Source: Azospirillum baldaniorum (GTDB lineage: Bacteria > Pseudomonadota > Alphaproteobacteria > Azospirillales > Azospirillaceae). From it: a stretch of DNA of 64,000 nt. Shown in pieces: positions 1-64,000 of the stretch. The DNA lies in NCBI RefSeq assembly GCF_003119195.2, contig NZ_CP022260.1, positions 775,501-839,500 of the forward strand, written 5' to 3'. A program made the position numbers and the translations under genes. The notes under the pieces are model-generated. The model saw nothing but the letters and a program-made list of their open reading frames with translations. It did not search any database and was not told the DNA's origin. Positions within the stretch are counted from its first letter, which is position 1. The number at the start of each line of letters is the position of its first letter.

Positions 1-190
1 CCATGCTCGGCATCATGACGTCGAGCAGGATCAGATCCGGCGGCTGGTCGGAAAAGGCGATGCGCAGCGCGGCATCGCCGTTGTTCACGGTCTTGACCGT
101 ATAAATGGATTTCAGATGGCTGCTCAGCAGCGAAAGGTTGTCGGCGGTGTCATCCACGATGAGGATCGTCGCCTTCGTCGGTGCTCCCAT
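1..190 (-). CDS. Response regulator receiver protein, N-terminal part
   Basis: Only the first 63 codons are inside the window; the gene runs leftwards off position 1. The start ATG is at 188-190. The translation shows a receiver domain: the acidic pair DD at residues 13-14 and the phosphoacceptor Asp57 in the context LLDVMMP. Receiver proteins accept a phosphoryl group from a histidine kinase in the cytoplasm. What follows the receiver (diguanylate cyclase, kinase, other output) cannot be seen. The family call is secure; the output is unknown. Confidence 0.85.
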   Translation of the reverse strand, partial: MGAPTKATILIVDDTADNLSLLSSHLKSIYTVKTVNNGDAALRIAFSDQPPDLILLDVMMPSM

Positions 191-581
191 ATCCGCCCCT
201 TCCTCTTGCGGCGGAAAGGGACGATCCGGCACTGCCCCCGATCAGGGCGCCGGCCACAACCAGTGCATCACCGGTTCGCAGAAACACCCTCGTCCGCCAA
301 AGGGACATTACAACGCGATTTTTTATCGTCAAAGACAATTTATCGGTGCCATTCACTCCGGCAACAACCGTTTCAAATTATGTTCTGCCGGAAAAACAAC
401 TGCATTTTAAGCATCGCCCGAAATTACCAAACGCCACGTCCTGTCATGGGAACCGGCCGGTGCGCAGGGGCGTTTCCGTGTCCGCGTGCGGCGGCCGGGA
501 CGCGAAAAAGTGGTAGCCCGCCCTCACCCGTCAAACTGTCACAGACCACCCGTATAGTCCGTCCAACTTTGGAAATGCTTC
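191..581. other. Intergenic region between divergent genes
   Basis: No convincing gene. The middle (about 305-420) is clearly more AT-rich than its surroundings and probably holds the promoters of the leftward response regulator and the rightward zinc-ribbon pair. I could not pick a confident -35/-10 pair. Confidence 0.5.
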
Positions 582-836
582 GTGAATCCAGCCATGCCGA
601 CGCCGACACACGCCCGTACCACACCGTCTCTTCCCGTGCCCAAGCTGCATTGCGCCTGCTGCGGGCGTCCGTTCACCCGCGCATCCGGCCGCGGCCCCGC
701 CCCGCTCTACTGCTCGGCCGACTGCCGGACGCAGATCCGCATCCGCCAGCGGGTGTGGTCGAGCCGGCCCGGCTACGCCGCAAGCGGCACGGCCAACCAC
801 CGGGACATCCATTTCGAGACGGCGCGCGCATCATGA
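582..836 (+). CDS. Small zinc-ribbon protein, hypothetical
   Basis: An 84-residue basic protein of unknown function. It carries four cysteines spaced like a structural zinc site: C24-x2-C27 and C44-x3-C48, the second pair in the context YCSADCR, followed by an Arg-rich helix (residues 49-60) that could contact nucleic acid. The GTG start at 582 is chosen because GGAAA lies 8 nt upstream; an in-frame ATG at 594 has no visible Shine-Dalgarno. Its stop codon overlaps the ATG of the next gene (ATGA), so the two are probably translated as a unit. The function is not known; zinc binding is inferred from the motif. Confidence 0.6.
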   Translation: MNPAMPTPTHARTTPSLPVPKLHCACCGRPFTRASGRGPAPLYCSADCRTQIRIRQRVWSSRPGYAASGTANHRDIHFETARAS

Positions 837-1285
837 TGAAGCTGGTGATCCACGACCGCCATTCCGCCGCCGGGCTGATCCTGCCGGATGTCGGCCATAT
901 GCGCGACGTCGTGCGCGCCCTGCGCGGGCTGGACACGGTGGACAGCGCGTCGGTGCTTCTGGAGGTCTTCGCCCGGCGCTGCCTGGAGGCCGGCGTGGCC
1001 TTTGATTCGACGGACCCGCTGACCGCCTGCTCCTTCTGCACCCATCTGGTGGAGGTGGAGGTCCATGCCGAGAACGGGGCGGCGCCCGTCCAGTTCGTCC
1101 GGCTCTACGACCGCGACGCCGACGGCATCCTTTGCCGCCGCCATCACGGCACCCTGCACGCGGTGGCCCGGCAGTTGCGGTGCGAGGACGGCGTGCCCTT
1201 CCCCATCCTGCCGGCCATCGCCGCCAAAACGGCGGCTTTCACGACGGTGGCATTCAACGCCGCGATCCCGCCGCGCCCGCTCTGA
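833..1285 (+). CDS. Hypothetical protein with CxxC...CxxH putative metal site
   Basis: A 150-residue protein of no family I recognise. C66-x2-C69 and, 31 residues later, C101-x2-H104 (with H105) look like a second zinc ribbon. The N-terminal 50 residues read as a mixed alpha/beta segment. The ATG overlaps the upstream stop by ATGA, so translational coupling is likely and this gene has no promoter of its own. The pair probably works together. The gene ends 46 bp before the convergent SDR gene. Confidence 0.6.
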   Translation: MMKLVIHDRHSAAGLILPDVGHMRDVVRALRGLDTVDSASVLLEVFARRCLEAGVAFDSTDPLTACSFCTHLVEVEVHAENGAAPVQFVRLYDRDADGILCRRHHGTLHAVARQLRCEDGVPFPILPAIAAKTAAFTTVAFNAAIPPRPL

Positions 1286-1331
1286 GCAAGCGGACGCGGA
1301 CGGAAGCACCAATCGTTATGGCGTGTGCCCG

Positions 1332-2108
1332 TTACGGCATGTACTGGCCGCCGTTGACGTCGAGAACCTGCCCGGTGATGTAGCCGCTGCAGGTGTGCGA
1401 CGCGAAGAACAGGAAGGTCGGGGCGCACTCTTCCGGACGGCCGAAGCGGCCCATCGGGAAACCGGAGCCGATGCGGGCCTTGGTGTCCTCGTCCTTGTCG
1501 GCGTGGAAGGCTGTGTCGAAGGTGCCCGGCGAGACCATGTTGAAGCGGATGCCGTCCTTGGTGTGGAAGGCCACCCAGTTCTTCTGGATGTTGTGCAGCC
1601 ACGCCTTGGCCGCGCCGTACAGGCCGGCGCCCGGACCGCCGCCGGTGTAGCCGGCGACCGAACCGACCGAGATCACCGAAGAGGTGGTGCCGTTCTGCGA
1701 CGCCGCAGCCTTCAGGTGCGGCAGCGCGTGCTTGGTCACCATCAGTGCGGAGCGGGAGTTCAGGTCGGTCACCGCGTCGAAGAAGGCGTCGTCGATCTCC
1801 GGCAGCGGCTTGCGGGCGACCAGACCGCCCGCGTTGTTGATGAGCACGTCGATGCCGCCGAAGCGCTCGACGAAGGCCTCGACGAGCGTGCCGCACGCCG
1901 CGCTGTCCGACACGTCGGCCTGGAGGAAGACGACCTCGCCACCCAGCCCGTTCAGACGGGCCAGCGTGGCCTCCAGGTCCGCCGGAATGCGACGGCCGTT
2001 CATGGCGACCTTGGCGCCGGCGCGGGCGAACGCCTCCACCGCCGCGAGGCCGATGCCCTGCGTGGAACCGGTGATCAGAACGCGCTTGCCCTTCAGATCG
2101 TCAAACAT
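1332..2108 (-). CDS. SDR-family NAD(P)-dependent oxidoreductase
   Basis: 258 residues, the usual length of a classical short-chain dehydrogenase. The cofactor motif TGSTQGIG is at 13-20, NNAG at 91-94, the catalytic Ser around 147-150, and Tyr164/Lys168 form the YxxxK pair; Asn117 completes the tetrad. It is the last gene of the leftward sugar-acid operon, 38 bp after the SMP-30 lactonase gene. That pairing suggests oxidation of an aldose to a lactone (galactose-dehydrogenase type), or oxidation of a keto-deoxy sugar acid. The substrate is inference. The start ATG at 2106-2108 is followed closely by the cofactor-binding strand. Confidence 0.85.
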   Translation of the reverse strand: MFDDLKGKRVLITGSTQGIGLAAVEAFARAGAKVAMNGRRIPADLEATLARLNGLGGEVVFLQADVSDSAACGTLVEAFVERFGGIDVLINNAGGLVARKPLPEIDDAFFDAVTDLNSRSALMVTKHALPHLKAAASQNGTTSSVISVGSVAGYTGGGPGAGLYGAAKAWLHNIQKNWVAFHTKDGIRFNMVSPGTFDTAFHADKDEDTKARIGSGFPMGRFGRPEECAPTFLFFASHTCSGYITGQVLDVNGGQYMP

Positions 2109-2146
2109 TCCTTGCCTCTCGTGTCTTGGTGTCGTTTTGGCCCGGC

Positions 2147-3073
2147 TCAATCGGCCAGGCGAGGTTCCGGCAGTCCCTGGGCGCCGGGATCGAACATCAG
2201 GACGCGTCCGCCATGCGGGTCCTCGGCGAGGTCCGCCGGCCCGCGGCTGAGCGAGGTGACCAGCATCGTCCGCAGGTCCGGCCCGCCGAAGGCGCACATG
2301 GTCGGCTTGCGCATCGGCACCTCGATCCGGCGGTCGAGGTCGCCGTTCGGGGTGAAACGCTTGATGCAGCCCTCATCCAGGCAGCAGATCCAGTAGCAGC
2401 CGTCGATGTCCACCGCGGCGCCGTCGGGACGCCCGACCATCGCCCGCATGTCGACGAAGGGGCGGCGGTTGTCGGCGGTGCCGGTGTCCGTGTCATAGTC
2501 CCACGCCCAGACCATCCGCACGTCGCGGTGGCTGTCGGACGCGTAGAGGGTGCGCCCGTCCGGGCTGAAGGCGGACCCGTTGGGGATGATGTAGCCGCCG
2601 GTCCCCGTCTCGGTCAGCCCGTCGGCCCGCGTGAAGCGGTGCCACAGGCCGGAGGAGTCCCCCTTGCTGATGTCCATGACCATGCTGGACAACCAGAACC
2701 GCCCCTGCCGGTCGCAGCGCCCGTCGTTGAAGCGCATGCCCTCCTTGGGGAAGCGGTGGGTGGCGAGAGCGGTGACCACCGCCTCCCCGCCCTCGCCCGG
2801 CAGATCCACATCGAAGACGCCGGTCTCGCAGGCGCAGACCACGCCGCCGTCCGGACGCAGGACGAGGCTGCCGATCATCTCCGGCAGGGTCCAGCGGCGG
2901 TGGGCGCCGCTGGAGGGGTCGAGCCGATGGATGGTTCGCGCCGGGATGTCGATCCAGGTCCACGAGCCCCGCTCGGCGTCCCAGACCGGGTTCTCGCCGG
3001 TGCCGTTGCGCAGATCGGGATCGAAGACGGCTTCCAGGCCGATCTGGGTGACCGCAACGCCACGGGCGGTCAT
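2147..3073 (-). CDS. SMP-30/gluconolactonase-family sugar lactonase
   Basis: 308 residues with the SMP-30/LRE beta-propeller signature: an N-terminal GENPVW motif carrying the metal-binding Glu, FNDGRCD with the metal-binding Asn, and IPNGSAFSPDGRTLY with conserved Asn/Asp near the C-terminal third. Family members hydrolyse sugar-1,4- or 1,5-lactones to the aldonate with a divalent metal. Its ATG overlaps the tctA stop codon (ATGA), so it is translated with the transporter. Together with dgoK and dgoA it suggests lactone opening to a galactonate-type acid. The exact sugar is not shown by the sequence. Confidence 0.85.
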   Translation of the reverse strand: MTARGVAVTQIGLEAVFDPDLRNGTGENPVWDAERGSWTWIDIPARTIHRLDPSSGAHRRWTLPEMIGSLVLRPDGGVVCACETGVFDVDLPGEGGEAVVTALATHRFPKEGMRFNDGRCDRQGRFWLSSMVMDISKGDSSGLWHRFTRADGLTETGTGGYIIPNGSAFSPDGRTLYASDSHRDVRMVWAWDYDTDTGTADNRRPFVDMRAMVGRPDGAAVDIDGCYWICCLDEGCIKRFTPNGDLDRRIEVPMRKPTMCAFGGPDLRTMLVTSLSRGPADLAEDPHGGRVLMFDPGAQGLPEPRLAD

Positions 3074-4605
3074 TTCGCGGACCCCACGGTTCCGGCGGCC
3101 GCGCCGTCCGCGGTCGGACCGTTGCCGCCGTTGCCCCGGAAGTAGCGCAGCAGCGGCAGCGCCAGGGTGATGACCGCGACGGTCAGCAGGCCGAGCGTGA
3201 TCGGACGGGTGTAGAGGAAGTCCAGGCTGCCGCCCGACAGGGACAGGGCGCGGCGGAAGCTCGCCTCGGCCATCGGACCCATGATCAGGGCCAGGACGAC
3301 CGGCGACGCCGGATAGTCCCAGCGCTGCATGAAGAAGCCGACCACGCCGACCGCCAGCATGATGCCCACGTCGAACATGCTGTTGTTGATGGCGTAGGCA
3401 CCGACGACGCAGAGCGCCAGGATGAGCGGCGTCAGGATGGCGCGCGGCATCTCCAGCACCTTGCCCATCAGGCGCAGCGACGACAGGCCGATGATCAGCA
3501 GGGCCGCGTAGCAGAACAGCATGCCTGCGAACAGGGTGAACACCAGACCGGCGTGGTCCTTGAACAGCAGCGGACCGGGCTGGAGGCCCTGCATGGTCAG
3601 CGCACCCAGCATGACCGCGGTCACCGCGTCGCCGGGAATGCCGAGCGTCATCATCGGCAGCAGGTCGCCGCCGGTGCAGGCGTTGGCACCGGACTCGGCG
3701 GCCGCGACGCCCTTGATCTCGCCCTTGCCGAAATTCTCCGGATTCTTGGAGAAGCGCTTGGCCTCGTTGTAGGCGACGAAGGACGCGATGTCCGCACCGG
3801 CGCCGGGGATGATGCCGACGATGATGCCCAGACCCGACGAGCGGAGAATGGTGAAGATCAGGCCCTTGAAGACGCTCCAGGGCGGGATGATCCGGCCGAT
3901 GTAGACCTTGACCTCGGCCCGCGTCTCCGGCTGGCCCAGCGACTTGAAGGCTTCCGACGCCGCGAACAGGCCGATCATCACCGGGATGAAGGGAACGTTC
4001 AGCAGCTCGTTGAAGCCACCGGTGAAGCGCGGGAAGCCGGCCATCGGATCGAGACCGACGGTGGACAGCAGAAGCCCGAGGAAGCCGGCGATCAGCCCCT
4101 TGACCAGGGAGTCGCCCGACACGCTGGTGATGATCGACAGGCCGAACACCGCGAGCGCAAAGGACTCGGCAGCGGAGAATTCCAGCGCGATGCCGGCCAG
4201 CAGCGGCGCCAGGAAGATCAGCATGAAGACGCTGAGGAAACCGCCGAAGCAGGAGGACAGCGTCGCCGTGCCGAGCGCGAGGCCGGCTTGGCCCTTCTGG
4301 CTCAGCGCGTAGCCGTCCATGGCGGTCGCGGCGGCGGCCGGGGTGCCGGGGATCTTGAGCAGGATCGCGGTGATCGAGCCGCCGAAGATGCCGCCGAAGA
4401 ACACACCGCACAGCATCAGGATGGCCGAGACCGGGTCCATGCCGAAGGTGAAGGGCAGCAGGATCGCGACGCCCATGGTGGCCGTCAGGCCGGGCAGCAC
4501 GCCGATGATGATGCCCAGCGTGACGCCGATCAGGGCGAGCAGAAGCGGCAGGGGTTCGCTGGCTAGGTTGGCGAAGCCCTGAAGGAGCATGTCGATTTCA
4601 TACAT
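3070..4605 (-). CDS. tctA: Tripartite tricarboxylate transporter, large membrane subunit TctA
   Basis: 511 residues, full length for TctA, almost entirely hydrophobic with about 12 predicted helices. The N-terminal repeat carries the family pattern GGIFGGSITAILLKIPGTP, and a related Gly/Pro-rich loop (GIIPGAGADIASF) is found near residue 260. TctA is the ion-coupled permease that works with TctB and the periplasmic receptor TctC. It lies 18 bp after tctB and overlaps the lactonase gene by 4 bp. The operon context points to a sugar acid rather than citrate as substrate (inference). Confidence 0.92.
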   Translation of the reverse strand: MYEIDMLLQGFANLASEPLPLLLALIGVTLGIIIGVLPGLTATMGVAILLPFTFGMDPVSAILMLCGVFFGGIFGGSITAILLKIPGTPAAAATAMDGYALSQKGQAGLALGTATLSSCFGGFLSVFMLIFLAPLLAGIALEFSAAESFALAVFGLSIITSVSGDSLVKGLIAGFLGLLLSTVGLDPMAGFPRFTGGFNELLNVPFIPVMIGLFAASEAFKSLGQPETRAEVKVYIGRIIPPWSVFKGLIFTILRSSGLGIIVGIIPGAGADIASFVAYNEAKRFSKNPENFGKGEIKGVAAAESGANACTGGDLLPMMTLGIPGDAVTAVMLGALTMQGLQPGPLLFKDHAGLVFTLFAGMLFCYAALLIIGLSSLRLMGKVLEMPRAILTPLILALCVVGAYAINNSMFDVGIMLAVGVVGFFMQRWDYPASPVVLALIMGPMAEASFRRALSLSGGSLDFLYTRPITLGLLTVAVITLALPLLRYFRGNGGNGPTADGAAAGTVGSAK

Positions 4606-4623
4606 CTTCCATCTCCTCGCTGA

Positions 4624-5151
4624 CTAGAACTCGCCCGTTTCGAACAGGCTTCCGTCCGGCAGCGGGATCTGCAGGGCGTACAGGAACACCAGATAGAGGA
4701 AGGCCGTGACCGCCACCGCGATGATCGGGGCGCGGACCCAGCTGCGCATGCCCATGAGCCGCATCATGCCGATGAGGAACACCACCGTCGTGGGCAGGTA
4801 GCCGATGAGGGATAGCATGTAGATGTAGACCGCGGTCGCGACCACGCCGATGGCCACCCGGTGGAACCGGAACGCCTCGGCCGGGGCTTGCGGCTCCGCG
4901 GGTGCGACCGGGGCGCCGCGCTTGGGCAGCAGGCGGCCGATGACCAGGATCGCGCTCAGCACGAGCAGCGCACCCGCGTAAATGATCGGAAAACGGGCCG
5001 GACCGACATCGGTGTCGAGGCCGGCCATCGTCGGAAAACCGCCCGACACGACGATGGCCGCGACGGCGACGGCGGCGACCACGGCGCCGGCGAAGAGGTC
5101 GGCCGAACGCGGCGTTCCCGACCCCGGAGTTCCACCAGAGGAATGGCTCAT
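4624..5151 (-). CDS. tctB: Tripartite tricarboxylate transporter, small membrane subunit TctB
   Basis: 175 residues with four hydrophobic segments (about 20-38, 48-66, 95-115 and 125-165), typical of TctB. It is recognised mainly by its position between tctC and tctA. The ATG at 5149-5151 is preferred because GGAG lies about 7 nt upstream; a longer reading from 5175 would place that site inside the gene. TctB is thought to stabilise the TctA permease. Confidence 0.85.
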   Translation of the reverse strand: MSHSSGGTPGSGTPRSADLFAGAVVAAVAVAAIVVSGGFPTMAGLDTDVGPARFPIIYAGALLVLSAILVIGRLLPKRGAPVAPAEPQAPAEAFRFHRVAIGVVATAVYIYMLSLIGYLPTTVVFLIGMMRLMGMRSWVRAPIIAVAVTAFLYLVFLYALQIPLPDGSLFETGEF

Positions 5152-5209
5152 TGGACGTCTCCACGCACGGGGCACGGGCGGTGGACGCCCGCGCCCCTGT
5201 CTTTCCTGA

Positions 5210-6175
5210 TTACTTCGCCATTCCGAGCTTGGTCATCAGGTCCTTGAAGAAGGCGTTGTCCTTCTTGATCATCTCACCGAACTCGGGACCGTCGGCGTAG
5301 GCCAGGGTCAGGTTCATCTTGGTGAGGGTCTCCTTGAAGGCCGGCTCGTTGGCGGTCGCCTTGGACGCCTCGCGCAGCGTATCGACGACGGCCTGCGGGG
5401 TCTTCTTCGGAACGACGATGCCGCGCCAGGTGTAGACCGACAGGTCGATGCCCTTTTCCTTCACCGTCGGGACGTCGGGGAAGGCCGCCGAACGCTCGTC
5501 GCCCATGACGGCGAGAATGCGCAGCTTGCCGGCGGCGACGTGGTTCACGACCTCGGCCGGGCTGACGCTCACCGCCTCGATGTGGTTGCCGAGCAGGGCG
5601 GTCACCGCCGGGTTGGCGCCGTCATAGGGGATGTGGCTGAAGCTGGCGCCCGTCTTCTCCTGGAGCGCCGCCGCGGCGAGGTGCCAGATGGCGCCCGTGC
5701 CGGAGTTGCCGATGCGCACCTTGCCCGGGTTGGCCTTGGCGTTGGCCAGGAAGTCCTCGAAGGTCTTGAACGGCGAGTCGACGTTCACCGTGATGGCGCT
5801 CGGCTCGGCGTTCAGACGGGCGATCGGGGTGAAGTCGTCCGCGGTGAAGCGGGCGATGCCCATGTGCGGCAGCATGGTGAGTTCCACCGTGCCCATGCCG
5901 ATGCGGTAGCCGTCCGCGCGGGCGGCCATGATCTCGGTCAGACCGACGGCGCCGGCGCCACCGGTCTTGTTCACCACGCCCATCGACTGGGGCAGGTGCT
6001 TCTTGGCCGCGTCGGCGTAGGCGCGGGCCACCAGATCGGTGCCGCCGCCCGCCGCGTAGGGGACGGTCAGCTCGATCGGCTTGGTCGGATAGCCGGCGGC
6101 CTGCGCGGCCACCATCATCGTGGCGGAGGTCAGCGCGCCGACGACGGCGCCGGTGAGGAAACGATAGCCCTTCAT
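5210..6175 (-). CDS. tctC: Tripartite tricarboxylate transporter periplasmic receptor TctC (Bug family)
   Basis: 321 residues with a Sec signal peptide: Lys/Arg start, hydrophobic core, likely cleavage after AAQA near residue 26. The mature protein begins YPTKPIELTVPYAAGGGTD, the Bug/TctC hallmark with the Gly-rich ligand loop. A strong AGGGAG ribosome site precedes the ATG. Bug proteins bind carboxylates in the periplasm through the carboxyl group and two bridging waters. The gene is 104 bp after dgoA and first of the tctCBA set; a galactonate-like ligand is inferred. Confidence 0.92.
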   Translation of the reverse strand: MKGYRFLTGAVVGALTSATMMVAAQAAGYPTKPIELTVPYAAGGGTDLVARAYADAAKKHLPQSMGVVNKTGGAGAVGLTEIMAARADGYRIGMGTVELTMLPHMGIARFTADDFTPIARLNAEPSAITVNVDSPFKTFEDFLANAKANPGKVRIGNSGTGAIWHLAAAALQEKTGASFSHIPYDGANPAVTALLGNHIEAVSVSPAEVVNHVAAGKLRILAVMGDERSAAFPDVPTVKEKGIDLSVYTWRGIVVPKKTPQAVVDTLREASKATANEPAFKETLTKMNLTLAYADGPEFGEMIKKDNAFFKDLMTKLGMAK

Positions 6176-6279
6176 GAGCGTTCTCCCTGGAACTTTGCTT
6201 GTGGTGAGGAGGGGGAGGAAAAGGTCCGCGGCGCGTTCTGCGACCGGCCGCGGGATGGAGCGCTGTTGCCGTGGATCGG

Positions 6280-6930
6280 TCAGCGCGGGTTGAGGCGCCG
6301 CCACGCGGCGACGAAGGCGTCCGCCCGCACGCCGACCTCGGCGGCGGACAGGCCCGGCGCATACAGCGCGGACCCCAGCCCGAAGCCGGCCACGCCGGCC
6401 TCCAGGAACGGCGCCATGGTGTCCGGGGCGATGCCGCCCACGGGCAGCAGGCGGGTACCGGCGGGCAGGATGGCGCGCATCGCCTTGATGATGCGCGGGC
6501 CGACCAGCTCCGCCGGGAAGATCTTCAGGGCGTCGGCCCCGGCTGACAGCGCTGCGAAAGCTTCCGTCGGAGTGGCGATTCCGGGCAGGCTGACCAACCC
6601 CGCGGCCTTGGCGGCGCGGATCACCGCCGTGTCGGCGTGCGGCATGACGACCAGATCGGCGCCGATCTCCTTCAGCCGGGCCACCTGCTCCACCGCCAGG
6701 ACCGTGCCGGCGCCGACCAGCGCGTCGCGCGGCAGCAGCCGGCGGACGGCGGCGATGCTCGTGAACGGATCGGGCGAGTTCAGCGGCACCTCGATCATGC
6801 GGAAACCGCTGTCGTAAAGCGTCTGCGCGACGCCCTCTGCCTCCGCGGGGGTCAGCCCGCGCAGGATGGCGACCAGCGGCAGGGCGGAAAAGGCGGCGTC
6901 GAAGCGGGCCTTCAGGGAATCATCCGACAT
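6280..6930 (-). CDS. dgoA: 2-dehydro-3-deoxy-6-phosphogalactonate aldolase
   Basis: 216 residues, class I KDPG/KDPGal aldolase. The Schiff-base Lys136 sits in the pattern ADALKIFPAE and the catalytic Glu47 in RMIEVPLNSPD, with the phosphate-binding GGIAP loop near the C-terminus. It cleaves KDPGal to pyruvate and glyceraldehyde-3-phosphate. Assignment to the galactonate rather than the gluconate isomer rests on the adjacent kinase gene. The ATG at 6928-6930 is chosen because GGGGGAG lies 8 nt upstream; a GTG at 6937-6939 would overlap that site. The dgoK stop ends 5 bp before it. Confidence 0.9.
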   Translation of the reverse strand: MSDDSLKARFDAAFSALPLVAILRGLTPAEAEGVAQTLYDSGFRMIEVPLNSPDPFTSIAAVRRLLPRDALVGAGTVLAVEQVARLKEIGADLVVMPHADTAVIRAAKAAGLVSLPGIATPTEAFAALSAGADALKIFPAELVGPRIIKAMRAILPAGTRLLPVGGIAPDTMAPFLEAGVAGFGLGSALYAPGLSAAEVGVRADAFVAAWRRLNPR

Positions 6931-6935
6931 GTTCG

Positions 6936-7928
6936 TCACTCCCCCGCCGGCGCGATCAGGCCGGCGGCAACGGCAAACTGGAAAAGCCCACGCGGGGCGG
7001 TGTTCTCAAGCCGGTCGGTGGGCTCGACGCCCAGCAGTTCCAGGCCGCGCACATAGCGGCGGCAGAGCGCGCCCTCGCCGATCAGCAGAAGCGGACGGCC
7101 CTCGTGCAGTTCGTTGCGCATGTGGCCGAGGCCGGAGACCAGCTCGTGGCCGATCAGCAGGCCGGACAGGTAATCCTTCAGAAGCTCCGCCGGCATGCGG
7201 CGGGTGATGCCGAGCGTGCGCGCGGCGAAGATCTGGTGCGTGAAGTCGCCCGGCCCGCTGGCCTGCGCCGCCCGCACGCCCTCGGCGAAGGCGGCGTCGG
7301 ACTCGGCCTCCGCGGTGGCGGCGTCCGCCGGCATCAGCCGGCCGAGGATCGAGTGCTTGCACAGCACGGCGAAGGTCTCGCCGGTCATGTAGGTGGAGAA
7401 GCGGATCATGCGCCCGCCGACGATCTCCACCCATTTGGAATGAGTGCCGGGCAGCACCATGCAGGCGTCGCGACCCCAGTCGGGACGGTCGGCCAGCACG
7501 CCGGCGATCTGGATCTCCTCGCCGCGCAGGATGTCCGGCGGGCCGCTCGGCGGGTCGTAGAGGACGCCCGGCGCGATCAGGATGCGGGAGCCCGACGCGC
7601 TCTCCACCGGGATGGCCTGCGAGGCCAGGGTGGTCGTGTCGGCGGGGCAGCGGACATAGGGGGCCTCACGCCAGCCCTGGGCGCTGCCGACCATGCCGCC
7701 GGCCACCACCGGCAACCCCGGATGGGCGGCCATCCAGTCGCCGCACAAGTCGGCGAAGGCCTGCTCGAAGCCGGCGATGCCCGGCATCGGCAGGTTCTGG
7801 ATACCGTGCGCGTTGGCGCGCTGGTCCAGCATCCGCCCGTCGCGGCCCATCAGGAAGCCGCGCAGGCTCGACGTTCCCCAGTCGAGGGCGATCAGCGATG
7901 CCCCGACGCCCGTTCGTCCCGTTTCCAT
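6936..7928 (-). CDS. dgoK: 2-dehydro-3-deoxygalactonokinase
   Basis: 330 residues with the DgoK pattern: N-terminal ALDWGTSSLRGFLM (phosphate 1 loop), GGMVGSAQGWREAPYV, LPGTHSKWVEI and a C-terminal LIGEGALCRRY segment. It phosphorylates 2-keto-3-deoxygalactonate at O6 with ATP, feeding DgoA directly downstream. The start overlaps the end of the IclR gene by 37 bp, so expression is tied to the regulator. No galactonate dehydratase gene is present in this operon, so that step must be encoded elsewhere or the entering substrate differs. Confidence 0.92.
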   Translation of the reverse strand: METGRTGVGASLIALDWGTSSLRGFLMGRDGRMLDQRANAHGIQNLPMPGIAGFEQAFADLCGDWMAAHPGLPVVAGGMVGSAQGWREAPYVRCPADTTTLASQAIPVESASGSRILIAPGVLYDPPSGPPDILRGEEIQIAGVLADRPDWGRDACMVLPGTHSKWVEIVGGRMIRFSTYMTGETFAVLCKHSILGRLMPADAATAEAESDAAFAEGVRAAQASGPGDFTHQIFAARTLGITRRMPAELLKDYLSGLLIGHELVSGLGHMRNELHEGRPLLLIGEGALCRRYVRGLELLGVEPTDRLENTAPRGLFQFAVAAGLIAPAGE

Positions 7929-8731
7929 CCCAAATCCTTTGAAATCGCGTCGGCGACCGCCCGGACCACGGGTCCAAGCTCCTCCATCCGTTCGTCCGGC
8001 ATGTACGGCACGGCACTCGCCACGCTGATGGCGGCGACGACCTGGTTGCGGACGTCACGGATCGGCGCGCCGACGCAGCGGATGCCGATTTCGTTTTCTT
8101 CAAGGTCGAAGGACCAGCCGCGGTCCACATAGGCGGCTAGCCGGGATTCGAAGTCCGGCCAGGGCGCCAGCGGGGGCCGTTCCGGCGCCGCCGCGGTCAG
8201 GCGGAGCGCGTGTTCGTACAGCTCGGACCAGCGTTCGCGCGGCAGCCCGAGAAGAAGCGCCTTGCCCAGACCCGTGGAGGCCAGCGGCATGCGCAGGCCG
8301 ATGCGCGACCGCATCTCCAGCCCGCGCGTGTTCGGAATCTTGTCGAGGTAGAAGACCTCCGCCCCTTCGACGACCCCGAGATGGACGGTGTCGCCGGTCT
8401 GGCGGGCCAGCTCCTCGATGTGCGGGCGGGCGATGGCGACCAGCGGGCGCTGCTCCAGCGCGCGCATGCCGAGCGCGATCAGCTTCGGCCCCAGCAGATA
8501 GCCCTTGTAGGGTACGTGATGCAGATAGCCGTCCTGGGTCAGGCTGTTGAGCATCCGGTGCGTGGTGCTGCGCGGCGTGCCCAGCCGGGCGGCGATGCCC
8601 TTCACGTCACCGATGCCCGCCGCCACGCATTCCAGGAGGGCGAGGCCGCGCATCAGCGTCTGGGTTCCGGATGCCTGCGGCTTCTCCGGCGACGCTTGTG
8701 CATCGAGCGGATTTGCTCCGATGCCGGCCAT
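7892..8731 (-). CDS. IclR-family transcriptional regulator of the sugar-acid operon
   Basis: 279 residues: an N-terminal winged helix-turn-helix (about 30-85, with GTPRSTTHRMLNSL as the recognition helix region) and a C-terminal IclR effector domain (about 100-270, with RSRIGLRMPLASTGLGKALL and the ENEIGIRCVGAPI strand). The ATG at 8729-8731 has a GGGAGG site; longer in-frame starts exist upstream (8767 ATG, 8809 TTG) but would run through the promoter. It is the first gene of the operon and overlaps dgoK, so autoregulation together with the pathway is likely. Confidence 0.88.
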   Translation of the reverse strand: MAGIGANPLDAQASPEKPQASGTQTLMRGLALLECVAAGIGDVKGIAARLGTPRSTTHRMLNSLTQDGYLHHVPYKGYLLGPKLIALGMRALEQRPLVAIARPHIEELARQTGDTVHLGVVEGAEVFYLDKIPNTRGLEMRSRIGLRMPLASTGLGKALLLGLPRERWSELYEHALRLTAAAPERPPLAPWPDFESRLAAYVDRGWSFDLEENEIGIRCVGAPIRDVRNQVVAAISVASAVPYMPDERMEELGPVVRAVADAISKDLGWKRDERASGHR

Positions 8732-8755
8732 ATCCTCCCTCCCGCGTTGTTGTCC

Positions 8756-8770
8756 GATATCTGGCATATC
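8756..8770. promoter_or_regulatory. Inverted repeat GATAT-N5-ATATC, candidate operator
   Basis: Perfect 5-bp arms with a 5-bp spacer just downstream of the predicted -10 of the IclR operon, around the expected transcription start. A site here would block initiation. It is short and could be chance in AT-rich DNA. Confidence 0.35.
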
Positions 8771-8780
8771 AGTTTCCACC

Positions 8781-8809
8781 ACTTTATGAAGGCGTACGGA
8801 GTGTGTCAA
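8781..8809 (-). promoter_or_regulatory. Sigma70-type promoter of the IclR/dgo/tct operon
   Basis: On the minus strand TTGACA (8804-8809), a 17-bp spacer and TAAAGT (8781-8786). The -35 is a perfect match and the spacing is optimal. The start of transcription would fall near 8774, about 43 nt before the ATG. Confidence 0.65.
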
Positions 8810-8818
8810 ATAAATAAA

Positions 8819-8844
8819 TCATTGTCCATATAGTGAGACAATGA
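8819..8844. promoter_or_regulatory. Inverted repeat TCATTGTC-N10-GACAATGA, candidate IclR operator
   Basis: Perfect 8-bp arms separated by 10 bp, centred about 25 bp upstream of the -35 hexamer of the leftward operon. The size and position suit an IclR-family activator or autoregulator. It also lies upstream of clpB, so a role for that gene cannot be excluded. Confidence 0.5.
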
Positions 8845-8883
8845 CAGCGCAAGACAGCCTTGCCCCACGGTCCGGGCGGCCGT

Positions 8884-8912
8884 CTTGATCGGGGCGGCGC
8901 CCCTGCCCATCT
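8884..8912 (+). promoter_or_regulatory. Sigma32 (RpoH)-type promoter of clpB
   Basis: CTTGATC (8884-8890) and CCCATCT (8906-8912) with 15 bp between, i.e. CTTG-N18-CCCATCT. This fits both the enterobacterial sigma32 pattern and the alphaproteobacterial RpoH pattern CTTG-N17/18-CYTATNT except one base. It lies about 100 bp before the clpB ATG. The spacer holds the palindrome GGGGCG-G-CGCCCC. Confidence 0.65.
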
Positions 8913-9011
8913 GTTCCCTTGAGGCGACCGGGGCCGCGCATGGTGCGGGCCACACAGGCCGTCTTCCCGCGCCTTCGCAAAGGGCGGGAACCATAACGAA
9001 CGGAGTGCCTG

Positions 9012-11678
<2,667 letters not shown>

Positions 11679-11703
11679 CCGGCAGCGCCGGCCCCCTCCC
11701 CGG

Positions 11704-11729
11704 CCCTCCCCCGCGAACGCAGGGGAGGG
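11704..11729. terminator. GC-rich hairpin between convergent clpB and amidase genes
   Basis: Arms CCCTCCCC (11704-11711) and GGGGAGGG (11722-11729) with an inner GCG-AA-CGC stem. It sits between the clpB stop and the amidase stop and could end both transcripts. There is no long T-run, so the role is uncertain. Confidence 0.4.
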
Positions 11730-13142
11730 TTAGGGAGAGGGCCAGCGGTGGCGGAATTCCAACTCCCGCTCCAGGAAGCGGGCACAGCGCAGCAGCCGGT
11801 CCTCCTCATAGGGGCGGGCGATCAGCTGCAGGCCGATGGGCAGTCCGTCCGCGGTCCAGCCGCAGGGGATCGACAGGCAGGGGAAACCGATCAGCGACAC
11901 CGTGTAGGTGATCGCCAGATAGTCGATGATGGTGGACAGGCGGAAACCGTTGATCTCAGTCACGTCGCCCTGGGCGTTGGGGAAAGGCGGTACGCTGGCG
12001 CTCAGCGTCATCAGGATGTCGTGGTCGCGGAAGAAGGCGGCGAAGCGGCGGTAGAGGGCGCTGCGCTGGGCCTCCGCCCGCAAATAGTCGGCGGCGCTCA
12101 GCCCCTTGCCCCGCGCGATGTTCCAGGCGACCGACGGGCTCAGCCGGTCGCCATCCTGTTCCAGCGTCCGGCCGTAGGTGTGGAAGATGTGCGCGGCGCG
12201 CAGCGTGCCGAAGGCGGCGCCGGCCTCCCGGCAGTCGGGCGTTGCCTCCACGAAATCCCCGAAGCGGCCCTCCAGCCCGCGCATCACCGCCTCGAACCGC
12301 TCGGCCAGCCCGAGGTCGATCAGGGCGGAGCCGAGGTCCGTGCTCCAGGCAACCCGCAGCGACAGCGGGTCGAGGGCGTCGAGGTCCGGCACCGTCCATT
12401 CCGGCACGGGAAGGGAGGTCGGGTCGCGCGGGTCCGGTCCGCTGACCGCGGCCAGGGCCAGCGCGGCGTCGGCGATGTCGCGGGCGAGGAAGCCCTGCGT
12501 CGCCAGCCCGTCCCAGGCCAGCGCGCGGCCCGGGCTGGGGATGCGTCCCGGCGTCGGGCGCAGCCCCACCACCCCGCAGAAGCTGGCCGGCGTGCGCACC
12601 GAGCCGCCGAAGTCCGTTCCCTGGGCCAGCGGCACCAGCCCTGCGGCCACCGCGGCGGCGCTGCCGCCGCTCGACCCGCCACTGGTCTTGTCGAGGTCGT
12701 AGGGGTTGGCGGTCGGCCCGCACAGCTCGTTGCCGGTGATGGCGCCGAAGCCGAACTCCGGCGTGTTGGTCTTGCCGACGATGATGGCGCCCGCCGCCTT
12801 CAGCCGGGCGACGCTGAGGTCGTCGGTGTCGGGGATCAGGTCGGCGTAGAGGGTGGAGCCGTAGGTTGTGCGCAACCCCGCCGTCAGCGTCAGGTCCTTG
12901 ACGCCCACCGGCACGCCGTGCAGCGGGCCGAGCGGCGCCCCCGCCTCGACCCGACGGTCGGCGGCCTCGGCTGCGGCCAACGCGGCGTCGGGGGCCACGG
13001 TGATGAAGGACTTGAGCCCGCCGTCCAGGGCCGCGATGCGTTCCAGGCTCGCCGCCACGAGGTCGCGCGCCCGGAAGCGGCGGTTGCGCACGCCCTCCGC
13101 CATCTCGGCGGCGCTGAGGCGGAACAGGTCGGGTGTGCTCAT
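11730..13142 (-). CDS. Amidase-signature hydrolase
   Basis: 470 residues. The Ser-cisSer-Lys triad is visible: Lys82 (GVPVGVKD), Ser157 in GGSSGG and Ser181 in TDFGGSVR. Members hydrolyse carboxamides, carbamoyl-amino acids or GatA substrates. This is the last gene of the leftward operon containing a dihydropyrimidinase, so N-carbamoyl or ring-opened amide hydrolysis is plausible; GatA is unlikely because no gatB/gatC is nearby. The ATG at 13140-13142 is preferred over a GTG two codons upstream. Confidence 0.88.
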   Translation of the reverse strand: MSTPDLFRLSAAEMAEGVRNRRFRARDLVAASLERIAALDGGLKSFITVAPDAALAAAEAADRRVEAGAPLGPLHGVPVGVKDLTLTAGLRTTYGSTLYADLIPDTDDLSVARLKAAGAIIVGKTNTPEFGFGAITGNELCGPTANPYDLDKTSGGSSGGSAAAVAAGLVPLAQGTDFGGSVRTPASFCGVVGLRPTPGRIPSPGRALAWDGLATQGFLARDIADAALALAAVSGPDPRDPTSLPVPEWTVPDLDALDPLSLRVAWSTDLGSALIDLGLAERFEAVMRGLEGRFGDFVEATPDCREAGAAFGTLRAAHIFHTYGRTLEQDGDRLSPSVAWNIARGKGLSAADYLRAEAQRSALYRRFAAFFRDHDILMTLSASVPPFPNAQGDVTEINGFRLSTIIDYLAITYTVSLIGFPCLSIPCGWTADGLPIGLQLIARPYEEDRLLRCARFLERELEFRHRWPSP

Positions 13143-13188
13143 GGGCACGCTCTCATGGGGCAGGGTCTCCGGTTGCGGGGGGCCGAGT

Positions 13189-14625
13189 TTAGAACGGCAG
13201 GACCGGGGCCGGCGAGCCCTTGGGCCGCGCCAGGGCGGGCAGGCCGCAGGGCAGGAATTCGCCGCGCCCCGGCTCGGCCAGCAAGGTACCGTCGCGGCAG
13301 ATCACCTCGCCACGGGACAGCGTGACGACCGGCCAGCCGGTGACCTCGATCCCTTCATAGGGCGTGTAGTCGACATTGTGGTGCAGGATGCCGTTGGTGA
13401 TGGTGACCTTGCGGGACGGGTCCCACAAGGCGATGTCGGCGTCCGCCCCCACGGCGATGGTGCCCTTGCGCGGGTGCAGGCCGTACATGCGGGCGGGGTT
13501 GGCGGCGGTCAGCTCGACGAACTTGGTCAGCTCCATCCGGCCCTTCATCACGCCCTCGGAGAACAGCAGCGGCAGGCGCGTCTCCACGCCGGGAATGCCG
13601 TTGGGGACGCAGCGGAAGGGCGCCTGTTCGCCATGAACCTTCTTGCCGCCCGGCCCGTCGAAGCGGAAGGGCGCGTGGTCGGAGGAGAAGACCTGGAAGG
13701 CGCCGCCGGTCAGCCCGTCCCAGATCACCTTCTGGTTCGCGGCGTCGCGCGGTGGCGGCGAGCAGATGCACTTGGCCCCCTCGAACCCCTCACCGCCCAG
13801 ATCGTCGGCGGTCAGGAACAGGTATTGCGGGCAGGTCTCGGCGTAGATGCGCAGGCCGCGCCCCTGCGCCCAACGGATCTGCTCCACCGCGTCGGCGCCG
13901 GAGACATGGACGATCAGGATCGGCACGTCCACCAGCTCCGCCAGGGAGATGGCGCGGTGGGTGGCCTCGCGCTCCGCCACGCGGGGGCGGGAGACGCCGT
14001 GGAAGAAGGGGGCGGTCTGGCCAGCGCGCTCCAGCTTCTCGGTCAGCCAGGCGATGCAGTCCGCGTTCTCCGCGTGCATCATGACCATGGCGCCCTCGGA
14101 GCGGGCGATGTCCAGCACCTCCAGGATCTGGCGGTCGTTCAGCTTCAGCGCGTCGTAGGTCATGTAGATCTTGAAGGACGTGTAGCCCTCGCGGATCAGC
14201 GCCGGCAGTTCCTGGCCCAGCACCTGCTCGGTGGGGTCGGTGACGATGAGGTGGAAGGCGTAGTCGATCAATGGCTTCCCGGCGGCTCGGCGGTGGTAGT
14301 CGTCCACCGCGGCGCGCAGCGTCTTGCCCTTCTCCTGACAGGCGAAGGGCAGCACGGTCGTGGTGCCGCCGAAGGCGGCGGAGCGGGTGCCGGTCAGGAA
14401 ATCGTCGGCCATGACGGAGTCATCGCCGGTCGGCTGGTCGAAATGGACGTGGCCGTCGACCCCGCCCGGCAGGACAAGCAGGCCGGCGGCGTCGATCTCC
14501 TCCCGCCCGGCGGCCAGCCCCTCGCCGAGCGCGGCGATCCGCCCGCCGCGCACGCCGACGTCGGCCTTGAACACGTCCGACGCGGTGGCGACCGTGCCGT
14601 TGCGGATGACCAGATCGAAGTTCAT
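13189..14625 (-). CDS. Dihydropyrimidinase / hydantoinase
   Basis: 478 residues, cyclic-amidohydrolase type. The metal centre is readable: His59 and His61 (GHVHFDQP), the carboxylatable Lys152 (SFKIYMTYD), His184 (MMHAEN), a later His in IVHVSG and Asp in SSDHAPF. The enzyme opens 5,6-dihydropyrimidines, hydantoins or related cyclic imides to N-carbamoyl acids. The ATG at 14623-14625 has GGGAG 8 nt upstream. It is followed by the amidase gene, giving a ring-opening then amide-cleavage order. The physiological ring compound is not known. Confidence 0.92.
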   Translation of the reverse strand: MNFDLVIRNGTVATASDVFKADVGVRGGRIAALGEGLAAGREEIDAAGLLVLPGGVDGHVHFDQPTGDDSVMADDFLTGTRSAAFGGTTTVLPFACQEKGKTLRAAVDDYHRRAAGKPLIDYAFHLIVTDPTEQVLGQELPALIREGYTSFKIYMTYDALKLNDRQILEVLDIARSEGAMVMMHAENADCIAWLTEKLERAGQTAPFFHGVSRPRVAEREATHRAISLAELVDVPILIVHVSGADAVEQIRWAQGRGLRIYAETCPQYLFLTADDLGGEGFEGAKCICSPPPRDAANQKVIWDGLTGGAFQVFSSDHAPFRFDGPGGKKVHGEQAPFRCVPNGIPGVETRLPLLFSEGVMKGRMELTKFVELTAANPARMYGLHPRKGTIAVGADADIALWDPSRKVTITNGILHHNVDYTPYEGIEVTGWPVVTLSRGEVICRDGTLLAEPGRGEFLPCGLPALARPKGSPAPVLPF

Positions 14626-14650
14626 CGTCGTTTCTCCCATCGTGACGCAC

Positions 14651-14704
14651 TTGCCCCACCCCGGCCCTCCCCCGCTGAGCGGGGGAGGGCCGGGGTGGGG
14701 GCAA
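14651..14704. repeat. 54-bp near-perfect inverted repeat
   Basis: Arms at 14657-14676 and 14678-14697 are complementary over 20 bp with a single central base; complementarity continues outwards to TTGCCC/GGGCAA with one extra G. It lies between the racemase-fold gene and the dihydropyrimidinase gene inside the operon, so the mRNA would fold into a very stable hairpin there. It is probably a dispersed palindromic element or an mRNA-processing barrier. Confidence 0.7.
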
Positions 14705-14712
14705 TACTCCCC

Positions 14713-15450
14713 TCAGCCATGCAACTCGCGGAACAGGCTGCCCCAGCCCTCGACGCGGCGGGTGTCCACACCGGTCATGCGCAACGCCTTCCACACCACC
14801 GTGGACACCGTGTCGTAGACGGGGATGCCCAGCGCCTTCTCCATGCGCTCCGCCACTGGGGCGCCGCGCATGTTGGTGCAGATGATGGCGATGGCCTCCG
14901 GCTTCGCCTCCGCGACCTCCATGCACATCCGCTCGATGGTCTCCTCGGTCACCTCGGAGAAGGAGAAGTTGCCGCGGTCGTTCAGATGCCGCTCCGCCAC
15001 CACCTCGAAGCCGGCGGCGTTGTAGTTGGCGACCATCTTCTCCTGGATCTCGTGCAGATAGGGGCTGACGATGGCGAAGCGCTTGCGCCCGGTCGTCTCC
15101 AGAATCTCGTTCAGGGCGAGCATGGAGGTGCAGGCGGGAATGCCCGTCTCCGCTTCGATGGAGGCGCACAGCTTCTCGTCGGCCGCAAAGCCCAGCCAGC
15201 CGGCCGAGGTGCCGTTCCAGCCGATCACGTTCAGCCGGGCGTCGGCCAGCAGCCGGGCGGCGTCCAGGAAGGGCGCGTCGGTGAACTGGTCCAGCGCCGC
15301 CGCGCGCAGGGAAATCTCCTTCACCGTGAAGCGCCCGAAATGGGCGGTCACCTCCGGCAGACCGCTCAGCATCGCGGAGGTGATGGGCTCCAGCACCGTG
15401 TTGGAGGACGGGGTCAGCATGCCCAGAAGGACGCGGTTGCTCATATCCAT
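14713..15450 (-). CDS. Asp/Glu racemase superfamily enzyme, arylmalonate-decarboxylase-like active site
   Basis: 245 residues, two-domain racemase fold of the maleate isomerase/arylmalonate decarboxylase branch (N-terminal GMLTPSSNTVLEP). Racemases and isomerases of this fold use two cysteines. Here the first position reads NGTSAG (Gly80-Thr81) instead of C-T-S, while the second, Cys191 in ICTNMRG, is kept. A Gly plus one Cys is the arrangement described for bacterial arylmalonate decarboxylase. It could therefore be a decarboxylase rather than a racemase. It lies between the amidohydrolase and dihydropyrimidinase genes. The start at 15450 is tentative; an ATG two codons later is possible. 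Confidence 0.75.
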   Translation of the reverse strand: MDMSNRVLLGMLTPSSNTVLEPITSAMLSGLPEVTAHFGRFTVKEISLRAAALDQFTDAPFLDAARLLADARLNVIGWNGTSAGWLGFAADEKLCASIEAETGIPACTSMLALNEILETTGRKRFAIVSPYLHEIQEKMVANYNAAGFEVVAERHLNDRGNFSFSEVTEETIERMCMEVAEAKPEAIAIICTNMRGAPVAERMEKALGIPVYDTVSTVVWKALRMTGVDTRRVEGWGSLFRELHG

Positions 15451-15461
15451 GGTTCTTTCGG

Positions 15462-16793
15462 TCAGGCGCGCGCCCACAGCGCGCGGGCGGCCTTGTCGGC
15501 CTCGGTGCAGATCTCGTTCAGGTCGGCGCGGACGGGGCGCCCGTCCTCGACCAGCGTTTCGCCGTCCACCAGCACCATCTCCACGTCGCGCCCCTGCGCG
15601 GTGTGGACGAGCGTGCCGAGCGGGTTCATCAGCGGGCGGAGATGCGGGCGGCGGGTGTCGAAGACGACGAGGTCGGCCTTCTTGCCCAGGGCCAGAGTGC
15701 CGATCTCGTCGGCCATGCCGACCGCCTGCGCACCGCCCAAGGTCGCCATGCGGAAGACGTCGGCGGGCTGCCAGGCGGCGGTGACCCCACCCTGCTGGAT
15801 GCGCGCGGTGGCGAGCGCCCAGCGCATCGCCTCCACCATGTCGCCGTGCTGCGTGTCGGTGCACAGCGCCAGATTGACGCCCGCCTCCTTCAGCTTCGGC
15901 GTCGGCGCCAGCCGGCCCGATGCGGCGTTGCATTTCGGCACATGGACCGCGTGCGCCCCGGCGCGGGCGAGGCGGGCGATGTCGGCGTTCTCCACATAGA
16001 GGCAGTGGGTGGCGAGCAGCCGGTCGTTCATCAGCCCGCACTCGTCCAGCAGTTCCGCCGGGGTCAGGCCGGTGGACGCCTTCACCCGCTCCACCTCCAC
16101 CCGGCTCTGCGCCAGATGGGTGTTCACGTGCATGGAGCGCTTCGCGGACTCGTCGGCGAGGGTGCGCAGGAAGGCGGGGGAGCAGGTGTCCGGCGCGTGG
16201 GCGGCCATCTGCACGCGGATGCGCCCATTGTTGGCGCCGTTCCAGCGGTCGTGCAGGTCCAGCGTCCGCAGCAGCAGGTCGCTGCCGATGGCTGCGTCGA
16301 AGCGCCATTCGCCCTGGGCCACGCGGGCGAAATCCACGTCGTGGACGCGCCAGCTCGCATGGACGCGCAGCCCGAGGTCGGCGATGGCGTCCAGCGTCGC
16401 GTCGGCGTGGACGAAATGGTCGCAGATCAGCGTGGAGCCGGCGAGCAGCGCCTCCACCGCGCCCAGCCGGGCCAGCGCGCGGGCCTCCTCCGGCGTGGCG
16501 TCGGTGCCCTTGGGCACACCCGGCGTGTAGGAGGGGGCGAAGCCGAGATCGGCGGCGACGCCGCGCACCATGACCAGGACGGCGTGCAGGTGCGCGTTGA
16601 CGAAGCCCGGCGTGACCACCCGCTCCGGCAGATGCCGGACCTCGGCGGCGGCGGGAAGCCCCTGCGATGCCGGGGCGAGATGGACGATGCGCCCGTCGCG
16701 GATGCCGATGGCGGCATCGTCCACGACGCTGCCGACGGCCTCCCCGGTCAGGGCGGTGACGCCGGTCAGCAGCAGGTCGAGCCGGCCGGTCAC
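15462..16793 (-). CDS. Amidohydrolase, TrzA/AtzA or guanine/cytosine deaminase type
   Basis: 443 residues, metal-dependent (beta/alpha)8 hydrolase. Metal ligands: HxH in NAHLHAV, His in NTHLAQS, His in ATHCLYVEN and Asp in CTDTQHGD. The N- and C-terminal beta-sandwich that frames this family is present. Relatives deaminate or dechlorinate N-heterocycles, which fits a role in an early step on a nitrogen ring compound. The start is a GTG overlapping the ATPase stop (GTGA), so it is translationally coupled to the importer. Substrate unknown. Confidence 0.85.
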   Translation of the reverse strand: MTGRLDLLLTGVTALTGEAVGSVVDDAAIGIRDGRIVHLAPASQGLPAAAEVRHLPERVVTPGFVNAHLHAVLVMVRGVAADLGFAPSYTPGVPKGTDATPEEARALARLGAVEALLAGSTLICDHFVHADATLDAIADLGLRVHASWRVHDVDFARVAQGEWRFDAAIGSDLLLRTLDLHDRWNGANNGRIRVQMAAHAPDTCSPAFLRTLADESAKRSMHVNTHLAQSRVEVERVKASTGLTPAELLDECGLMNDRLLATHCLYVENADIARLARAGAHAVHVPKCNAASGRLAPTPKLKEAGVNLALCTDTQHGDMVEAMRWALATARIQQGGVTAAWQPADVFRMATLGGAQAVGMADEIGTLALGKKADLVVFDTRRPHLRPLMNPLGTLVHTAQGRDVEMVLVDGETLVEDGRPVRADLNEICTEADKAARALWARA

Positions 16794-17572
16794 GCGACGG
16801 CGGCCTGCCGTTGCTGCATGCCCTCCTCACGGATCAGGTTGAGGATGTGGCGCTTGTGGTCGTTGAAGCGCGGTCCGGTGGTGTCGCGCGGGCGCGGCAG
16901 GTCGAGCGCGATCAGCTCGCGGATGCGGCCCGGACGGCTGGTCATCACGGCGACGCGGGTGCCGAGCACCAGCGCCTCGTCCACGCTGTGGGTGACGAAG
17001 ACGACGGTGCAGCGCTGCTTCTGCCAGATGGCGACCAGCTCCTCCTGCATGTCCATCTTGGTCTGGGCGTCGAGCGCCGCGAAGGGCTCGTCCATCAGGA
17101 TGACCTGCGGGTTGAGCAGCAGGGCGCGGGCGATGCCGACGCGCTGGCTCATGCCGCCCGACAGCTCCGCCGGGAAGTGGTTCTCAAAGCCGCGCAGGCC
17201 GACCATGTCGATGTATTCCTGGGCGGCGTCGCGCCGGTCGGCCTTGCGCCAGCCCTTCAGCCGCAGGTGGAAGGCGACGTTCTCCCACACCGGCAGCCAG
17301 GGCATCAGGTTGGCCTGCTGGAAGACCATGCCGCGGTCGGCGCCGGGGCCGTCCACCGGCTTGCCGCCCACCGTCACGGTGCCCCCGGTCGGCTTCTCGA
17401 AGCCGGCGATCATGTTCAGCAGCGTGGACTTGCCGCAGCCCGACGAGCCGAGCAGGCAAAGGAACTCGTTCTTCTCCACCGACAGGCTGACGTTGTCGAT
17501 GGCCAGCAGGTCGCGCTTGCGCTTGGCGTCGCGGAAGATCTTGGTGATGTTCTGAAGGTCGATGGAAGCCAT
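16790..17572 (-). CDS. ABC importer ATPase, nitrate/taurine (SsuB/TauB) type
   Basis: 260 residues with Walker A GSSGCGKST, Q-loop GMVFQQANLMPW, signature LSGGMSQR, Walker B VILMDEPFAALD and the H-loop THSVDEAL. It energises import by the permease and binding protein encoded upstream. There are only 3 bp between the permease stop and its ATG, and a 4-bp overlap with the amidohydrolase gene. The context suggests an organic nitrogen ring compound as cargo. Confidence 0.93.
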   Translation of the reverse strand: MASIDLQNITKIFRDAKRKRDLLAIDNVSLSVEKNEFLCLLGSSGCGKSTLLNMIAGFEKPTGGTVTVGGKPVDGPGADRGMVFQQANLMPWLPVWENVAFHLRLKGWRKADRRDAAQEYIDMVGLRGFENHFPAELSGGMSQRVGIARALLLNPQVILMDEPFAALDAQTKMDMQEELVAIWQKQRCTVVFVTHSVDEALVLGTRVAVMTSRPGRIRELIALDLPRPRDTTGPRFNDHKRHILNLIREEGMQQRQAAVA

Positions 17573-17575
17573 CGC

Positions 17576-18382
17576 TCAGCCCTCCCGGCTCTGGAGCGTG
17601 GAGCCGTGCTGCCAGTGCAGCGCGGCGGACATCAGGACTTTGATGAGCGCGTCGGTCGCGTAGCCGAGCAGGCCGATGCTGGCCATGGCGGCGAGCACGA
17701 GGTCGTAGCGCAGGAAGTAGTAGCTGTCCCACAGCACGTAGCCGAGGCCGCTCTTCACCGCGACCATCTCCGCCGTCACCGTCAGCATCCAGGCGGCGCC
17801 GATGCCGATGCGCAGGCCGGCGAAGATGCTGGGCAGGGCCGCCGGGAACACGACGTGGCGCAGCAGCTGCTGCTCCGTGGCGCCCATCATCGAGGCGGCG
17901 CGGATCAGGTTGCGGTCGGCGGTCTTCACCCCGTGGATGGTGTTCATCAGGATCGGGAAGAAGGCGCCGAGGAAGACCAGGAAGATGGCCGGCTTGTTGG
18001 CGATGCCGAACCAGATGATCGCCAGCGGGATCCACGACACCGGCGGCACCGGGCGGAGCATCTGGATGGTCGGCTCCACCGTCCGCTCGACCCAGCGCCA
18101 CCAGCCGATGGCGATGCCCAGCAACACGCCGCTGACCACCGCGATGCCGTAGCCGGCGGCGACGCGTGTGGCGCTGGACAGGGCATCGGCGACCCAGCGG
18201 CCGGTGTTGCCCTGCGAGGTCTCGTCGAAGCCGAAGATCCAGTCGCCCCAGGTGTGCAGAACCACCGACGGGGCCGGCAGCAGGGCCGCCGGCAGGAATC
18301 CGGACCGGGAGAACACCTCCCAGGCGGCGAGGATGAAGAGGGGAACAACGGCGCGCTCCCAGGATTTCGACAATGCCGTCAT
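17576..18382 (-). CDS. ABC importer permease, SsuC/TauC type
   Basis: 268 residues with about six transmembrane segments and the EAA-type loop in IRAASMMGATEQQLLRHVV. It is the inner-membrane channel of the importer, with the ATPase 3 bp downstream and the binding-protein gene 159 bp upstream across a palindromic repeat element. Confidence 0.92.
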   Translation of the reverse strand: MTALSKSWERAVVPLFILAAWEVFSRSGFLPAALLPAPSVVLHTWGDWIFGFDETSQGNTGRWVADALSSATRVAAGYGIAVVSGVLLGIAIGWWRWVERTVEPTIQMLRPVPPVSWIPLAIIWFGIANKPAIFLVFLGAFFPILMNTIHGVKTADRNLIRAASMMGATEQQLLRHVVFPAALPSIFAGLRIGIGAAWMLTVTAEMVAVKSGLGYVLWDSYYFLRYDLVLAAMASIGLLGYATDALIKVLMSAALHWQHGSTLQSREG

Positions 18383-18412
18383 GGCCCGGTTTTCCCTATC
18401 CCGTCATGTTCA

Positions 18413-18535
18413 TAGCCCTCTCCCCTCCGGGGAGAGGGTGGCCCGTAGGGCCGGTGAGGGGGGGGTGCGCATGGCGGAACGTCCGGCATAAGCGCAACCC
18501 CCTCACCCTGACCCTCTCCCCGGAGGGGAGAGGGG
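18413..18535 (-). repeat. 123-bp dispersed palindromic element, copy 1
   Basis: Built from two CCCTCTCC-type palindromes enclosing a GGTGAGGGGG...CCCCCTCACC stem and a central GCGC-containing loop. A near-identical copy lies at 24950-25073 in the opposite genomic orientation. Both copies lie between a binding-protein gene and a permease gene and have the same orientation relative to transcription. In the mRNA each would form a multi-branched stable fold. Confidence 0.85.
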
Positions 18536-18541
18536 AAATTC

Positions 18542-19555
18542 TTAGAAGCCCAGCTCGCTCTTCGGCTTCTTGGTGACGGCTTCGAGGAACGTGTAATCCA
18601 GGTTCTTCTCCGCGGCGGCGGTGACGTCGTTGGAGATGTATTTCAGCTCGCGCATCATCGTGGCGATGGCCAGCGTGCTGTCCTTGTGGATGGCGTAATC
18701 CGGGGAGGCGTTCTTCAGCGCCTCGGTGGCGACGGCCTTGTCCATGCCGGTGTATTTGTTGATGACGTCCACCCACACGGTCTGGTCGGACTTCAGCTTG
18801 TCGACCAGGGCGACGACCGAGCCGACGGTGGCCTCGACCGCCTTCGGATGCTCCTTGATGACGTCGGAGCGGGTGACGATCAGGTTGGTCAGGTTGCCGG
18901 CGGCCTGGTCATAGGGCAGCGCGAAATGCGTGCCGACGCCGGTCTGGCGGATCTGGGAGGCGAAGGGTTCCACCGTGCAGATCACGTCGACCTCGCCGCG
19001 CTGGAGGGCGGCGGCGTGGTCGGACGGGTTCGGGATGTTGATGAACTGCACGTCCTTGTTGACGTTGATGCCGTGCTTCTGGAGGGCGCCACGCATGTGG
19101 ATGTCCTGCGCGTTGCCGCGGGACGCCGCGACGCGCAGCGGCTCGCCCTTCTCCTTGCGCTCGGCGATCAGCTTTTTCAGCCCGTCCCAATCATCGGCCT
19201 TCAGGGTGATGCCCTTGCCGACGACGATCTCCGACCCACCGTTCACCTGACCGGACACGGCCACCACGTCGAAGCCCTTATCGAGCGCTGTGATGTAGTG
19301 TAGGTAGGTCACCTGGGCCATGTCGATGCTCTTCGACACCAGCGCGGTCAGCACGTCGTTGCCGGAATTGAAGTTGATCGCCTCGATCTCCACGCCCTTG
19401 GCAAGTTCCGGGGTCAGCGCCATCGGCAGGCAATGGGCGCATTTGGCGAAGCCCAGCTTCAGCTTCTCCGCGTCGGCCGCCTGAGCGGTGGCAGCGGCGG
19501 AGAGGGCGAGGAAGGCGGCGGTGACGGTCGTCAGGGTGAGGGACCGGAACGTCAT
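18542..19555 (-). CDS. ABC importer periplasmic binding protein (TauA/SsuA/NMT1 type)
   Basis: 337 residues with a Sec signal peptide (MTFRSL start, cleavage probably after TAQA near 25). The mature part has the type II periplasmic-binding fold, with GNAQDIHMRG, QRGEVDVICTVEPFAS and related segments. It delivers the ligand to the permease encoded downstream. A Cys pair (KCAHCLPM) just after the mature N-terminus is unusual and could form a disulfide. It is the first gene of the operon, behind a sigma54 promoter. Confidence 0.92.
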   Translation of the reverse strand: MTFRSLTLTTVTAAFLALSAAATAQAADAEKLKLGFAKCAHCLPMALTPELAKGVEIEAINFNSGNDVLTALVSKSIDMAQVTYLHYITALDKGFDVVAVSGQVNGGSEIVVGKGITLKADDWDGLKKLIAERKEKGEPLRVAASRGNAQDIHMRGALQKHGINVNKDVQFINIPNPSDHAAALQRGEVDVICTVEPFASQIRQTGVGTHFALPYDQAAGNLTNLIVTRSDVIKEHPKAVEATVGSVVALVDKLKSDQTVWVDVINKYTGMDKAVATEALKNASPDYAIHKDSTLAIATMMRELKYISNDVTAAAEKNLDYTFLEAVTKKPKSELGF

Positions 19556-19595
19556 GAAAGGAGTGCTCCCGATGCGGTTGCGTCCCTCATCCTTT

Positions 19596-19611
19596 CGCAA
19601 GGCCCGTGCCA
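19596..19611 (-). promoter_or_regulatory. Sigma54 (RpoN) promoter of the leftward ureide-type operon
   Basis: On the minus strand TGGCACGGGCCTTGCG: a perfect TGGCAC -24 element, 5-bp spacer and TTGC -12 element. It lies about 40 bp before the binding-protein ATG, giving a leader of roughly 30 nt. It implies activation by an enhancer-binding protein such as NtrC, i.e. nitrogen control. Confidence 0.75.
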
Positions 19612-19612
19612 A

Positions 19613-19624
19613 ATTGTATACAAT
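19613..19624. promoter_or_regulatory. GntR-type operator ATTGTATACAAT
   Basis: A perfect 12-bp palindrome with the TTGTATACAA core typical of FCD-subfamily GntR regulators. It abuts the -24 element of the sigma54 promoter (1 bp apart) and lies in the divergent gap to the GntR gene. A repressor bound here would obstruct sigma54 polymerase. Confidence 0.7.
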
Positions 19625-19642
19625 ATTATAATCGTCAATTTA

Positions 19643-19672
19643 TTGGCTGTTTTCAGCCGTTTAGAGCATAGT
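19643..19672 (+). promoter_or_regulatory. Possible sigma70 promoter of the GntR gene
   Basis: TTGGCT (19643-19648), 18-bp spacer and CATAGT (19667-19672). A moderate match, about 100 bp before the gene. Confidence 0.3.
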
Positions 19673-19732
19673 GGAAGAAGCTGGCCGCAAGGAAGCGCGT
19701 TTGCCTGAATTTTGGGCACAGCGCATCATTTC

Positions 19733-19744
19733 GGCATGCATGCC
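19733..19744. promoter_or_regulatory. Palindrome GGCATGCATGCC
   Basis: A perfect 12-bp palindrome about 36 bp before the GntR start and about 120 bp upstream of the sigma54 promoter. It could be a second operator or an activator site. It does not match the NtrC consensus. Confidence 0.3.
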
Positions 19745-19779
19745 CAAGTATGCAGCACTTTCGGGGGTGGTGGGTCAGG

Positions 19780-20514
19780 ATGGACAGGATCAAGACCATG
19801 AAGGCGCCGGCCCGGCCGATCCGCCGCGCGACGCTGCATCATTCCGCGGTGGAGGAACTGCGCGCGATGATCCTGGACGGGGAGTTGCCGCCGGGCATCC
19901 GCGTGCCGGAGGTTCAACTGTGCGAACAGTTGGGGATTTCCCGCACGCCGCTGCGCGAGGCGCTGCGGGTCCTGTCATCGGAAGGGCTGGTGGAGCTTCG
20001 TCCGCACCGCGGAGCCATTGTCGCCCCGGTGGACCCCGGCGAGATCGGCGCGATCTTCGAAGTGATGGACGCGCTGGAGCGGCTGGCCGGGACGCTCGCC
20101 TGCCGCAACGGCTCCGACGCGGAGTTCGCAAAGCTCGACCGGATGCACAACCAGCTGGTCACCCAACACGAAGCGGGGGAGCGCGCGGCCTATTTCCTGA
20201 CCAACCGGCAGATCCACACCCAGATCGTCGCCATGGCCCGCAACCCGGCGCTGGAGGCGACCTACGCCGGCTTCGCCGCAAAGATCCTGCGCGCCCGCTC
20301 CCTCGCCAATTACGACACGGGCCGCTGGCAGGAGTCGGTGGACGAGCATGAAGGCTTCATGAAGGCGTTCCGCCGCCGCGATGCCGAGGAGGCTGGCGCC
20401 CTGCTGGCCGACCACAGCCGCCGCACTGCGGTGGCGGTCATCCAGGCTCTGCGCCCTGCGACGGCTCAAGAGGAAAAGGCGGCGGCCGGGGCCGAGCCGA
20501 TGGACGCGGGATGA
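19780..20514 (+). CDS. GntR-family (FCD subfamily) transcriptional regulator
   Basis: 244 residues from the ATG at 19780; an ATG at 19798, with AGGA 9 nt upstream, is an equally good start. The N-terminal winged helix contains EVQLCEQLGISRTPLREALRVL. The C-terminal FCD domain shows Asp and His metal ligands in VMDALERL, IHTQIV, DEHEGFM and LADHSRR. These proteins usually repress catabolic operons until a carboxylate ligand binds. It is divergent from the ABC/dihydropyrimidinase operon, with a matching TTGTATACAA operator in the shared gap. Confidence 0.9.
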   Translation: MDRIKTMKAPARPIRRATLHHSAVEELRAMILDGELPPGIRVPEVQLCEQLGISRTPLREALRVLSSEGLVELRPHRGAIVAPVDPGEIGAIFEVMDALERLAGTLACRNGSDAEFAKLDRMHNQLVTQHEAGERAAYFLTNRQIHTQIVAMARNPALEATYAGFAAKILRARSLANYDTGRWQESVDEHEGFMKAFRRRDAEEAGALLADHSRRTAVAVIQALRPATAQEEKAAAGAEPMDAG

Positions 20515-20530
20515 TTCGTTCGATTAGGGC

Positions 20531-20559
20531 TTGAATTATGCTGCGGTGCGGAATATATT
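20531..20559 (+). promoter_or_regulatory. Sigma70-type promoter of a predicted small RNA
   Basis: TTGAAT (20531-20536), an exact 17-bp spacer and TATATT (20554-20559), 17 bp after the GntR stop codon. There is no start codon with a ribosome site downstream. The next strong signal is an intrinsic terminator at 20602-20633. Confidence 0.55.
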
Positions 20560-20565
20560 AGTTTC

Positions 20566-20633
20566 ACTGACGCCTTATTGGGCGTTTCCTCCCTAGACTC
20601 GGGCCGCCGGAGCAATCCTGGCGGCCTTTTTCT
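20566..20633 (+). ncRNA. Predicted ~68-nt small RNA with CCUCCC anti-Shine-Dalgarno motif
   Basis: Bounded by a good promoter and an intrinsic terminator. A short ACGCC/GGCGT hairpin is followed by an unpaired TTCCTCCCTAGACTC segment and then the terminator stem. The CCUCCC stretch is complementary to Shine-Dalgarno sequences, as in the CCUCCUCCC-type alphaproteobacterial small RNAs. A related core recurs at 20834-20847. Transcription is inferred. Confidence 0.5.
20602..20633 (+). terminator. Intrinsic terminator with GCAA tetraloop
   Basis: Stem GGCCGCC (20602-20608) and GGCGGCC (20620-20626), continued by GGA/TCC around a GCAA loop, followed by TTTTTCTTT. It ends the predicted small RNA. 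Confidence 0.75.
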
Positions 20634-20714
20634 TTGCGCGGCGCATCCATGGCTTTGCGCATTGCAAAAAGAAAAATCCGCAATGTCCGGTGGAAAGCGA
20701 GGTCCTGAAAGTGA

Positions 20715-20774
20715 AACACGCTGCCGCCGTCAAAGCCCTGCGGGGGTGCAAGGGCTTGAGGCATGCAGCGTGTT
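20715..20774. other. 60-nt interrupted hairpin in gene-free DNA
   Basis: Outer arms AACACGCTGC (20715-20724) and GCAGCGTGTT (20765-20774) are perfect. Inner arms at 20730-20739 and 20751-20759 pair with one bulged A. A further inverted repeat GCGCGCC/GGCGCGC is at 20784-20810. It is probably structured RNA or a mobile palindromic element. No open reading frame with a ribosome site overlaps it. Confidence 0.55.
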
Positions 20775-20822
20775 GCATTGTGTGCGCGCCTTTGTTTTTG
20801 TGCGGCGCGCTCCTGCTTTCAC

Positions 20823-20869
20823 GGACTACCGAGTCCTCCCTAGACTCCGGCCTGACGCTGTTCGCAGCG
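20823..20869 (+). other. Second copy of the TCCTCCCTAGACTC core between two hairpins
   Basis: TCCTCCCTAGACTC recurs at 20834-20847, 247 bp after the first copy and again followed by GGCC. A GGACT-ACCG-AGTCC hairpin lies just before it and CGCTG-TTCG-CAGCG just after. The layout mirrors the predicted small RNA, but no clear promoter or T-run is visible. Confidence 0.35.
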
Positions 20870-21094
20870 CTACGAAAGATAGACCATACGTACCCGCATG
20901 ATGTCAATGGGCACGGTGGCCGGAGGAGTATATTTTTCAGCCTATGACCTTGCGCCGGAGCCCGTAAGTTCCACGCGAATCGGGACATGACCGCCTGCCA
21001 TCGTAGGGCTTGGCCGATCGCAGCGCGTACCATCGCCGCCTTGGTTCACGTCATGCCCGCCGGGCATCGGAACCGACATAGCGGAGGAAACACC
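20870..21094. other. Non-coding leader before the Q/N-rich gene
   Basis: No gene seen. The last 20 bp hold a strong GGAGG ribosome site for the following small gene. I could not identify a confident promoter. Confidence 0.4.
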
Positions 21095-21262
21095 ATGGCC
21101 GACGAACGGAACCCGAACCAGATGGGCAGCCAGAACGAGCGGAAGCAGGGGCAGCAGACCCAGGACAATCCGAAGAACCGGCAGCAGGGGCAGGACCAGG
21201 CGAACCGGCAGCAGCAGGACATGGACCGCGACCAGGACGAGAAGGGCGGGCAGCAGCGCTGA
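21095..21262 (+). CDS. Small Gln/Asn/Asp-rich hydrophilic protein
   Basis: 55 residues, about half of them Gln, Asn, Asp, Lys or Arg, with no hydrophobic core, so it should be intrinsically disordered. The recurring pattern is QQGQDQ/NRQQ. The ribosome site GCGGAGGAAACACC before the ATG is excellent, which supports a real gene despite the length. It precedes the Anbu gene by 151 bp with a terminator between. Function unknown; desiccation or stress protection would be a guess from composition. Confidence 0.7.
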   Translation: MADERNPNQMGSQNERKQGQQTQDNPKNRQQGQDQANRQQQDMDRDQDEKGGQQR

Positions 21263-21343
21263 CCGCGCATCGCGGCGAGGCGGGACATGATGTCCCGTCT
21301 TCCGCGATGGGTTTGCGGCGTGCTGGTTTTTTCGGCATACACT

Positions 21344-21369
21344 GGGGCGGCCGGCCGGCCGCCCCTTTT
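21344..21369 (+). terminator. Intrinsic terminator after the Q/N-rich gene
   Basis: A perfect 22-bp GC palindrome (21344-21365, built of GGCC repeats and closed by GGGG/CCCC) followed by TTTT. It separates the small gene from the Anbu gene. Confidence 0.6.
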
Positions 21370-21413
21370 CGTGTAGGCGGTCCGGCTTCCGCTGGGAGGA
21401 GAGAGGACGGACC

Positions 21414-22148
21414 ATGACCTACTGCGTCGCCCTGTATCTGAAGGACGGCTTGGTGATGCTGTCGGACACGCGCACCAACGCGGGGGTGGACCACATCTCC
21501 ATCTTCAGCAAGATGCACGTCTTCGAAGAGCCCGGCGACCGCATGATCGCCCTGATGACCGCCGGCAACCTGTCGCTCACCCAGTCGGTGATCGCGCTGA
21601 TTCAGGAGGGGGTGGAGCTGGACGGCGAGATCCGGACCATCTCCAGCGTGAACGGCATGTTCCAGGCCGCCCAACTCGTCGGCGCCGCCGTCCGTCAGGT
21701 GTGGAAGCGGGACGGCCACGCGCTGAAGGAGCAGCGGGTGGATTTCGACCTGTCCATCATCCTGGGCGGCCAGATCCGCGGGGACCGGGTGCGGCTGTTC
21801 CATGTCTACGCCGCCGGCAATTTCATCGAGGCGACCGCCGACAACGCCTTCTTCCAGATCGGCGAGCACAAGTACGGCAAACCGATCCTCGACCGGGCGC
21901 TGAATCACAACACGCCGATCGAAGAGGGGATGAAGCTGGTGCTGATTTCCATGGACAGCACGCTGCGCTCCAACCTGACGGTCGGACTTCCGCTCGACCT
22001 GATCGCCTACCGCCGCGATTCCCTGAAGCTGGAGACGAAGCGGCGGATCGGCGAGGACGATCCCTGCTTCAAGGAGATCAGCGACGGCTGGTCCCAGGCG
22101 CTCCGCGAGGCGTTCCGCTCCCTGCCACCACCGCGCTGGGCCGACTGA
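21414..22148 (+). CDS. Anbu: proteasome-like peptidase homologue
   Basis: 244 residues of the Ntn-hydrolase proteasome beta fold. It opens MTYCVAL, so removal of Met exposes Thr as the nucleophile. Asp18 in SDTRTNAG and Lys33 in FSKMHVF take the places of the proteasome Asp17/Lys33 pair. These are the Anbu (ancestral beta subunit) hallmarks; related structures form open rings. In other bacteria the gene clusters with transglutaminase-like, ATP-grasp and alpha-E genes; here it stands alone. The ribosome site GGAGGAGAGAGGA is strong. No regulatory ATPase is encoded nearby. Confidence 0.88.
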   Translation: MTYCVALYLKDGLVMLSDTRTNAGVDHISIFSKMHVFEEPGDRMIALMTAGNLSLTQSVIALIQEGVELDGEIRTISSVNGMFQAAQLVGAAVRQVWKRDGHALKEQRVDFDLSIILGGQIRGDRVRLFHVYAAGNFIEATADNAFFQIGEHKYGKPILDRALNHNTPIEEGMKLVLISMDSTLRSNLTVGLPLDLIAYRRDSLKLETKRRIGEDDPCFKEISDGWSQALREAFRSLPPPRWAD

Positions 22149-22354
22149 GGGAAGCGGGCCCGACATCGGGCGGGCGATGCACGGGCCACTGCCCACCCGT
22201 CGGGCAGCATGGCCAAGGCCAAGGCGCAGCTGAAATTTTAGGCACATTCAGCGGGCAATCTGCCCAGCTTCGCGCCGCGCCCGAACGATGACCATGGGGT
22301 GAACACCAGAGTATGCGAGGGTTCGGGGCCGGAGCGCCCTTGAACCCATGGGAG

Positions 22355-22370
22355 TGGCACGCGGGTTGCT
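22355..22370 (+). promoter_or_regulatory. Sigma54 (RpoN) promoter of the PotABCD-type operon
   Basis: TGGCACGCGGGTTGCT: perfect -24 (TGGCAC) and -12 (TTGCT) elements with 5-bp spacing, 65 bp upstream of the ATPase ATG. The rest of the 286-bp gap (22149-22434) shows no gene and no clear NtrC site. Confidence 0.75.
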
Positions 22371-22434
22371 CTCCCTCTGTCCTGCGACGCGCCACCGGGG
22401 GTTTCCACCGGTGCGCCCTACCAGGACACGCCCC

Positions 22435-23598
22435 ATGGCCGCACTCCAATCCGCCCGTTCGCACCACCACCCGTCTCCGCCGCCCGCCGCGGAGGACCCC
22501 GCCACGCCGGCGGGCGTCGCGGTGACGCTGGACGGCATCACCCACCGCTTCGGCGCCTCCACCGCCGTGGACAACGTGACGCTGGAGATCAAGGCAGGCG
22601 AGTTGGTGGCCCTGCTGGGGCCGTCCGGCTGCGGCAAGACCACGCTGCTGCGCATCCTCGCCGGTTTCCAGGCGCAGACGCTGGGCCGCGTCGTCATCGG
22701 CGACCGGGTGGTCGACAGCCTGCCGCCCGCCGGGCGCGGCGTCGGCATCGTGTTCCAGAACTACGCGCTGTTCCCGCACATGACCGTGGCACAGAATGTC
22801 GCCTACGGGCTGGAGGCGCGGGGTGCCGCCCGCGACGCGGTGCGGGCGCGGGTGGAGGCGATGCTGGGTCTGGTGAAGCTGGACGCCATGCGCGACCGTT
22901 TCCCCAAGCAGCTCTCGGGCGGACAGCAGCAGCGCGTGGCGCTGGCCCGCGCCCTGGCGATTCAGCCGAGCATCCTGCTGCTCGACGAGCCCTTCGCGGC
23001 GCTCGACAAGAATCTGCGGCTGGACATGCAGATCGAGATCAAGCAGCTCCAGCGCCGTTTCGGCATCACCACCATCATGGTCACCCACGACCAGGAGGAG
23101 GCGCTGAGCATGGCCGACCGCATCGCCGTGCTGAGCCGGGGCAAGCTGGAGCAGTTCGGCACGCCGGAAGACGTCTACGACCGTCCCGGGACCCTGTTCG
23201 TCAACGGCTTCGTCGGCAGCGCCAACCAGTTGCGGGGCCGCGTCGTCCGCGCCTCCGGCAGCGTCGCCGAGGTGGCGCTGGAGGCGGGCACCGTGCTCTC
23301 CGCCGTCACGCCCGACGCCGCGCTGGCCGCCGGCGACCCCGCGATCCTCTGCGTGCGCCCGGAAAACCTGCGGCTCGCCACCGAGGCGGCGCCCCAGCAG
23401 ATCGCCGGCACCGTGGACCTCGCCCTGCCGCTCGGCCCGGTGGTCGTCTACGAGGTGCGCACCGCCGACGGCGGGAAGGTGAAGGTGACCGAGCCGCGCG
23501 TGGCCGGCGCCGCGCTGCGCGCGCCCGGCACGCCGGTCCGGCTGCAGCCCGTCTCCCCCCAGACCTGCCGCGCCTTCGCCGTTCCCGCGGGCGCCTGA
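22435..23598 (+). CDS. ABC importer ATPase, PotA/FbpC (spermidine/iron) type
   Basis: 387 residues: Walker A GPSGCGKTT, Q-loop VFQNYALFPHMT, signature LSGGQQQR, Walker B ILLLDEPFAALD, H-loop MVTHDQEEAL, and a C-terminal TOBE-like domain (about 280-385). The first 35 residues are Pro/His-rich and outside the fold. The ATG at 22435 has AGGA about 10 nt upstream. It is the first gene of a four-gene importer operon with a sigma54 promoter, so cargo uptake is probably nitrogen-controlled. Confidence 0.93.
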   Translation: MAALQSARSHHHPSPPPAAEDPATPAGVAVTLDGITHRFGASTAVDNVTLEIKAGELVALLGPSGCGKTTLLRILAGFQAQTLGRVVIGDRVVDSLPPAGRGVGIVFQNYALFPHMTVAQNVAYGLEARGAARDAVRARVEAMLGLVKLDAMRDRFPKQLSGGQQQRVALARALAIQPSILLLDEPFAALDKNLRLDMQIEIKQLQRRFGITTIMVTHDQEEALSMADRIAVLSRGKLEQFGTPEDVYDRPGTLFVNGFVGSANQLRGRVVRASGSVAEVALEAGTVLSAVTPDAALAAGDPAILCVRPENLRLATEAAPQQIAGTVDLALPLGPVVVYEVRTADGGKVKVTEPRVAGAALRAPGTPVRLQPVSPQTCRAFAVPAGA

Positions 23599-23644
23599 TC
23601 CACTCCCTCCCCCTTCTCTCCTCCTCCCCCTGGAGTGCCTGCCG

Positions 23645-24691
23645 ATGACCCTCGACCGCCGCCAGATCCTCGCCGCCGGCCTCACGCTCGGCGCCATGTC
23701 CCTGTTCCCCGGCATGAGCTGGGCGCAGGCGCGCAAGCTGGTGTTCGCCACCTTCACCGGAAGCTGGGAGGAAGCCCACCGCGACGTCATCGTCCCGCAT
23801 TTCCGCAAGGCCACGGGCAACGCCGACATCGCGCTGGACCCGATGCTGTCGGTGGACATGATCGCCAAGGTGTCCGCCGCCAAGGCAAACCCGCCGATCG
23901 ACGTGATGCTGATGGACCCCGGCCCGCGCCTGTCGGTGATCGGCCAGGATCTGGCCGCCCCCTTCCCCGTCGCGGACAGCAAGAACTACCAGGACCTGCT
24001 GCCGGTGGCGCAATTGCCCGAAGGGCCGGGCATCTTCTTCCAGGCGGTCGGCATCACCTACAATCCGGAGAAGGTCAAGACCCCGCCGACGAGCTGGGAC
24101 GACCTGTGGAAGCCGGAGTACAAGGGCCGCGTCGGCATCACCAACATGAACTCGACGCTCGGCACCGCCTTCATGGTCGAGCTGGCGAAGACCCGCGGCG
24201 GCAGCGAGAACGACATCGAGCCAGCCTTCGCCGCGCTCAAGGAGCTTCAGCCGAATCTTGGCGCCGTGGCGCCCAACCCCGGTGCGCTCGCCACCCTGTT
24301 CCAGCAGGGCCAGATCGACATCTCGCCGGGCAACTTCAACGCCATCCAGATCCTGCGCGCCCGCGGCGTGCCGGTCGAGTTCGCCAAGCCGAAGACCGGC
24401 ACCATCGCCTTCCTGACCACCGCCCACATCACCAAGAACTCGCCCAACGCCAAGCTGGCCGCGGCACTGATCGAATCGGCCATGGCGCCGGAGGTCCAGA
24501 CCAAGCTTATGCAGGCGCCCTTCTACGTCATCCCGACGAATTCCAAGGTGCAGATGGACGGCGACATCGCCCGCATGATCGCCAAGGACCAGGAGGAGCT
24601 GAAGGCGTCCTTCGTGTTCCACGACTGGTCGGTGATCAACCAGAACCGCGCCGGCTGGATCGAGCGGTTCAACAAGGAGATCAAGGTGTAA
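23645..24691 (+). CDS. ABC importer binding protein, PotD/Fbp (type II) family
   Basis: 348 residues with an N-terminal DRRQIL twin-arginine-like signal and hydrophobic stretch, cleavage probably after SWAQA (about 28). The mature protein has the PotD-like fold with GITYNPEKV, TSWDDLW and GRVGITNMNS motifs, typical of binding proteins for polyamines or small organic acids and amines. GGAG lies upstream of the ATG. It is followed by a 415-bp gap filled with two palindromic elements and then the two permease genes. Confidence 0.9.
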   Translation: MTLDRRQILAAGLTLGAMSLFPGMSWAQARKLVFATFTGSWEEAHRDVIVPHFRKATGNADIALDPMLSVDMIAKVSAAKANPPIDVMLMDPGPRLSVIGQDLAAPFPVADSKNYQDLLPVAQLPEGPGIFFQAVGITYNPEKVKTPPTSWDDLWKPEYKGRVGITNMNSTLGTAFMVELAKTRGGSENDIEPAFAALKELQPNLGAVAPNPGALATLFQQGQIDISPGNFNAIQILRARGVPVEFAKPKTGTIAFLTTAHITKNSPNAKLAAALIESAMAPEVQTKLMQAPFYVIPTNSKVQMDGDIARMIAKDQEELKASFVFHDWSVINQNRAGWIERFNKEIKV

Positions 24692-24722
24692 GTGCGGGAA
24701 ACGGGCCCCCTCCCGACCTCTC

Positions 24723-24924
24723 CATAGGCGCTAACTTCGGCCACCTCATTCATTGTCCGGCTTATCTTCACCTTAATTCATCGTCATTCCCGCGAAGGCG
24801 GGAATCCAGTCCGTTCAGACACTTATCTGCAGAGCTTTCTGGACCCCCGCCTTCGCGGGGGTGACGATGAAAAAGATGGAAGCCAGTCGAAATGAAGCCA
24901 TTCCACCCGAAGTTAGCGCCTATG
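24723..24924. mobile_element. MITE-like element with 18-bp terminal inverted repeats
   Basis: Perfect terminal repeats CATAGGCGCTAACTTCGG (24723-24740) and its complement (24907-24924) bound a 202-bp non-coding unit. Inside is a second palindrome whose halves read ATTCCCGCGAAGGCGGGAAT and CCCCGCCTTCGCGGGG, a repeat type common in proteobacterial genomes. There is no transposase; an 8-bp target duplication is not evident. It may be a nested pair of elements. Confidence 0.7.
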
Positions 24925-24949
24925 CCCGGCCTCCCCCCGCTGACCATCT

Positions 24950-25073
24950 TAGCCCTCTCCCCTCCGGGGAGAGGGTGGCCCGCAGGGCCGGTGAGGGGGT
25001 TGCGCTTGTGCCGAACGCTCCGCCACGCGCATCCCCCTCACCCTAACCCTCTCCCCGGAGGGGAGAGGGGACT
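24950..25073 (+). repeat. 124-bp dispersed palindromic element, copy 2
   Basis: Matches the element at 18413-18535 almost base for base when that copy is read on its minus strand, including the central loop with GTTGCGCTT and the GGTGAGGGGG/CCCCCTCACC stem. It is bounded by CTTAG and CTAAG. It lies just before the permease gene, after the binding-protein gene, as does copy 1. Confidence 0.85.
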
Positions 25074-25106
25074 AAGACTGCAGTTGCCCCCACAGGACCC
25101 CACCCC

Positions 25107-26006
25107 ATGACCGCAGCCACCGCCATCACCGCCCCCGGCCTTGCCGGACCCGCGACCGCCGCACGGCCCCGCATCGGGCGGGAATGGACGCTGGCGCTGC
25201 CGCTGGCCGCCTTCTTCGCGGTGTTCTTCGTGACGCCGCTGCTCCTGCTGGTCGCCGTCAGCCTCTACGCCGACGCGGAGATGACGCGGTTCGGGCTGGA
25301 CCAGTACATCCGCTTCTTCGGCGACACCTTCAATCTGGCCGTGCTCGGCAGCACGCTGCTGCTGGGGGTGAAGGTTACGGCGCTGACACTGCTGTTCGGC
25401 TATCCGCTGGCCTGGCTCTATACCCGCAGCGGGCCGCGGATGCAGTCGGCGCTGATCCTCGTCATCATCCTGCCGCTGCTGACCTCCGTCGTGGTGCGCA
25501 CCTTCGCCTGGATCGTCATCCTGGGGCGCGACGGAATCGTCAACAACCTGCTGCTGTCGCTGGGTCTGGCGGAAACGCCGCTGCGCCTGCTCTACACCGA
25601 AGGCGGCCTGGTCGCCGCCCTGGTGCAGGTGCAGATGCCGCTGATGGTGCTGCCGCTGATCACCACCCTGTCGCGGCTCGACCCCAACCTGCTCGACGCC
25701 TCGGCGGCGCTGGGCGCCGGGCCGTGGCGGGGCTTCCTCAAGGTGACGCTGCCGCTGAGCCTGCCGGGGATCGTCGCGGGGTGCCTGCTGACCTACGCCG
25801 CCGCGGTCACCGCCTTCATCACCCAGTCGCTGGTCGGCGGCGGGCAGATGCTGTTCATGCCGCAATACATCTATCAACAGACGATCACGCTCCACAACTG
25901 GCCCTTCGCCGCCGCCATCTCCATCGTCTTCATGATGTCGGTGCTGGGTGTGGTGATGCTGTTCAACCTGCTGGGCCGCGCCAGCAAGGGGTACGTCCAT
26001 GCCTGA
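25107..26006 (+). CDS. ABC importer permease, PotB type
   Basis: 299 residues with about six transmembrane helices and the EAA loop LLDASAALGAGPWRGFLKVTLP. It forms the heterodimeric channel with the next gene product. Its stop overlaps the start of that gene by 8 bp. Confidence 0.92.
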   Translation: MTAATAITAPGLAGPATAARPRIGREWTLALPLAAFFAVFFVTPLLLLVAVSLYADAEMTRFGLDQYIRFFGDTFNLAVLGSTLLLGVKVTALTLLFGYPLAWLYTRSGPRMQSALILVIILPLLTSVVVRTFAWIVILGRDGIVNNLLLSLGLAETPLRLLYTEGGLVAALVQVQMPLMVLPLITTLSRLDPNLLDASAALGAGPWRGFLKVTLPLSLPGIVAGCLLTYAAAVTAFITQSLVGGGQMLFMPQYIYQQTITLHNWPFAAAISIVFMMSVLGVVMLFNLLGRASKGYVHA

Positions 26007-26814
26007 CATGCAGCGCCCGACCCTGGGAAGCGCCTCCTTCGGCCTCGTCATGGGCACGCTCGCCGGCGCGGCGCTGCTGCTGCTGGCGGCGCCGACGCTG
26101 GTGGTGCTCGTCACCTCCTTCACCGACGGCTATTCGCTGAAGTTCCCGCCGCCGTCCTACAGCCTGCGCTGGTACGCCTCGCTGATCGACGCGTGGCAGC
26201 TCCAGGACGCCGCGCTGGTCAGCCTGAAGCTGGGCGCCGTGGTGACCGCCGTGTCGGTGGTGCTGGGCACCGCCGCCGCGCTGGCCATCGGGCGCAGCCG
26301 CCGCGCCTGGGCGCGCGGGCTGGACGCCCTGTTCATGTCGCCGCTGGTCCTGCCGGCGCTGGCCTTCGGCCTTGCCTCGCTGGTGTTCTTCAGCACGGCG
26401 GGGGTGGAGCTGTCCTTCCTGACGCTGGCGATCGGCCACATCGTGGTCAGCGTGCCCTACGTCCTGCGCACCACGCTGGCGAGCCTCGCCCAGCTCGACC
26501 CGGCGCTCCTGGAAAGCTCCGAGAGCCTGGGGGCCGGGCGCCTCTACACCTTCCGCCGGGTGACGCTGCCGACCATCCGCAACGGCATCGGCGCCGGGGC
26601 CTTCATCGCCTTCATGTCGAGCTTCGACAACATCCCGGTGTCGCTGTTCATGGCGGACGCCCGCAACGAGGTGCTGCCCATCCGCATGTGGCAGATCCTG
26701 GAGAACAGCCTGGACGTCCGCGCCGCGGCGGTGTCCGGCGTGCTGATCGCCGTCACCGTCCTGGCGATGGTGGTGATGGAACGCGTCGCCGGCCTGTCGC
26801 GCCAGCTTCGCTAG
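25999..26814 (+). CDS. ABC importer permease, PotC type
   Basis: 271 residues, six transmembrane helices, EAA loop LLESSESLGAGRLYTFRRVTLP. It overlaps the preceding permease gene by 8 bp, a sign of translational coupling. Its stop codon is one base from the stop codon of the convergent uraH gene, so no terminator can lie between them. Confidence 0.92.
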   Translation: MPDMQRPTLGSASFGLVMGTLAGAALLLLAAPTLVVLVTSFTDGYSLKFPPPSYSLRWYASLIDAWQLQDAALVSLKLGAVVTAVSVVLGTAAALAIGRSRRAWARGLDALFMSPLVLPALAFGLASLVFFSTAGVELSFLTLAIGHIVVSVPYVLRTTLASLAQLDPALLESSESLGAGRLYTFRRVTLPTIRNGIGAGAFIAFMSSFDNIPVSLFMADARNEVLPIRMWQILENSLDVRAAAVSGVLIAVTVLAMVVMERVAGLSRQLR

Positions 26815-26815
26815 C

Positions 26816-27172
26816 TCACGCCCCGCGGAACAGGGAATAGCCCCAGGGGGTGAATTTCAGCGGCAGATGGTAGTGCTGCTCCACGTCGGTGACGGTGAAG
26901 CGAAACGGCGCCTCCTCCAGGAAGGCCGGTTCCGCCGCTCCCGCTCCTTGCGCGCGCAGCCAGGGGCCGATGTGGAACACCGCCTCGTAGACGCCGGCCG
27001 TCACGCCGTCGCCGCCGACCACCGGATGGTCAAGCGCACCATTGGCACACAAACGGCTTTCCGCTAGCCTGTTCCGCTGTCCGTCCCGCAAAGCATAGAG
27101 TTCCACCCGCATCCCCTCGGCGGGCACCCCACGCGCCACATCCACCGCATGCAACGAAATCCCGCCGGCCAT
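26816..27172 (-). CDS. uraH: 5-hydroxyisourate hydrolase (transthyretin-like)
   Basis: 118 residues. His8 in ISLHAVDVARG and the C-terminal HYHLPLKFTPWGYS are the HIU-hydrolase signatures. The usual terminal tetrapeptide YRGS is replaced here by FRGA, preceded by YSL. The enzyme hydrolyses 5-hydroxyisourate to OHCU in purine breakdown. No urate oxidase, OHCU decarboxylase or allantoinase gene is nearby. It is convergent with the permease gene (1-bp gap) and divergent from the MFS gene. Confidence 0.88.
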   Translation of the reverse strand: MAGGISLHAVDVARGVPAEGMRVELYALRDGQRNRLAESRLCANGALDHPVVGGDGVTAGVYEAVFHIGPWLRAQGAGAAEPAFLEEAPFRFTVTDVEQHYHLPLKFTPWGYSLFRGA

Positions 27173-27201
27173 CGGCCCGTCCCTTTCCCTGTGGAGTCCC
27201 C

Positions 27202-28431
27202 ATGAACGTCTGGTTGCTGCCTCTGATCGCCATGGCGGCGGTTCAGGCGTTCGTCGGGCTGTGTCTCTTCGCCATCCCGGTGATCGCGCCGCAGGCGGCG
27301 CCCGACCTGGGGGTCGATCCGGGGCTTCTCGGCCTTTATACCGCGGTCGTCTTCACCGCCGCCATCCCCGCGTCGCTGGGGGCGGGCGGGCTGATCGCGC
27401 GCTGGGGAGCGATCCGCACCTGCCAGGCCTGCCTGCTCGCCGCCGCCGGAGCCGCGCTGCTGTCGGCCAGCGCCCTTCCCATCGCCTTCCTGCTGGGGGC
27501 GCTGGCGCTGGGCTTCGCCTTCGGGCCGGAGACGCCGGCCAGCACGCAGCTGCTGTCCCGTCTGACCCCGCCGGAGAAACGCCCGCTGGTCTTCTCGCTG
27601 CGCCAGACCGGCAACCAGTTCGGCGGCATGGCCGCCGGCTTCGCCGTGCCGCTGCTGGTCCTGTCCGTCGGCTGGCAGGCCAGCCTGATGGTCGTGGCGG
27701 GCGCCACCGCCGTCCTGGCGCTCGCCCTGGAACCGCTGGCCCGCCGCCACGACGGCGACGACCGCGCCGCTCCCCGCCCCGCCGGCCGCGGCACGCTGAA
27801 GCGCGCGCTCGATCTGGTCGCCGGGGAACCGGCGCTGCGCCGGCTGGCCATGGCGGTCTGCGCCTTCTCGGCCATGCAGCTCTGCCTGAACGGTTTCCTG
27901 GTCAGCTTCGCGGTGACCAGCCTGGGCTGGAGCCTGCCGCTGGCGGGCACGGCGCTGGCGGTGGCGCAGGGCGCCGGGCTGGTCGGGCGCGTCGGCTGGG
28001 GCCTCGTGGCGACCCGCTGGGCACCGCCCCGCGTCATCCTCGCCGGGCTGGGCGTCGCCATGAGCGTGGCCGCCGCCCTCGTCGCCATCGCCTCCCCCGG
28101 CTGGCCGGTGCCCGCCTTCCTGGCCGTCTGCGCCGCCTTCGGCCTGTCGGCGAGCGGCTGGAACGGCCTGTTCGTTTCGGAGGTCGCCCGTCTCGCCCCG
28201 CCGGGCCGGGCGGGCGAGGCGACGGGCGGCATGCTCGCCATCGCCTACGCCGGGCTGGTCGCCGGGCCCGCGCTGTTCAGCCTTCTGGTCGCCGGGGGCT
28301 TCGGCTATTCCGCCGGCTATCTGGCCGCCGCCGCCGCCGCGCTGGCCGGCGTCGCGGCGCTGGTCATTCCCCTGCCGCCAGCCCCCACCCCGGACCTTTC
28401 CACCGCTGCCGAGGACACCCCATGCGCATGA
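27202..28431 (+). CDS. MFS transporter
   Basis: 409 residues with about 12 transmembrane segments and the loop-2/3-type GGLIARWGAIRT motif. GGAG precedes the ATG. The stop overlaps the amidase start by 10 bp, so carrier and amidase are co-translated and probably act on the same compound. CynX/NimT-like carriers look similar. The substrate is not known, although nitrogen-containing small molecules fit the context. Confidence 0.85.
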   Translation: MNVWLLPLIAMAAVQAFVGLCLFAIPVIAPQAAPDLGVDPGLLGLYTAVVFTAAIPASLGAGGLIARWGAIRTCQACLLAAAGAALLSASALPIAFLLGALALGFAFGPETPASTQLLSRLTPPEKRPLVFSLRQTGNQFGGMAAGFAVPLLVLSVGWQASLMVVAGATAVLALALEPLARRHDGDDRAAPRPAGRGTLKRALDLVAGEPALRRLAMAVCAFSAMQLCLNGFLVSFAVTSLGWSLPLAGTALAVAQGAGLVGRVGWGLVATRWAPPRVILAGLGVAMSVAAALVAIASPGWPVPAFLAVCAAFGLSASGWNGLFVSEVARLAPPGRAGEATGGMLAIAYAGLVAGPALFSLLVAGGFGYSAGYLAAAAAALAGVAALVIPLPPAPTPDLSTAAEDTPCA

Positions 28432-29822
28432 TGAGCGCCCGCCGGATCGCCGAACAGGTCGCCGCCCGCGCGGTCAGCGCCGTCGCCCTCTACGACGATC
28501 TGCTGGAGCGGATCGCGGCGGAGAATCCGCGGCTGAACGCCATCGTCCATCTCGACCCGGAGGCCGGACGGGCGGAGGCGCGGGCCGCCGACGCGCGGGC
28601 CGCGCGGGGCGAGGCTCTGCCCCTGCTCGGCGTGCCCTTCACGGTGAAGGACAACATCTGGGTGCGCGGCCAGCCGGTCCGCCAGGGATCGCGGCTGTTC
28701 CAGGACTTCGTGGGGCCGGAGGACGCGGTGGCGGTGGCCCGGCTGCGCGCCGCGGGCGCCGTCTTCGCGGGGATCACCAACTGCTCGGAATTCGCCTGCA
28801 AGGGGGTGACGACCAATCTGCTGCACGGCCCGACCCGCAATCCCTGGGACGTAGCTCTGACGCCCGGCGGCTCCTCCGGCGGGGCGGCCAGCGCGGTGGC
28901 GGCGGGCTTGGCGCCGCTGGCGCTCTGCACCGACGGCGGCGGCTCCACCCGCCGGCCCGCCGCCCATGTCGGGGTGGTCGGCATGAAGCCCTCGGCCGGG
29001 GTCGTCCCCCACCCCGTCGGCTTCGCCGAGCCGGTGTTCGGCAACTCGGTGATCGGCCAGATGGCCCGCTCCGTCGGCGACGTGGCGCTGATGCTTGACG
29101 TGCTGGCCGGGCCGGACCCGCGCGACCCGCAATCGCTGCCGCTGTCCGGCTCCTTCGCCCGCGCCATCGCCAATCCTGACCCGGCGGGCCTGCGCATCGC
29201 CTACAGCCGGCGGCTGGGTCTCGACGCCCCGGTTGATCCGGAGGTCGCGGCCTGCGTGGAGCGTGCCGTTCACCGCCTCGCCGACGCCGGGGCCATCGTC
29301 GAGGAGGCCGACCCGGTCTGGCCCGACGGAGCTGGGGAAAGCGGCCTGATGCCCCTCCAGTTCGCCGGCCTCGCCGCGCTCTACGGTGAGCGCTACCGCG
29401 CGACTCCGGACCTGTTCGACCCCGACATCGGGCAGCAGATCGAGGCCGGCCTGCGCACCAGCGGCGCGGAGGTCGCCCGCGCCCTGCATCTGCGGGAGGA
29501 GGCGTACCGCGCGCTGGCCGCCCTCTTCACGCGCTTCGACCTGCTGGTCTGCCCGACGACTCCGGTCACCGCATGGCCGTTCGACCGGCTCGGCCCCGCC
29601 ACCATCGACGGACGCCCGGTGACGCCGCGCGGCCACGCGGTCTTCACGCCGTTGTTCAATCACTGCTACGCCCCGGCCTGCTCGGTCCCCTGCGGGCTGA
29701 CGGAGAGCGGCGGGCTTCCGGTCGGGCTCCAGATCGCCGGCCCACGCCTGTCCGACGCGGCGGTGCTGCGGCTGGCCGCCGTGGTGGAGGCCACCTGCGG
29801 TTACACGCCACCCATGCTGTAA
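28422..29822 (+). CDS. Amidase-signature hydrolase (second)
   Basis: 466 residues with the Ser-cisSer-Lys triad at Lys76 (FTVKDNIW), Ser151 (GGSSGG) and Ser175 (DGGGSTRRPA). It resembles AtzE/GatA-like amidases. It overlaps the MFS gene by 10 bp. Together with the adjacent importer and uraH it suggests scavenging of an amide- or ureide-type nitrogen source. It differs clearly from the amidase at 11730 in sequence around the triad, so it is not a recent duplicate. Confidence 0.87.
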   Translation: MRMMSARRIAEQVAARAVSAVALYDDLLERIAAENPRLNAIVHLDPEAGRAEARAADARAARGEALPLLGVPFTVKDNIWVRGQPVRQGSRLFQDFVGPEDAVAVARLRAAGAVFAGITNCSEFACKGVTTNLLHGPTRNPWDVALTPGGSSGGAASAVAAGLAPLALCTDGGGSTRRPAAHVGVVGMKPSAGVVPHPVGFAEPVFGNSVIGQMARSVGDVALMLDVLAGPDPRDPQSLPLSGSFARAIANPDPAGLRIAYSRRLGLDAPVDPEVAACVERAVHRLADAGAIVEEADPVWPDGAGESGLMPLQFAGLAALYGERYRATPDLFDPDIGQQIEAGLRTSGAEVARALHLREEAYRALAALFTRFDLLVCPTTPVTAWPFDRLGPATIDGRPVTPRGHAVFTPLFNHCYAPACSVPCGLTESGGLPVGLQIAGPRLSDAAVLRLAAVVEATCGYTPPML

Positions 29823-29936
29823 CAGCCTTTTCAAGAAAAAGAAAAATGGCAACCGGGATAGAACGGACAGCCTGTTTCAATTACCATCGTATTCTGGCAG
29901 TCTTTCCCCGCAGAAGGGTGGAGTAGGGAGATACGG

Positions 29937-32900
29937 GTGAAGACCAGCGAGCCGGACCAGCGGCCTGGATGGTCGGCGCGTCGGTTGTCGATTCTTTTCC
30001 TTGTGGTTGCATTACCGCTGATCGCCTTTGAAGTGCACAACATCCTGGAATTGCGCAAGTCCCGGGAAACGGAAATCCGCCTGGAGTCGATGCAGCTTCT
30101 CGATCAGGTCGAATCCGAACAGCAGCGCATCGCCGACGATATCGAACACGTTTTGGTTGCCCTTACGGAGATGGGTATAGGGCAACTGTCTCCAGCAGCC
30201 TGTCAGGACACACTTCTCCGGATCAAGGCGAAGTTCCCCCCGTATCTGGCGGTGAGTGTCAGCAACCGGTCCGGGACCATCTGGTGCTCCACCGAACCGC
30301 AGGCGCGCGGTCTCTCGGTCGCCGACCGCAGCTATTGGCGGGAGGCGCTGACCAGCGGGGAACAGACCAACGGGGCCACCCTGACCTCCCGCACCACGGG
30401 ACGCCCCTCCATTCCCTTCGCTCTGGCCTACAAGGACGGAAACGGCGTTCCGGCAGGCGTGGTGACGGTGCTCCTCGACACCACGTGGCTGAACCTGTTC
30501 CTTCGTGAGAAGAGTCTGCCGGACGACGCGGAGGTGGTGATCGCCGACCGCTCCGGCATCGTCCTGGCGCACCAGCCGGAGATGCCGGACACCATCGGTC
30601 GACCGCTCCACACGCCTTACCAGGCTCTGCTGGACCGGGGCGAGCGGCGTGTGGTCGAAGAACCCGGGCCGGATGGCCGGACGCGGATCACCGCGGTGTC
30701 GCCGCTGGCCGCCGGCGTTCCCAACCTCTACGTCCATGTCAGCCTGGACAAGGACGAATCCATGCGGCCGGTCAACGCGGCCGCCCGGCGCACGCTCATC
30801 ATCTTCATCGGGCTTTTCCTGTTCGCCGGGGTCACCGCGGGCTGGAGCCTGTGGCGCTTCCTGCGCGCGCATGAGCTGGCGCGCAGCAACGCGCTCCGCA
30901 TGGCGGCGGTGCTCGGCAGCACGGTGGACGGTGTGATCGAGTTGGATCGCGATTGGCGGTTCACCTACCTGAACGACAAGGCGGCCGCTCTGGTCGCCCA
31001 GGGCCGTGACCTGCGCGGGCGGTCGTTGTGGGACGCCTTCCCGGAATTGGTCGACACGCCGCTGTGGCGCAAGGCCCATCAGGCGATGGCCGAGCAGACG
31101 CCGATCGACGATGAATTCCAAGGGACGCGCACCGGACGCTGGTTCTGGATGCGGGCCTTTCCCAACGCGAACGGGATGTCGGTCTATCTCCTCGACATCA
31201 CCCGGCGGCGACAGGCCGAGGATGATCTGCGCAAGAGCAAGGACCGGCTGAGCCTTGCCCTGGAATCCGCCTTGGCCGGCACCTTCGACTGGGATCTCAC
31301 CTCCGGCCAGGGGCACTGGTCGGAAGAAACCCACCGCATCTTCGGTCTCGACCCGGCCGTGCACGAGGCGACCAGCGCCATGTGGCGGTCGGTGGTCCAT
31401 CCCGACGATTTCGACATCGCGACGCTGAAGGCCCAGACGGAAATGCTCGCCGAGCGGCGTGCCTACATCCGGCTTGAATACCGCATCATTCAGCCCGGCG
31501 GCACCGTCCGCTGGGTCTCGTCGATCGGACGGGTCAGTTACGGCCCCGACGGCACGCCGCTGCATTTCAGCGGCCTGAACCTCGACATCACCGAACGCAA
31601 GGCCCTGGAGGAGGCGCTGCGCCGCAGCGAGGAGCGGCTGACCATCGCGCTGGCCGTGGCGGAGGCCGGCATCTGGGATTTCGACCTGCGGGACCGCACG
31701 CTGGCTTGGTCGGACGGCATGTACCGCCTGTATGGCGTGAGCCCGGACACCTTCACCCCCGCGGAGGAGAGCTTCTACAGCCTGATCCACCCAGTGGACC
31801 GGGAGGCGGTGCGCCGCTTCACCGAGGATGTGCTGGAAGCCCGGCGCTCCGACTACCGCGGCGAGTTCCGCATCCTGCATCCGCGCGACGGCGAGCGCTG
31901 GATCATGGTCATCGGGCGGCCGATCTACGACAACGGACGCCCGGTCCGGCTGAGCGGACTGAACATCGACATCACCGGGCGCAAGATGATGGAGCAGGCC
32001 CTGCGCGACGCCAAGGCCAAGGCCGACGAGGCCAACGTCTCCAAGTCGAAGTTCCTGGCCGCGGCCAGCCACGACCTGCGCCAGCCGCTGCAATCCGCCC
32101 TGCTGTTCGCCGGAGTTCTGCAGCGCCACGTCGATCCCGACAAGGGCCGCGCCCCGTTGGCCTCTCTGGAGCGCGCGCTGGAGACGTTGAAGAATCTTCT
32201 CGACAGTCTGCTGGACGTGTCGCGCCTGGATGCCGGCGTCATCACCCCGCAGATCGGCACGCTGTCCCTGCGCCCGATGCTGGAGGAGATCGAGGCAGCC
32301 TACGCCCCCATCGCCTCCAGCAAGGGGCTGGAGTTCACCGTCGTCCAAAACGCTCCGGATCTGGCGGTGCGCAGCGACCGGCTGCTGCTCGGCCGGATGC
32401 TCCGCAACCTGGTGGAGAACGCCATCCGCTACACCGAGGCGGGCTATGTCCGCGTGTCCTGCGAGGCGGCGAACGGCACCGTCCGCATCATGGTGCAGGA
32501 CAGCGGCATCGGCATCTCGGCAGAGCAGCAGACCAAGGTCTTCGAAGAGTTCCATCAGGTGGGCAATCCGGAACGCGACCGCAGCCAGGGGCTCGGGCTC
32601 GGGCTCGCCATCGTGAAGCGGCTGTCCCGGCTTCTGAGCCATCCGGTGTCGGTGCGCTCCGAACCGGCCCATGGGTCGGTCTTCTCCATCGAAGCGCCGC
32701 GCGCCGCCCCGGCCGTCCCCCTCCCCGCCCCGGAAGCGGAAGCCACCCCGTCCGGCGACGGGCGGTTGGCCGTTCTGGTCGAGGACGACGTCATCGTCCT
32801 GATGGGGCTGCGGACCATCTTCCAGGAATGGGGGTACGAGGTGGCCGTCGCCGGCTCCGCCGAGCAGGCGCTGGAGCGGCTGCGCGGACTGGACCGCCGC

Positions 32901-33152
32901 CCGGATCTGATCATCGCCGACTACCGGCTGCGCAACGGCCGGATCGGGACGGAGGCCATCGTGCAGATCCGCGGGCTGGTCGGATCACCGGTTCCGGCGA
33001 TCATCCTGACCGGCGAGATCGGCACCGAGTGCGACCGCGACGCGGCGGCGCTCGGGCTGGCCGTGGTGCGCAAACCGGTCACCCCGCGGCAGCTGCAAGG
33101 CGCCATCCAGGATCTTCTGAACCACAATCCGGTGAGCCAGACCGGCGACTGA
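29937..33152 (+). CDS. Hybrid sensor histidine kinase with extracytoplasmic sensor and three PAS domains
   Basis: 1071 residues. TM1 is at about 18-38, an extracytoplasmic dCache-like sensor at about 40-280, TM2 at 285-305, then three PAS domains (about 323-430, 437-555 and 565-690). The dimerisation domain carries His712 in ASHDLRQPL, the ATPase domain has NLVENAIRY, DSGIGI and GLGLGLAI, and a C-terminal receiver has Asp995 in IIADYRL. It starts at a GTG with GGGAG upstream. It resembles kinases that regulate through their own receiver; the output partner is not encoded next to it. Confidence 0.93.
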   Translation: MKTSEPDQRPGWSARRLSILFLVVALPLIAFEVHNILELRKSRETEIRLESMQLLDQVESEQQRIADDIEHVLVALTEMGIGQLSPAACQDTLLRIKAKFPPYLAVSVSNRSGTIWCSTEPQARGLSVADRSYWREALTSGEQTNGATLTSRTTGRPSIPFALAYKDGNGVPAGVVTVLLDTTWLNLFLREKSLPDDAEVVIADRSGIVLAHQPEMPDTIGRPLHTPYQALLDRGERRVVEEPGPDGRTRITAVSPLAAGVPNLYVHVSLDKDESMRPVNAAARRTLIIFIGLFLFAGVTAGWSLWRFLRAHELARSNALRMAAVLGSTVDGVIELDRDWRFTYLNDKAAALVAQGRDLRGRSLWDAFPELVDTPLWRKAHQAMAEQTPIDDEFQGTRTGRWFWMRAFPNANGMSVYLLDITRRRQAEDDLRKSKDRLSLALESALAGTFDWDLTSGQGHWSEETHRIFGLDPAVHEATSAMWRSVVHPDDFDIATLKAQTEMLAERRAYIRLEYRIIQPGGTVRWVSSIGRVSYGPDGTPLHFSGLNLDITERKALEEALRRSEERLTIALAVAEAGIWDFDLRDRTLAWSDGMYRLYGVSPDTFTPAEESFYSLIHPVDREAVRRFTEDVLEARRSDYRGEFRILHPRDGERWIMVIGRPIYDNGRPVRLSGLNIDITGRKMMEQALRDAKAKADEANVSKSKFLAAASHDLRQPLQSALLFAGVLQRHVDPDKGRAPLASLERALETLKNLLDSLLDVSRLDAGVITPQIGTLSLRPMLEEIEAAYAPIASSKGLEFTVVQNAPDLAVRSDRLLLGRMLRNLVENAIRYTEAGYVRVSCEAANGTVRIMVQDSGIGISAEQQTKVFEEFHQVGNPERDRSQGLGLGLAIVKRLSRLLSHPVSVRSEPAHGSVFSIEAPRAAPAVPLPAPEAEATPSGDGRLAVLVEDDVIVLMGLRTIFQEWGYEVAVAGSAEQALERLRGLDRRPDLIIADYRLRNGRIGTEAIVQIRGLVGSPVPAIILTGEIGTECDRDAAALGLAVVRKPVTPRQLQGAIQDLLNHNPVSQTGD

Positions 33153-33196
33153 CCGTCCTCCCCGACCGGAGAGCGGTGGACAAAAAGCGGACCAGC

Positions 33197-33225
33197 CTTG
33201 ACGGGGCAGTGCCACTGCCCCATAT
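33197..33225 (+). promoter_or_regulatory. Sigma32 (RpoH)-type promoter of the 62-residue protein gene
   Basis: CTTGACG (33197-33203) and CCCATAT (33219-33225), i.e. CTTG-N18-CCCATAT, the same layout as the clpB promoter. The spacer holds a perfect inverted repeat GGGGCAGTG-C-CACTGCCCC (33203-33221). The predicted leader is about 65 nt. Confidence 0.65.
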
Positions 33226-33298
33226 TGTGCACTGCAACATAACGATAAGCCCTTTCCCGAGGGGGAGACGCCTTCTCAATCCTTTGAGGAGGTCCCTT

Positions 33299-33487
33299 AT
33301 GAACACGCCTTCGACGTTCGCTTCCGCCCTTCCCTCCGAACGCGACCTGCAGCTCATCCGCCGCAAGGCCGCGCGGATGCGCGCCGACCATCTCCGGTCC
33401 CTGCTGGGCCGGCTGGCCGCGTTTCTGAAAGGACGGACGGCCGACCTGAACCCCCACCGCCTGGATGGCGGCCGGGCCGCCGGTTGA
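33299..33487 (+). CDS. Small basic protein, possible DUF1127/RSP_7527-like stress protein
   Basis: 62 residues, Arg/Leu-rich, with the core LQLIRRKAARMRADHLRSLLGRL. This resembles small alphaproteobacterial proteins with an IxRxAxxMRA pattern that are induced by heat or photo-oxidative stress. The ribosome site TTTGAGGAGG is excellent. A sigma32-type promoter lies 75-100 bp upstream, which agrees with a stress role. The family link rests on a short motif only. Confidence 0.7.
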   Translation: MNTPSTFASALPSERDLQLIRRKAARMRADHLRSLLGRLAAFLKGRTADLNPHRLDGGRAAG

Positions 33488-33525
33488 TCACGGACGGCCC
33501 TCATTTTTTCCTGACACGACAGTAA

Positions 33526-33566
33526 CGCCCCGCAGGCGATCCGCGACAGCGGCACCTCGCGGGGCG
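33526..33566. promoter_or_regulatory. Inverted repeat before the patatin-like gene
   Basis: CGCCCCGC (33526-33533) and GCGGGGCG (33559-33566) are complementary, 27 bp before the ATG. It could be a leader hairpin or an attenuator; no T-run follows immediately. Confidence 0.3.
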
Positions 33567-33593
33567 GTTGGTCTTTGGTTGGAGTTTCATAAC

Positions 33594-34571
33594 ATGCGGA
33601 AACAAGCGGTCGCCCTGGGCGGCTTCGGTGGGTTCAACCTGCACGGCGCGGGCGTGCTGACGGCGCTCGACCGCCTGGAGCGGATGCCCGACCTGTTCAC
33701 GGTGACCTCCGGGCAGATCGTCGTGCTGGCCGCCTGGCTGCGCGGCGAGGACGTGCGCCGCCTGCTTCTCGAACACAGGGGGGCGTCCGGCGGGCTGCTC
33801 CAGGCTTGGCAAACCGCCCTGTTCGGGCATAAGGGCGTGTTCCGCCCGGTGCTGGGCGAGAACGCGCGGCGCTGGCTGGATGTCCCGCTGTCGCCCTCGG
33901 CGGTGCTGGAACGGCTGATGCCGGCCCGCCAATACGCCCCGGTGCGCGACCGCGACACCGTGGCCGAGATCGCCCGCACCCTGAACGAGGCCGAGGTCGG
34001 CGTCGTCTTCAACACCTACGACTTCCGCTCGGGCAACGGGCTGCTGCACGGCAACGCCGCCGCCCGCCGCCTGATGGCCGGGGAGGTCGGGCTTGAGGAC
34101 ATCACCGCGGACGCTGTGGAAAGCGCCCTCTGGCTCTACCTTTACGGCTTCGAGGAGGCCCCCGGCGGGCTGATCGACGGCGCCTATCACCGCAGCATCA
34201 TCCTGTCGGAACTGCACGGCTTCGACGAAGTGACGGTGGCCGCCCCCTTCCCAGTTTCCTGGATCGGGCCGGTGCCGCGCAACCAGCTGGAGGTGGAGAA
34301 CTGGAAGATCCGCCAATGGTTCGCCAACTCCTACAAGGCGGAGGTCGCGCGGCTGCGCCGGGTGATCGAGCTGATGGAGCGCGGCACACTCAACGACCCG
34401 GCCTACCGCATCCGCTCGCTGACCGAGCTGCCGCTGCGCCGCCATTACGGCTACTTCGACTATTTCACGGAGAAGGCGGAGGTGTTCGACGACGCGCTCG
34501 CCCAGGCCCTCGACCATTTCAGCGGCGGCCCGACCCACAAGCAAGCCCACGCGCAGCGGCGCGCCGGCTGA
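33594..34571 (+). CDS. Patatin-like protein with degenerate nucleophile elbow
   Basis: 325 residues. The N-terminus GGFGGFNLHGAGVLTAL follows the patatin oxyanion loop. The position of the GxSxG elbow reads VTSGQ (Ser39), so Ser is kept but both glycines are changed. The Asp of the dyad appears in LIDGAYHRS. It may be a diverged lipid acyl hydrolase or an inactive homologue. GGAG lies 9 nt before the ATG. No partner genes are obvious. Confidence 0.65.
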   Translation: MRKQAVALGGFGGFNLHGAGVLTALDRLERMPDLFTVTSGQIVVLAAWLRGEDVRRLLLEHRGASGGLLQAWQTALFGHKGVFRPVLGENARRWLDVPLSPSAVLERLMPARQYAPVRDRDTVAEIARTLNEAEVGVVFNTYDFRSGNGLLHGNAAARRLMAGEVGLEDITADAVESALWLYLYGFEEAPGGLIDGAYHRSIILSELHGFDEVTVAAPFPVSWIGPVPRNQLEVENWKIRQWFANSYKAEVARLRRVIELMERGTLNDPAYRIRSLTELPLRRHYGYFDYFTEKAEVFDDALAQALDHFSGGPTHKQAHAQRRAG

Positions 34572-34606
34572 CCGCCTGATTTGCTGACCGCCTGATTTGC
34601 TGACCG
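34568..34606 (+). repeat. 16-bp tandem repeat at the patatin-like stop codon
   Basis: CTGACCGCCTGATTTG occurs twice in tandem (34568-34583, 34584-34599) and begins a third time (34600-34606). The first copy contains the stop codon TGA. Confidence 0.85.
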
Positions 34607-34627
34607 GGTGACGGACGGCCCGCCGGT

Positions 34628-35260
34628 TCAGGCCGCGCGGGCCTCCACCAGCTTCACGCAATCGCCCATCACGAAGCGGCTGTCCACCGCTCCCATGCCT
34701 GCCTGCGGCAGGTGGCCCTCGTAGCCGGCGGTGTAGCGGGCCGCGAAGGCGAAGCTCAGCCAGGGCGACACCACGCGCATCCACAGCCGGGCCGCCGAGC
34801 GCTCCGACTGGGTGTAGTCAAGGATGCGCAGCGTTCCCTCCGGCTTCAGGATGCGCCGTATCTCGCGCAGCACCGGCACCTGAAGCTCCTCCGGCAGGAC
34901 GCAGAAGACGAAGGTCGCCACCACATGGTCGAAATGGCCGTCGGGGAAGCCGGTGGCGGCCAGATCCAGCACCTGGAACTCAACCGCCCGCCCCAGCCGG
35001 TCCGCCCGCTTGCTGGCGCGGGCCAGCATGGCCGGGCTGGCGTCCACCGCGGTCACGCGGGCGCCGGCGGGGTAGAAGGGGATGTTGCAGCCGGTGCCCG
35101 CCCCGGCGTCGAGGATGCGCCCGGACAGGCCGCGAAAGGTGCCCCGGCGCAGCCGCCGCTTCCACATCACCTCGTAACCGAGATCCAGCGCGTCGTAGAG
35201 CGGGGCGATGCGTTCGTAGGTGCGCACATAGCCGGTCTGCATGGTTGGGCCGGTCTGCAT
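34628..35260 (-). CDS. Class I SAM-dependent methyltransferase, UbiE/PmtA-like
   Basis: 210 residues with the SAM-binding motif ILDAGAGTGCNIPFYP (motif I), VTAVDASPAML (post-I) and FDHVVATFVFCVLP (motif II/III). The size and FCVLPEE pattern resemble phosphatidylethanolamine N-methyltransferases and UbiE-like enzymes. The acceptor is unknown. Two in-frame ATGs, 18 bp apart, arise from an 18-bp duplication; the upstream one (35258-35260) has GGGGAG at proper distance. Confidence 0.82.
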   Translation of the reverse strand: MQTGPTMQTGYVRTYERIAPLYDALDLGYEVMWKRRLRRGTFRGLSGRILDAGAGTGCNIPFYPAGARVTAVDASPAMLARASKRADRLGRAVEFQVLDLAATGFPDGHFDHVVATFVFCVLPEELQVPVLREIRRILKPEGTLRILDYTQSERSAARLWMRVVSPWLSFAFAARYTAGYEGHLPQAGMGAVDSRFVMGDCVKLVEARAA

Positions 35261-35267
35261 GGTTGGA
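35232..35267. repeat. 18-bp tandem duplication spanning the methyltransferase start
   Basis: CCGGTCTGCATGGTTGGG is repeated with one mismatch (35232-35249 and 35250-35267). It duplicates the start codon in frame, so the protein begins MQTGPTMQTG. Confidence 0.85.
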
Positions 35268-35420
35268 GACTCCCCCGAAGCGGCCCGTTCACACCGTGAG
35301 CGCAAATGGCCGGAAGCGCGTTTCGCCTGTTCTTCCTTTCATAGCAGGCGAATGTGACGGATCATCGCGCCTGGGGGTTCGAAGCCCGACAAACGGCCCG
35401 ATAAACGGAATGGAGATGGC

Positions 35421-35750
35421 ATGGATGCGCTGAACCCGGCGGCGGAGGCCCGCCGTCAGGCCGGACTGGAAATCCAGGCGCTGGCCGAGGATTTCGAACA
35501 GAGCGACGAGGCCGCCTTCCTGCGGATGCGCATCATCGGCGGGGTGGTGGCGGGGGTGGTGACGCTGGTCCTGCTGGTGCTGCTGACCGCCGGAGCGGAC
35601 TGGCGCTATCTGTTCGGCTTCTGGGTGGTGATCGTCGGCTTCATCGGGATCGGCTACGCCGTGTCCGTCTACCGCCAGCGGCAGCAGACCGCACGGCTGC
35701 GCGCCCTGGCGACCCGCTGGCTGACCGGTGGAACCGTCCCGCCGACCTGA
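35421..35750 (+). CDS. Small two-helix membrane protein, hypothetical
   Basis: 109 residues: an acidic N-terminal cytoplasmic segment (1-35), two transmembrane helices (about 37-58 and 65-86) joined by a short loop GADWRY, and a basic tail. GGAG precedes the ATG. No family recognised. Confidence 0.7.
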   Translation: MDALNPAAEARRQAGLEIQALAEDFEQSDEAAFLRMRIIGGVVAGVVTLVLLVLLTAGADWRYLFGFWVVIVGFIGIGYAVSVYRQRQQTARLRALATRWLTGGTVPPT

Positions 35751-35779
35751 AAAAATACCAGTCTGAGAGAAGGGTGGCG

Positions 35780-36109
35780 TCAGGAGGCGCGCGAGCCGCG
35801 GCGCTTGCGACGGCGCTGGAAACTCTGGATGCGCTCGATCACCTCACCCATGTCCGCCGCCTCCTCCACCTCGCCGAGATGCAGGAGGACGCGGATGTAG
35901 GTGTCGATCAGGCCGAGGACGGCCTCCTCATCAGTCACGCCGTAGGCCGCCTGGCCCAGCGCATCGACGATCAGGGTCCCGCTGTCGGCCAGCGCCTCGG
36001 CCACCTCGTTGATGGCCCGGTCGAGGGCGGTGTCGTCCCCGTCCGGCGCTTCCAGCACCGGGTCGAGGATGTCGGGAAAGGAAAGCCGGTCGGCGGGATA
36101 GCCAGCCAT
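35780..36109 (-). CDS. Acidic helical protein, hypothetical
   Basis: 109 residues, acidic over most of its length (EVEEAADMGEVIERI) with a strongly basic last dozen residues (RRRKRRGSR). Mostly predicted helix. The ATG at 36107-36109 has GGAGAG at good spacing. It lies downstream of the RNase J gene, 125 bp apart on the same strand, and may be co-transcribed with it. No family recognised. Confidence 0.65.
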   Translation of the reverse strand: MAGYPADRLSFPDILDPVLEAPDGDDTALDRAINEVAEALADSGTLIVDALGQAAYGVTDEEAVLGLIDTYIRVLLHLGEVEEAADMGEVIERIQSFQRRRKRRGSRAS

Positions 36110-36234
36110 GGGCAACTCTCCAAGAAAAAACAGGGCCATGAAACGGCCCCTGGTGCGCGCGAACGGAGGGCGGGTGTCCCCCTTCTGGTGATTCGTGGCC
36201 CGATGAACGGTGGCGGTGAGGAAGGATGGCCGCG

Positions 36235-37845
36235 TCAGGCGGCCATCGATTCCACGGCTTCGGCCAGGGTGTCCGCATCCTCCGCGACGGGCAGGCCCGT
36301 CCAGGGGATCAGTTCCCGCCCGGTGTTGGCGAGGCGCTTGGCCTCCATATGGCCGATCACCGCGGTGCCTTCCCGGGCGATCCGCAGGATGTCGCCATCC
36401 TCCGGAACCAGCGCCCGTTCCACGCCGCAAGCACGGGCGAGGCGGGCGTGGGCCTCCAGATGCTCGATGGTGCCGTGCACCGGCACGGAGAAGCGCGGGC
36501 GGATCAGGTCGTACATGCGGATCAGGTCGTCCCGCTTCGGGTGGCCCGACACATGGACCGGCGCGTCGGCGGGGGTCACCACCGTCACGCCCTTGGCCTT
36601 CAGATGGTCCTGCACGTCGGCCAGCACCACCTCGTTGCCGGGGATGGCGCGGGCGGAGAAGATCACCGTGTCGCCGCTCTCCAGCCACAGGTCGCGGTGG
36701 CCGTCGCGGGCGAGCCGGCTGAGCGCCGCCCGTTCTTCGCCCTGGCTGCCGGTGCACAGGAAGACGAGGTTCCGGCGCGGCGTCCAGGAGGCCTCCATGA
36801 TGGAGATGAACTCCGGAGCCTTTTCCAGATAGCCGCTGGCGCGGGCCGCCTTCTCCATGCGCAGCATCGACCGGCCGACCAGCACCACCTTGCGGTCGTG
36901 GGCCGCCGCGGCCTCCGCCACCGCCTGCATGCGGGCGACGTTGGACGCGAAGCCGGTCACCGCGATGGCGCCCTTGCGCCCGGCGAAGGCCTCGATCAGG
37001 CCGGCGCGGGCGTCCGCCTCCGACCCCGTGGTGCCGTCGACGTTGGCGTTGGTGCTGTCGCACATCATCGCCAGCACGCCGCGGTCGCCCAGGCGCTTCA
37101 GCGCGTCCAGGTCCATGGTCGGGCCGACCAGCGGATGCGGGTCGAACTTCCAGTCGCCGGTGTGCAGGACCGTGCCGGCCTTGGTGTGGATCGCCACCGA
37201 CACCGGCTCGGGGATCGAGTGGGTGACGGTGATGGTCTCGATGCCGAAGGGGCCGATCTCGAAGGCCGCGCCCGGCTCGAACACCCGGATGCGGGCGTGG
37301 CGCAGGCCGCCGGACTCCTTCAGCCGTTCACGGATGACGTGGGCGGCGAAGGGGGTCGCGTAGATCGGGCATTCCAGCCCCGGCCACAGATGGTGGATGG
37401 CACCGATGTGGTCTTCGTGGGCGTGGGTGACGACCAGCCCGACCACCTCGTCCATCCGCTCCTCGATGAAGGAGGGATCGGCCATCAGGCTGTCGATCCC
37501 CGGCGCCTCGTCGCCCATGAAGGCGACGCCGGCGTCCACGATCAGCCATTTTCCGGCATGACCGTAGAGCGCCATGTTCATGCCGATGCGCGAGCATCCG
37601 CCGAGCGGGATGAACAGGATTTCGTCGTTGCCCGGCACCGGGCCGGGAACCGGCGCGCCCGGCGGACGGGTGGCCTTCGGACGCTCGTAGGGCTTGGGGT
37701 TCTGGTTCTTCTGGAAACGCGGGCCGCCGGACTTGCCGCTGCGCACATCGCCAACAATCGTGTTCGGGCGGTTGCCGCCAAAATTCGAGTTCGGGCGGTT
37801 GCCGCCCTTGGGCGCCGCGCGGCGGCGCTTGTTATCAAACGTCAT
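36235..37845 (-). CDS. rnj: Ribonuclease J
   Basis: 536 residues, metallo-beta-lactamase/beta-CASP nuclease. The zinc motif THAHEDHIGA is clear, with a later HTGDWKFD and CDSTN (beta-CASP) and the C-terminal HVSGHPKRDD and PVHGT motifs. RNase J degrades and matures RNA with 5'-exo and endonuclease activity. The first ~75 residues are an Asn/Arg/Pro/Lys-rich unstructured extension, probably RNA-binding. The ATG at 37843-37845 is chosen with AAGGA close upstream; a GTG six codons earlier is possible. Confidence 0.93.
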   Translation of the reverse strand: MTFDNKRRRAAPKGGNRPNSNFGGNRPNTIVGDVRSGKSGGPRFQKNQNPKPYERPKATRPPGAPVPGPVPGNDEILFIPLGGCSRIGMNMALYGHAGKWLIVDAGVAFMGDEAPGIDSLMADPSFIEERMDEVVGLVVTHAHEDHIGAIHHLWPGLECPIYATPFAAHVIRERLKESGGLRHARIRVFEPGAAFEIGPFGIETITVTHSIPEPVSVAIHTKAGTVLHTGDWKFDPHPLVGPTMDLDALKRLGDRGVLAMMCDSTNANVDGTTGSEADARAGLIEAFAGRKGAIAVTGFASNVARMQAVAEAAAAHDRKVVLVGRSMLRMEKAARASGYLEKAPEFISIMEASWTPRRNLVFLCTGSQGEERAALSRLARDGHRDLWLESGDTVIFSARAIPGNEVVLADVQDHLKAKGVTVVTPADAPVHVSGHPKRDDLIRMYDLIRPRFSVPVHGTIEHLEAHARLARACGVERALVPEDGDILRIAREGTAVIGHMEAKRLANTGRELIPWTGLPVAEDADTLAEAVESMAA

Positions 37846-38390
37846 ACGTCCTTCTTGCTTCACAACATATCAGCCGGCATTCAACGCTGCCGGACGGGCG
37901 TGCATCGCGTGTCGATGCGGATCTCGGGGGTCTCCCCGGCCATCGGCGGCGCCAGGACCGTGGGGACGGGTCGAGGCAGCCGGCCGAACCGGCCAGGGAG
38001 AGCGGTGTTCGAGCCAGTAATCCAGATGACGACGCCGGTCAACCGCTGAATCACGACCCGGAAGGGGGTTCGCCGGTCGGTCACCCGAAGGTTACGGCCA
38101 TCCGCCGGCGGTGTTGCACATATGTTTCCTTCGCCGCGGCGTTCAAGGGGGCGCCTTCGCCTGATTCCCCACGGCTTCCCCCCGACGCGCCGAGGAACGG
38201 CGCGGATGCTGGAATTGCAGGCGTTTGCGGGCTCCCGAGGGCGGCCCGGTTGGCTGGCCTGTGCACAGCGCATGGCAAAGGACACCGCCAAAGACATGGC
38301 AAAGCCACCGCCGGTCCGCGATCCTTCGCCGCCTTCCCTGTTGTTTGCGGACGCCCGGCGAACGGGCACTGTCCAAATGGGGAGCATCCC
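37846..38390. other. 545-bp non-coding gap between divergent genes
   Basis: No convincing gene. It must hold the promoters of RNase J (leftwards) and the BON protein (rightwards), but I could not choose convincing boxes. It includes a duplicated ATGGCAAAG around 38270-38310. Confidence 0.4.
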
Positions 38391-39713
38391 ATGTCCGACT
38401 ATGAATCCAGGTGGAGGAACGACCAGGGCGCCCGCCGCGACGACGACCGGTGGGAGCGCGACCGCCAACGCGGCGAAAGCCGCGAGTGGAGCGCCGGTTC
38501 ATACCAGAACCGTGGCCAGAACCGTGACCGTGACGAGTTCGGTCAATCGAATTGGGGCCAGTCCGGATCGGGCCAATTCGGATCCGGTCAGGCCGGCCGG
38601 TCCGGCATGATGGGCGGCGGTGGCCGCCAACCCGGCTACGGCTATGAGGGCCAGGGCCGCGAAGGCTACGACTACGGCCGTGACTATTGGCGCCAGCAGG
38701 AAGGCCGGGGCGATTACGGTCAGGGCTCCTATGGTCAGAGCTACGGCCAAGGCTCCGGCAATCGCGACTACGGCCGCTCCGATTACGGCCGCTCCGATTA
38801 TGGCCGCGATTACGGGTCCCGCGGCTCCTTCGGCCAGGGTCAGCGCGACTGGCGCTCCCGCGATGATCGCCAGAATTATGAGGACCGTGGCGACTACGGC
38901 CAGGACTTCGGCTACCGCGGCGGCTTCGGCCGCTCCGATTACGGCAGCGGAGCTTACGGCGGCCGGGACTACGGCAGTCGCGACTATGGCGGCATGGAGT
39001 ACGGGTCCGGCTCCCGCGGCTATGGAAACCGGGACTACAGCAGCCGTGACTACGGCAACCGCGACTACGGCCGGATGGGCTATGGCGGCGGCAGCGGCTC
39101 CGGCCGCAACGAGGAGCGCGGCTTCTTCGAACGGGCGGGCGACGAGATGGCCTCCTGGTTCGGCGACGAGGATGCCGAACGCCGCCGCCGCATGGACGCC
39201 CGCAACGACGATCCTGGCGCCCAGCACCATCGGGGCCGCGGGCCGCGCGGCTACACCCGTTCCGACGACCGCATCCGCGAGGATGTGAACGACCGCCTGA
39301 CCGACGATCCCTACATCGACGCGTCGGAGATCGACGTGACCGTCAGCAACAGCGAGGTCACGCTGAGCGGAACGGTGGGCGACCGCCGGACCAAGCGCCG
39401 CGCCGAGGACATGGCCGAGACCATCTCCGGCGTCCGCCACGTTCAGAACAACCTGCGCGTCCGTGAGCGGACCTTCGGCGGCACCGGCACCACCGCCGGG
39501 GCGTCGGCGATGGCCGGGCTCGGCGGCACCGGGTCTTCCGGCACCGGCATGAGCGGCTCGGGGATGGGCAGCACCGGCATGAGCGGGTCCACGACGGGGA
39601 CGTCCGGAACCTCCAGCACCTCCGGTACCGGCATGAGCGGGACGTCCGGAACCTCGGACAGCACCAGCCGCACCAGCACCTCCGGCAGCACCACGGGCAG
39701 CACCACCCGCTGA
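38391..39713 (+). CDS. BON-domain protein with a Tyr/Gly/Arg-rich low-complexity region
   Basis: 440 residues in three parts. Residues 1-240 are a low-complexity region rich in Gly, Tyr, Arg, Asp and Gln, with many RDYG/SDYG repeats and RGG-like spots. Residues 243-290 contain SWFGDEDAERRRR and an HHRGRG linker. Residues 293-358 are a BON domain (IREDVNDRLTDDPYIDASEI...SGTV). Residues 362-440 are a Ser/Thr/Gly/Met tail with TGMSGS repeats. BON domains bind membranes or other periplasmic/cytoplasmic partners. There is no signal peptide. GGGGAG precedes the ATG. The first region resembles proteins that phase-separate. Confidence 0.85.
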   Translation: MSDYESRWRNDQGARRDDDRWERDRQRGESREWSAGSYQNRGQNRDRDEFGQSNWGQSGSGQFGSGQAGRSGMMGGGGRQPGYGYEGQGREGYDYGRDYWRQQEGRGDYGQGSYGQSYGQGSGNRDYGRSDYGRSDYGRDYGSRGSFGQGQRDWRSRDDRQNYEDRGDYGQDFGYRGGFGRSDYGSGAYGGRDYGSRDYGGMEYGSGSRGYGNRDYSSRDYGNRDYGRMGYGGGSGSGRNEERGFFERAGDEMASWFGDEDAERRRRMDARNDDPGAQHHRGRGPRGYTRSDDRIREDVNDRLTDDPYIDASEIDVTVSNSEVTLSGTVGDRRTKRRAEDMAETISGVRHVQNNLRVRERTFGGTGTTAGASAMAGLGGTGSSGTGMSGSGMGSTGMSGSTTGTSGTSSTSGTGMSGTSGTSDSTSRTSTSGSTTGSTTR

Positions 39714-39727
39714 CCGTGCCCAACGCG

Positions 39728-39759
39728 CCCCTCCCGCCCTCACCGGCGGGAGGGGTTTT
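39728..39759 (+). terminator. Intrinsic terminator of the BON gene
   Basis: Perfect 11-bp stem (39728-39738 with 39745-39755), 6-nt loop, then TTTT. It also serves the convergent GH15 gene, whose stop is 12 bp away. Confidence 0.8.
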
Positions 39760-39770
39760 CCTTTGTTCCG

Positions 39771-41567
39771 TCAGTCGCCGTCCTGCCGCTGCTCCGCCGG
39801 CTTCTCCGCGCGGGTCAGGTTGAAGGCGGTGTTGATCAGCGCGATGTGCGAGAAGGCCTGCGGGAAGTTGCCGACCAGCCGCTTCGCCGTCGTGTCGTAC
39901 TCTTCCGACAGCAGGCCCAGATCGTTGCGCAGGGCGAGCAGCCTGTTGAACAGCGCCTCGGCCTCCGCCTGACGCCCTTGCAACACATAGACGTCGGCCA
40001 GCCAGAAGGAGCAGGCGAGGAACACCCCCTCCCCGTCGGGAAGCCCATCGTCGGTCCTCTCCGTCCGGTAGCGCATGACGAGCCCGTCCTGAAGCAGTTC
40101 CCGCTCAATGGCGGCGACCGTGCCCTGGATGCGGGGATCGTCCACCGGCAGGAAGCCGAGCATCGGCAGCATCAGCAGCGCCGCGTCGACGTGACTGGCG
40201 CCATAATGCTGGACGAAGCTGTTCCGCTCCTTCGAATAGCCCTTGGCGCAGACATCGTCGAAAATGGCTTGGCGCAACGCTTTCCAGCGGTCCAAAGGCG
40301 CGTCCAGGCCGAACTTCTCCGCGCTCTTCACCATGCGGTCCACGGCGACCCAGGCCATCACCTTGGAATGGGTGAAGTGCTTTGCGCCGCCACGCACCTC
40401 CCAGATGCCTTCGTCGGGCTGGTCCCACACCGATTCCATGTGATCGAGCAAGGCGCACTGGACCTGCCAACCTTCCGGCCTGATCTCGATGCCGCGCATC
40501 CGCGCCTGATGCGCCGCGTCCATCATCTCGCCATAGACGTCGAGCTGGAGCTGGGGGGCCGCGGCGTTGCCGACCCGGACCGGGCTCGCCCCCTCGTAGC
40601 CCGGCAGCCAGGGGACCTCCCATTCCAGCAAACGGCGTTCCCCGGCGATGCCGTACATGATCTGGATCTGTTGGGGGCTGCCGGCGATGGTGCGCAGGCC
40701 CCAGTCGCGCCAGTCCCGCGCCTCCTGCAGATAGCCGGCGTTCATCAGCGCCAGCAGGGTCAGGGTGGCGTCGCGCAGCCAGCAGTAGCGGTAGTCCCAG
40801 TTCCGCACCCCGCCGAGCTGTTCGGGAAGCGAGGTGGTCGGGGCCGCGACGATGCCGCCGGTCGGCCGGTAGGTCAGCGCCTTCAGGGTGACCAACGAGC
40901 GCAGCACCGCGTCCCGCCAGAGACCGCTGTAGGTGCAACGCCCGCTCCACTCCGCCCAGAAGCGCTCGGTCTCGGCCAGAGCCCGCTCGGCATCGACCGG
41001 CTCCGGCAACGGCAGGTGGGAGGGGGAGTAGATCATCACGAAGCTGATGCTCTCGCCCTCCGCCACGGTGAAGTCGGCGACGGTGCTCAGGTTTTCGCCG
41101 TGGATCGGGGCGCTGGTGTGGAGGACGACCATGTCGGGCCCGGCGATGGCGCGCAGCGTGTGCGGCCCGATCCGCGTCACCCACGGCACGACGTGCCCGT
41201 AGCCGAAGCGCAGCGTCAGGTCCATCCGCATGGCGACGCGCCCGCGCCGCCCGTGCAGGATGCGTACGATGTCCGACGCCTCCCCGCGCGGCGGCATGAA
41301 GTCGATCATGGTGACGGCACCCTCCGCCGTCTCGAACTCCGTCTCCAGGATCAGGCTGTCGCCGCGGTAGCGCCGGGTCGTGCGGGCGTCGGGATCGCTC
41401 GGGCGCAGCAGCCAGCGCCCGTTCTCCGGCGTGCCCAGGAGTGCTGCGAAGCAGGCGTCGGAATCGAAGCGCGGCCAGCACAGCCAGTCGATGGAACCTT
41501 CGGCGGACAACAGGGCTGCGGTCTCGCAGTCTCCCAGAAGGGCGTAATCCTCGATACGGGAGGCCAT
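39771..41567 (-). CDS. Glycoside hydrolase family 15 protein (glucoamylase/trehalase-like)
   Basis: 598 residues. The N-terminal beta-sandwich starts IEDYALLGDCETAALLS, followed by the (alpha/alpha)6 barrel with NWDYRYCWLRDA, the general-acid region IWEVRGG and the general-base region EEYDTTAKRLVGNFPQAFSHI. Bacterial homologues of this shape include trehalases and dextranases that act in the cytoplasm; no signal peptide is visible. It stands alone between the BON gene (convergent) and the beta-helix gene (divergent). Confidence 0.9.
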   Translation of the reverse strand: MASRIEDYALLGDCETAALLSAEGSIDWLCWPRFDSDACFAALLGTPENGRWLLRPSDPDARTTRRYRGDSLILETEFETAEGAVTMIDFMPPRGEASDIVRILHGRRGRVAMRMDLTLRFGYGHVVPWVTRIGPHTLRAIAGPDMVVLHTSAPIHGENLSTVADFTVAEGESISFVMIYSPSHLPLPEPVDAERALAETERFWAEWSGRCTYSGLWRDAVLRSLVTLKALTYRPTGGIVAAPTTSLPEQLGGVRNWDYRYCWLRDATLTLLALMNAGYLQEARDWRDWGLRTIAGSPQQIQIMYGIAGERRLLEWEVPWLPGYEGASPVRVGNAAAPQLQLDVYGEMMDAAHQARMRGIEIRPEGWQVQCALLDHMESVWDQPDEGIWEVRGGAKHFTHSKVMAWVAVDRMVKSAEKFGLDAPLDRWKALRQAIFDDVCAKGYSKERNSFVQHYGASHVDAALLMLPMLGFLPVDDPRIQGTVAAIERELLQDGLVMRYRTERTDDGLPDGEGVFLACSFWLADVYVLQGRQAEAEALFNRLLALRNDLGLLSEEYDTTAKRLVGNFPQAFSHIALINTAFNLTRAEKPAEQRQDGD

Positions 41568-41743
41568 GGCACGCTCTCGAACGATTGGGGGTGCCTTTGG
41601 GCAACGGCCCGTGACCGCTCCGGTTCCCTCCGAACAAGAGCCGGAAGCGACGAAGGTCGATCGTCCGGTTTGACGATTCTGGCTGCCGAACCCGCGTGTT
41701 AGCGTTTCTGCCCATCGTTGCAGGACGACGCATCGAGGCCACC

Positions 41744-43246
41744 ATGGAAACCGGACGCCCCCCATCCCGGCGGCATGCCCGCCACCCTGCCCGCCTGGCG
41801 GCGGCGTTCCTGCTCGCCGGTCTTCCGATGATGGCGACGGGAGCGGAGCCCCCCACCGTCTCGCTGCGGCCCGGCGCCGACATCCAGACGGCGGTGGACC
41901 GCCATCCCCCCGGCACGCGCTTCCGGCTGGAGGCCGGCGTCCATCGTTTGCAGTCCATCGTTCCAAAGAGCGGCAACCGGTTCGAGGGCGCCCCTGGCGC
42001 GGTTCTGAGCGGAGCGCGCCGGCTCACCGCCTTCGTCCACCGCGGCTCCGTCTGGATCGCTCGCGGGCAGACGCAGGAGGGCCGGGTCAACGCAGCGGAG
42101 TTCTGTCGCTCCGGCTTTCCCCGCTGCGCCCGCCCGGAGGACCTGTTCATCGACGACACGCCGCTGCTGCATGTCGACAGCCGGTCCGCCGTCGGGCCGG
42201 GGCGCTGGTTCTTCGATTACGGCGCCGACGAGATCGTGATCGGCGACGATCCCACCGGGCGGCGGGTGGAAACCAGTGTCACCGCCCGCGCCTTCGGCGG
42301 AACCGCCTCGGGCGTCGTCATCCGGGATCTGACCATCGAGAAATACGCCGCCCCCATCCAGGCCGCCGCCGTGGACGCGGAGTTCGGCCCCGGCTGGACC
42401 GTCCGCAACAACATCCTGCGCCTGAACCACGGCGTCGGAGTCAACGCCGGCAACGGCAGCCGCATCCTCGACAACCGCATCCTCGACAACGGCCACGCCG
42501 GCTTTTCCGGATCGGGAACGGACTTTCTGATCGCCGGCAACGAGATCGCCCGCAACGGCTACGCCGGCGTCGATTTCCATTGGGAGGGTGGCGGCGGCAA
42601 GATCACCGAATCCGGCGGCGGCGGACTCATCCGCGGCAATTGCGTCCACGACAATGTGGGCGCCGGGATCTGGGCCGACATCGATGTGCATCGGCTGGTG
42701 ATCGAGGACAATCTGGTCTTCGGCAACGCCGACAACGGAATCACCTATGAGATCAGCTACGATGGGGTGATCCGCAACAACCGGGTCGCCGACAACGGGC
42801 AGCGCGGCCAGGGCTGGTTCTGGGGCGCCCAGATCCTGATCTCCAGCGCGCGGGGCGTGCGGGTCTACGGCAACGACATCGACGTGCCGAACGGCTACGG
42901 CAACGCCGTGACGGTGGTGTCCCAGGACCGCGCCCCCTACACCCCTGCCGTCGGCAACGAGATATTCGACAACCGCATCGTCATCCGCAACGCCGACGCG
43001 CGGGTTGGCGCCGTCACCGACGTGGACGCCGACAACGCCGTGGTCGCCGCCGGGAACCGGCTTTACGGCAACCGCTACCATCTGGCGGACCTGAAGGAGC
43101 GAATCTGGTTCTGGAACGACGCGGAGGCCGACTGGAACGCCATCCGCGCCCAAGGTCAGGAAGTGGGCGGTGTCGTCAACGCCGGCATTCCACAGAAGAC
43201 GCCGCTGAGCTGCCCTTCCACCGCCCCTGCGGACAATGCTCGATGA
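41744..43246 (+). CDS. Exported right-handed parallel beta-helix protein
   Basis: 500 residues. An Arg-rich N-terminus and hydrophobic stretch (LAAAFLLAGLPMMATGA, cleavage near 35) indicate export. The mature part contains many Asn-rich PbH1 repeats (NNILRLN, DNRILDNGHAG, GNEIARNGYAG, DNLVFGNADNG). Such folds bind or cleave polysaccharides. The fold is clear; no catalytic motif can be named. It is divergent from the GH15 gene and near the regulator quartet and polysaccharide locus. Confidence 0.8.
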   Translation: METGRPPSRRHARHPARLAAAFLLAGLPMMATGAEPPTVSLRPGADIQTAVDRHPPGTRFRLEAGVHRLQSIVPKSGNRFEGAPGAVLSGARRLTAFVHRGSVWIARGQTQEGRVNAAEFCRSGFPRCARPEDLFIDDTPLLHVDSRSAVGPGRWFFDYGADEIVIGDDPTGRRVETSVTARAFGGTASGVVIRDLTIEKYAAPIQAAAVDAEFGPGWTVRNNILRLNHGVGVNAGNGSRILDNRILDNGHAGFSGSGTDFLIAGNEIARNGYAGVDFHWEGGGGKITESGGGGLIRGNCVHDNVGAGIWADIDVHRLVIEDNLVFGNADNGITYEISYDGVIRNNRVADNGQRGQGWFWGAQILISSARGVRVYGNDIDVPNGYGNAVTVVSQDRAPYTPAVGNEIFDNRIVIRNADARVGAVTDVDADNAVVAAGNRLYGNRYHLADLKERIWFWNDAEADWNAIRAQGQEVGGVVNAGIPQKTPLSCPSTAPADNAR

Positions 43247-43357
43247 TCTTTCCTTCTGTCAATTCTTCCATAAAGAGAAAGAGTCGATCAAGCCATCACG
43301 CTCAGGTTTCTCATCACTGTTACAGTTTTGAAAAAGTTACTAATTTGGAGGTACTTT

Positions 43358-43369
43358 GCGGATATCCGC
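43358..43369. promoter_or_regulatory. Palindrome GCGGATATCCGC, candidate operator
   Basis: A perfect 12-bp palindrome 26 bp upstream of the predicted -35 of the LuxR-type gene, a position suited to an activator. Confidence 0.4.
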
Positions 43370-43395
43370 GCACAGTATTATGATCTTGTTTGCGA

Positions 43396-43424
43396 TTGAC
43401 GGTCAAAAGCGGCTGCGATGTTAT
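43396..43424 (+). promoter_or_regulatory. Sigma70-like promoter of the first LuxR-type regulator
   Basis: TTGACG (43396-43401), 17-bp spacer, TGTTAT (43419-43424). The start would be near 43431, leaving a 170-nt leader. Confidence 0.4.
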
Positions 43425-43431
43425 TGGATCG

Positions 43432-43452
43432 AAGAGGTCGCACAGACCTCTT
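43432..43452 (+). promoter_or_regulatory. Leader hairpin AAGAGGTC-GCACA-GACCTCTT
   Basis: Perfect 8-bp stem with a 5-nt loop at the predicted 5' end of the transcript. It could stabilise the mRNA or be an operator. Confidence 0.4.
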
Positions 43453-43600
43453 GCAGCATCGCCTCCGCGCCTGATCCGTTTCCATTGATCGAATAGGGCC
43501 AAAGTCTTCGCGCCGGTGATGTCGGTGGCGACGTTGGCGACGATCCTGGGCGGTTCCCTGCGGCGGCGTGTCCATGGCGTGTGGCTGAGGGAGATTTTGT

Positions 43601-44473
43601 ATGTTGCCGTGCAAAGACGGAACGCGCCTGCCCAACGCCTTCCGCCGTGCCCCATCGGCCACATCCTTCGCATCCAACCACATCCTGGCCGCCACGCGCC
43701 TGACCGCCGCCCCGATGAACGACTCCGGCTCGTTCGGGTCTTATTACCGGATGTCCGGGGGCGCGCGGCCGCTGGGGGAGGAGCAGAGCGTCACCGCCAT
43801 CCTGCACGACGAAACGCCGCTGACGCGGGAAAGCCTGTCCACCAGCCTCAACCTGTGCGGACGGGGAGTGCGGGTGCTGACGGCGGCGTCGCTGGCCGAC
43901 CTGGAAAGCGTGGTGCGACGGGACGGAGCGCCGGACGTGGCGCTGGCCAATTTCAGCGGGCGGCCCGCCTCCGACCCGGAGTTCCGGCCGAGGCTGGCCG
44001 AACTGCTCGCCGTCCTGGACGGCATCCCGCTCATCATGCTGTCGGATTCCGACGAGACCTCGACGGCGCTGGAGGCCATCCGCCAGGGCGCGCACGGCTA
44101 CATCTCCACCACCGTCGGCCTGACCATGGCGCTGGAGGCGATCCGTCTGGTCGCGGCGGGTGGCATCTTCGTTCCGGCACCCATCCTGCACCGGTTGATC
44201 GTCGACCAGGCCGGGTTGCCGGACCCGATGCTTCACGCCGCCTTATCCGTCCCGGAGGCCGCGGCCAACGGCAAGCCCCATCTGACGCAGTTGACCCCGC
44301 GTCAACTCGCCGTCCTGGAATGCCTTCAGGAGGGCAAGCCGAACAAGGTCATCGCCCACGAATTGGGAATGCGGGAAAGCACCGTGAAGGTGCATGTCCG
44401 GAACATCCTGCGGCGGCTCGGCGCCACCAACCGGACGGAAGCGGTCTGCCGCGTCATGCGCGAAGACAACTGA
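43601..44473 (+). CDS. LuxR/NarL-type regulator with phospho-less receiver (1 of 4)
   Basis: 290 residues. A receiver-like domain (about 60-180) has an acidic residue pair in LHDETPLTRESL, but the phosphoacceptor position reads ALANFSG (Asn for Asp) and the conserved Lys is missing from AHGYISTTVG. The C-terminal helix-turn-helix LTPRQLAVLECLQEGKPNKVIAHELGMRESTVKVHV is intact. It is therefore probably a DNA-binding protein whose activity does not depend on phosphorylation. AGGGAG precedes the ATG. It is convergent with the second paralogue. Confidence 0.85.
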   Translation: MLPCKDGTRLPNAFRRAPSATSFASNHILAATRLTAAPMNDSGSFGSYYRMSGGARPLGEEQSVTAILHDETPLTRESLSTSLNLCGRGVRVLTAASLADLESVVRRDGAPDVALANFSGRPASDPEFRPRLAELLAVLDGIPLIMLSDSDETSTALEAIRQGAHGYISTTVGLTMALEAIRLVAAGGIFVPAPILHRLIVDQAGLPDPMLHAALSVPEAAANGKPHLTQLTPRQLAVLECLQEGKPNKVIAHELGMRESTVKVHVRNILRRLGATNRTEAVCRVMREDN

Positions 44474-44533
44474 GCGCAACGCAAAAGAACGGCGCGGCTG
44501 GTTCCCGCACCGTTCCATCACGGGACCAACCGA

Positions 44534-45292
44534 TCAGGGCTGGTTCGATTCCAGGACCGCGCCGCGGGACAGATGGGCGTGCGCCATGAAGGCCGCCTCC
44601 GTCCGGTTGGTGGCGCCCAGCTTTTTCAGCACGTTGCGCACATGGGCCTTGGCGGTGTTCTCGCACATGCCCAGCATGTAGGCGATGAGCTTGTTCGACT
44701 TGCCCTCGCGCATGCAGGTCAGCACGGCCATTTCCCGCGGCGTCAGCCCGCCGATCCGGTCCGTCGCCGGCAGGGAAGCGCCCGGCGGCGGGGTCTGCGG
44801 AACGGCGATGCCGCCCGGCACCGGCGCGATCAGCGATTGCAGGGAGGTGGCGGGCACGAAGGTTCCCCCTGCGGCGACCAGCCGGATCGCCTCCAGCATG
44901 ACTCCCAGCCCGAGGTTGGGCACGATGTAGCCGCGCACGCCGAGGCGCAGGCTTTCCAGGATCATCCCGCCATCGTCGCGGTCCGAGATGAGCACCAGCG
45001 GCACCGGCAGGCAAGCCGAGATCGCGTCGCGGATGGCCGCGCACAGACCGTCGTTCAGCCCCATCTGCGCGCCGATGTTGCACAACACGACCTCCGTCCG
45101 TCCGTCCTGCGCCAGGACTCCCGCGGCGTCCTTCAGCGAGGCCACCGATCGTACGGTCATGTCCGGGCACAGCGTGCCGAGGCCAAGCGAAAAGCAATCC
45201 CGAGTGAGGCTGTTCGGGTCCGCCAGGACCACCGAAATCCCTGGGGCGATCCCTGGAGCGATCCCCGATTGCTGCTTGATGTCCGTCGTCAT
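44534..45292 (-). CDS. LuxR/NarL-type regulator with phospho-less receiver (2 of 4)
   Basis: 252 residues. The receiver-like domain has VVLADPNSLTRD at its start and VVLCNIGAQ at the phosphoacceptor position (Asn for Asp); the Lys site reads VRGYIVPN. The C-terminal helix-turn-helix LTPREMAVLTCMREGKSNKLIAYMLGMCENTAKAHV is intact. A 12-bp tandem repeat near the start encodes GIAPGIAPGI. The ATG at 45290-45292 has a GGGGGAG site. Paralogous to the genes at 43601 and 45999. Confidence 0.85.
   Translation of the reverse strand: MTTDIKQQSGIAPGIAPGISVVLADPNSLTRDCFSLGLGTLCPDMTVRSVASLKDAAGVLAQDGRTEVVLCNIGAQMGLNDGLCAAIRDAISACLPVPLVLISDRDDGGMILESLRLGVRGYIVPNLGLGVMLEAIRLVAAGGTFVPATSLQSLIAPVPGGIAVPQTPPPGASLPATDRIGGLTPREMAVLTCMREGKSNKLIAYMLGMCENTAKAHVRNVLKKLGATNRTEAAFMAHAHLSRGAVLESNQP
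45237..45272. repeat. 12-bp in-frame tandem repeat in the second LuxR-type gene
   Basis: ATCCCTGGGGCG, ATCCCTGGAGCG and a partial third copy. It encodes a repeated IAPG unit at the N-terminus. Confidence 0.7.
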
Positions 45293-45998
45293 CCGCTCCC
45301 CCTTTTGGTTAAACGCCATTTTTCGCACCCCTCAAACCGGTGTGGAGGCCTCAGCCCACCCTCATCGGCAAAAGGGTTTCAATTTTCGGGTGAGCGCGTC
45401 CGCTCGCGGATACTCGGAAAGATTTCACTTTCTTCATTTTCAGCGCCTTTCCCTGCCGACCAGATGGATTGTTTGTGTTGGAAGATCATCAGGAATGCTT
45501 GCGCGGTTTGCATTTGATGCTTTCAACGTTACCAGAACATCCGGTCCGGTAAATACGCACTTCGATGCAGGGTTGTGACCGCTCGACGTTTTATTCCGTA
45601 CCCATTCCGGCGCCCATGACGCCTCTCCTCGCAGGGCGCGTACGCCTTTGTGAGGATGGAAGCGGTGTGGCGTGCTTATGCGACCCTATCCCGCAGCCGG
45701 GACGAGGGAAACCGTCGGCCAACTTCTTCTGCTTTGCGACCGAAAGAACAGACCCGAATGGCACAAGTCAGGGAACAGCACGCTCTGACCAATGGAAAGG
45801 CCACAAGGACACGACGGTGCGCTTCCGGATGGTCATCATCGAAACCTCTCCGGATGACACGGAATTCAAACGGAAACACTTCAAATAGGAGGTAAAGGCA
45901 AGGTCCGACATAGTTATTCCTGCGCGGGATTGACGTTGACGAGTGCTTGGGTGCAGCGCAGCATAAAGTGAGGAAAACGGGGTCGGGAGATACGCTTC
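45293..45998. other. 706-bp gap between divergent LuxR-type genes
   Basis: Lower GC than its surroundings and no convincing gene. Open frames of up to 107 codons exist (45565-45888) but lack a ribosome site and family resemblance. It presumably contains promoters for both flanking regulators. Confidence 0.45.
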
Positions 45999-46784
45999 AT
46001 GGGATCGAGCGGGAAAGCGGTTTCATCGCCCCGCGCCGCCGCGCGCGACCCGGGTCCGATGAACGGGCGCCGGGCCATCGCGGCCCTTCTTCTGGATGAG
46101 ACGCCGTTGACCCGTGAGAGCCTGTCCGCTGGCCTCAGCCTGCGTGACCCGACCCTGCACATGCGGACCGCGGGTTCGCTGGGCGAGGCGAAGGCGATGC
46201 TCGCCGCCGGAACGCCACCCGCCGTCGTGCTGTGCAACGTCGTCAGCCTGACCCCGCCGAACGGCAGTGTCCTGGCGACGTTGCGCAACGTTGCCGGTGC
46301 CTTCGGCGGCACGCCGCTGGTCGTCCTGTCCGACGGGGAAGAGGCGGACCTGCCATTGGAAGCCAGCCGGCTGGGCGTGCGGGGGTGTCTGCCGACCAGC
46401 GTCGGGCTCGCCGTGGCACAGGAGGCGCTGCGTCTGGTCGCGGGCGGCGGCACCTTCTTCCCCTCCCCCTTCCTCCACCGCCTGATGCAGCGTTGCGAGG
46501 CGGCGGCGGACGACCCGCCCGCGCCGCCCGGCGGAGCGGCGCTGACCGCGCGTCAGCGTGGCGTGCTGCAACGGCTGCGCGAGGGGAAATCGAACCGCGT
46601 CATCGCGCAGGAGTTGGGGATCAGCGAGAACACGGCAAAGGTCCATGTCCGCGGCATCCTGCGGGCGCTGGGCGCCTCCAACCGCGCCGAGGCCGTCCGC
46701 AAGGCTTGGCAACCAGCCGAGCCGGCCACTCCGGGATCGTTCAGCCAGGATCGGCGCCGGGATCGGGGCCAGGATCGGGACTGA
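45999..46784 (+). CDS. LuxR/NarL-type regulator with phospho-less receiver (3 of 4)
   Basis: 261 residues. It starts its receiver with LLLDETPLTRESLS, nearly identical to the first paralogue, and has VVLCNVVSL at the phosphoacceptor position (Asn for Asp) and VRGCLPTSVG at the Lys site. The helix-turn-helix LTARQRGVLQRLREGKSNRVIAQELGISENTAKVHV is intact. The last residues DRRRDRGQDRD are encoded by a 12-bp tandem repeat that also forms the 3' end of the convergent fourth gene (44-bp overlap). Confidence 0.85.
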   Translation: MGSSGKAVSSPRAAARDPGPMNGRRAIAALLLDETPLTRESLSAGLSLRDPTLHMRTAGSLGEAKAMLAAGTPPAVVLCNVVSLTPPNGSVLATLRNVAGAFGGTPLVVLSDGEEADLPLEASRLGVRGCLPTSVGLAVAQEALRLVAGGGTFFPSPFLHRLMQRCEAAADDPPAPPGGAALTARQRGVLQRLREGKSNRVIAQELGISENTAKVHVRGILRALGASNRAEAVRKAWQPAEPATPGSFSQDRRRDRGQDRD

Positions 46785-47283
46785 CCGTACCACCGCCGTG
46801 GATCAGCCGCAGGGCGGCGATCACTTCGGCCAGCGGCATCCGTCCGCTCAGCACCCCGCGCAGACCGAGGCGCGCCGCCGCCGCGGTCACCGCTGCGCCG
46901 GGCCGGTCGGCCAGAACAGCCACGGGGGGATGGGGGCCGCCTCCCGACAGCGCATCCAGAAGTTGGCCGACGCCACCCTTGGCCGGGTCGGCGCGCCCGA
47001 TGCTCACCAGAACCACGTCGGCGCCGCGCAGGACGGCGGGAAGGTCGGCCAGCGCCACAGCGCTGCGCCGGTGGCTGACCGCCACGTCCGGCGCGAAGGC
47101 GTTGATGGCGGCGGCGAGGCTTTCGCCGAATAGGGAGCGGTCGTCGATCAGCAACACGGCGATCGGTGTCCGCCCGCCGGTCCGTCCGTCCGGTTGCGGA
47201 GGAACGGCGGCGCCCCGCGCGCCGGAGGGCACACGGGGCATGAACTCTTGACGGATGCCGGCCAGCGCGTCCAAGCCAATCAT
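46741..47283 (-). CDS. Receiver-only paralogue without DNA-binding domain (4 of 4)
   Basis: 180 residues. The receiver-like domain has LLIDDRSLFGESL at its start, VVLVSIGRA at the phosphoacceptor position (Ser for Asp) and the shared ALRLIHGGGTV motif. The protein then ends in a PDPGPDPGADPG tail instead of a LuxR helix-turn-helix. It may be a truncated regulator or a dimerisation partner for the other three. The 3' end overlaps the neighbouring gene tail to tail by 44 bp. The start ATG at 47281-47283 has only a weak ribosome site. Confidence 0.65.
   Translation of the reverse strand: MIGLDALAGIRQEFMPRVPSGARGAAVPPQPDGRTGGRTPIAVLLIDDRSLFGESLAAAINAFAPDVAVSHRRSAVALADLPAVLRGADVVLVSIGRADPAKGGVGQLLDALSGGGPHPPVAVLADRPGAAVTAAAARLGLRGVLSGRMPLAEVIAALRLIHGGGTVSPDPGPDPGADPG
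46747..46782. repeat. Three 12-bp tandem repeats in the overlap of two convergent genes
   Basis: CAGGATCGGCGC, CGGGATCGGGGC and CAGGATCGGGAC in a row. One strand encodes DR-rich and the other DPG-rich tails. Confidence 0.8.
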
Positions 47284-47406
47284 GGCTGTGTCTTTCGGAA
47301 TCGGGAGATCCCAGCCGGCCCCCGCGCCGGGCCGTCGCCGCCGGAGCGGAGACGGCCCGTTCAGGACGCCGGTGCGTGACCGGAGTCGGCGGGCGTCGCG
47401 CCCGCG

Positions 47407-48843
47407 TCAATCCGCCAGGTCGGAGGCGGCGGCCGCAAGCTGCCCGGAGAAGGGAAGGACACAGGAGTCCGCGGCAAAGCCGTTGCTGAGAAGCATGGCC
47501 TCCGCCGCCTTGCGCCGCTTCGCCGCGTCGGGCCGCGCGTCGCGCCGCCCGACGGAGCAATAGTGGAAACCCGCCGCCGCCATGGCCGCCGGGGCATAGA
47601 CGTTGCGAAGATCGACCATCACCGGGCGGCGCATCAGGCCGCGCACGCGTCCCAGATCCAGCGCGCGGAACTCGTTCCATTCCGTCAGGATGGCGACGCA
47701 GTCGGCCTCGGCGAGCGGGGCGTAGGCGTCGTCATGCCAGACCACGCCGGGCAGCAGGTGGCGCCCCTCCTCCATGCCGGCGGGGTCGTAGACGTGAACC
47801 GTGGCGCCTGCCTCCTGAAGCAGCGGGATGATCTCCAGGCTCGCCGCCTCGCGCATGTCGTTGGTGTCGGGCTTGAAGGTGATGCCCAGCACGGCGATGC
47901 GCTTGCCCGCCGCGTCCGGTCCGCAGGCCTGGAGGATCCGCGCGGCCATCAGCCGCTTGCGCGCCCGGTTCACGTCCACCACCGTTTCGATCAGCCGCAC
48001 CGGCGCACCGTGCTGCCGCCCGGTGCGCACCAGCGCCTCGGTGTCCTTGGGGAAGCAGGAGCCGCCGAAGCCCGGCCCGGCGTTCAGGAAGGGACGCCCG
48101 ATGCGCCCGTCCAGACCCATGCCCGCGGCCACGTCCTGCACGTCGGCCCCCACCCGCTCGCACAGGTCGGCCACCTCGTTGATGAAGGTGATCTTGAAGG
48201 CCAGGAAGGCGTTGGCCGAGTATTTCGTCAGCTCCGCCGTCTCGATGCCGGTGCGCACGAAGGGCGTCCCGGCGCGGATCAGCGGCTGGTAGAGGGCGTC
48301 CATCACCGCCCGCGCACGGTCGGAGTCGGCGCCGATCACCACCCGGTCGGGCTGCATGAAATCCCCGATGGCCGAGCCTTCGCGCAGGAATTCCGGATTG
48401 GACACCACGTCGAACTCGGCGCGCGGGTTGATGTCCCTCACGATGGCGGCGACCTGGCGCCCGGTGCCGACCGGCACGGTCGATTTGGTCACGATGACGG
48501 TATAGCGGGTCATGGTCCGCGCGATCTCCGCCGCCGCCGCGTGGACGTAGGTCAGATCGGCCCCGCCGTCACCGGGGCGGGAGGGCGTGCCGACCGCGAT
48601 CAGCACCACGTCCGCCCCCTCCATGGCGACCGCGAGGTCGGAGGTGAAGGACAGGCGATCCGCCGCCATGTTGCGCGCCACGAGGACGTCGAGGCCGGGT
48701 TCGTAGATGGGGATCTCGCCGCCCCTCAGGCGCCGGATTTTCGTTTCGTCCTTGTCCACACAGCACACGTCGATGCCGAATTCGGCAAAGCAGGCGCCGG
48801 ACACGAGGCCGACATAGCCGGTCCCCACAACAGCGATCCGCAT
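47407..48843 (-). CDS. ugd: UDP-glucose 6-dehydrogenase
   Basis: 478 residues. N-terminal NAD fold MRIAVVGTGYVGLVSG, central helix region, catalytic Cys in GGSCFPKDTEAL, and Lys in the ELTKYSANAFLAFKI segment. It oxidises UDP-glucose twice to UDP-glucuronate. A C-terminal extension of about 40 residues is unusual. It is the last gene of the leftward polysaccharide arm and supplies the substrate for the decarboxylase encoded at 56176. The ATG at 48841-48843 has AGGAG 7 nt upstream; an adjacent ATG one codon earlier is also possible. Confidence 0.95.
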   Translation of the reverse strand: MRIAVVGTGYVGLVSGACFAEFGIDVCCVDKDETKIRRLRGGEIPIYEPGLDVLVARNMAADRLSFTSDLAVAMEGADVVLIAVGTPSRPGDGGADLTYVHAAAAEIARTMTRYTVIVTKSTVPVGTGRQVAAIVRDINPRAEFDVVSNPEFLREGSAIGDFMQPDRVVIGADSDRARAVMDALYQPLIRAGTPFVRTGIETAELTKYSANAFLAFKITFINEVADLCERVGADVQDVAAGMGLDGRIGRPFLNAGPGFGGSCFPKDTEALVRTGRQHGAPVRLIETVVDVNRARKRLMAARILQACGPDAAGKRIAVLGITFKPDTNDMREAASLEIIPLLQEAGATVHVYDPAGMEEGRHLLPGVVWHDDAYAPLAEADCVAILTEWNEFRALDLGRVRGLMRRPVMVDLRNVYAPAAMAAAGFHYCSVGRRDARPDAAKRRKAAEAMLLSNGFAADSCVLPFSGQLAAAASDLAD

Positions 48844-48923
48844 CATTCCACTCCTGTTGCTTGATGGCGTTGCCGAAGCCATCCCTGGCCGGCTTGAAGG
48901 TTGGCCGGCTTGAAAAATGACCG

Positions 48924-49931
48924 TCAGGCCACGGCGCGCTCCGCCATGCCGTTTCCCGGACCGCTTTCCAGCCCGTCTTCGCGGCCATTTTCGCGCAGCG
49001 CCCAACGCACGGTTTCCGCCAGCCCCTGCTCCAGCCGCGTGCGCGGCGTCCAGCCGAGCACCGACCCGGCATAGGCCACGTCCGCCTGCACGCTGCGCTG
49101 CTCACCCGGGCGTTCGGGGTGGTAGAGCACGGGATGGTCGGCCCGCGTGCGCCCCAGCGCTCCCAGCGCGAGGTCGGCCAGTTCGCTGATGCTGGTCTGC
49201 CGCCCGCTGCCGAGGTTGAAGATCTTCCCGTGGCTGGCCGGATTGTCGAGCGCGCCGACCCAGGCGTCCACCACGTCGTCGATGAAGACGAAATCGCGGG
49301 TCTGCTTGCCGTCGCCGTAGATGCGGATCGGCTCGCCGCGGATGATGTTGCCCAGGAAGATGCCCAGCACCCCCTGGTAGGGGTTGTCCACCGCCTGCCG
49401 CGGTCCGTAGACGTTGTACATGCGGAAGGAGGTGACGGCCAAAGCGCCCGGCAGGTCGGGCCGCGCCGCCGTCAGATGCACGTAGCGCTCGCCCGCGTAT
49501 TTCGTCACCCCGTAGTAGGACACCGGGGAGCAGGGCGTGTCCTCCGGCGTCGGCACCACCTCGGCGTTGCCGTAGGCGCTCATCGAGCTGGCGTAGATCA
49601 GGCGCTTCACCCCACGCTCCACGCACTGCTGGAGGACGTTCACCGTCCCCTCCACGTTGGTGCGCAGGTCGCCGACCGGGTTGCTGAAGGCGCGGATGAT
49701 CGACACCTGCCCGGCGATGTGGATCACCGCATCGGGCACCTCCTCGAACGCCTTGTCGAGGTCGGCGGGGTTGGTGACGTCGCCGCGGATGTAGCGCACC
49801 TCCGCCGGCACGTTGGAGCGCAGCCCGGTGGACTCGTTGTCGATGACCGTCACCCGGTGGCCGAGCGACACGAGGCGGTGCGTGATGTGGGAGCCGATGA
49901 AGCCGGCCCCGCCCGTTACAAGCACGTCCAT
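48924..49931 (-). CDS. NAD-dependent epimerase/dehydratase (UDP-glucose 4-epimerase-like)
   Basis: 335 residues, extended [13 protein letters not shown] cofactor motif, YASSMSAYGN (Ser), YYGVTKYAGE giving the YxxxK pair, and YNVYGPRQ. These features fit a UDP-hexose or UDP-pentose 4-epimerase. The GGAGG ribosome site lies 5 nt before the ATG. The gene is 27 bp before the next gene of the arm. UDP-GlcA or UDP-Xyl epimerisation would fit the pathway but is not proved. Confidence 0.85.
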   Translation of the reverse strand: MDVLVTGGAGFIGSHITHRLVSLGHRVTVIDNESTGLRSNVPAEVRYIRGDVTNPADLDKAFEEVPDAVIHIAGQVSIIRAFSNPVGDLRTNVEGTVNVLQQCVERGVKRLIYASSMSAYGNAEVVPTPEDTPCSPVSYYGVTKYAGERYVHLTAARPDLPGALAVTSFRMYNVYGPRQAVDNPYQGVLGIFLGNIIRGEPIRIYGDGKQTRDFVFIDDVVDAWVGALDNPASHGKIFNLGSGRQTSISELADLALGALGRTRADHPVLYHPERPGEQRSVQADVAYAGSVLGWTPRTRLEQGLAETVRWALRENGREDGLESGPGNGMAERAVA

Positions 49932-49958
49932 TGATTCCTCCACCGCACGGGAAAGGGA

Positions 49959-51038
49959 TTACGCGCTGAGGGCGATGCGGCCCGGTTCCACCTGGGTCTG
50001 GTCCGTGGGCAGGCCGTTCTGCGCGAGATAGCGCTCAGCCCAATCCCACAGGCGGCGGATGCCGGTGTCGCGGTCCACCTGCGGGCGCCAGCCGAGGACC
50101 TGCTCGGCCTTGCGGATGTCGCTGACGTAGCAGGGCTGGTCGCCGGGCCGCCAATCGGAGAAGTCGGCCTCCACCGGCGCGCCGCGCAGGGTGGACAGCA
50201 TCTCCCCGAACTCGCGCCAGACCGAGATGGTGTTCTCCGGCCCGCCGCCGATGTTGAAGACCTGCCCGCGGCTGACCTCGATCTTCTCGGTGGCGAGGCG
50301 GAAGGCGCGCACGAGGTCCTCGACGAACAGCACGTCGCGCACCTGCATGCCGTCGCCGTAGATGTGGATGGGCCGCCCGCTCAGCGCCGAGATGATGAAA
50401 TGCGCGACCCAGCCCTGGTCCTCGTTGCCGAACTGGCGCGGGCCGTAGATGCAGCTCATCCGGAAGACGACGGTCGGCAAGTCGTAGATGCGGGCGTAGT
50501 CGCGCACATACTGGTCCGCCGCCCCCTTGGAGCAGCCGTAGGGCGAATGGAAGTCCAGCGGCTCCGCCTCCGAGACGCCGAGCGGGCGGTCGACGAAGCG
50601 GTAGCGGCTGCCGGTCTGCTCCACCGCCACATGCTCCAGCCCGCCATAGACCTTGTTGGTCGAGGTGAAGACCACCTTCGGCGGAGTCTTCATGCGGCGC
50701 GCCGCCTCCAGCACATTGAAGGTGCCGAGCGCGTTGATGTCGAAGTCGGTGCGCGGGTCGTCCAGCGACGAGGTCACCGCGACCTGCCCGGCGAGGTGGT
50801 AGACCTCCTCCGCCCCGGCCATGCAGGATTTGACGGCGGCGAAGTCGCGCACATCGGCCTTCATGAAGGTCAGGCGGGACCCGGCGTTGAGGGTTTGCAG
50901 CCACGCCGCGTTCCGCTCGCTGCCCGGACGCAGCAGGGCGTCCAGGACGACGACGTCGCGCCCGTCCTCCAGCAGATTCTTGACCAGATTGCAGCCGACG
51001 AAGCCGGCCCCGCCGGTCACGAGCGTCTTGCCTTCCAT
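49959..51038 (-). CDS. NAD-dependent epimerase, CDP-paratose 2-epimerase-like
   Basis: 359 residues, extended SDR with [20 protein letters not shown] and a full SPYGCSKGAADQYV (Tyr and Lys kept). The NKVYG and YGCSKGAADQ pattern is typical of CDP-tyvelose/paratose 2-epimerases and related enzymes. The ATG at 51036-51038 has GGAG about 9 nt upstream; the in-frame ATG at 51053 has none. Substrate unknown. Confidence 0.82.
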   Translation of the reverse strand: MEGKTLVTGGAGFVGCNLVKNLLEDGRDVVVLDALLRPGSERNAAWLQTLNAGSRLTFMKADVRDFAAVKSCMAGAEEVYHLAGQVAVTSSLDDPRTDFDINALGTFNVLEAARRMKTPPKVVFTSTNKVYGGLEHVAVEQTGSRYRFVDRPLGVSEAEPLDFHSPYGCSKGAADQYVRDYARIYDLPTVVFRMSCIYGPRQFGNEDQGWVAHFIISALSGRPIHIYGDGMQVRDVLFVEDLVRAFRLATEKIEVSRGQVFNIGGGPENTISVWREFGEMLSTLRGAPVEADFSDWRPGDQPCYVSDIRKAEQVLGWRPQVDRDTGIRRLWDWAERYLAQNGLPTDQTQVEPGRIALSA

Positions 51039-51070
51039 AGGTGTCTTCTCCATTGCTGCGGCTTTTACCG

Positions 51071-51123
51071 GTTGGGCAGGGGGTGTTGGGCAGAGGGCGT
51101 TGGGCAAAGGGCGTTGGACGGGG
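51071..51123. repeat. 14-bp tandem repeat, about 3.8 copies
   Basis: Units GTTGGGCAGGGGGT, GTTGGGCAGAGGGC, GTTGGGCAAAGGGC and a partial GTTGGACGGGG, between the glycosyltransferase stop and the epimerase start. A likely slippage-prone leader. Confidence 0.85.
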
Positions 51124-51124
51124 T

Positions 51125-52369
51125 TCAGGCGGCCTTGAGGACGGCGGCGCCCGCCGGGCGGCGGATCACCGCCTCGTAAAGCCGGTGGGTGTCGGCGGCG
51201 GCGGCGGCCCAGTCGAAGCGCTGGGTGGCGCGCAGGCGGCCGTGACGGCCCATCCGCGCCCGCCGCTCGGGGTCGGTGGCCAGCTGCTCGACGGCGGCGC
51301 GCAGGGCCAGCGGGTCGCCCGGCTCCACGATCACCGCGCAGCCGTCATCGACCTGATGGGGGATGCCGCCGACCCGGGTCGTCACGACCGGGACACCGAA
51401 GGCCATCGCCTCCAGGATCACGTTGGGGAAGGTGTCGGCCAGGGTCGGGAAGACGAAGAGGTCGGAGCGGCGGAACATGGCGGCGACCTCCGCCTCGGCC
51501 AGATTGCCGGTGAGATGGATGGTCTGGCCCGGCCCGCAGCGGCGCTGGTAGGCCTCGTAATCGACGAAGTCCCGCTTCTCGCCGCCGACGATCAGGCGGA
51601 ACGGCATCGACAGCCCCACGAAGGCGTCGAGCAGAACGCCCAGCCCCTTGTTGGCCGTGTGGTTGGCGAGGAAGAAGGCGGTGACGGGGCCGCCGTCCTC
51701 CTCCCGCTCCGGAATGCCGAACTTGCGGTGGATGTCCTGGTCCGCCGCGGTCGGCGTGGCCCAGTCGGTCGGGCGGTCCACGCCGTAGGGAATGACGGCG
51801 ATGTCGTCCCCCGTGAAGCCGAAGCCGCGGACGATGGGCAGATCGACGGGCGAGATCGCGCAGATCGCCGCCGCGTTGCGGACCACGTAGCGGACCGGGC
51901 GGTCGATCAGCAGGTCCCAGGCCAGCCGCCGCGCCGCGTCCATGCGGCGGAAGGCCGCCGGGTTGCCGATCTCCACGAAGCCGTGGGTGGACACCACATA
52001 GGGCACGCCCTTTGCCACGCAGGCCCGCGCCACCCGCATCATCTCCAGCGCCGGAATCGGGTTGTGGATGTGCACCAGATCGTAGGAGCCGTGGCGGATC
52101 AGCGCCGGAATGCTCGACTGGTAGAACAGGGTCTTCGCGCGGTTGGGCAGGACGGAGTCGAGCCCGACGAAGGGGCTGGAGGTCCGTACTTCGATCCGTT
52201 CGCCCGGCTTGCTCAGGTCCATCGGGACCCGGCTCGCCATGCCCATGTTCGCGATGTCGATGCGATCATGCGCCTGCAGCGCGACGCTCAGCTTCTCCGC
52301 CGCCTTGCTGGCGCCGCTGACCGCCAGATGCGGCGGCACGACGATCGCCGACAGGATCTTCAGGCTCAT
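51125..52369 (-). CDS. Glycosyltransferase, GT4 (GT-B) family
   Basis: 414 residues. GT-B fold with an N-terminal HLAVSGASKAAEKL acceptor domain and the C-terminal donor motif FPTLADTFPNVILEAMAFGVPVV holding the conserved Glu. It adds a sugar to the lipid-linked repeat unit at the cytoplasmic face. The nucleotide donor cannot be told. The 199-bp gap upstream contains a 20-bp direct repeat. Confidence 0.88.
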   Translation of the reverse strand: MSLKILSAIVVPPHLAVSGASKAAEKLSVALQAHDRIDIANMGMASRVPMDLSKPGERIEVRTSSPFVGLDSVLPNRAKTLFYQSSIPALIRHGSYDLVHIHNPIPALEMMRVARACVAKGVPYVVSTHGFVEIGNPAAFRRMDAARRLAWDLLIDRPVRYVVRNAAAICAISPVDLPIVRGFGFTGDDIAVIPYGVDRPTDWATPTAADQDIHRKFGIPEREEDGGPVTAFFLANHTANKGLGVLLDAFVGLSMPFRLIVGGEKRDFVDYEAYQRRCGPGQTIHLTGNLAEAEVAAMFRRSDLFVFPTLADTFPNVILEAMAFGVPVVTTRVGGIPHQVDDGCAVIVEPGDPLALRAAVEQLATDPERRARMGRHGRLRATQRFDWAAAAADTHRLYEAVIRRPAGAAVLKAA

Positions 52370-52467
52370 CGCAGGAATCCTCGACTGTCATGGAAGCGCG
52401 GGCCGCATCGGTCGCGGTTCAAGGCGCTGTTCCGAGGTCGTTCTGGAAAATCCGCCGATGCGAGGCC

Positions 52468-52532
52468 GTTTCATTTTAAAAACGGCACCACACAATCACA
52501 GCATCGGAAGAAGTTTCATTTTTAATAACGGC
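52468..52532 (-). promoter_or_regulatory. Direct repeat GTTTCATTTTWAWAACGGC, candidate regulator site
   Basis: GTTTCATTTTAAAAACGGC (52468-52486) and GTTTCATTTTTAATAACGGC (52513-52532), 45 bp apart, in an AT-rich pocket upstream of the leftward glycosyltransferase gene. Confidence 0.45.
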
Positions 52533-52568
52533 TCTTTTATTTGGCAACCACCAAACAACCATCACCGT

Positions 52569-53375
52569 CTAGCCAAATCGAAGCTCTCCTTTCGGACGGC
52601 GTGCCTGGCCGCTGCGGACCAGCGGCATCTGCACCGCCTGACAAGCCAGCAGGAACAGGAAAGCCGGGTTCAGCATGACGTAGCGCCGCCACAACCGCCG
52701 CGGTTCGGTGGACAGCCGGAACAGCCATTCCAGGCCGTTGTTCTGCATCCACATCGGCGCCTGCGGCTGTTTCCCGGCGATGAAGTCGAAGGCCGCGCCC
52801 ACCGCGATCAGCGGCATCGACAGCGCCGCCTTGTGCTCGTAAACCCAGGTCTCCTGGCGCGGGCAGCCCAGCCCGACGAAGACGATCCGCGCGCCGGATT
52901 CGATGATCTCGCGGTCGACCGCCGCGCGCTCCTCGGCGCTCAGCGTGCGGAAGGCGGAGGGGCGGGCGCCGGCGATGATCAGACCGGGGAAGCGTTCCGT
53001 CAGCGCCGTGGTCAGCGTGTCGAGCAGCCCCGCCGTGGCGCCGTAGAGGTAGATGGGAAGGCCCTTCGCCGCCGCTGCCGCGCAGGTGCGCAGCATCAGG
53101 TTCGGGCCGTAGACGCGGTCCGGCAGGGCGGCGCCGTGCAGCCGGTTCAGCGCCCAGCGCACCGGCTGGCCGTCCGGCGTCACGAGGTCGATGGCGTTCA
53201 GGCGGTAGCGGTGCTCCGGATCGAGCGCCCCCGTCATCACCCCATGAACGGCGAGCGCGCTGACCGCGAAGGGCTTTTGCTGTTCCGCCGCGTCGATGAT
53301 GGCGCGCACGCCGGCCTCGTAATCGACGGCGTTGACGTAGACGCCGAGCACTTCCTTTTTCCCATGGTCGATCAT
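52569..53375 (-). CDS. WecG/TagA/CpsF-family (GT26) glycosyltransferase
   Basis: 268 residues with the family hallmarks [17 protein letters not shown] (catalytic Asp) and [14 protein letters not shown]. These enzymes add the second sugar to an undecaprenyl-linked primer, usually ManNAcA or a hexose. Its ATG overlaps the stop of the upstream SDR gene (ATGA). It belongs to the same arm as the initiating sugar transferase. Confidence 0.9.
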
Positions 53376-54451
53376 GCCACGGCCTCCACGCGCCAACGGC
53401 GCCGATTGCTGTCGTGAATGTCGGTGAGGATGTTGCGCACGTCGTGCCGGATGTCCCAGGACGGGTAGTGGGAGCGGAACCGGTCGAGCGAACTGACCCA
53501 CCAGATGTGGTCGCCGATGCGGTTGGCCTCCTTGAACGCCAGATCCATCGGGCGCCCGGTGATCTCCTCGCACAGCGCCACCGCCTCCAGGATGGAGCAG
53601 TTGCTCGCGCGGCCGCCGCCGATGTTGTAGACCTCGGCGCTGCGCGGCGCGTCGTAGAACGCCTGGAAGGCGGCGATCAGGTCGTTGCTGTGGATGTTGT
53701 CGCGGACCTGCTTGCCCTTGTAGCCGATCACGTCGTAGCGGGTGCCGGTGACGGCGCAACGCATCAGGTAGGCCAGAAAGCCGTGAAGCTGCGTCGGCGA
53801 ATGGTTCGGCCCGGTCAGGCAACCGCCGCGGAAGCACACCGTCTTCATCCCGAAATAGCGGCCGTATTCCTGGACCAGCACGTCGGCGGCCACCTTGGAG
53901 GCGCCGAACAGGCTGTGCAGGGTGGCGTCGATCGACATGTCCTCGGCGATGCCGCCGGCGTAGCGGTGGGCCGGGTCGATCTCGTAGCGCGTCTCCGTCT
54001 CGCTCAGCGGCAGGCGGTTCGGCGTGTCGCCGTAGACCTTGTTGGTCGAGGTGAAGATGAACACCGCGTCCGGGCAGTGGCGCCGCGCCGCCTCCAGCAG
54101 GTTCAGCGTGCCGTTGGCGTTCACCGAGAAATCCATCTGCGGGTCGCGCGCCGCCCAATCGTGCGAGGGCTGGGCCGCCGTGTGGATGATCAGGGAGATG
54201 GCCGAACCGTGCCGCTCGAACAGCGCGTCGATGGCCGCGGCGTCGCGGATGTCGATGGCGTGGTGGCGGTAGCGCTGGCGCAGCGTCTGTTCCAGGGTCT
54301 GGCGCTGCCACGCGGTCGAGGCCTCGTCGCCGAAGAAGGTGCGCCGCATGTCGTTGTCGATGCCGACGACGTCCATTCCCAGCGCACCGAAATGCAGGCA
54401 ACTCTCCGACCCGATCAATCCGCAGGAACCGGTGACAAGGGCGACGGACAT
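53372..54451 (-). CDS. SDR-type NDP-sugar epimerase with Tyr-to-Phe change in the YxxxK site
   Basis: 359 residues, extended [13 protein letters not shown] cofactor motif, [13 protein letters not shown], then [12 protein letters not shown], where the catalytic Tyr is replaced by Phe182 while Lys186 is kept. The paralogue at 49959 has a normal Tyr. It could use another residue, bind without catalysis, or carry out a reaction that does not need the Tyr. It overlaps the GT26 gene by 4 bp. Confidence 0.82.
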
Positions 54452-54500
54452 GACGTCTAACTCCTTCGCGGTTTGTTTGTTGGTTCAGCAGGGAGGTTCG

Positions 54501-56099
54501 TCAGTAGGCGTTGCGGTCCCAGAAAAGGAGGAGGGCGGTGCGCACCATGATCTCGGCGTCCAGCCCCAGGGACCAGTTGTCGACGTAGTAGAGGTCGTGT
54601 TCGACGCGGCGGGCGGCGGTGTGGAGGTTGTCGATCTCGCCGCGCAGCCCGTTCACCTGCGCCCAGCCGGTGATTCCGGGACGGACGCGGTGGCGGCAGG
54701 CGTAGTTCTCCACCGCCTCGTGGTACAGCACGTCCCCGGCCTTCATGGCGACGGGATGGGGCCGCGGCCCGACGATGGACATGTCGCCGCGCAGGACGTT
54801 GAAGAGCTGCGGAAGCTCGTCGATGCTGGTGCGGCGCAGGAAGCGCCCGACGCGCGTCACCCGCGGATCGTTGCGCACGGTCCGCTGCGCGCCCGACTGG
54901 TCACCGCGGTCGGTGTGCATCGTCCGGAACTTCCAGATCTCGAATTCCTCGTTGTTGAAGCCGAAGCGCTTCTGGCGGAACAGCACCGGGCCAGGGCTTT
55001 CCAGCTTGATGGCCGCCGCGGCGAGCAGAAGCACCGGCGCCAGCACCGCCAGCGCCGTGCCGCCGATCAGCAGATCCTCCGACCGCTTCAGCACCCCGCG
55101 CCAGCCGGCCAGCGGGTGATGGATGACGCCCAGCAGCGGAATGCCCGCCGTCGCATCGACCGAAAGGCCCGCGGTGCGGGCGATCAGCCGGTGCGGCAGC
55201 AGGCGGACGTCCACCGCGAGGACGCGCAGCCGTTCCAGGATGTCGGTGATTTCGGCCTCGGCGCTCCAGGGCAGGGCCACCACCACGAGGTCGATGCGGT
55301 TCTTGCGCACCTGCTCGACCAACCCGGCCACGCTTCCCAGCACCGGCACCCCGGCCAACCGTGCGGTGGCCAGGGGCGGAGCGCTCACGGATGACGGCCG
55401 GTCCGCCGCGGTGGACACCGCGCCGATCACCTGATAGCCCGCCCCCTCCGTACGCTGGAGCCGGTCCAGCCATTCGAAGGCCAGATCGTTGGTGCCGACC
55501 AGCAGAGTCCGCTGCCGAAGTCCGCCGGCCAGATTCCAGTCGCGCGCCATGCGGAGAACCAGGCTGCGCAACGCGGTCAGCCCGAACAGGCCGAGCCCGT
55601 ACCACAGCCACAGCGTCCCCACCGCCGCCGTGTCCAGCCGCCGCAGATCCCCCGTCACGCCGAGCATGAGCACGAGCACCAGGAAGGCCGCCGTCCAGGC
55701 CCCGAACAGCGGCCCGGCGTGCGAGCCGATGGTCCGCCGCACCGCCTTGGGACGCAGATTGCGGTAGCAGCCCGCGCTGTAGAAGCACATCAGCGACAGC
55801 ACCGCCAGCGGGCCGACCGCGGCGTTGAAGACGCCCGCGGAAGCATGAACGGCGTCTGCGAACAGAGCTGGGTCGGCCGGGGCCGCCCGCAGCAAACGGG
55901 CGGCGACGCCCTCCGCCGCCAGCCCCGTCCCGACGACCATCAGCGCGTCCGCGGCCACCAGCCCGCACAGCAGGGCGGGGGCGGAGGCCGCCGCGGCGAC
56001 CGGCGAGGCGGAGTCCGGGCGCGGGCCTTGGAAGGTCATCCCCACGCGTGTGCCATAATCCGGCTTCGCCGAGCTGTCTCGTGAAGGGAGTTCGAACAT
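54501..56099 (-). CDS. Undecaprenyl-phosphate sugar phosphotransferase (WbaP/WcaJ-type)
   Basis: 532 residues: five transmembrane helices in the first ~190 residues, a CoA-binding-like central domain (LLVGTNDLAFEWL at about 220), and a C-terminal bacterial sugar transferase domain with KFRTM, DELPQLFNVLRGDM, GPRPHP and PGITGWAQVNG. It starts repeat-unit assembly by moving a hexose-1-phosphate to undecaprenyl phosphate. The start at 56099 is supported by AGGGAA upstream; an ATG at 56039 is an alternative. Confidence 0.93.
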   Translation of the reverse strand: MFELPSRDSSAKPDYGTRVGMTFQGPRPDSASPVAAAASAPALLCGLVAADALMVVGTGLAAEGVAARLLRAAPADPALFADAVHASAGVFNAAVGPLAVLSLMCFYSAGCYRNLRPKAVRRTIGSHAGPLFGAWTAAFLVLVLMLGVTGDLRRLDTAAVGTLWLWYGLGLFGLTALRSLVLRMARDWNLAGGLRQRTLLVGTNDLAFEWLDRLQRTEGAGYQVIGAVSTAADRPSSVSAPPLATARLAGVPVLGSVAGLVEQVRKNRIDLVVVALPWSAEAEITDILERLRVLAVDVRLLPHRLIARTAGLSVDATAGIPLLGVIHHPLAGWRGVLKRSEDLLIGGTALAVLAPVLLLAAAAIKLESPGPVLFRQKRFGFNNEEFEIWKFRTMHTDRGDQSGAQRTVRNDPRVTRVGRFLRRTSIDELPQLFNVLRGDMSIVGPRPHPVAMKAGDVLYHEAVENYACRHRVRPGITGWAQVNGLRGEIDNLHTAARRVEHDLYYVDNWSLGLDAEIMVRTALLLFWDRNAY

Positions 56100-56175
56100 C
56101 CGCCGTTCCCTGTTGGCCCATTTCCTGCCGCCGCACCCCAGCGATGCGGCGGCGCTGCCGGCTGCGTCGCCGCGC

Positions 56176-57123
<948 letters not shown>

Positions 57124-57673
57124 TGAGCCTCTCCATGGAGTTGACCGGGAATTTCGCCCGAACGGCGGCGTCGCACGGAGATGCCGCGCCAATCCGACTC
57201 TGCGAATATTTTAAAATCCAGAGACGATTTGCGGCATGCCGCCATGCAAAGCGGTACGTATACTCCGGCTTTACGCAGGACTGCACAATCATTTCTGGAA
57301 ATGCGCGGCGTTTTTGAAGCCTGACCCGGCTCCGCTGCACCCGGCAAACTGTGACCGGCGCGGTGTTGACCGTCAAACACGCGGACGGGGTATCGGGTAT
57401 GATTATTTATGACGGTCGTCGTCGTAAGCACAGCGACGGATGGGCCTTCTTTTTTTCAATTGTTGCTTGGCCCTATTCACGATAATCGGAGTCTGTCCGG
57501 CAACGGTCGCCGCAGCGGAACATCACGGCCCATTCGGTCCTGGTCTTTAAAAGACCGCCGAATTCTCGGTTATCTCCAAAGAAAACAAAAGGCCGCAACG
57601 CGTCCTTTTGCAGCCATCCGCCACGCCCATCCCGGGCCGGACCGCCAGCCAGCAAGACGAAAGGGGCGACGAC
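57124..57673. other. 550-bp divergent regulatory region of the polysaccharide locus
   Basis: No convincing gene. It separates the leftward arm (from 57123) from the rightward arm (from 57674) and contains AT-rich blocks (about 57205-57225 and 57400-57420) and the palindrome at 57542-57556. Confidence 0.5.
57542..57556. promoter_or_regulatory. Palindrome GGTCTTT-A-AAAGACC
   Basis: Perfect 7-bp arms with one central base, about 118 bp upstream of the GTG of the tyrosine kinase gene. A candidate operator for the rightward polysaccharide arm. Confidence 0.4.
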
Positions 57674-60022
57674 GTGAATTCTTCGATCGGCAAAGGCGGA
57701 ACGCTTCCAGGCCACGAAGCGCACGCCAGCGTCCTTCCGGACAGTCTTCTGCAATCGGGCGCGGCAGAGTCCTCCGACGTCCGCAGCCGGCAGGAGGCGA
57801 CCGTCTTCGCCACGCTGGCCGTGCTGTGGCGGCGCAAGCTGCTGCTGCTCACCATCATCCTGCTGGGGACGGCGACCATCACCTACGTCATGCAGTCGCT
57901 GAAGCCGATGTACCGGGCCACCGCGATGGTGCAGCTCGATTCCCGTCGGGTCGAGCTGGCGGAGTTCAAGTCGGTGGTGTCCAACCTGACGCCCGAGGCG
58001 CCGGCGGTGCGCAGCGAGGTGTCCATCGTCGGTTCGCGCGCCCTGGCGGAACGGGTGGTGGAAAAACTCGGCCTGCTCAACGACCCCGAATTCAACCCGT
58101 CGCTCAAGGCGCCGGACGGCACGGACGACCATTGGCTGAAGCGGGTCACCAAGGCCGGCGTCGGCGCGCTGCCGCCGGAGGGCAACGACGTTCTGCGCCA
58201 AATCGTGCAACAGGCCACCGCCCTGTTCCGCGCCGACGACGGGCCGGTCGCCCGCGATCCGAACCAGGCCCGCCTGCTGACCATCGACACGCTGCTGCGC
58301 CGGATCGAGGCGCGCAACGACGACCGGTCCTTCACCATCATCATCGAGGCGTCGTCGGTCGATCCCGCCAAGGCCGCCGCCATCGCCAACGCCTTCGGCC
58401 AAGCCTATCTGGACTACCGGACCGAGATGAACCGCGACATGACCGAGCGGGTCAACCAGTGGCTCGGCGGGCGGCTCATCGAGGCGCGCGAGGCGGTGCG
58501 CGGCGCCGAGGAGGCCATCCGCAGCTTCCGCAAGGAGAACAGCCTGCTGGAACTGCCGCCCGATGGGCGCAACATGGTCCAGCAGCAGATGAACGAACTC
58601 GCCACCCAGCTGACCGCCGCGCAGGCGCAGAAGGCGGCGGCCGAGGCGCGCGTGCGCCAAGCCCGCGACCAGACCGCCGCCAACAACGCCGCGGCGATCC
58701 CGGAGGTGCTGGCCTCCCCGCTGATCCAGAAGCTGCGCGAGGCGGAGGCGATGCTGGAGCGCCGGCTGGCCGAACTCCAGCAGGTCTATGGCGACAAGCA
58801 TCAGGACATCGTGAATCTTCGCCGCGGCGTCGGTGAACTCAAGCTCCGCATCCGCGACGAGGTCGGCAAGATCCAGAAGGGCCTGGACGCCGATCTGGAG
58901 GTCGCGCGCATCCGCGAGGCCACGCTGCTCAAGAGCATCGCCGACCTGCAGGAGCAGCAGAAGGGCATCGAGGCGACGGGCATCCAGCTCCGCGACCTGG
59001 AACGCGCCGCCGACGCGCACCGCACGCTCTACCGCAGCCTCGCCGAACGCTACGAGCAGACGATGGCGCTGAAGAACACCGGCGCGCTGGACGCGCATCT
59101 CAGCGCCCCGGCCCTGCCGCCGATCCGCCCGGCCTTCCCGCAGCTGCGCATGTCGCTGGGCGTCGGGCTGGTCGGCTCCACGGCGCTGGCGGTGGCGCTG
59201 GTGCTGCTGCTGGAACGTCTCAGCTCCGGCCTGCGCACGCCGACCCAGGTGGAGCGGGCGACCGGCGTGCCCTGCCTCGGCATGGTCCCGTCGCTTCCCC
59301 GCAACGAGGCGACGTGGAACCTGCCCCTGCACCCCGACAGCCGCCGTGCCCGCGAAATCGGCGCCTTCCGCGAGGCGATCCAGACGGTGCGCACCATGGC
59401 CTGCATGCCGCGCAAGCGGGGAACGCCGCCCAAGGTGCTGCTCGTCACCTCCTCCATCCCCAAGGAAGGCAAGTCGGTGCTGGCGGCCAATCTGGCGCGG
59501 TCGCTGGCCGGGCTGGGGCTGAACACGCTGCTGATCGACGCGGACTTCCGCCGCCCCTCCATCGCGAAGCTGCTGGGCTACCAGCCGCACGGCAGCGTCG
59601 CCGACCTGCTGGACGGCCGTGTCGGCATCGACGACCTGATCCATCAGGAGACCACCAACCTCGGCGTCCTGGGCAACGCCGTCGGCACCCCCGACGCACA
59701 CGACCGCATCAGCTCCCAGGCGATGAGCGACCTGATCCAATGGGCCCGCCACAATTACGACGTGGTGGTGATCGACAGCGCCCCGGTGATGCTGTTCTCC
59801 GACGCGCTGGCCCTGTCCTTCCTGGCCGACAGCGTGATCTACGTCGTCCGCTGGCAGCACACCCCGCTCGACACCGTGACGGCCGGCTTCAACAAGCTGA
59901 AGTCGGTCGACAGCGCGGTCGGCGGCGTCGTGCTGTCGCGCGTCGTCGCGTCCAAGCACGTCAAGTACGGCCACAAGGACGACGCCTACTACTACGCCCT
60001 GCACGCGCCCGCGCGGCATTGA
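57674..60022 (+). CDS. Polysaccharide co-polymerase / BY-type tyrosine kinase (Wzc-like)
   Basis: 782 residues from a GTG with AAGGGG 8 nt upstream. A Wzz domain with TM1 (about 56-73), a long periplasmic coiled coil (about 260-470), TM2 (about 492-515) and a cytoplasmic P-loop kinase with Walker A SSIPKEGKSVLAANLA near 595, LLIDADFRRPS and VVVIDSAP. The C-terminal end has the Tyr cluster DDAYYYAL used for autophosphorylation. It controls chain length and export. A TTG at 57608 would add 22 residues but lacks a ribosome site. Confidence 0.93.
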   Translation: MNSSIGKGGTLPGHEAHASVLPDSLLQSGAAESSDVRSRQEATVFATLAVLWRRKLLLLTIILLGTATITYVMQSLKPMYRATAMVQLDSRRVELAEFKSVVSNLTPEAPAVRSEVSIVGSRALAERVVEKLGLLNDPEFNPSLKAPDGTDDHWLKRVTKAGVGALPPEGNDVLRQIVQQATALFRADDGPVARDPNQARLLTIDTLLRRIEARNDDRSFTIIIEASSVDPAKAAAIANAFGQAYLDYRTEMNRDMTERVNQWLGGRLIEAREAVRGAEEAIRSFRKENSLLELPPDGRNMVQQQMNELATQLTAAQAQKAAAEARVRQARDQTAANNAAAIPEVLASPLIQKLREAEAMLERRLAELQQVYGDKHQDIVNLRRGVGELKLRIRDEVGKIQKGLDADLEVARIREATLLKSIADLQEQQKGIEATGIQLRDLERAADAHRTLYRSLAERYEQTMALKNTGALDAHLSAPALPPIRPAFPQLRMSLGVGLVGSTALAVALVLLLERLSSGLRTPTQVERATGVPCLGMVPSLPRNEATWNLPLHPDSRRAREIGAFREAIQTVRTMACMPRKRGTPPKVLLVTSSIPKEGKSVLAANLARSLAGLGLNTLLIDADFRRPSIAKLLGYQPHGSVADLLDGRVGIDDLIHQETTNLGVLGNAVGTPDAHDRISSQAMSDLIQWARHNYDVVVIDSAPVMLFSDALALSFLADSVIYVVRWQHTPLDTVTAGFNKLKSVDSAVGGVVLSRVVASKHVKYGHKDDAYYYALHAPARH

Positions 60023-60074
60023 CGGCGCCGACGGACGGCGCCCACGCGAAGGCAATCCCAAAAGCGAGGATTCC

Positions 60075-62336
60075 ATGACCAACGCCGAGTTCCCGCGGCT
60101 CGCCATCATCGGCTGCGGCAGCATCGTGAGCCATCACCTGTTGCCGGCGCTGCTCCGCCTGGGCTGGCGGCCGAGCGTGCTCGTCGATCCCACGCCGGGG
60201 CGGCTGGAGGCGGTGCAGGCCATGCTCGGCCGCAACCGCGCCCCCGTCGCCGTGGCCGACTGGCGGGAGGCGGCGGACCAGTTCGACGCGGCGCTGGTGG
60301 CGGCACCGCCGATGCTCCACGCGCCGGTCGGCCAGAGCCTGCTGGAGGCCGGAAAGCACGTCTTCATGGAAAAGCCGCTGGCCGTCGCGCTGGCCGACGC
60401 CGAGCGCATGGCGCAAACCGCGGAGGAGCGCCGACGCGTGCTCGCGGTCGGTTTGATGCGCCGCTATGTCAACGGCGTCCGCTGGCTGAAGGCGCTGATC
60501 GACTCCGGCCAGCTCGGCCGCGTCCTGCGCTTCGAGGCGCGTGAGGGCTTCGTCTACAACTGGGGCATCAGCTCGCCGGCCATGCTGCGCCGCGACGGGG
60601 CGGGCGGCGGCGTGCTGCTGGACACCGGGTCGCACACGCTGGACCTGCTGCTGTGGTGGTTCGGGGAGGCGGCGGAGGTCGACTACAGCGACGACAGCTA
60701 CGGCGGGCTGGAATCCGACTGCCGGCTGTCCCTGACCATGGCGTCCGGCGCCACCGGAACGCTGGAGCTGAGTCGCACCCGCGCCCTGCGCAACACCATC
60801 CGCGTCTACGGCACCAAGGGCAGCGTCGAGGTCCATCTCTACGAGAACCAGATCGCCTCGGACGTGCCGCAGATCCTCGATTTCGTCCATGACGGCTTCT
60901 CGGCGAACCACATCCCGCCGCAGATCTTCGGCGACCTGTTCCAGGCGGAGCTGAAGGATTTCGCCGACGCCATCCGCGACGGACGCCCGGCCGCCGTCGG
61001 CGGGCGCGAGGCCCTGCCCTCCACCGCCTTGATCGAGCGCTGCTACGCCAGCCGCAAGCCGCTGGCCCTGCCCTGGGTGGACGCAAACGCAGCGGCCTCT
61101 CCCCGCACGGATGGCCCTCTTGCGGATGGGCCGACCGTGGTGGTGACCGGCGCCGCCGGATTCATCGGCGGGCGGCTGGTCGAGCGGTTGTGCCTGGAGC
61201 ATGGCGCCAGGGTCCGCTGCATCGTCCGCGACATCGCGCAGGCGGTGCGTCTGGCCCGCTTCCCGGTGGAGATCGTCCGCGCCGACCTGCTGGACCGCGA
61301 GGCCATCGGCAAGGCGGTGGCCGGCGCCGACTGGGTCTTCCACTGCGCCTACGACGTGCGGTCGCGCCGCCAGAACATCGAAGGGATGAACGCGCTGATC
61401 GACGCCAGCCTCGCCAACGGGGTGGAAAGCTTCGTCCATCTCAGCACCTTCTCGGTCTACGAACCGCTGCCCGACGGCCCGCTGTCGGAGGAGACGCGCG
61501 ACGGCGACCGGGCCTGGAGCTATGTCCAGAACAAGCTCGATCTGGAGGCGATGGTGCTCGACGCGGCGCAAAAGCGCGGCCTGCCGGGGGTGGTGCTTCA
61601 GCCCTCCATCGTCTACGGCCCCTTCTGCAAGCCCTGGACGAACGCCCCCGCCGAGATGCTGCTGAGCGGCACCGTGGTGCTGCCGCAGGAAGGCGGGCTG
61701 TGCAACGCCGTCTACATCGACGATCTGGTGGATGCGATGATCGCGGCGACGCGCAGCCCCCAGGCCATCGGGGAGCGCTTCGTGATCTCCGGCCCCGACG
61801 CCCCGCCCTGGGCCGCCGTCTTCGGGCGCTTCCAGGAGGCGCTGGGCGTGGACAGCCTGCGCTTCCAACCCGCCGAGGCCATCCGCAAGGAGATGAAGAG
61901 CCTGCGGCGCGACATCGCCATGGTGCTTCAGGACCCCAAGAAGATCATCCAGATCATCGTGCGCTGGCGGCCAGCCCGCCGGCTGCTCCAGGGCGGGTTC
62001 GACAGCCTGCCGCCGCGGCTGCGCCATCTCGTGATGGTCCACTACTTCCTGAAGAAGAAGGCCAGCCGCAACCAGCTCTGGCTGCCCGACGCGCAGAAGC
62101 TGGCGCTCTATCAGGCCAAGGCGCTCATCGACCTGACCAAGGCGCGGCGCCTGCTCGGCTACGAGCCGCGCTTCACCTTCGAGGACGGGATGATGCTGAC
62201 CGCGGACTATCTGCGCTGGGCCTACCGCGACGTGCCGCGCACCGCCCCCGCCGCGCCCGCCGCCAACCGGCCTGCCAATGAAGACCGGCATCCCCTGCCC
62301 GCTTCCACCGAGACGACGCGGGTCGGCAACGCATGA
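60075..62336 (+). CDS. Gfo/Idh/MocA oxidoreductase fused to an extended SDR epimerase
   Basis: 753 residues. Residues 1-340 are a Gfo/Idh/MocA oxidoreductase (IIGCGSIVSHH nucleotide loop, EKP at 99-101, GGGVLLDTGSHTLDLLLWW). After a linker of about 17 residues comes an SDR (from about 355) with TGAAGFIGGRL, STFSVYEP and SYVQNKLDLE (Tyr483, Lys487). Two enzymes normally encoded apart are joined. They probably make or oxidise and then epimerise an NDP-sugar. The ATG follows GAGGA. The stop overlaps the flippase ATG (ATGA). Confidence 0.88.
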   Translation: MTNAEFPRLAIIGCGSIVSHHLLPALLRLGWRPSVLVDPTPGRLEAVQAMLGRNRAPVAVADWREAADQFDAALVAAPPMLHAPVGQSLLEAGKHVFMEKPLAVALADAERMAQTAEERRRVLAVGLMRRYVNGVRWLKALIDSGQLGRVLRFEAREGFVYNWGISSPAMLRRDGAGGGVLLDTGSHTLDLLLWWFGEAAEVDYSDDSYGGLESDCRLSLTMASGATGTLELSRTRALRNTIRVYGTKGSVEVHLYENQIASDVPQILDFVHDGFSANHIPPQIFGDLFQAELKDFADAIRDGRPAAVGGREALPSTALIERCYASRKPLALPWVDANAAASPRTDGPLADGPTVVVTGAAGFIGGRLVERLCLEHGARVRCIVRDIAQAVRLARFPVEIVRADLLDREAIGKAVAGADWVFHCAYDVRSRRQNIEGMNALIDASLANGVESFVHLSTFSVYEPLPDGPLSEETRDGDRAWSYVQNKLDLEAMVLDAAQKRGLPGVVLQPSIVYGPFCKPWTNAPAEMLLSGTVVLPQEGGLCNAVYIDDLVDAMIAATRSPQAIGERFVISGPDAPPWAAVFGRFQEALGVDSLRFQPAEAIRKEMKSLRRDIAMVLQDPKKIIQIIVRWRPARRLLQGGFDSLPPRLRHLVMVHYFLKKKASRNQLWLPDAQKLALYQAKALIDLTKARRLLGYEPRFTFEDGMMLTADYLRWAYRDVPRTAPAAPAANRPANEDRHPLPASTETTRVGNA

Positions 62337-63598
62337 CGATGATCCCGGCGTCGCTCGTCCGCAGCTTCTGGACCCTCGCCGACCAGGGCGTGGTCAGCCT
62401 GGGCATGTTCGCCATCAACATCCAGCTCGCCCGGACCTTCCCGTCGGAGGAATACGGAACCTTCGTCTTCTTTCTCTCGGTGCTGCTGGCGCTCCAGGTC
62501 GTCAATGTCAGCCTGATCCAATACCCGCTGTCGGTGGAAGGCGCGGTGCTGGACCGCGCCGAACGCCGGACCCTGGCGGGCCGCGCCGTCCTGATGACCG
62601 CCGGATCGATCCTGCCGCTGTCCGGCATCGTGGCGCTGGTCGGCTATGGGCTGGGCATGCCGGAGCTGGTCGGCCCCGCCGTGCTCTACTTCATCGTCTG
62701 GCAGGTGCAGGAGATCGGACGGCGCGGGCTGATGTCCGGGCTGAAGCACGACAAGGCGCTGTGGGGGGACAGCGTCACCTATCTGGGCCAGATCGCCGTA
62801 CTGAACCTGATGGCGCTGGGCGGCCACCTGACGCTGGAACGGGTGTTCATCGCCATGACCGGTCCGGCGCTGGCCGGGGCGGTGGTCCATTTCGCGATCC
62901 TGCGCCCGCGCTTCGACGGCCTGTCGGATTTGCCGGCGGTCGTCCGCCGCTTCTGGTCGATCGGGCATTGGGCGCTCGCCAACAACCTGTTCCTGATGCT
63001 GCGGGTGCAGAGCCTCGTCTGGCTGATGGCGGCGATGGACGGCATGGCGTCGACCGCGGCGTTCCAGGCGGTGGTCAATCTGGTGAACATCGCCAACCCG
63101 ATCATCATCGGCATGGGCAACCTCGTCCCCCAGATCGCCGCGCGCGGGCGCAGCACCCTGTCCACCGGAGCGGGCGGGCTGCATCCCGACGAGCAGGCGT
63201 GGCTGGCGATCCGCGGCTACGTCGTCATCGGGGCGGCGCCCCTGCTGGTCTATTACAGCCTCGGCCTGCTGATCCCCGACCAGATGCTGCACATCGTCTA
63301 TGGCGCCATGTCGCCCTACGCCGACCAGGAATGGCCGCTGCGCCTGCTCTCCATCGGGGCGCTCAGCGGCTATCTGGCGGAGATGGTCTGCAGCTACTTC
63401 TACGGCGTGCAGCGCAGCCAGTTCGCGCTGGTGGTGAACGTCACCGGAACGCTGGCGGTGTTCGCGGTGGTCGGCCCGCTGGCGGCGATGTACGGCGTCG
63501 CCGGGGTGTGCATGGCCCTGCTGTTCTCCAGCCTGCTGCGCGTCGGCGCCGCCCACTATTACCTCTCCAAGACGAGGACCGCCCATGTCGCCCGCTGA
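62333..63598 (+). CDS. Wzx-type polysaccharide flippase (MOP superfamily)
   Basis: 421 residues, about 12 transmembrane segments, with the pattern FWTLADQGVVSLGMFAINIQLART at the N-terminus typical of Wzx/O-antigen flippases. It moves the lipid-linked repeat unit across the inner membrane. It overlaps the fusion gene by 4 bp and the next glycosyltransferase gene by 14 bp. No Wzy polymerase is visible in the window; it may lie to the right. Confidence 0.88.
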   Translation: MTMIPASLVRSFWTLADQGVVSLGMFAINIQLARTFPSEEYGTFVFFLSVLLALQVVNVSLIQYPLSVEGAVLDRAERRTLAGRAVLMTAGSILPLSGIVALVGYGLGMPELVGPAVLYFIVWQVQEIGRRGLMSGLKHDKALWGDSVTYLGQIAVLNLMALGGHLTLERVFIAMTGPALAGAVVHFAILRPRFDGLSDLPAVVRRFWSIGHWALANNLFLMLRVQSLVWLMAAMDGMASTAAFQAVVNLVNIANPIIIGMGNLVPQIAARGRSTLSTGAGGLHPDEQAWLAIRGYVVIGAAPLLVYYSLGLLIPDQMLHIVYGAMSPYADQEWPLRLLSIGALSGYLAEMVCSYFYGVQRSQFALVVNVTGTLAVFAVVGPLAAMYGVAGVCMALLFSSLLRVGAAHYYLSKTRTAHVAR

Positions 63599-64000
63599 CG
63601 GCAGCGCCGCGTTCGCCGTGGAAGAGACCCGGCTGCGCCCGCTCGACCTCCGGCACGTCGTGATCCAGCCGGCCATCGCCCATCCCTCCTCGGCGAACGG
63701 GCTGCACAATGTGGTGCGCAGCCTGATCGCCGAGCAGCGCGCGATGGGCGACGACGCGCGGCTGTGCCTGTTCTCCGACGACCCCGACGCCCTGACCGGC
63801 ATCCCGGCGGACTGTCCGGCGCAACGCTTCCCCCTCGGCGGACCGCGGCTGTCCGGGCGGTCGCTGACCATCACGGACGCGACTCTCGACCGCCTGCTCG
63901 ACGGCGCGGGACCGGACACGGTGGTGCACATCCATGGCGCGGTGAAGCCGCTGTTCGCGGCGCTCGCCCGCGGGCTGCACCGGCGCGGCGTCGCCTATGG
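63585..64000 (+). CDS. Glycosyltransferase, N-terminal part
   Basis: The first 138 codons are in the window; the gene continues beyond 64000. ATG at 63585 with GAGG upstream; it overlaps the flippase stop by 14 bp. The acceptor-side GT-B pattern (AHPSSANGLHNVVRSLIAEQRAMGDDARLC and DTVVHIHGAVKPLFAALARGL) is typical of GT4-family enzymes. Confidence 0.75.
   Translation, partial: MSPADGSAAFAVEETRLRPLDLRHVVIQPAIAHPSSANGLHNVVRSLIAEQRAMGDDARLCLFSDDPDALTGIPADCPAQRFPLGGPRLSGRSLTITDATLDRLLDGAGPDTVVHIHGAVKPLFAALARGLHRRGVAY

Follow-up and report, generated by a model that had tools for sequence, protein, structure and literature searches.

The hairpin in the malE-malF intergenic region of Escherichia coli is a REP. 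Its stability is described in the part of the transcriptome study of Dar and Sorek (2018, PMC5927463) that deals with this region. The E. coli intrastrand triplex motif TM_ECO (PIT-type) is defined by the pattern 5'-CCCTCNCCCN3-6GGGNGAGGGN3GGGNGAGGG (Holder et al. 2015, PMC4666352); according to the passages of that paper on its distribution, TM_ECO is intergenic, forms inverted pairs at 5 of 18 sites, has no strand bias and was not found by its authors to be biased with respect to operons. The introduction of the same paper describes bacterial MITEs as palindromic, dispersed and shorter than 200 bp. REPINs are, in the relevant passage of Bertels and Rainey (2011, PMC3116915), doublets placed at random in extragenic space.

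In the window, i.e. the whole stretch of 64,000 nucleotides of Azospirillum baldaniorum DNA analysed here, two opposed ABC transporter operons each carry one copy of a palindromic repeat at the junction of the genes for the binding protein (SBP) and a permease. The features are as follows:

16790..17572, - strand: ATPase gene, operon 1 (ABC_tran)
17576..18382, - strand: permease gene, operon 1 (BPD_transp_1)
18413..18536, + strand: palindromic repeat, copy 1 (core orientation +, antisense to operon 1)
18440..18452, + strand: mini-hairpin GGCCC-GTA-GGGCC in the left half of copy 1, an orientation marker (read from the sequence, core pattern)
18500..18534, - strand: right half of copy 1, TM_ECO pattern with 0 mismatches
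18542..19555, - strand: binding-protein (SBP) gene, operon 1 (NMT1_2; syntenic annotation)
22435..23598, + strand: ATPase gene, operon 2 (ABC_tran and TOBE_2)
23645..24691, + strand: binding-protein (SBP) gene, operon 2 (SBP_bac_6/8; syntenic annotation)
24779..24869, no strand assigned: second, different palindrome with arms ATTCCCGCGAAGGCGGGAAT ... CCCCGCCTTCGCGGGGG, sharing the spacer of copy 2
24950..25073, + strand: palindromic repeat, copy 2 (core orientation +, sense to operon 2)
24977..24989, + strand: mini-hairpin GGCCC-GCA-GGGCC in the left half of copy 2 (read from the sequence, core pattern)
25035..25069, - strand: right half of copy 2, TM_ECO pattern with 0 mismatches
25107..26006, + strand: first permease gene, operon 2 (BPD_transp_1)
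25999..26814, + strand: second permease gene, operon 2 (BPD_transp_1)

The sequence-only reading had placed an element of about 123 bp at the SBP/permease junction of both operons, and this element is real: two near-perfect palindromes are present, and all four strands of copies 1 and 2 fold as RNA at -103.8 to -110.3 kcal/mol. It had also taken the two copies to have inverse orientations on the chromosome and, the operons being opposed as well, to point the same way with respect to transcription, which proved incorrect. Aligned in direct orientation the copies share 112 of 128 columns, better than the inverted alignment (105/137), and for the greater part they are direct repeats; an additional inverted match of 61 nt is expected because the element is a palindrome. 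The asymmetric GGCCC-N-AGGGCC of the left half lies on the + strand in both copies. As the copies are direct repeats and the operons are opposed, the copies face opposite ways relative to transcription.

The spacer that holds copy 2 is 415 nt long and includes the unrelated palindrome at 24779-24869. A consensus scan revealed no terminator-like site at either copy, and an intrinsic terminator at the window copies was rejected on this basis. When Rfam covariance models were applied at gathering score to positions 16000-28000, only suhB/mmgR (20565-20641) was found and the element was unmatched.

The right halves of both window copies are exact matches to the pattern of the PIT-type motif TM_ECO. 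The left half does not match the pattern, since its second loop, enlarged by the GGCCC-N-GGGCC mini-hairpin, spans about 15 nt and not 3 nt. The dispersed repeat is thus an inverted pair of hairpins, an exact TM_ECO and a TM_ECO-like variant. The pattern occurs 59 times in 60 element stretches and not once in 400 kb of random stretches. Inverted pairing, intergenic placement and lack of strand bias are shared with TM_ECO as portrayed in the distribution passages on E. coli, while the enlarged loop is a difference.

At up to 3 mismatches, the asymmetric 30-nt core has 67 matches in the 7.68-Mb genome (about one per 115 kb) and a reversed control pattern has none; the hairpin pattern with a 3-nt loop (up to 2 mismatches) has 297 matches, again against 0 for reversed-pattern controls. 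We classified 66 of the 67 core copies (all except C3:111170, L249), 62 of which have a recognised right arm. The repeat is located mostly between co-directional or convergent genes: convergent pairs, at the ends of transcription units, flank 14 of the 66 copies, and divergent, promoter-bearing regions are depleted in elements (5/64 vs 64/234). Among copies between tandem genes, 27 have the same direction as transcription and 18 the opposite one (p=0.23; 9:5 in the subset that follows SBP genes), so there is no orientation bias. Together with the direct-repeat alignment of the window copies, this led us to reject a sense-orientation signal.

The element resembles REPINs in being an inverted doublet of palindromes that folds as a long hairpin, is dispersed in extragenic space and also has solo forms. 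The random placement stated in the REPIN passage cited above does not apply here, and a search for Y1_Tnp/RAYT (PF01797, E<=0.001), the only transposase family searched for, gave 0 matches in the Azospirillum genome and matches in 5 of 14 control genomes; a RAYT-driven REPIN was therefore rejected. With MITEs, as characterised in the introduction mentioned above, the repeat shares its palindromic nature, its dispersal and a size below 200 bp. Unlike MITEs it has no uniform flanks and no target-site duplication obvious by eye; palindromic flanks occur in a minority of copies (score of at least 8 in 10/66 copies vs 5.7% of shuffles), the mean score of 5.39 is hardly above that of shuffled partners (5.24), and target-site duplication was rejected. 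Several copies carry nested inserts within the hairpin loop; compared with known RNA families, such an insert gave only sub-threshold microRNA matches, to L302.

The repeat is in strong excess in the spacer that separates a binding-protein gene from the transporter gene after it. The hairpin family is present in 8 of 43 SBP-to-permease junctions, SBP identity at these having been judged non-blind from sequence and length with element positions already known. Other junctions in these operons and their surroundings hold it in 6 of 242 cases (p=2e-4), and among random tandem junctions the figure is 1 of 210 (p=3e-6). When only spacers of at least 30 nt are considered, the ratio is 8/27 against 6/96 at other junctions of the same operons (p=0.0025). 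Viewed from the repeat, an SBP gene lies upstream of 14 of the 45 tandem copies, compared with 1/133 random tandem junctions of at least 30 nt and 4/210 of all lengths, where background SBP genes were recognised by phmmer with SBP seeds (a possible undercount) and element-side ones by Pfam. The next gene, scanned in 12 of these 14 copies (all but L132 and L100), encodes a permease, a TRAP membrane component or an ATPase in 11 of the 14; in one case, L107, it is again an SBP gene. A second repeat family was recognised by eye in 6 further SBP-to-permease spacers. The sequence-only reading had proposed a genome-wide count of copies relative to operons as its check, and this count bore out the non-random position and failed to bear out the orientation.

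This positional excess is the notable feature of the Azospirillum repeat and a difference from E. coli, for which the distribution passages on TM_ECO report no operon bias. None of 14 E. coli TM_ECO sites examined (18 in total), with motif positions confirmed, lies between SBP and permease genes, so that such a placement was rejected for E. coli, although the difference from the Azospirillum figure of 14/66 is not significant (p=0.11). The E. coli copy in pst is located between pstA and pstB.

The likeness to malE-malF that had been suggested from the window holds for the anatomy, with a stable hairpin between the SBP stop and the permease start of a putative single operon, an element start 7-258 nt past the SBP stop in the 14 SBP-following copies and no terminator-like site. 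The supporting argument from sense orientation fails because orientations are random. A near-palindrome, on the other hand, forms almost identical hairpins in both directions, and the analogy can do without a fixed orientation. It is consistent with this anatomy and with the part of the transcriptome study concerned with malE-malF. The two systems differ in hairpin sequence and in that the Azospirillum hairpin, with its candidate effect on mRNA, recurs at many transporters within a single genome.

We consider it plausible that the element protects SBP mRNA in a manner similar to malE-malF. Our main explanation, with a probability of roughly one half, is that a TM_ECO-type repeat in excess at SBP-to-permease junctions provides a hairpin which protects the binding-protein mRNA through differential decay. 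Once transcribed, the element would form a very stable hairpin just past the binding-protein stop, with no U tract in the window copies. This hairpin would stop 3'-to-5' exonucleases and thereby protect the binding-protein mRNA, and the permease part would decay faster, as with the malE-malF REP. As the binding protein is needed in excess, insertions at SBP junctions would be tolerated or favoured; palindromic shape, not direction, would matter. Sequestration of the Shine-Dalgarno sequence by the right arm was rejected, the distance from the end of the element to the next start being 15 nt or less in only 3 of the 14 SBP copies.

Strong structure (z<-5) was found in 14 of 25 SBP-to-permease spacers of at least 40 nt, compared with 10 of 85 among the remaining spacers of these operons and 6 of 117 random tandem spacers, spacers above 450 nt (1/86, 7/124, 2/35 and 9/64 in the four control groups) being left out. 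Repeat-free SBP-to-permease spacers, among which L243 (family B by eye) was counted, do not exceed other tandem spacers in structure (p=0.13 and 0.3), but only divergent ones (p=0.019), hence repeat-independent hairpins at SBP junctions were rejected. In A. brasilense Sp7, which has copy 1 at the corresponding junction and where 42 of 46 copies were examined, an SBP gene lies upstream of 6 of 26 tandem copies. Between this genome and Sp7, copies at SBP sites were not retained significantly more often than the others (5/6 vs 16/36, p=0.18), and special retention of SBP copies between the two genomes was rejected. Among relatives, junction 1 is short (26-52 nt) and lacks a strong hairpin in 9 of the 25 resolved loci (of 26); the junction 2 count retains one permease-permease junction of 1 nt (L281). 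Families A, B and C and solo hairpins are exchanged at the same site, at SBP and non-SBP junctions alike, with A and B in the structure and turnover comparisons labelled by regular expressions that miss some copies. Palindrome turnover at the control junctions NadA>NadB and QueF>QueG is as strong as at SBP junctions, so turnover as an SBP-specific signature was rejected. This equal turnover, the ordinary repeat-free SBP spacers and the absence of SBP-to-permease sites in the E. coli sample argue against a dedicated function.

Several explanations, which are not mutually exclusive, can be weighed against differential decay. Neutral or selfish dispersal, whereby the repeat inserts or swaps at sites that already hold hairpins and is tolerated where less permease is harmless, any effect on mRNA being incidental, is a serious possibility, though we would not bet on it. 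The site-by-site exchange of families regardless of junction type, the nested inserts, the depletion in promoter-bearing regions, the random orientation and the repeat-free SBP spacers without extra structure all fit it; the SBP-to-permease excess, which persists against same-operon junctions with spacers of at least 30 nt, does not. Coincidence, with the two window copies merely happening to lie at similar junctions, is extremely improbable: at about one copy per 115 kb, two in one window are not rare by themselves, but placement by chance is rejected genome-wide (p=2e-4 to 3e-6).

The element might instead act as an attenuator or terminator at which most transcripts end, so that permease mRNA is cut at synthesis and not by decay. 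GC-rich strong hairpins after the SBP stop codon, the copies between convergent genes and a run of seven T directly after the SBP-to-permease copy L180 speak for this possibility, which nevertheless seems unlikely to us given the negative consensus scan of the window copies and an earlier study, as cited in Holder et al. (PMC4666352), in which the E. coli motif had neither promoter nor terminator activity. Still less probable is an action at the DNA level (intrastrand triplex, recombination or replication stalling) with transporter placement as a by-product of genome instability. The exact TM_ECO match would suggest it, same-site content does vary among relatives, and the triplex passages of Holder et al. 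(2015, PMC4666352) report a stable triplex in vitro and more variable TM_ECO loci; according to the same passages, however, double-stranded DNA gave no triplex signal and in vivo footprints showed no block, and the SBP-to-permease excess is not predicted. An extension of differential decay to the A. brasilense group is doubtful and offered tentatively. In this view, dispersed triplex-type palindromes would have been recruited, in ABC and TRAP transporters alike, as a general means of setting binding protein above membrane components; where a hairpin is lost or replaced, another palindrome family would supply a new one, preserving the hairpin but not its sequence.

The question of function is testable, because the hairpin of a given junction is present in some closely related strains and absent or exchanged in others. 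If the excess is functional, mobile palindromes would be a ready source of mRNA-stability signals by which the subunit ratios of numerous transporters are adjusted together. If it reflects tolerance, junctions between binding-protein and permease genes would mark safe settling sites for selfish palindromes. In either case, the absence of operon bias that the distribution passages of PMC4666352 report for E. coli does not extend to Azospirillum.

The palindromic repeat is present at both places noted in the sequence-only reading, each copy forming one long predicted hairpin between a transporter binding-protein gene (SBP) and a permease gene, as delimited by the gene caller:

window 18413-18536, in operon 1 (- strand): copy 1, folding energy -103.8 kcal/mol
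window 24950-25073, in operon 2 (+ strand): copy 2, folding energy -105.7 kcal/mol

The energies are from an RNA fold in the operon sense; the gene caller, checked on two syntenic plasmid stretches, recovered nearly all annotated genes, with few differing starts. The repeat is a near-palindrome, in which only the left half bears an extra GGCCC-N-GGGCC mini-hairpin. Read along the + strand, this half comes first in copy 1 and copy 2 alike, so they are direct repeats and not, as had been described, elements inverted on the chromosome that share one direction relative to transcription. Since the two operons are opposed, copy 1 runs antisense to the operon-1 transcript and copy 2 runs sense to that of operon 2.

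The genome comprises 7.68 Mb in 7 contigs. A. brasilense plasmids match 95-96% of the 10.3 kb around both copies with 96% identity (three best records), and the gene order there is unchanged in the plasmid records inspected. Dihydropyrimidinase, racemase and amidohydrolase genes (window 13189-17572) adjoin operon 1, and a hydroxyisourate hydrolase gene (window 26816-27172) adjoins operon 2, all named via syntenic annotation; these neighbours suggest that nucleobases or hydantoins are taken up and degraded. Elsewhere in the window, an Rfam match to the suhB/mmgR sRNA (20565-20641, +; 56.9 bits, gathering 41) sits between a GntR-type regulator gene and a proteasome-type protease gene, and a run of degenerate 44-nt matches at 38749-39089 (GATTACGGCCGCTCC type), spaced by multiples of 15 nt, is perhaps a low-complexity protein. 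The copy-2 spacer also holds a second, unrelated palindrome (24779-24869, ATTCCCGCGAAGGCGGGAAT type); it was seen in no other junction-2 spacer inspected from relatives, and a search of the fetched stretches with a strict pattern gave no additional arm.

The right half of both window copies fits exactly the TM_ECO triplex pattern as given by Holder et al. (2015, PMC4666352), whereas the left half, a variant, has a longer second loop. This pattern has 59 matches in 60 element stretches and 0 in 400 kb of random stretches. According to that paper, E. coli K-12 carries 23 TM_ECO motifs distributed over 18 sites, of which five are inverted pairs, with no operon bias and with loci that are more variable among strains. 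The motif was confirmed at all 14 of these 18 sites that were checked, and not one of the 14 falls between SBP and permease genes; in the E. coli pst operon the motif is located between pstA and pstB (K-12 3908495-3908530). A pair in this Azospirillum genome separates a PBP_like_2 (PstS-type) gene from a permease gene.

The asymmetric 30-nt core of this hairpin family (family A) has 67 genomic matches (38 +, 29 -; up to 3 mismatches), against 0 for the reversed pattern in the same genome, and the single hairpin CCCTCTCCCC-N3-GGGGAGAGGG has 297 (up to 2 mismatches). Among 66 classified copies, the flanking genes are co-directional at 45, convergent at 14 and divergent at 5, and 2 copies are inside called ORFs. 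As a random background, twenty 20-kb stretches at round coordinates were chosen regardless of the element; their intervals of at least 30 bp were co-directional (133), convergent (37) or divergent (64). Divergent regions are avoided by the element (5/64 copies versus 64/234 random intervals, p=7e-4).

Permease-domain matches (PF00528) number 126 in the whole genome and were grouped into 78 operons, from which 43 junctions were selected where the gene preceding the first permease resembles a binding protein. SBP status was judged, not blind to the elements, by N-terminus, length and absent ATPase motifs; a Pfam scan of the 43 candidates, tallied by family and not gene by gene, found 12 families, all but one of which are binding-protein families. 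Family A is present at 8/43 SBP>permease junctions, 6/242 other junctions in or around the same operons (p=2e-4) and 1/210 random tandem junctions (p=3e-6). With spacers of at least 30 nt only, these values are 8/27, 6/96 (p=0.0025) and 1/133 (p=2e-6). Counted from the element side, an SBP (Pfam) is the upstream gene at 14/45 tandem copies, against 1/133 random tandem junctions of at least 30 nt and 4/210 of all lengths, a background found by phmmer with SBP seeds, which possibly missed some. The 14 copies cover nine kinds of SBP family, and two precede TRAP membrane genes. In A. brasilense Sp7 (42/46 copies examined) an SBP precedes 6/26 tandem copies; this strain is only partly independent, because five of the six sites are common to both genomes. 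Thus, the genome-wide search that had been proposed showed position to be non-random, and orientation to have no bias to transcription (27 same, 18 opposite, p=0.23).

Another repeat family, family B (CCCTCCCCCGC...GCGGGGGAGGG arms), was identified by eye in six additional SBP>permease spacers. Among spacers of at least 40 nt, z fell below -5 in 14/25 SBP>permease, 10/85 other same-operon, 6/117 random tandem, 9/33 convergent and 1/55 divergent cases; a regular expression for family A or B matched 13/25, 3/85, 4/117, 6/33 and 0/55, respectively. The structure excess comes from the repeats, as repeat-free SBP spacers are no different in structure from other tandem spacers (p=0.13 and 0.3); they fall below convergent and above divergent spacers alone (p=0.019).

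The core is present in 21/45 genomes of the genus, this one counted, and 69 plasmid records match the element, 45 of them from Azospirillum. Among 26 genus loci of junction 1, the 25 that could be resolved carry the full pair (in some cases with an insert nested in it), only one hairpin or a family-B element, or have little structure, and the 30 loci of junction 2 gave a similar mixture. At junction 2 of this genome and Sp7, the apparent left end of a family-B element beside the family-A hairpin suggests replacement. The comparison was extended to one more SBP site and to two control sites without an SBP gene (NadA>NadB and QueF>QueG), and at the latter families A, B, C (a third repeat family, CCCTCTCCCGG...CCGGGAGAGGG arms) and solo hairpins swap just as at SBP sites. 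This rules out turnover as an SBP-gene signature and makes it a feature of the repeats themselves.

In five spacers (L382, L384, L390, L412, L417), a third repeat family with CCCTCTCCCGGGACGGGAGAGGG-type arms, a GGCCC or GGCCG mini-hairpin and the architecture of family A stands where other genomes carry family A at the orthologous site. An insert of ~60 nt forming a double hairpin (GCTCACGCGC...GCGCTGACGCGRCAGGC...GCCGAAAGC) recurs within the apical loop of the palindrome's hairpin, at these positions of the analysed stretches:

L131:11829
L148:2970 (-)
L249:2914
L259:1337 (-)
L302:1264, with differing stem letters
L391:1338 (-)
L408:1313 (-)

It is a palindrome within a palindrome, and the motif at its junction may be conserved.

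Both the type of repeat and the mechanism of malE-malF are already known. The variant and its positional excess may be new, on a limited search of titles and abstract openings, outside subscription literature, that found no report of this arrangement in Azospirillum. Nearly all of the data are explained if hairpins simply settle where reduced permease expression is harmless, and we give a functional role of the repeats at SBP>permease junctions, in stabilising SBP mRNA, a probability of about one half. According to Dar and Sorek (2018, PMC5927463), the malE-malF hairpin blocks 3'-5' exonucleases, and in each of five E. coli ABC operons it is the SBP gene that is stabilised. In place and strength both window copies resemble that hairpin, and neither has a U tract (consensus scan). 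By this analogy it is reasonable to suppose that they would stabilise the SBP mRNA in Azospirillum.
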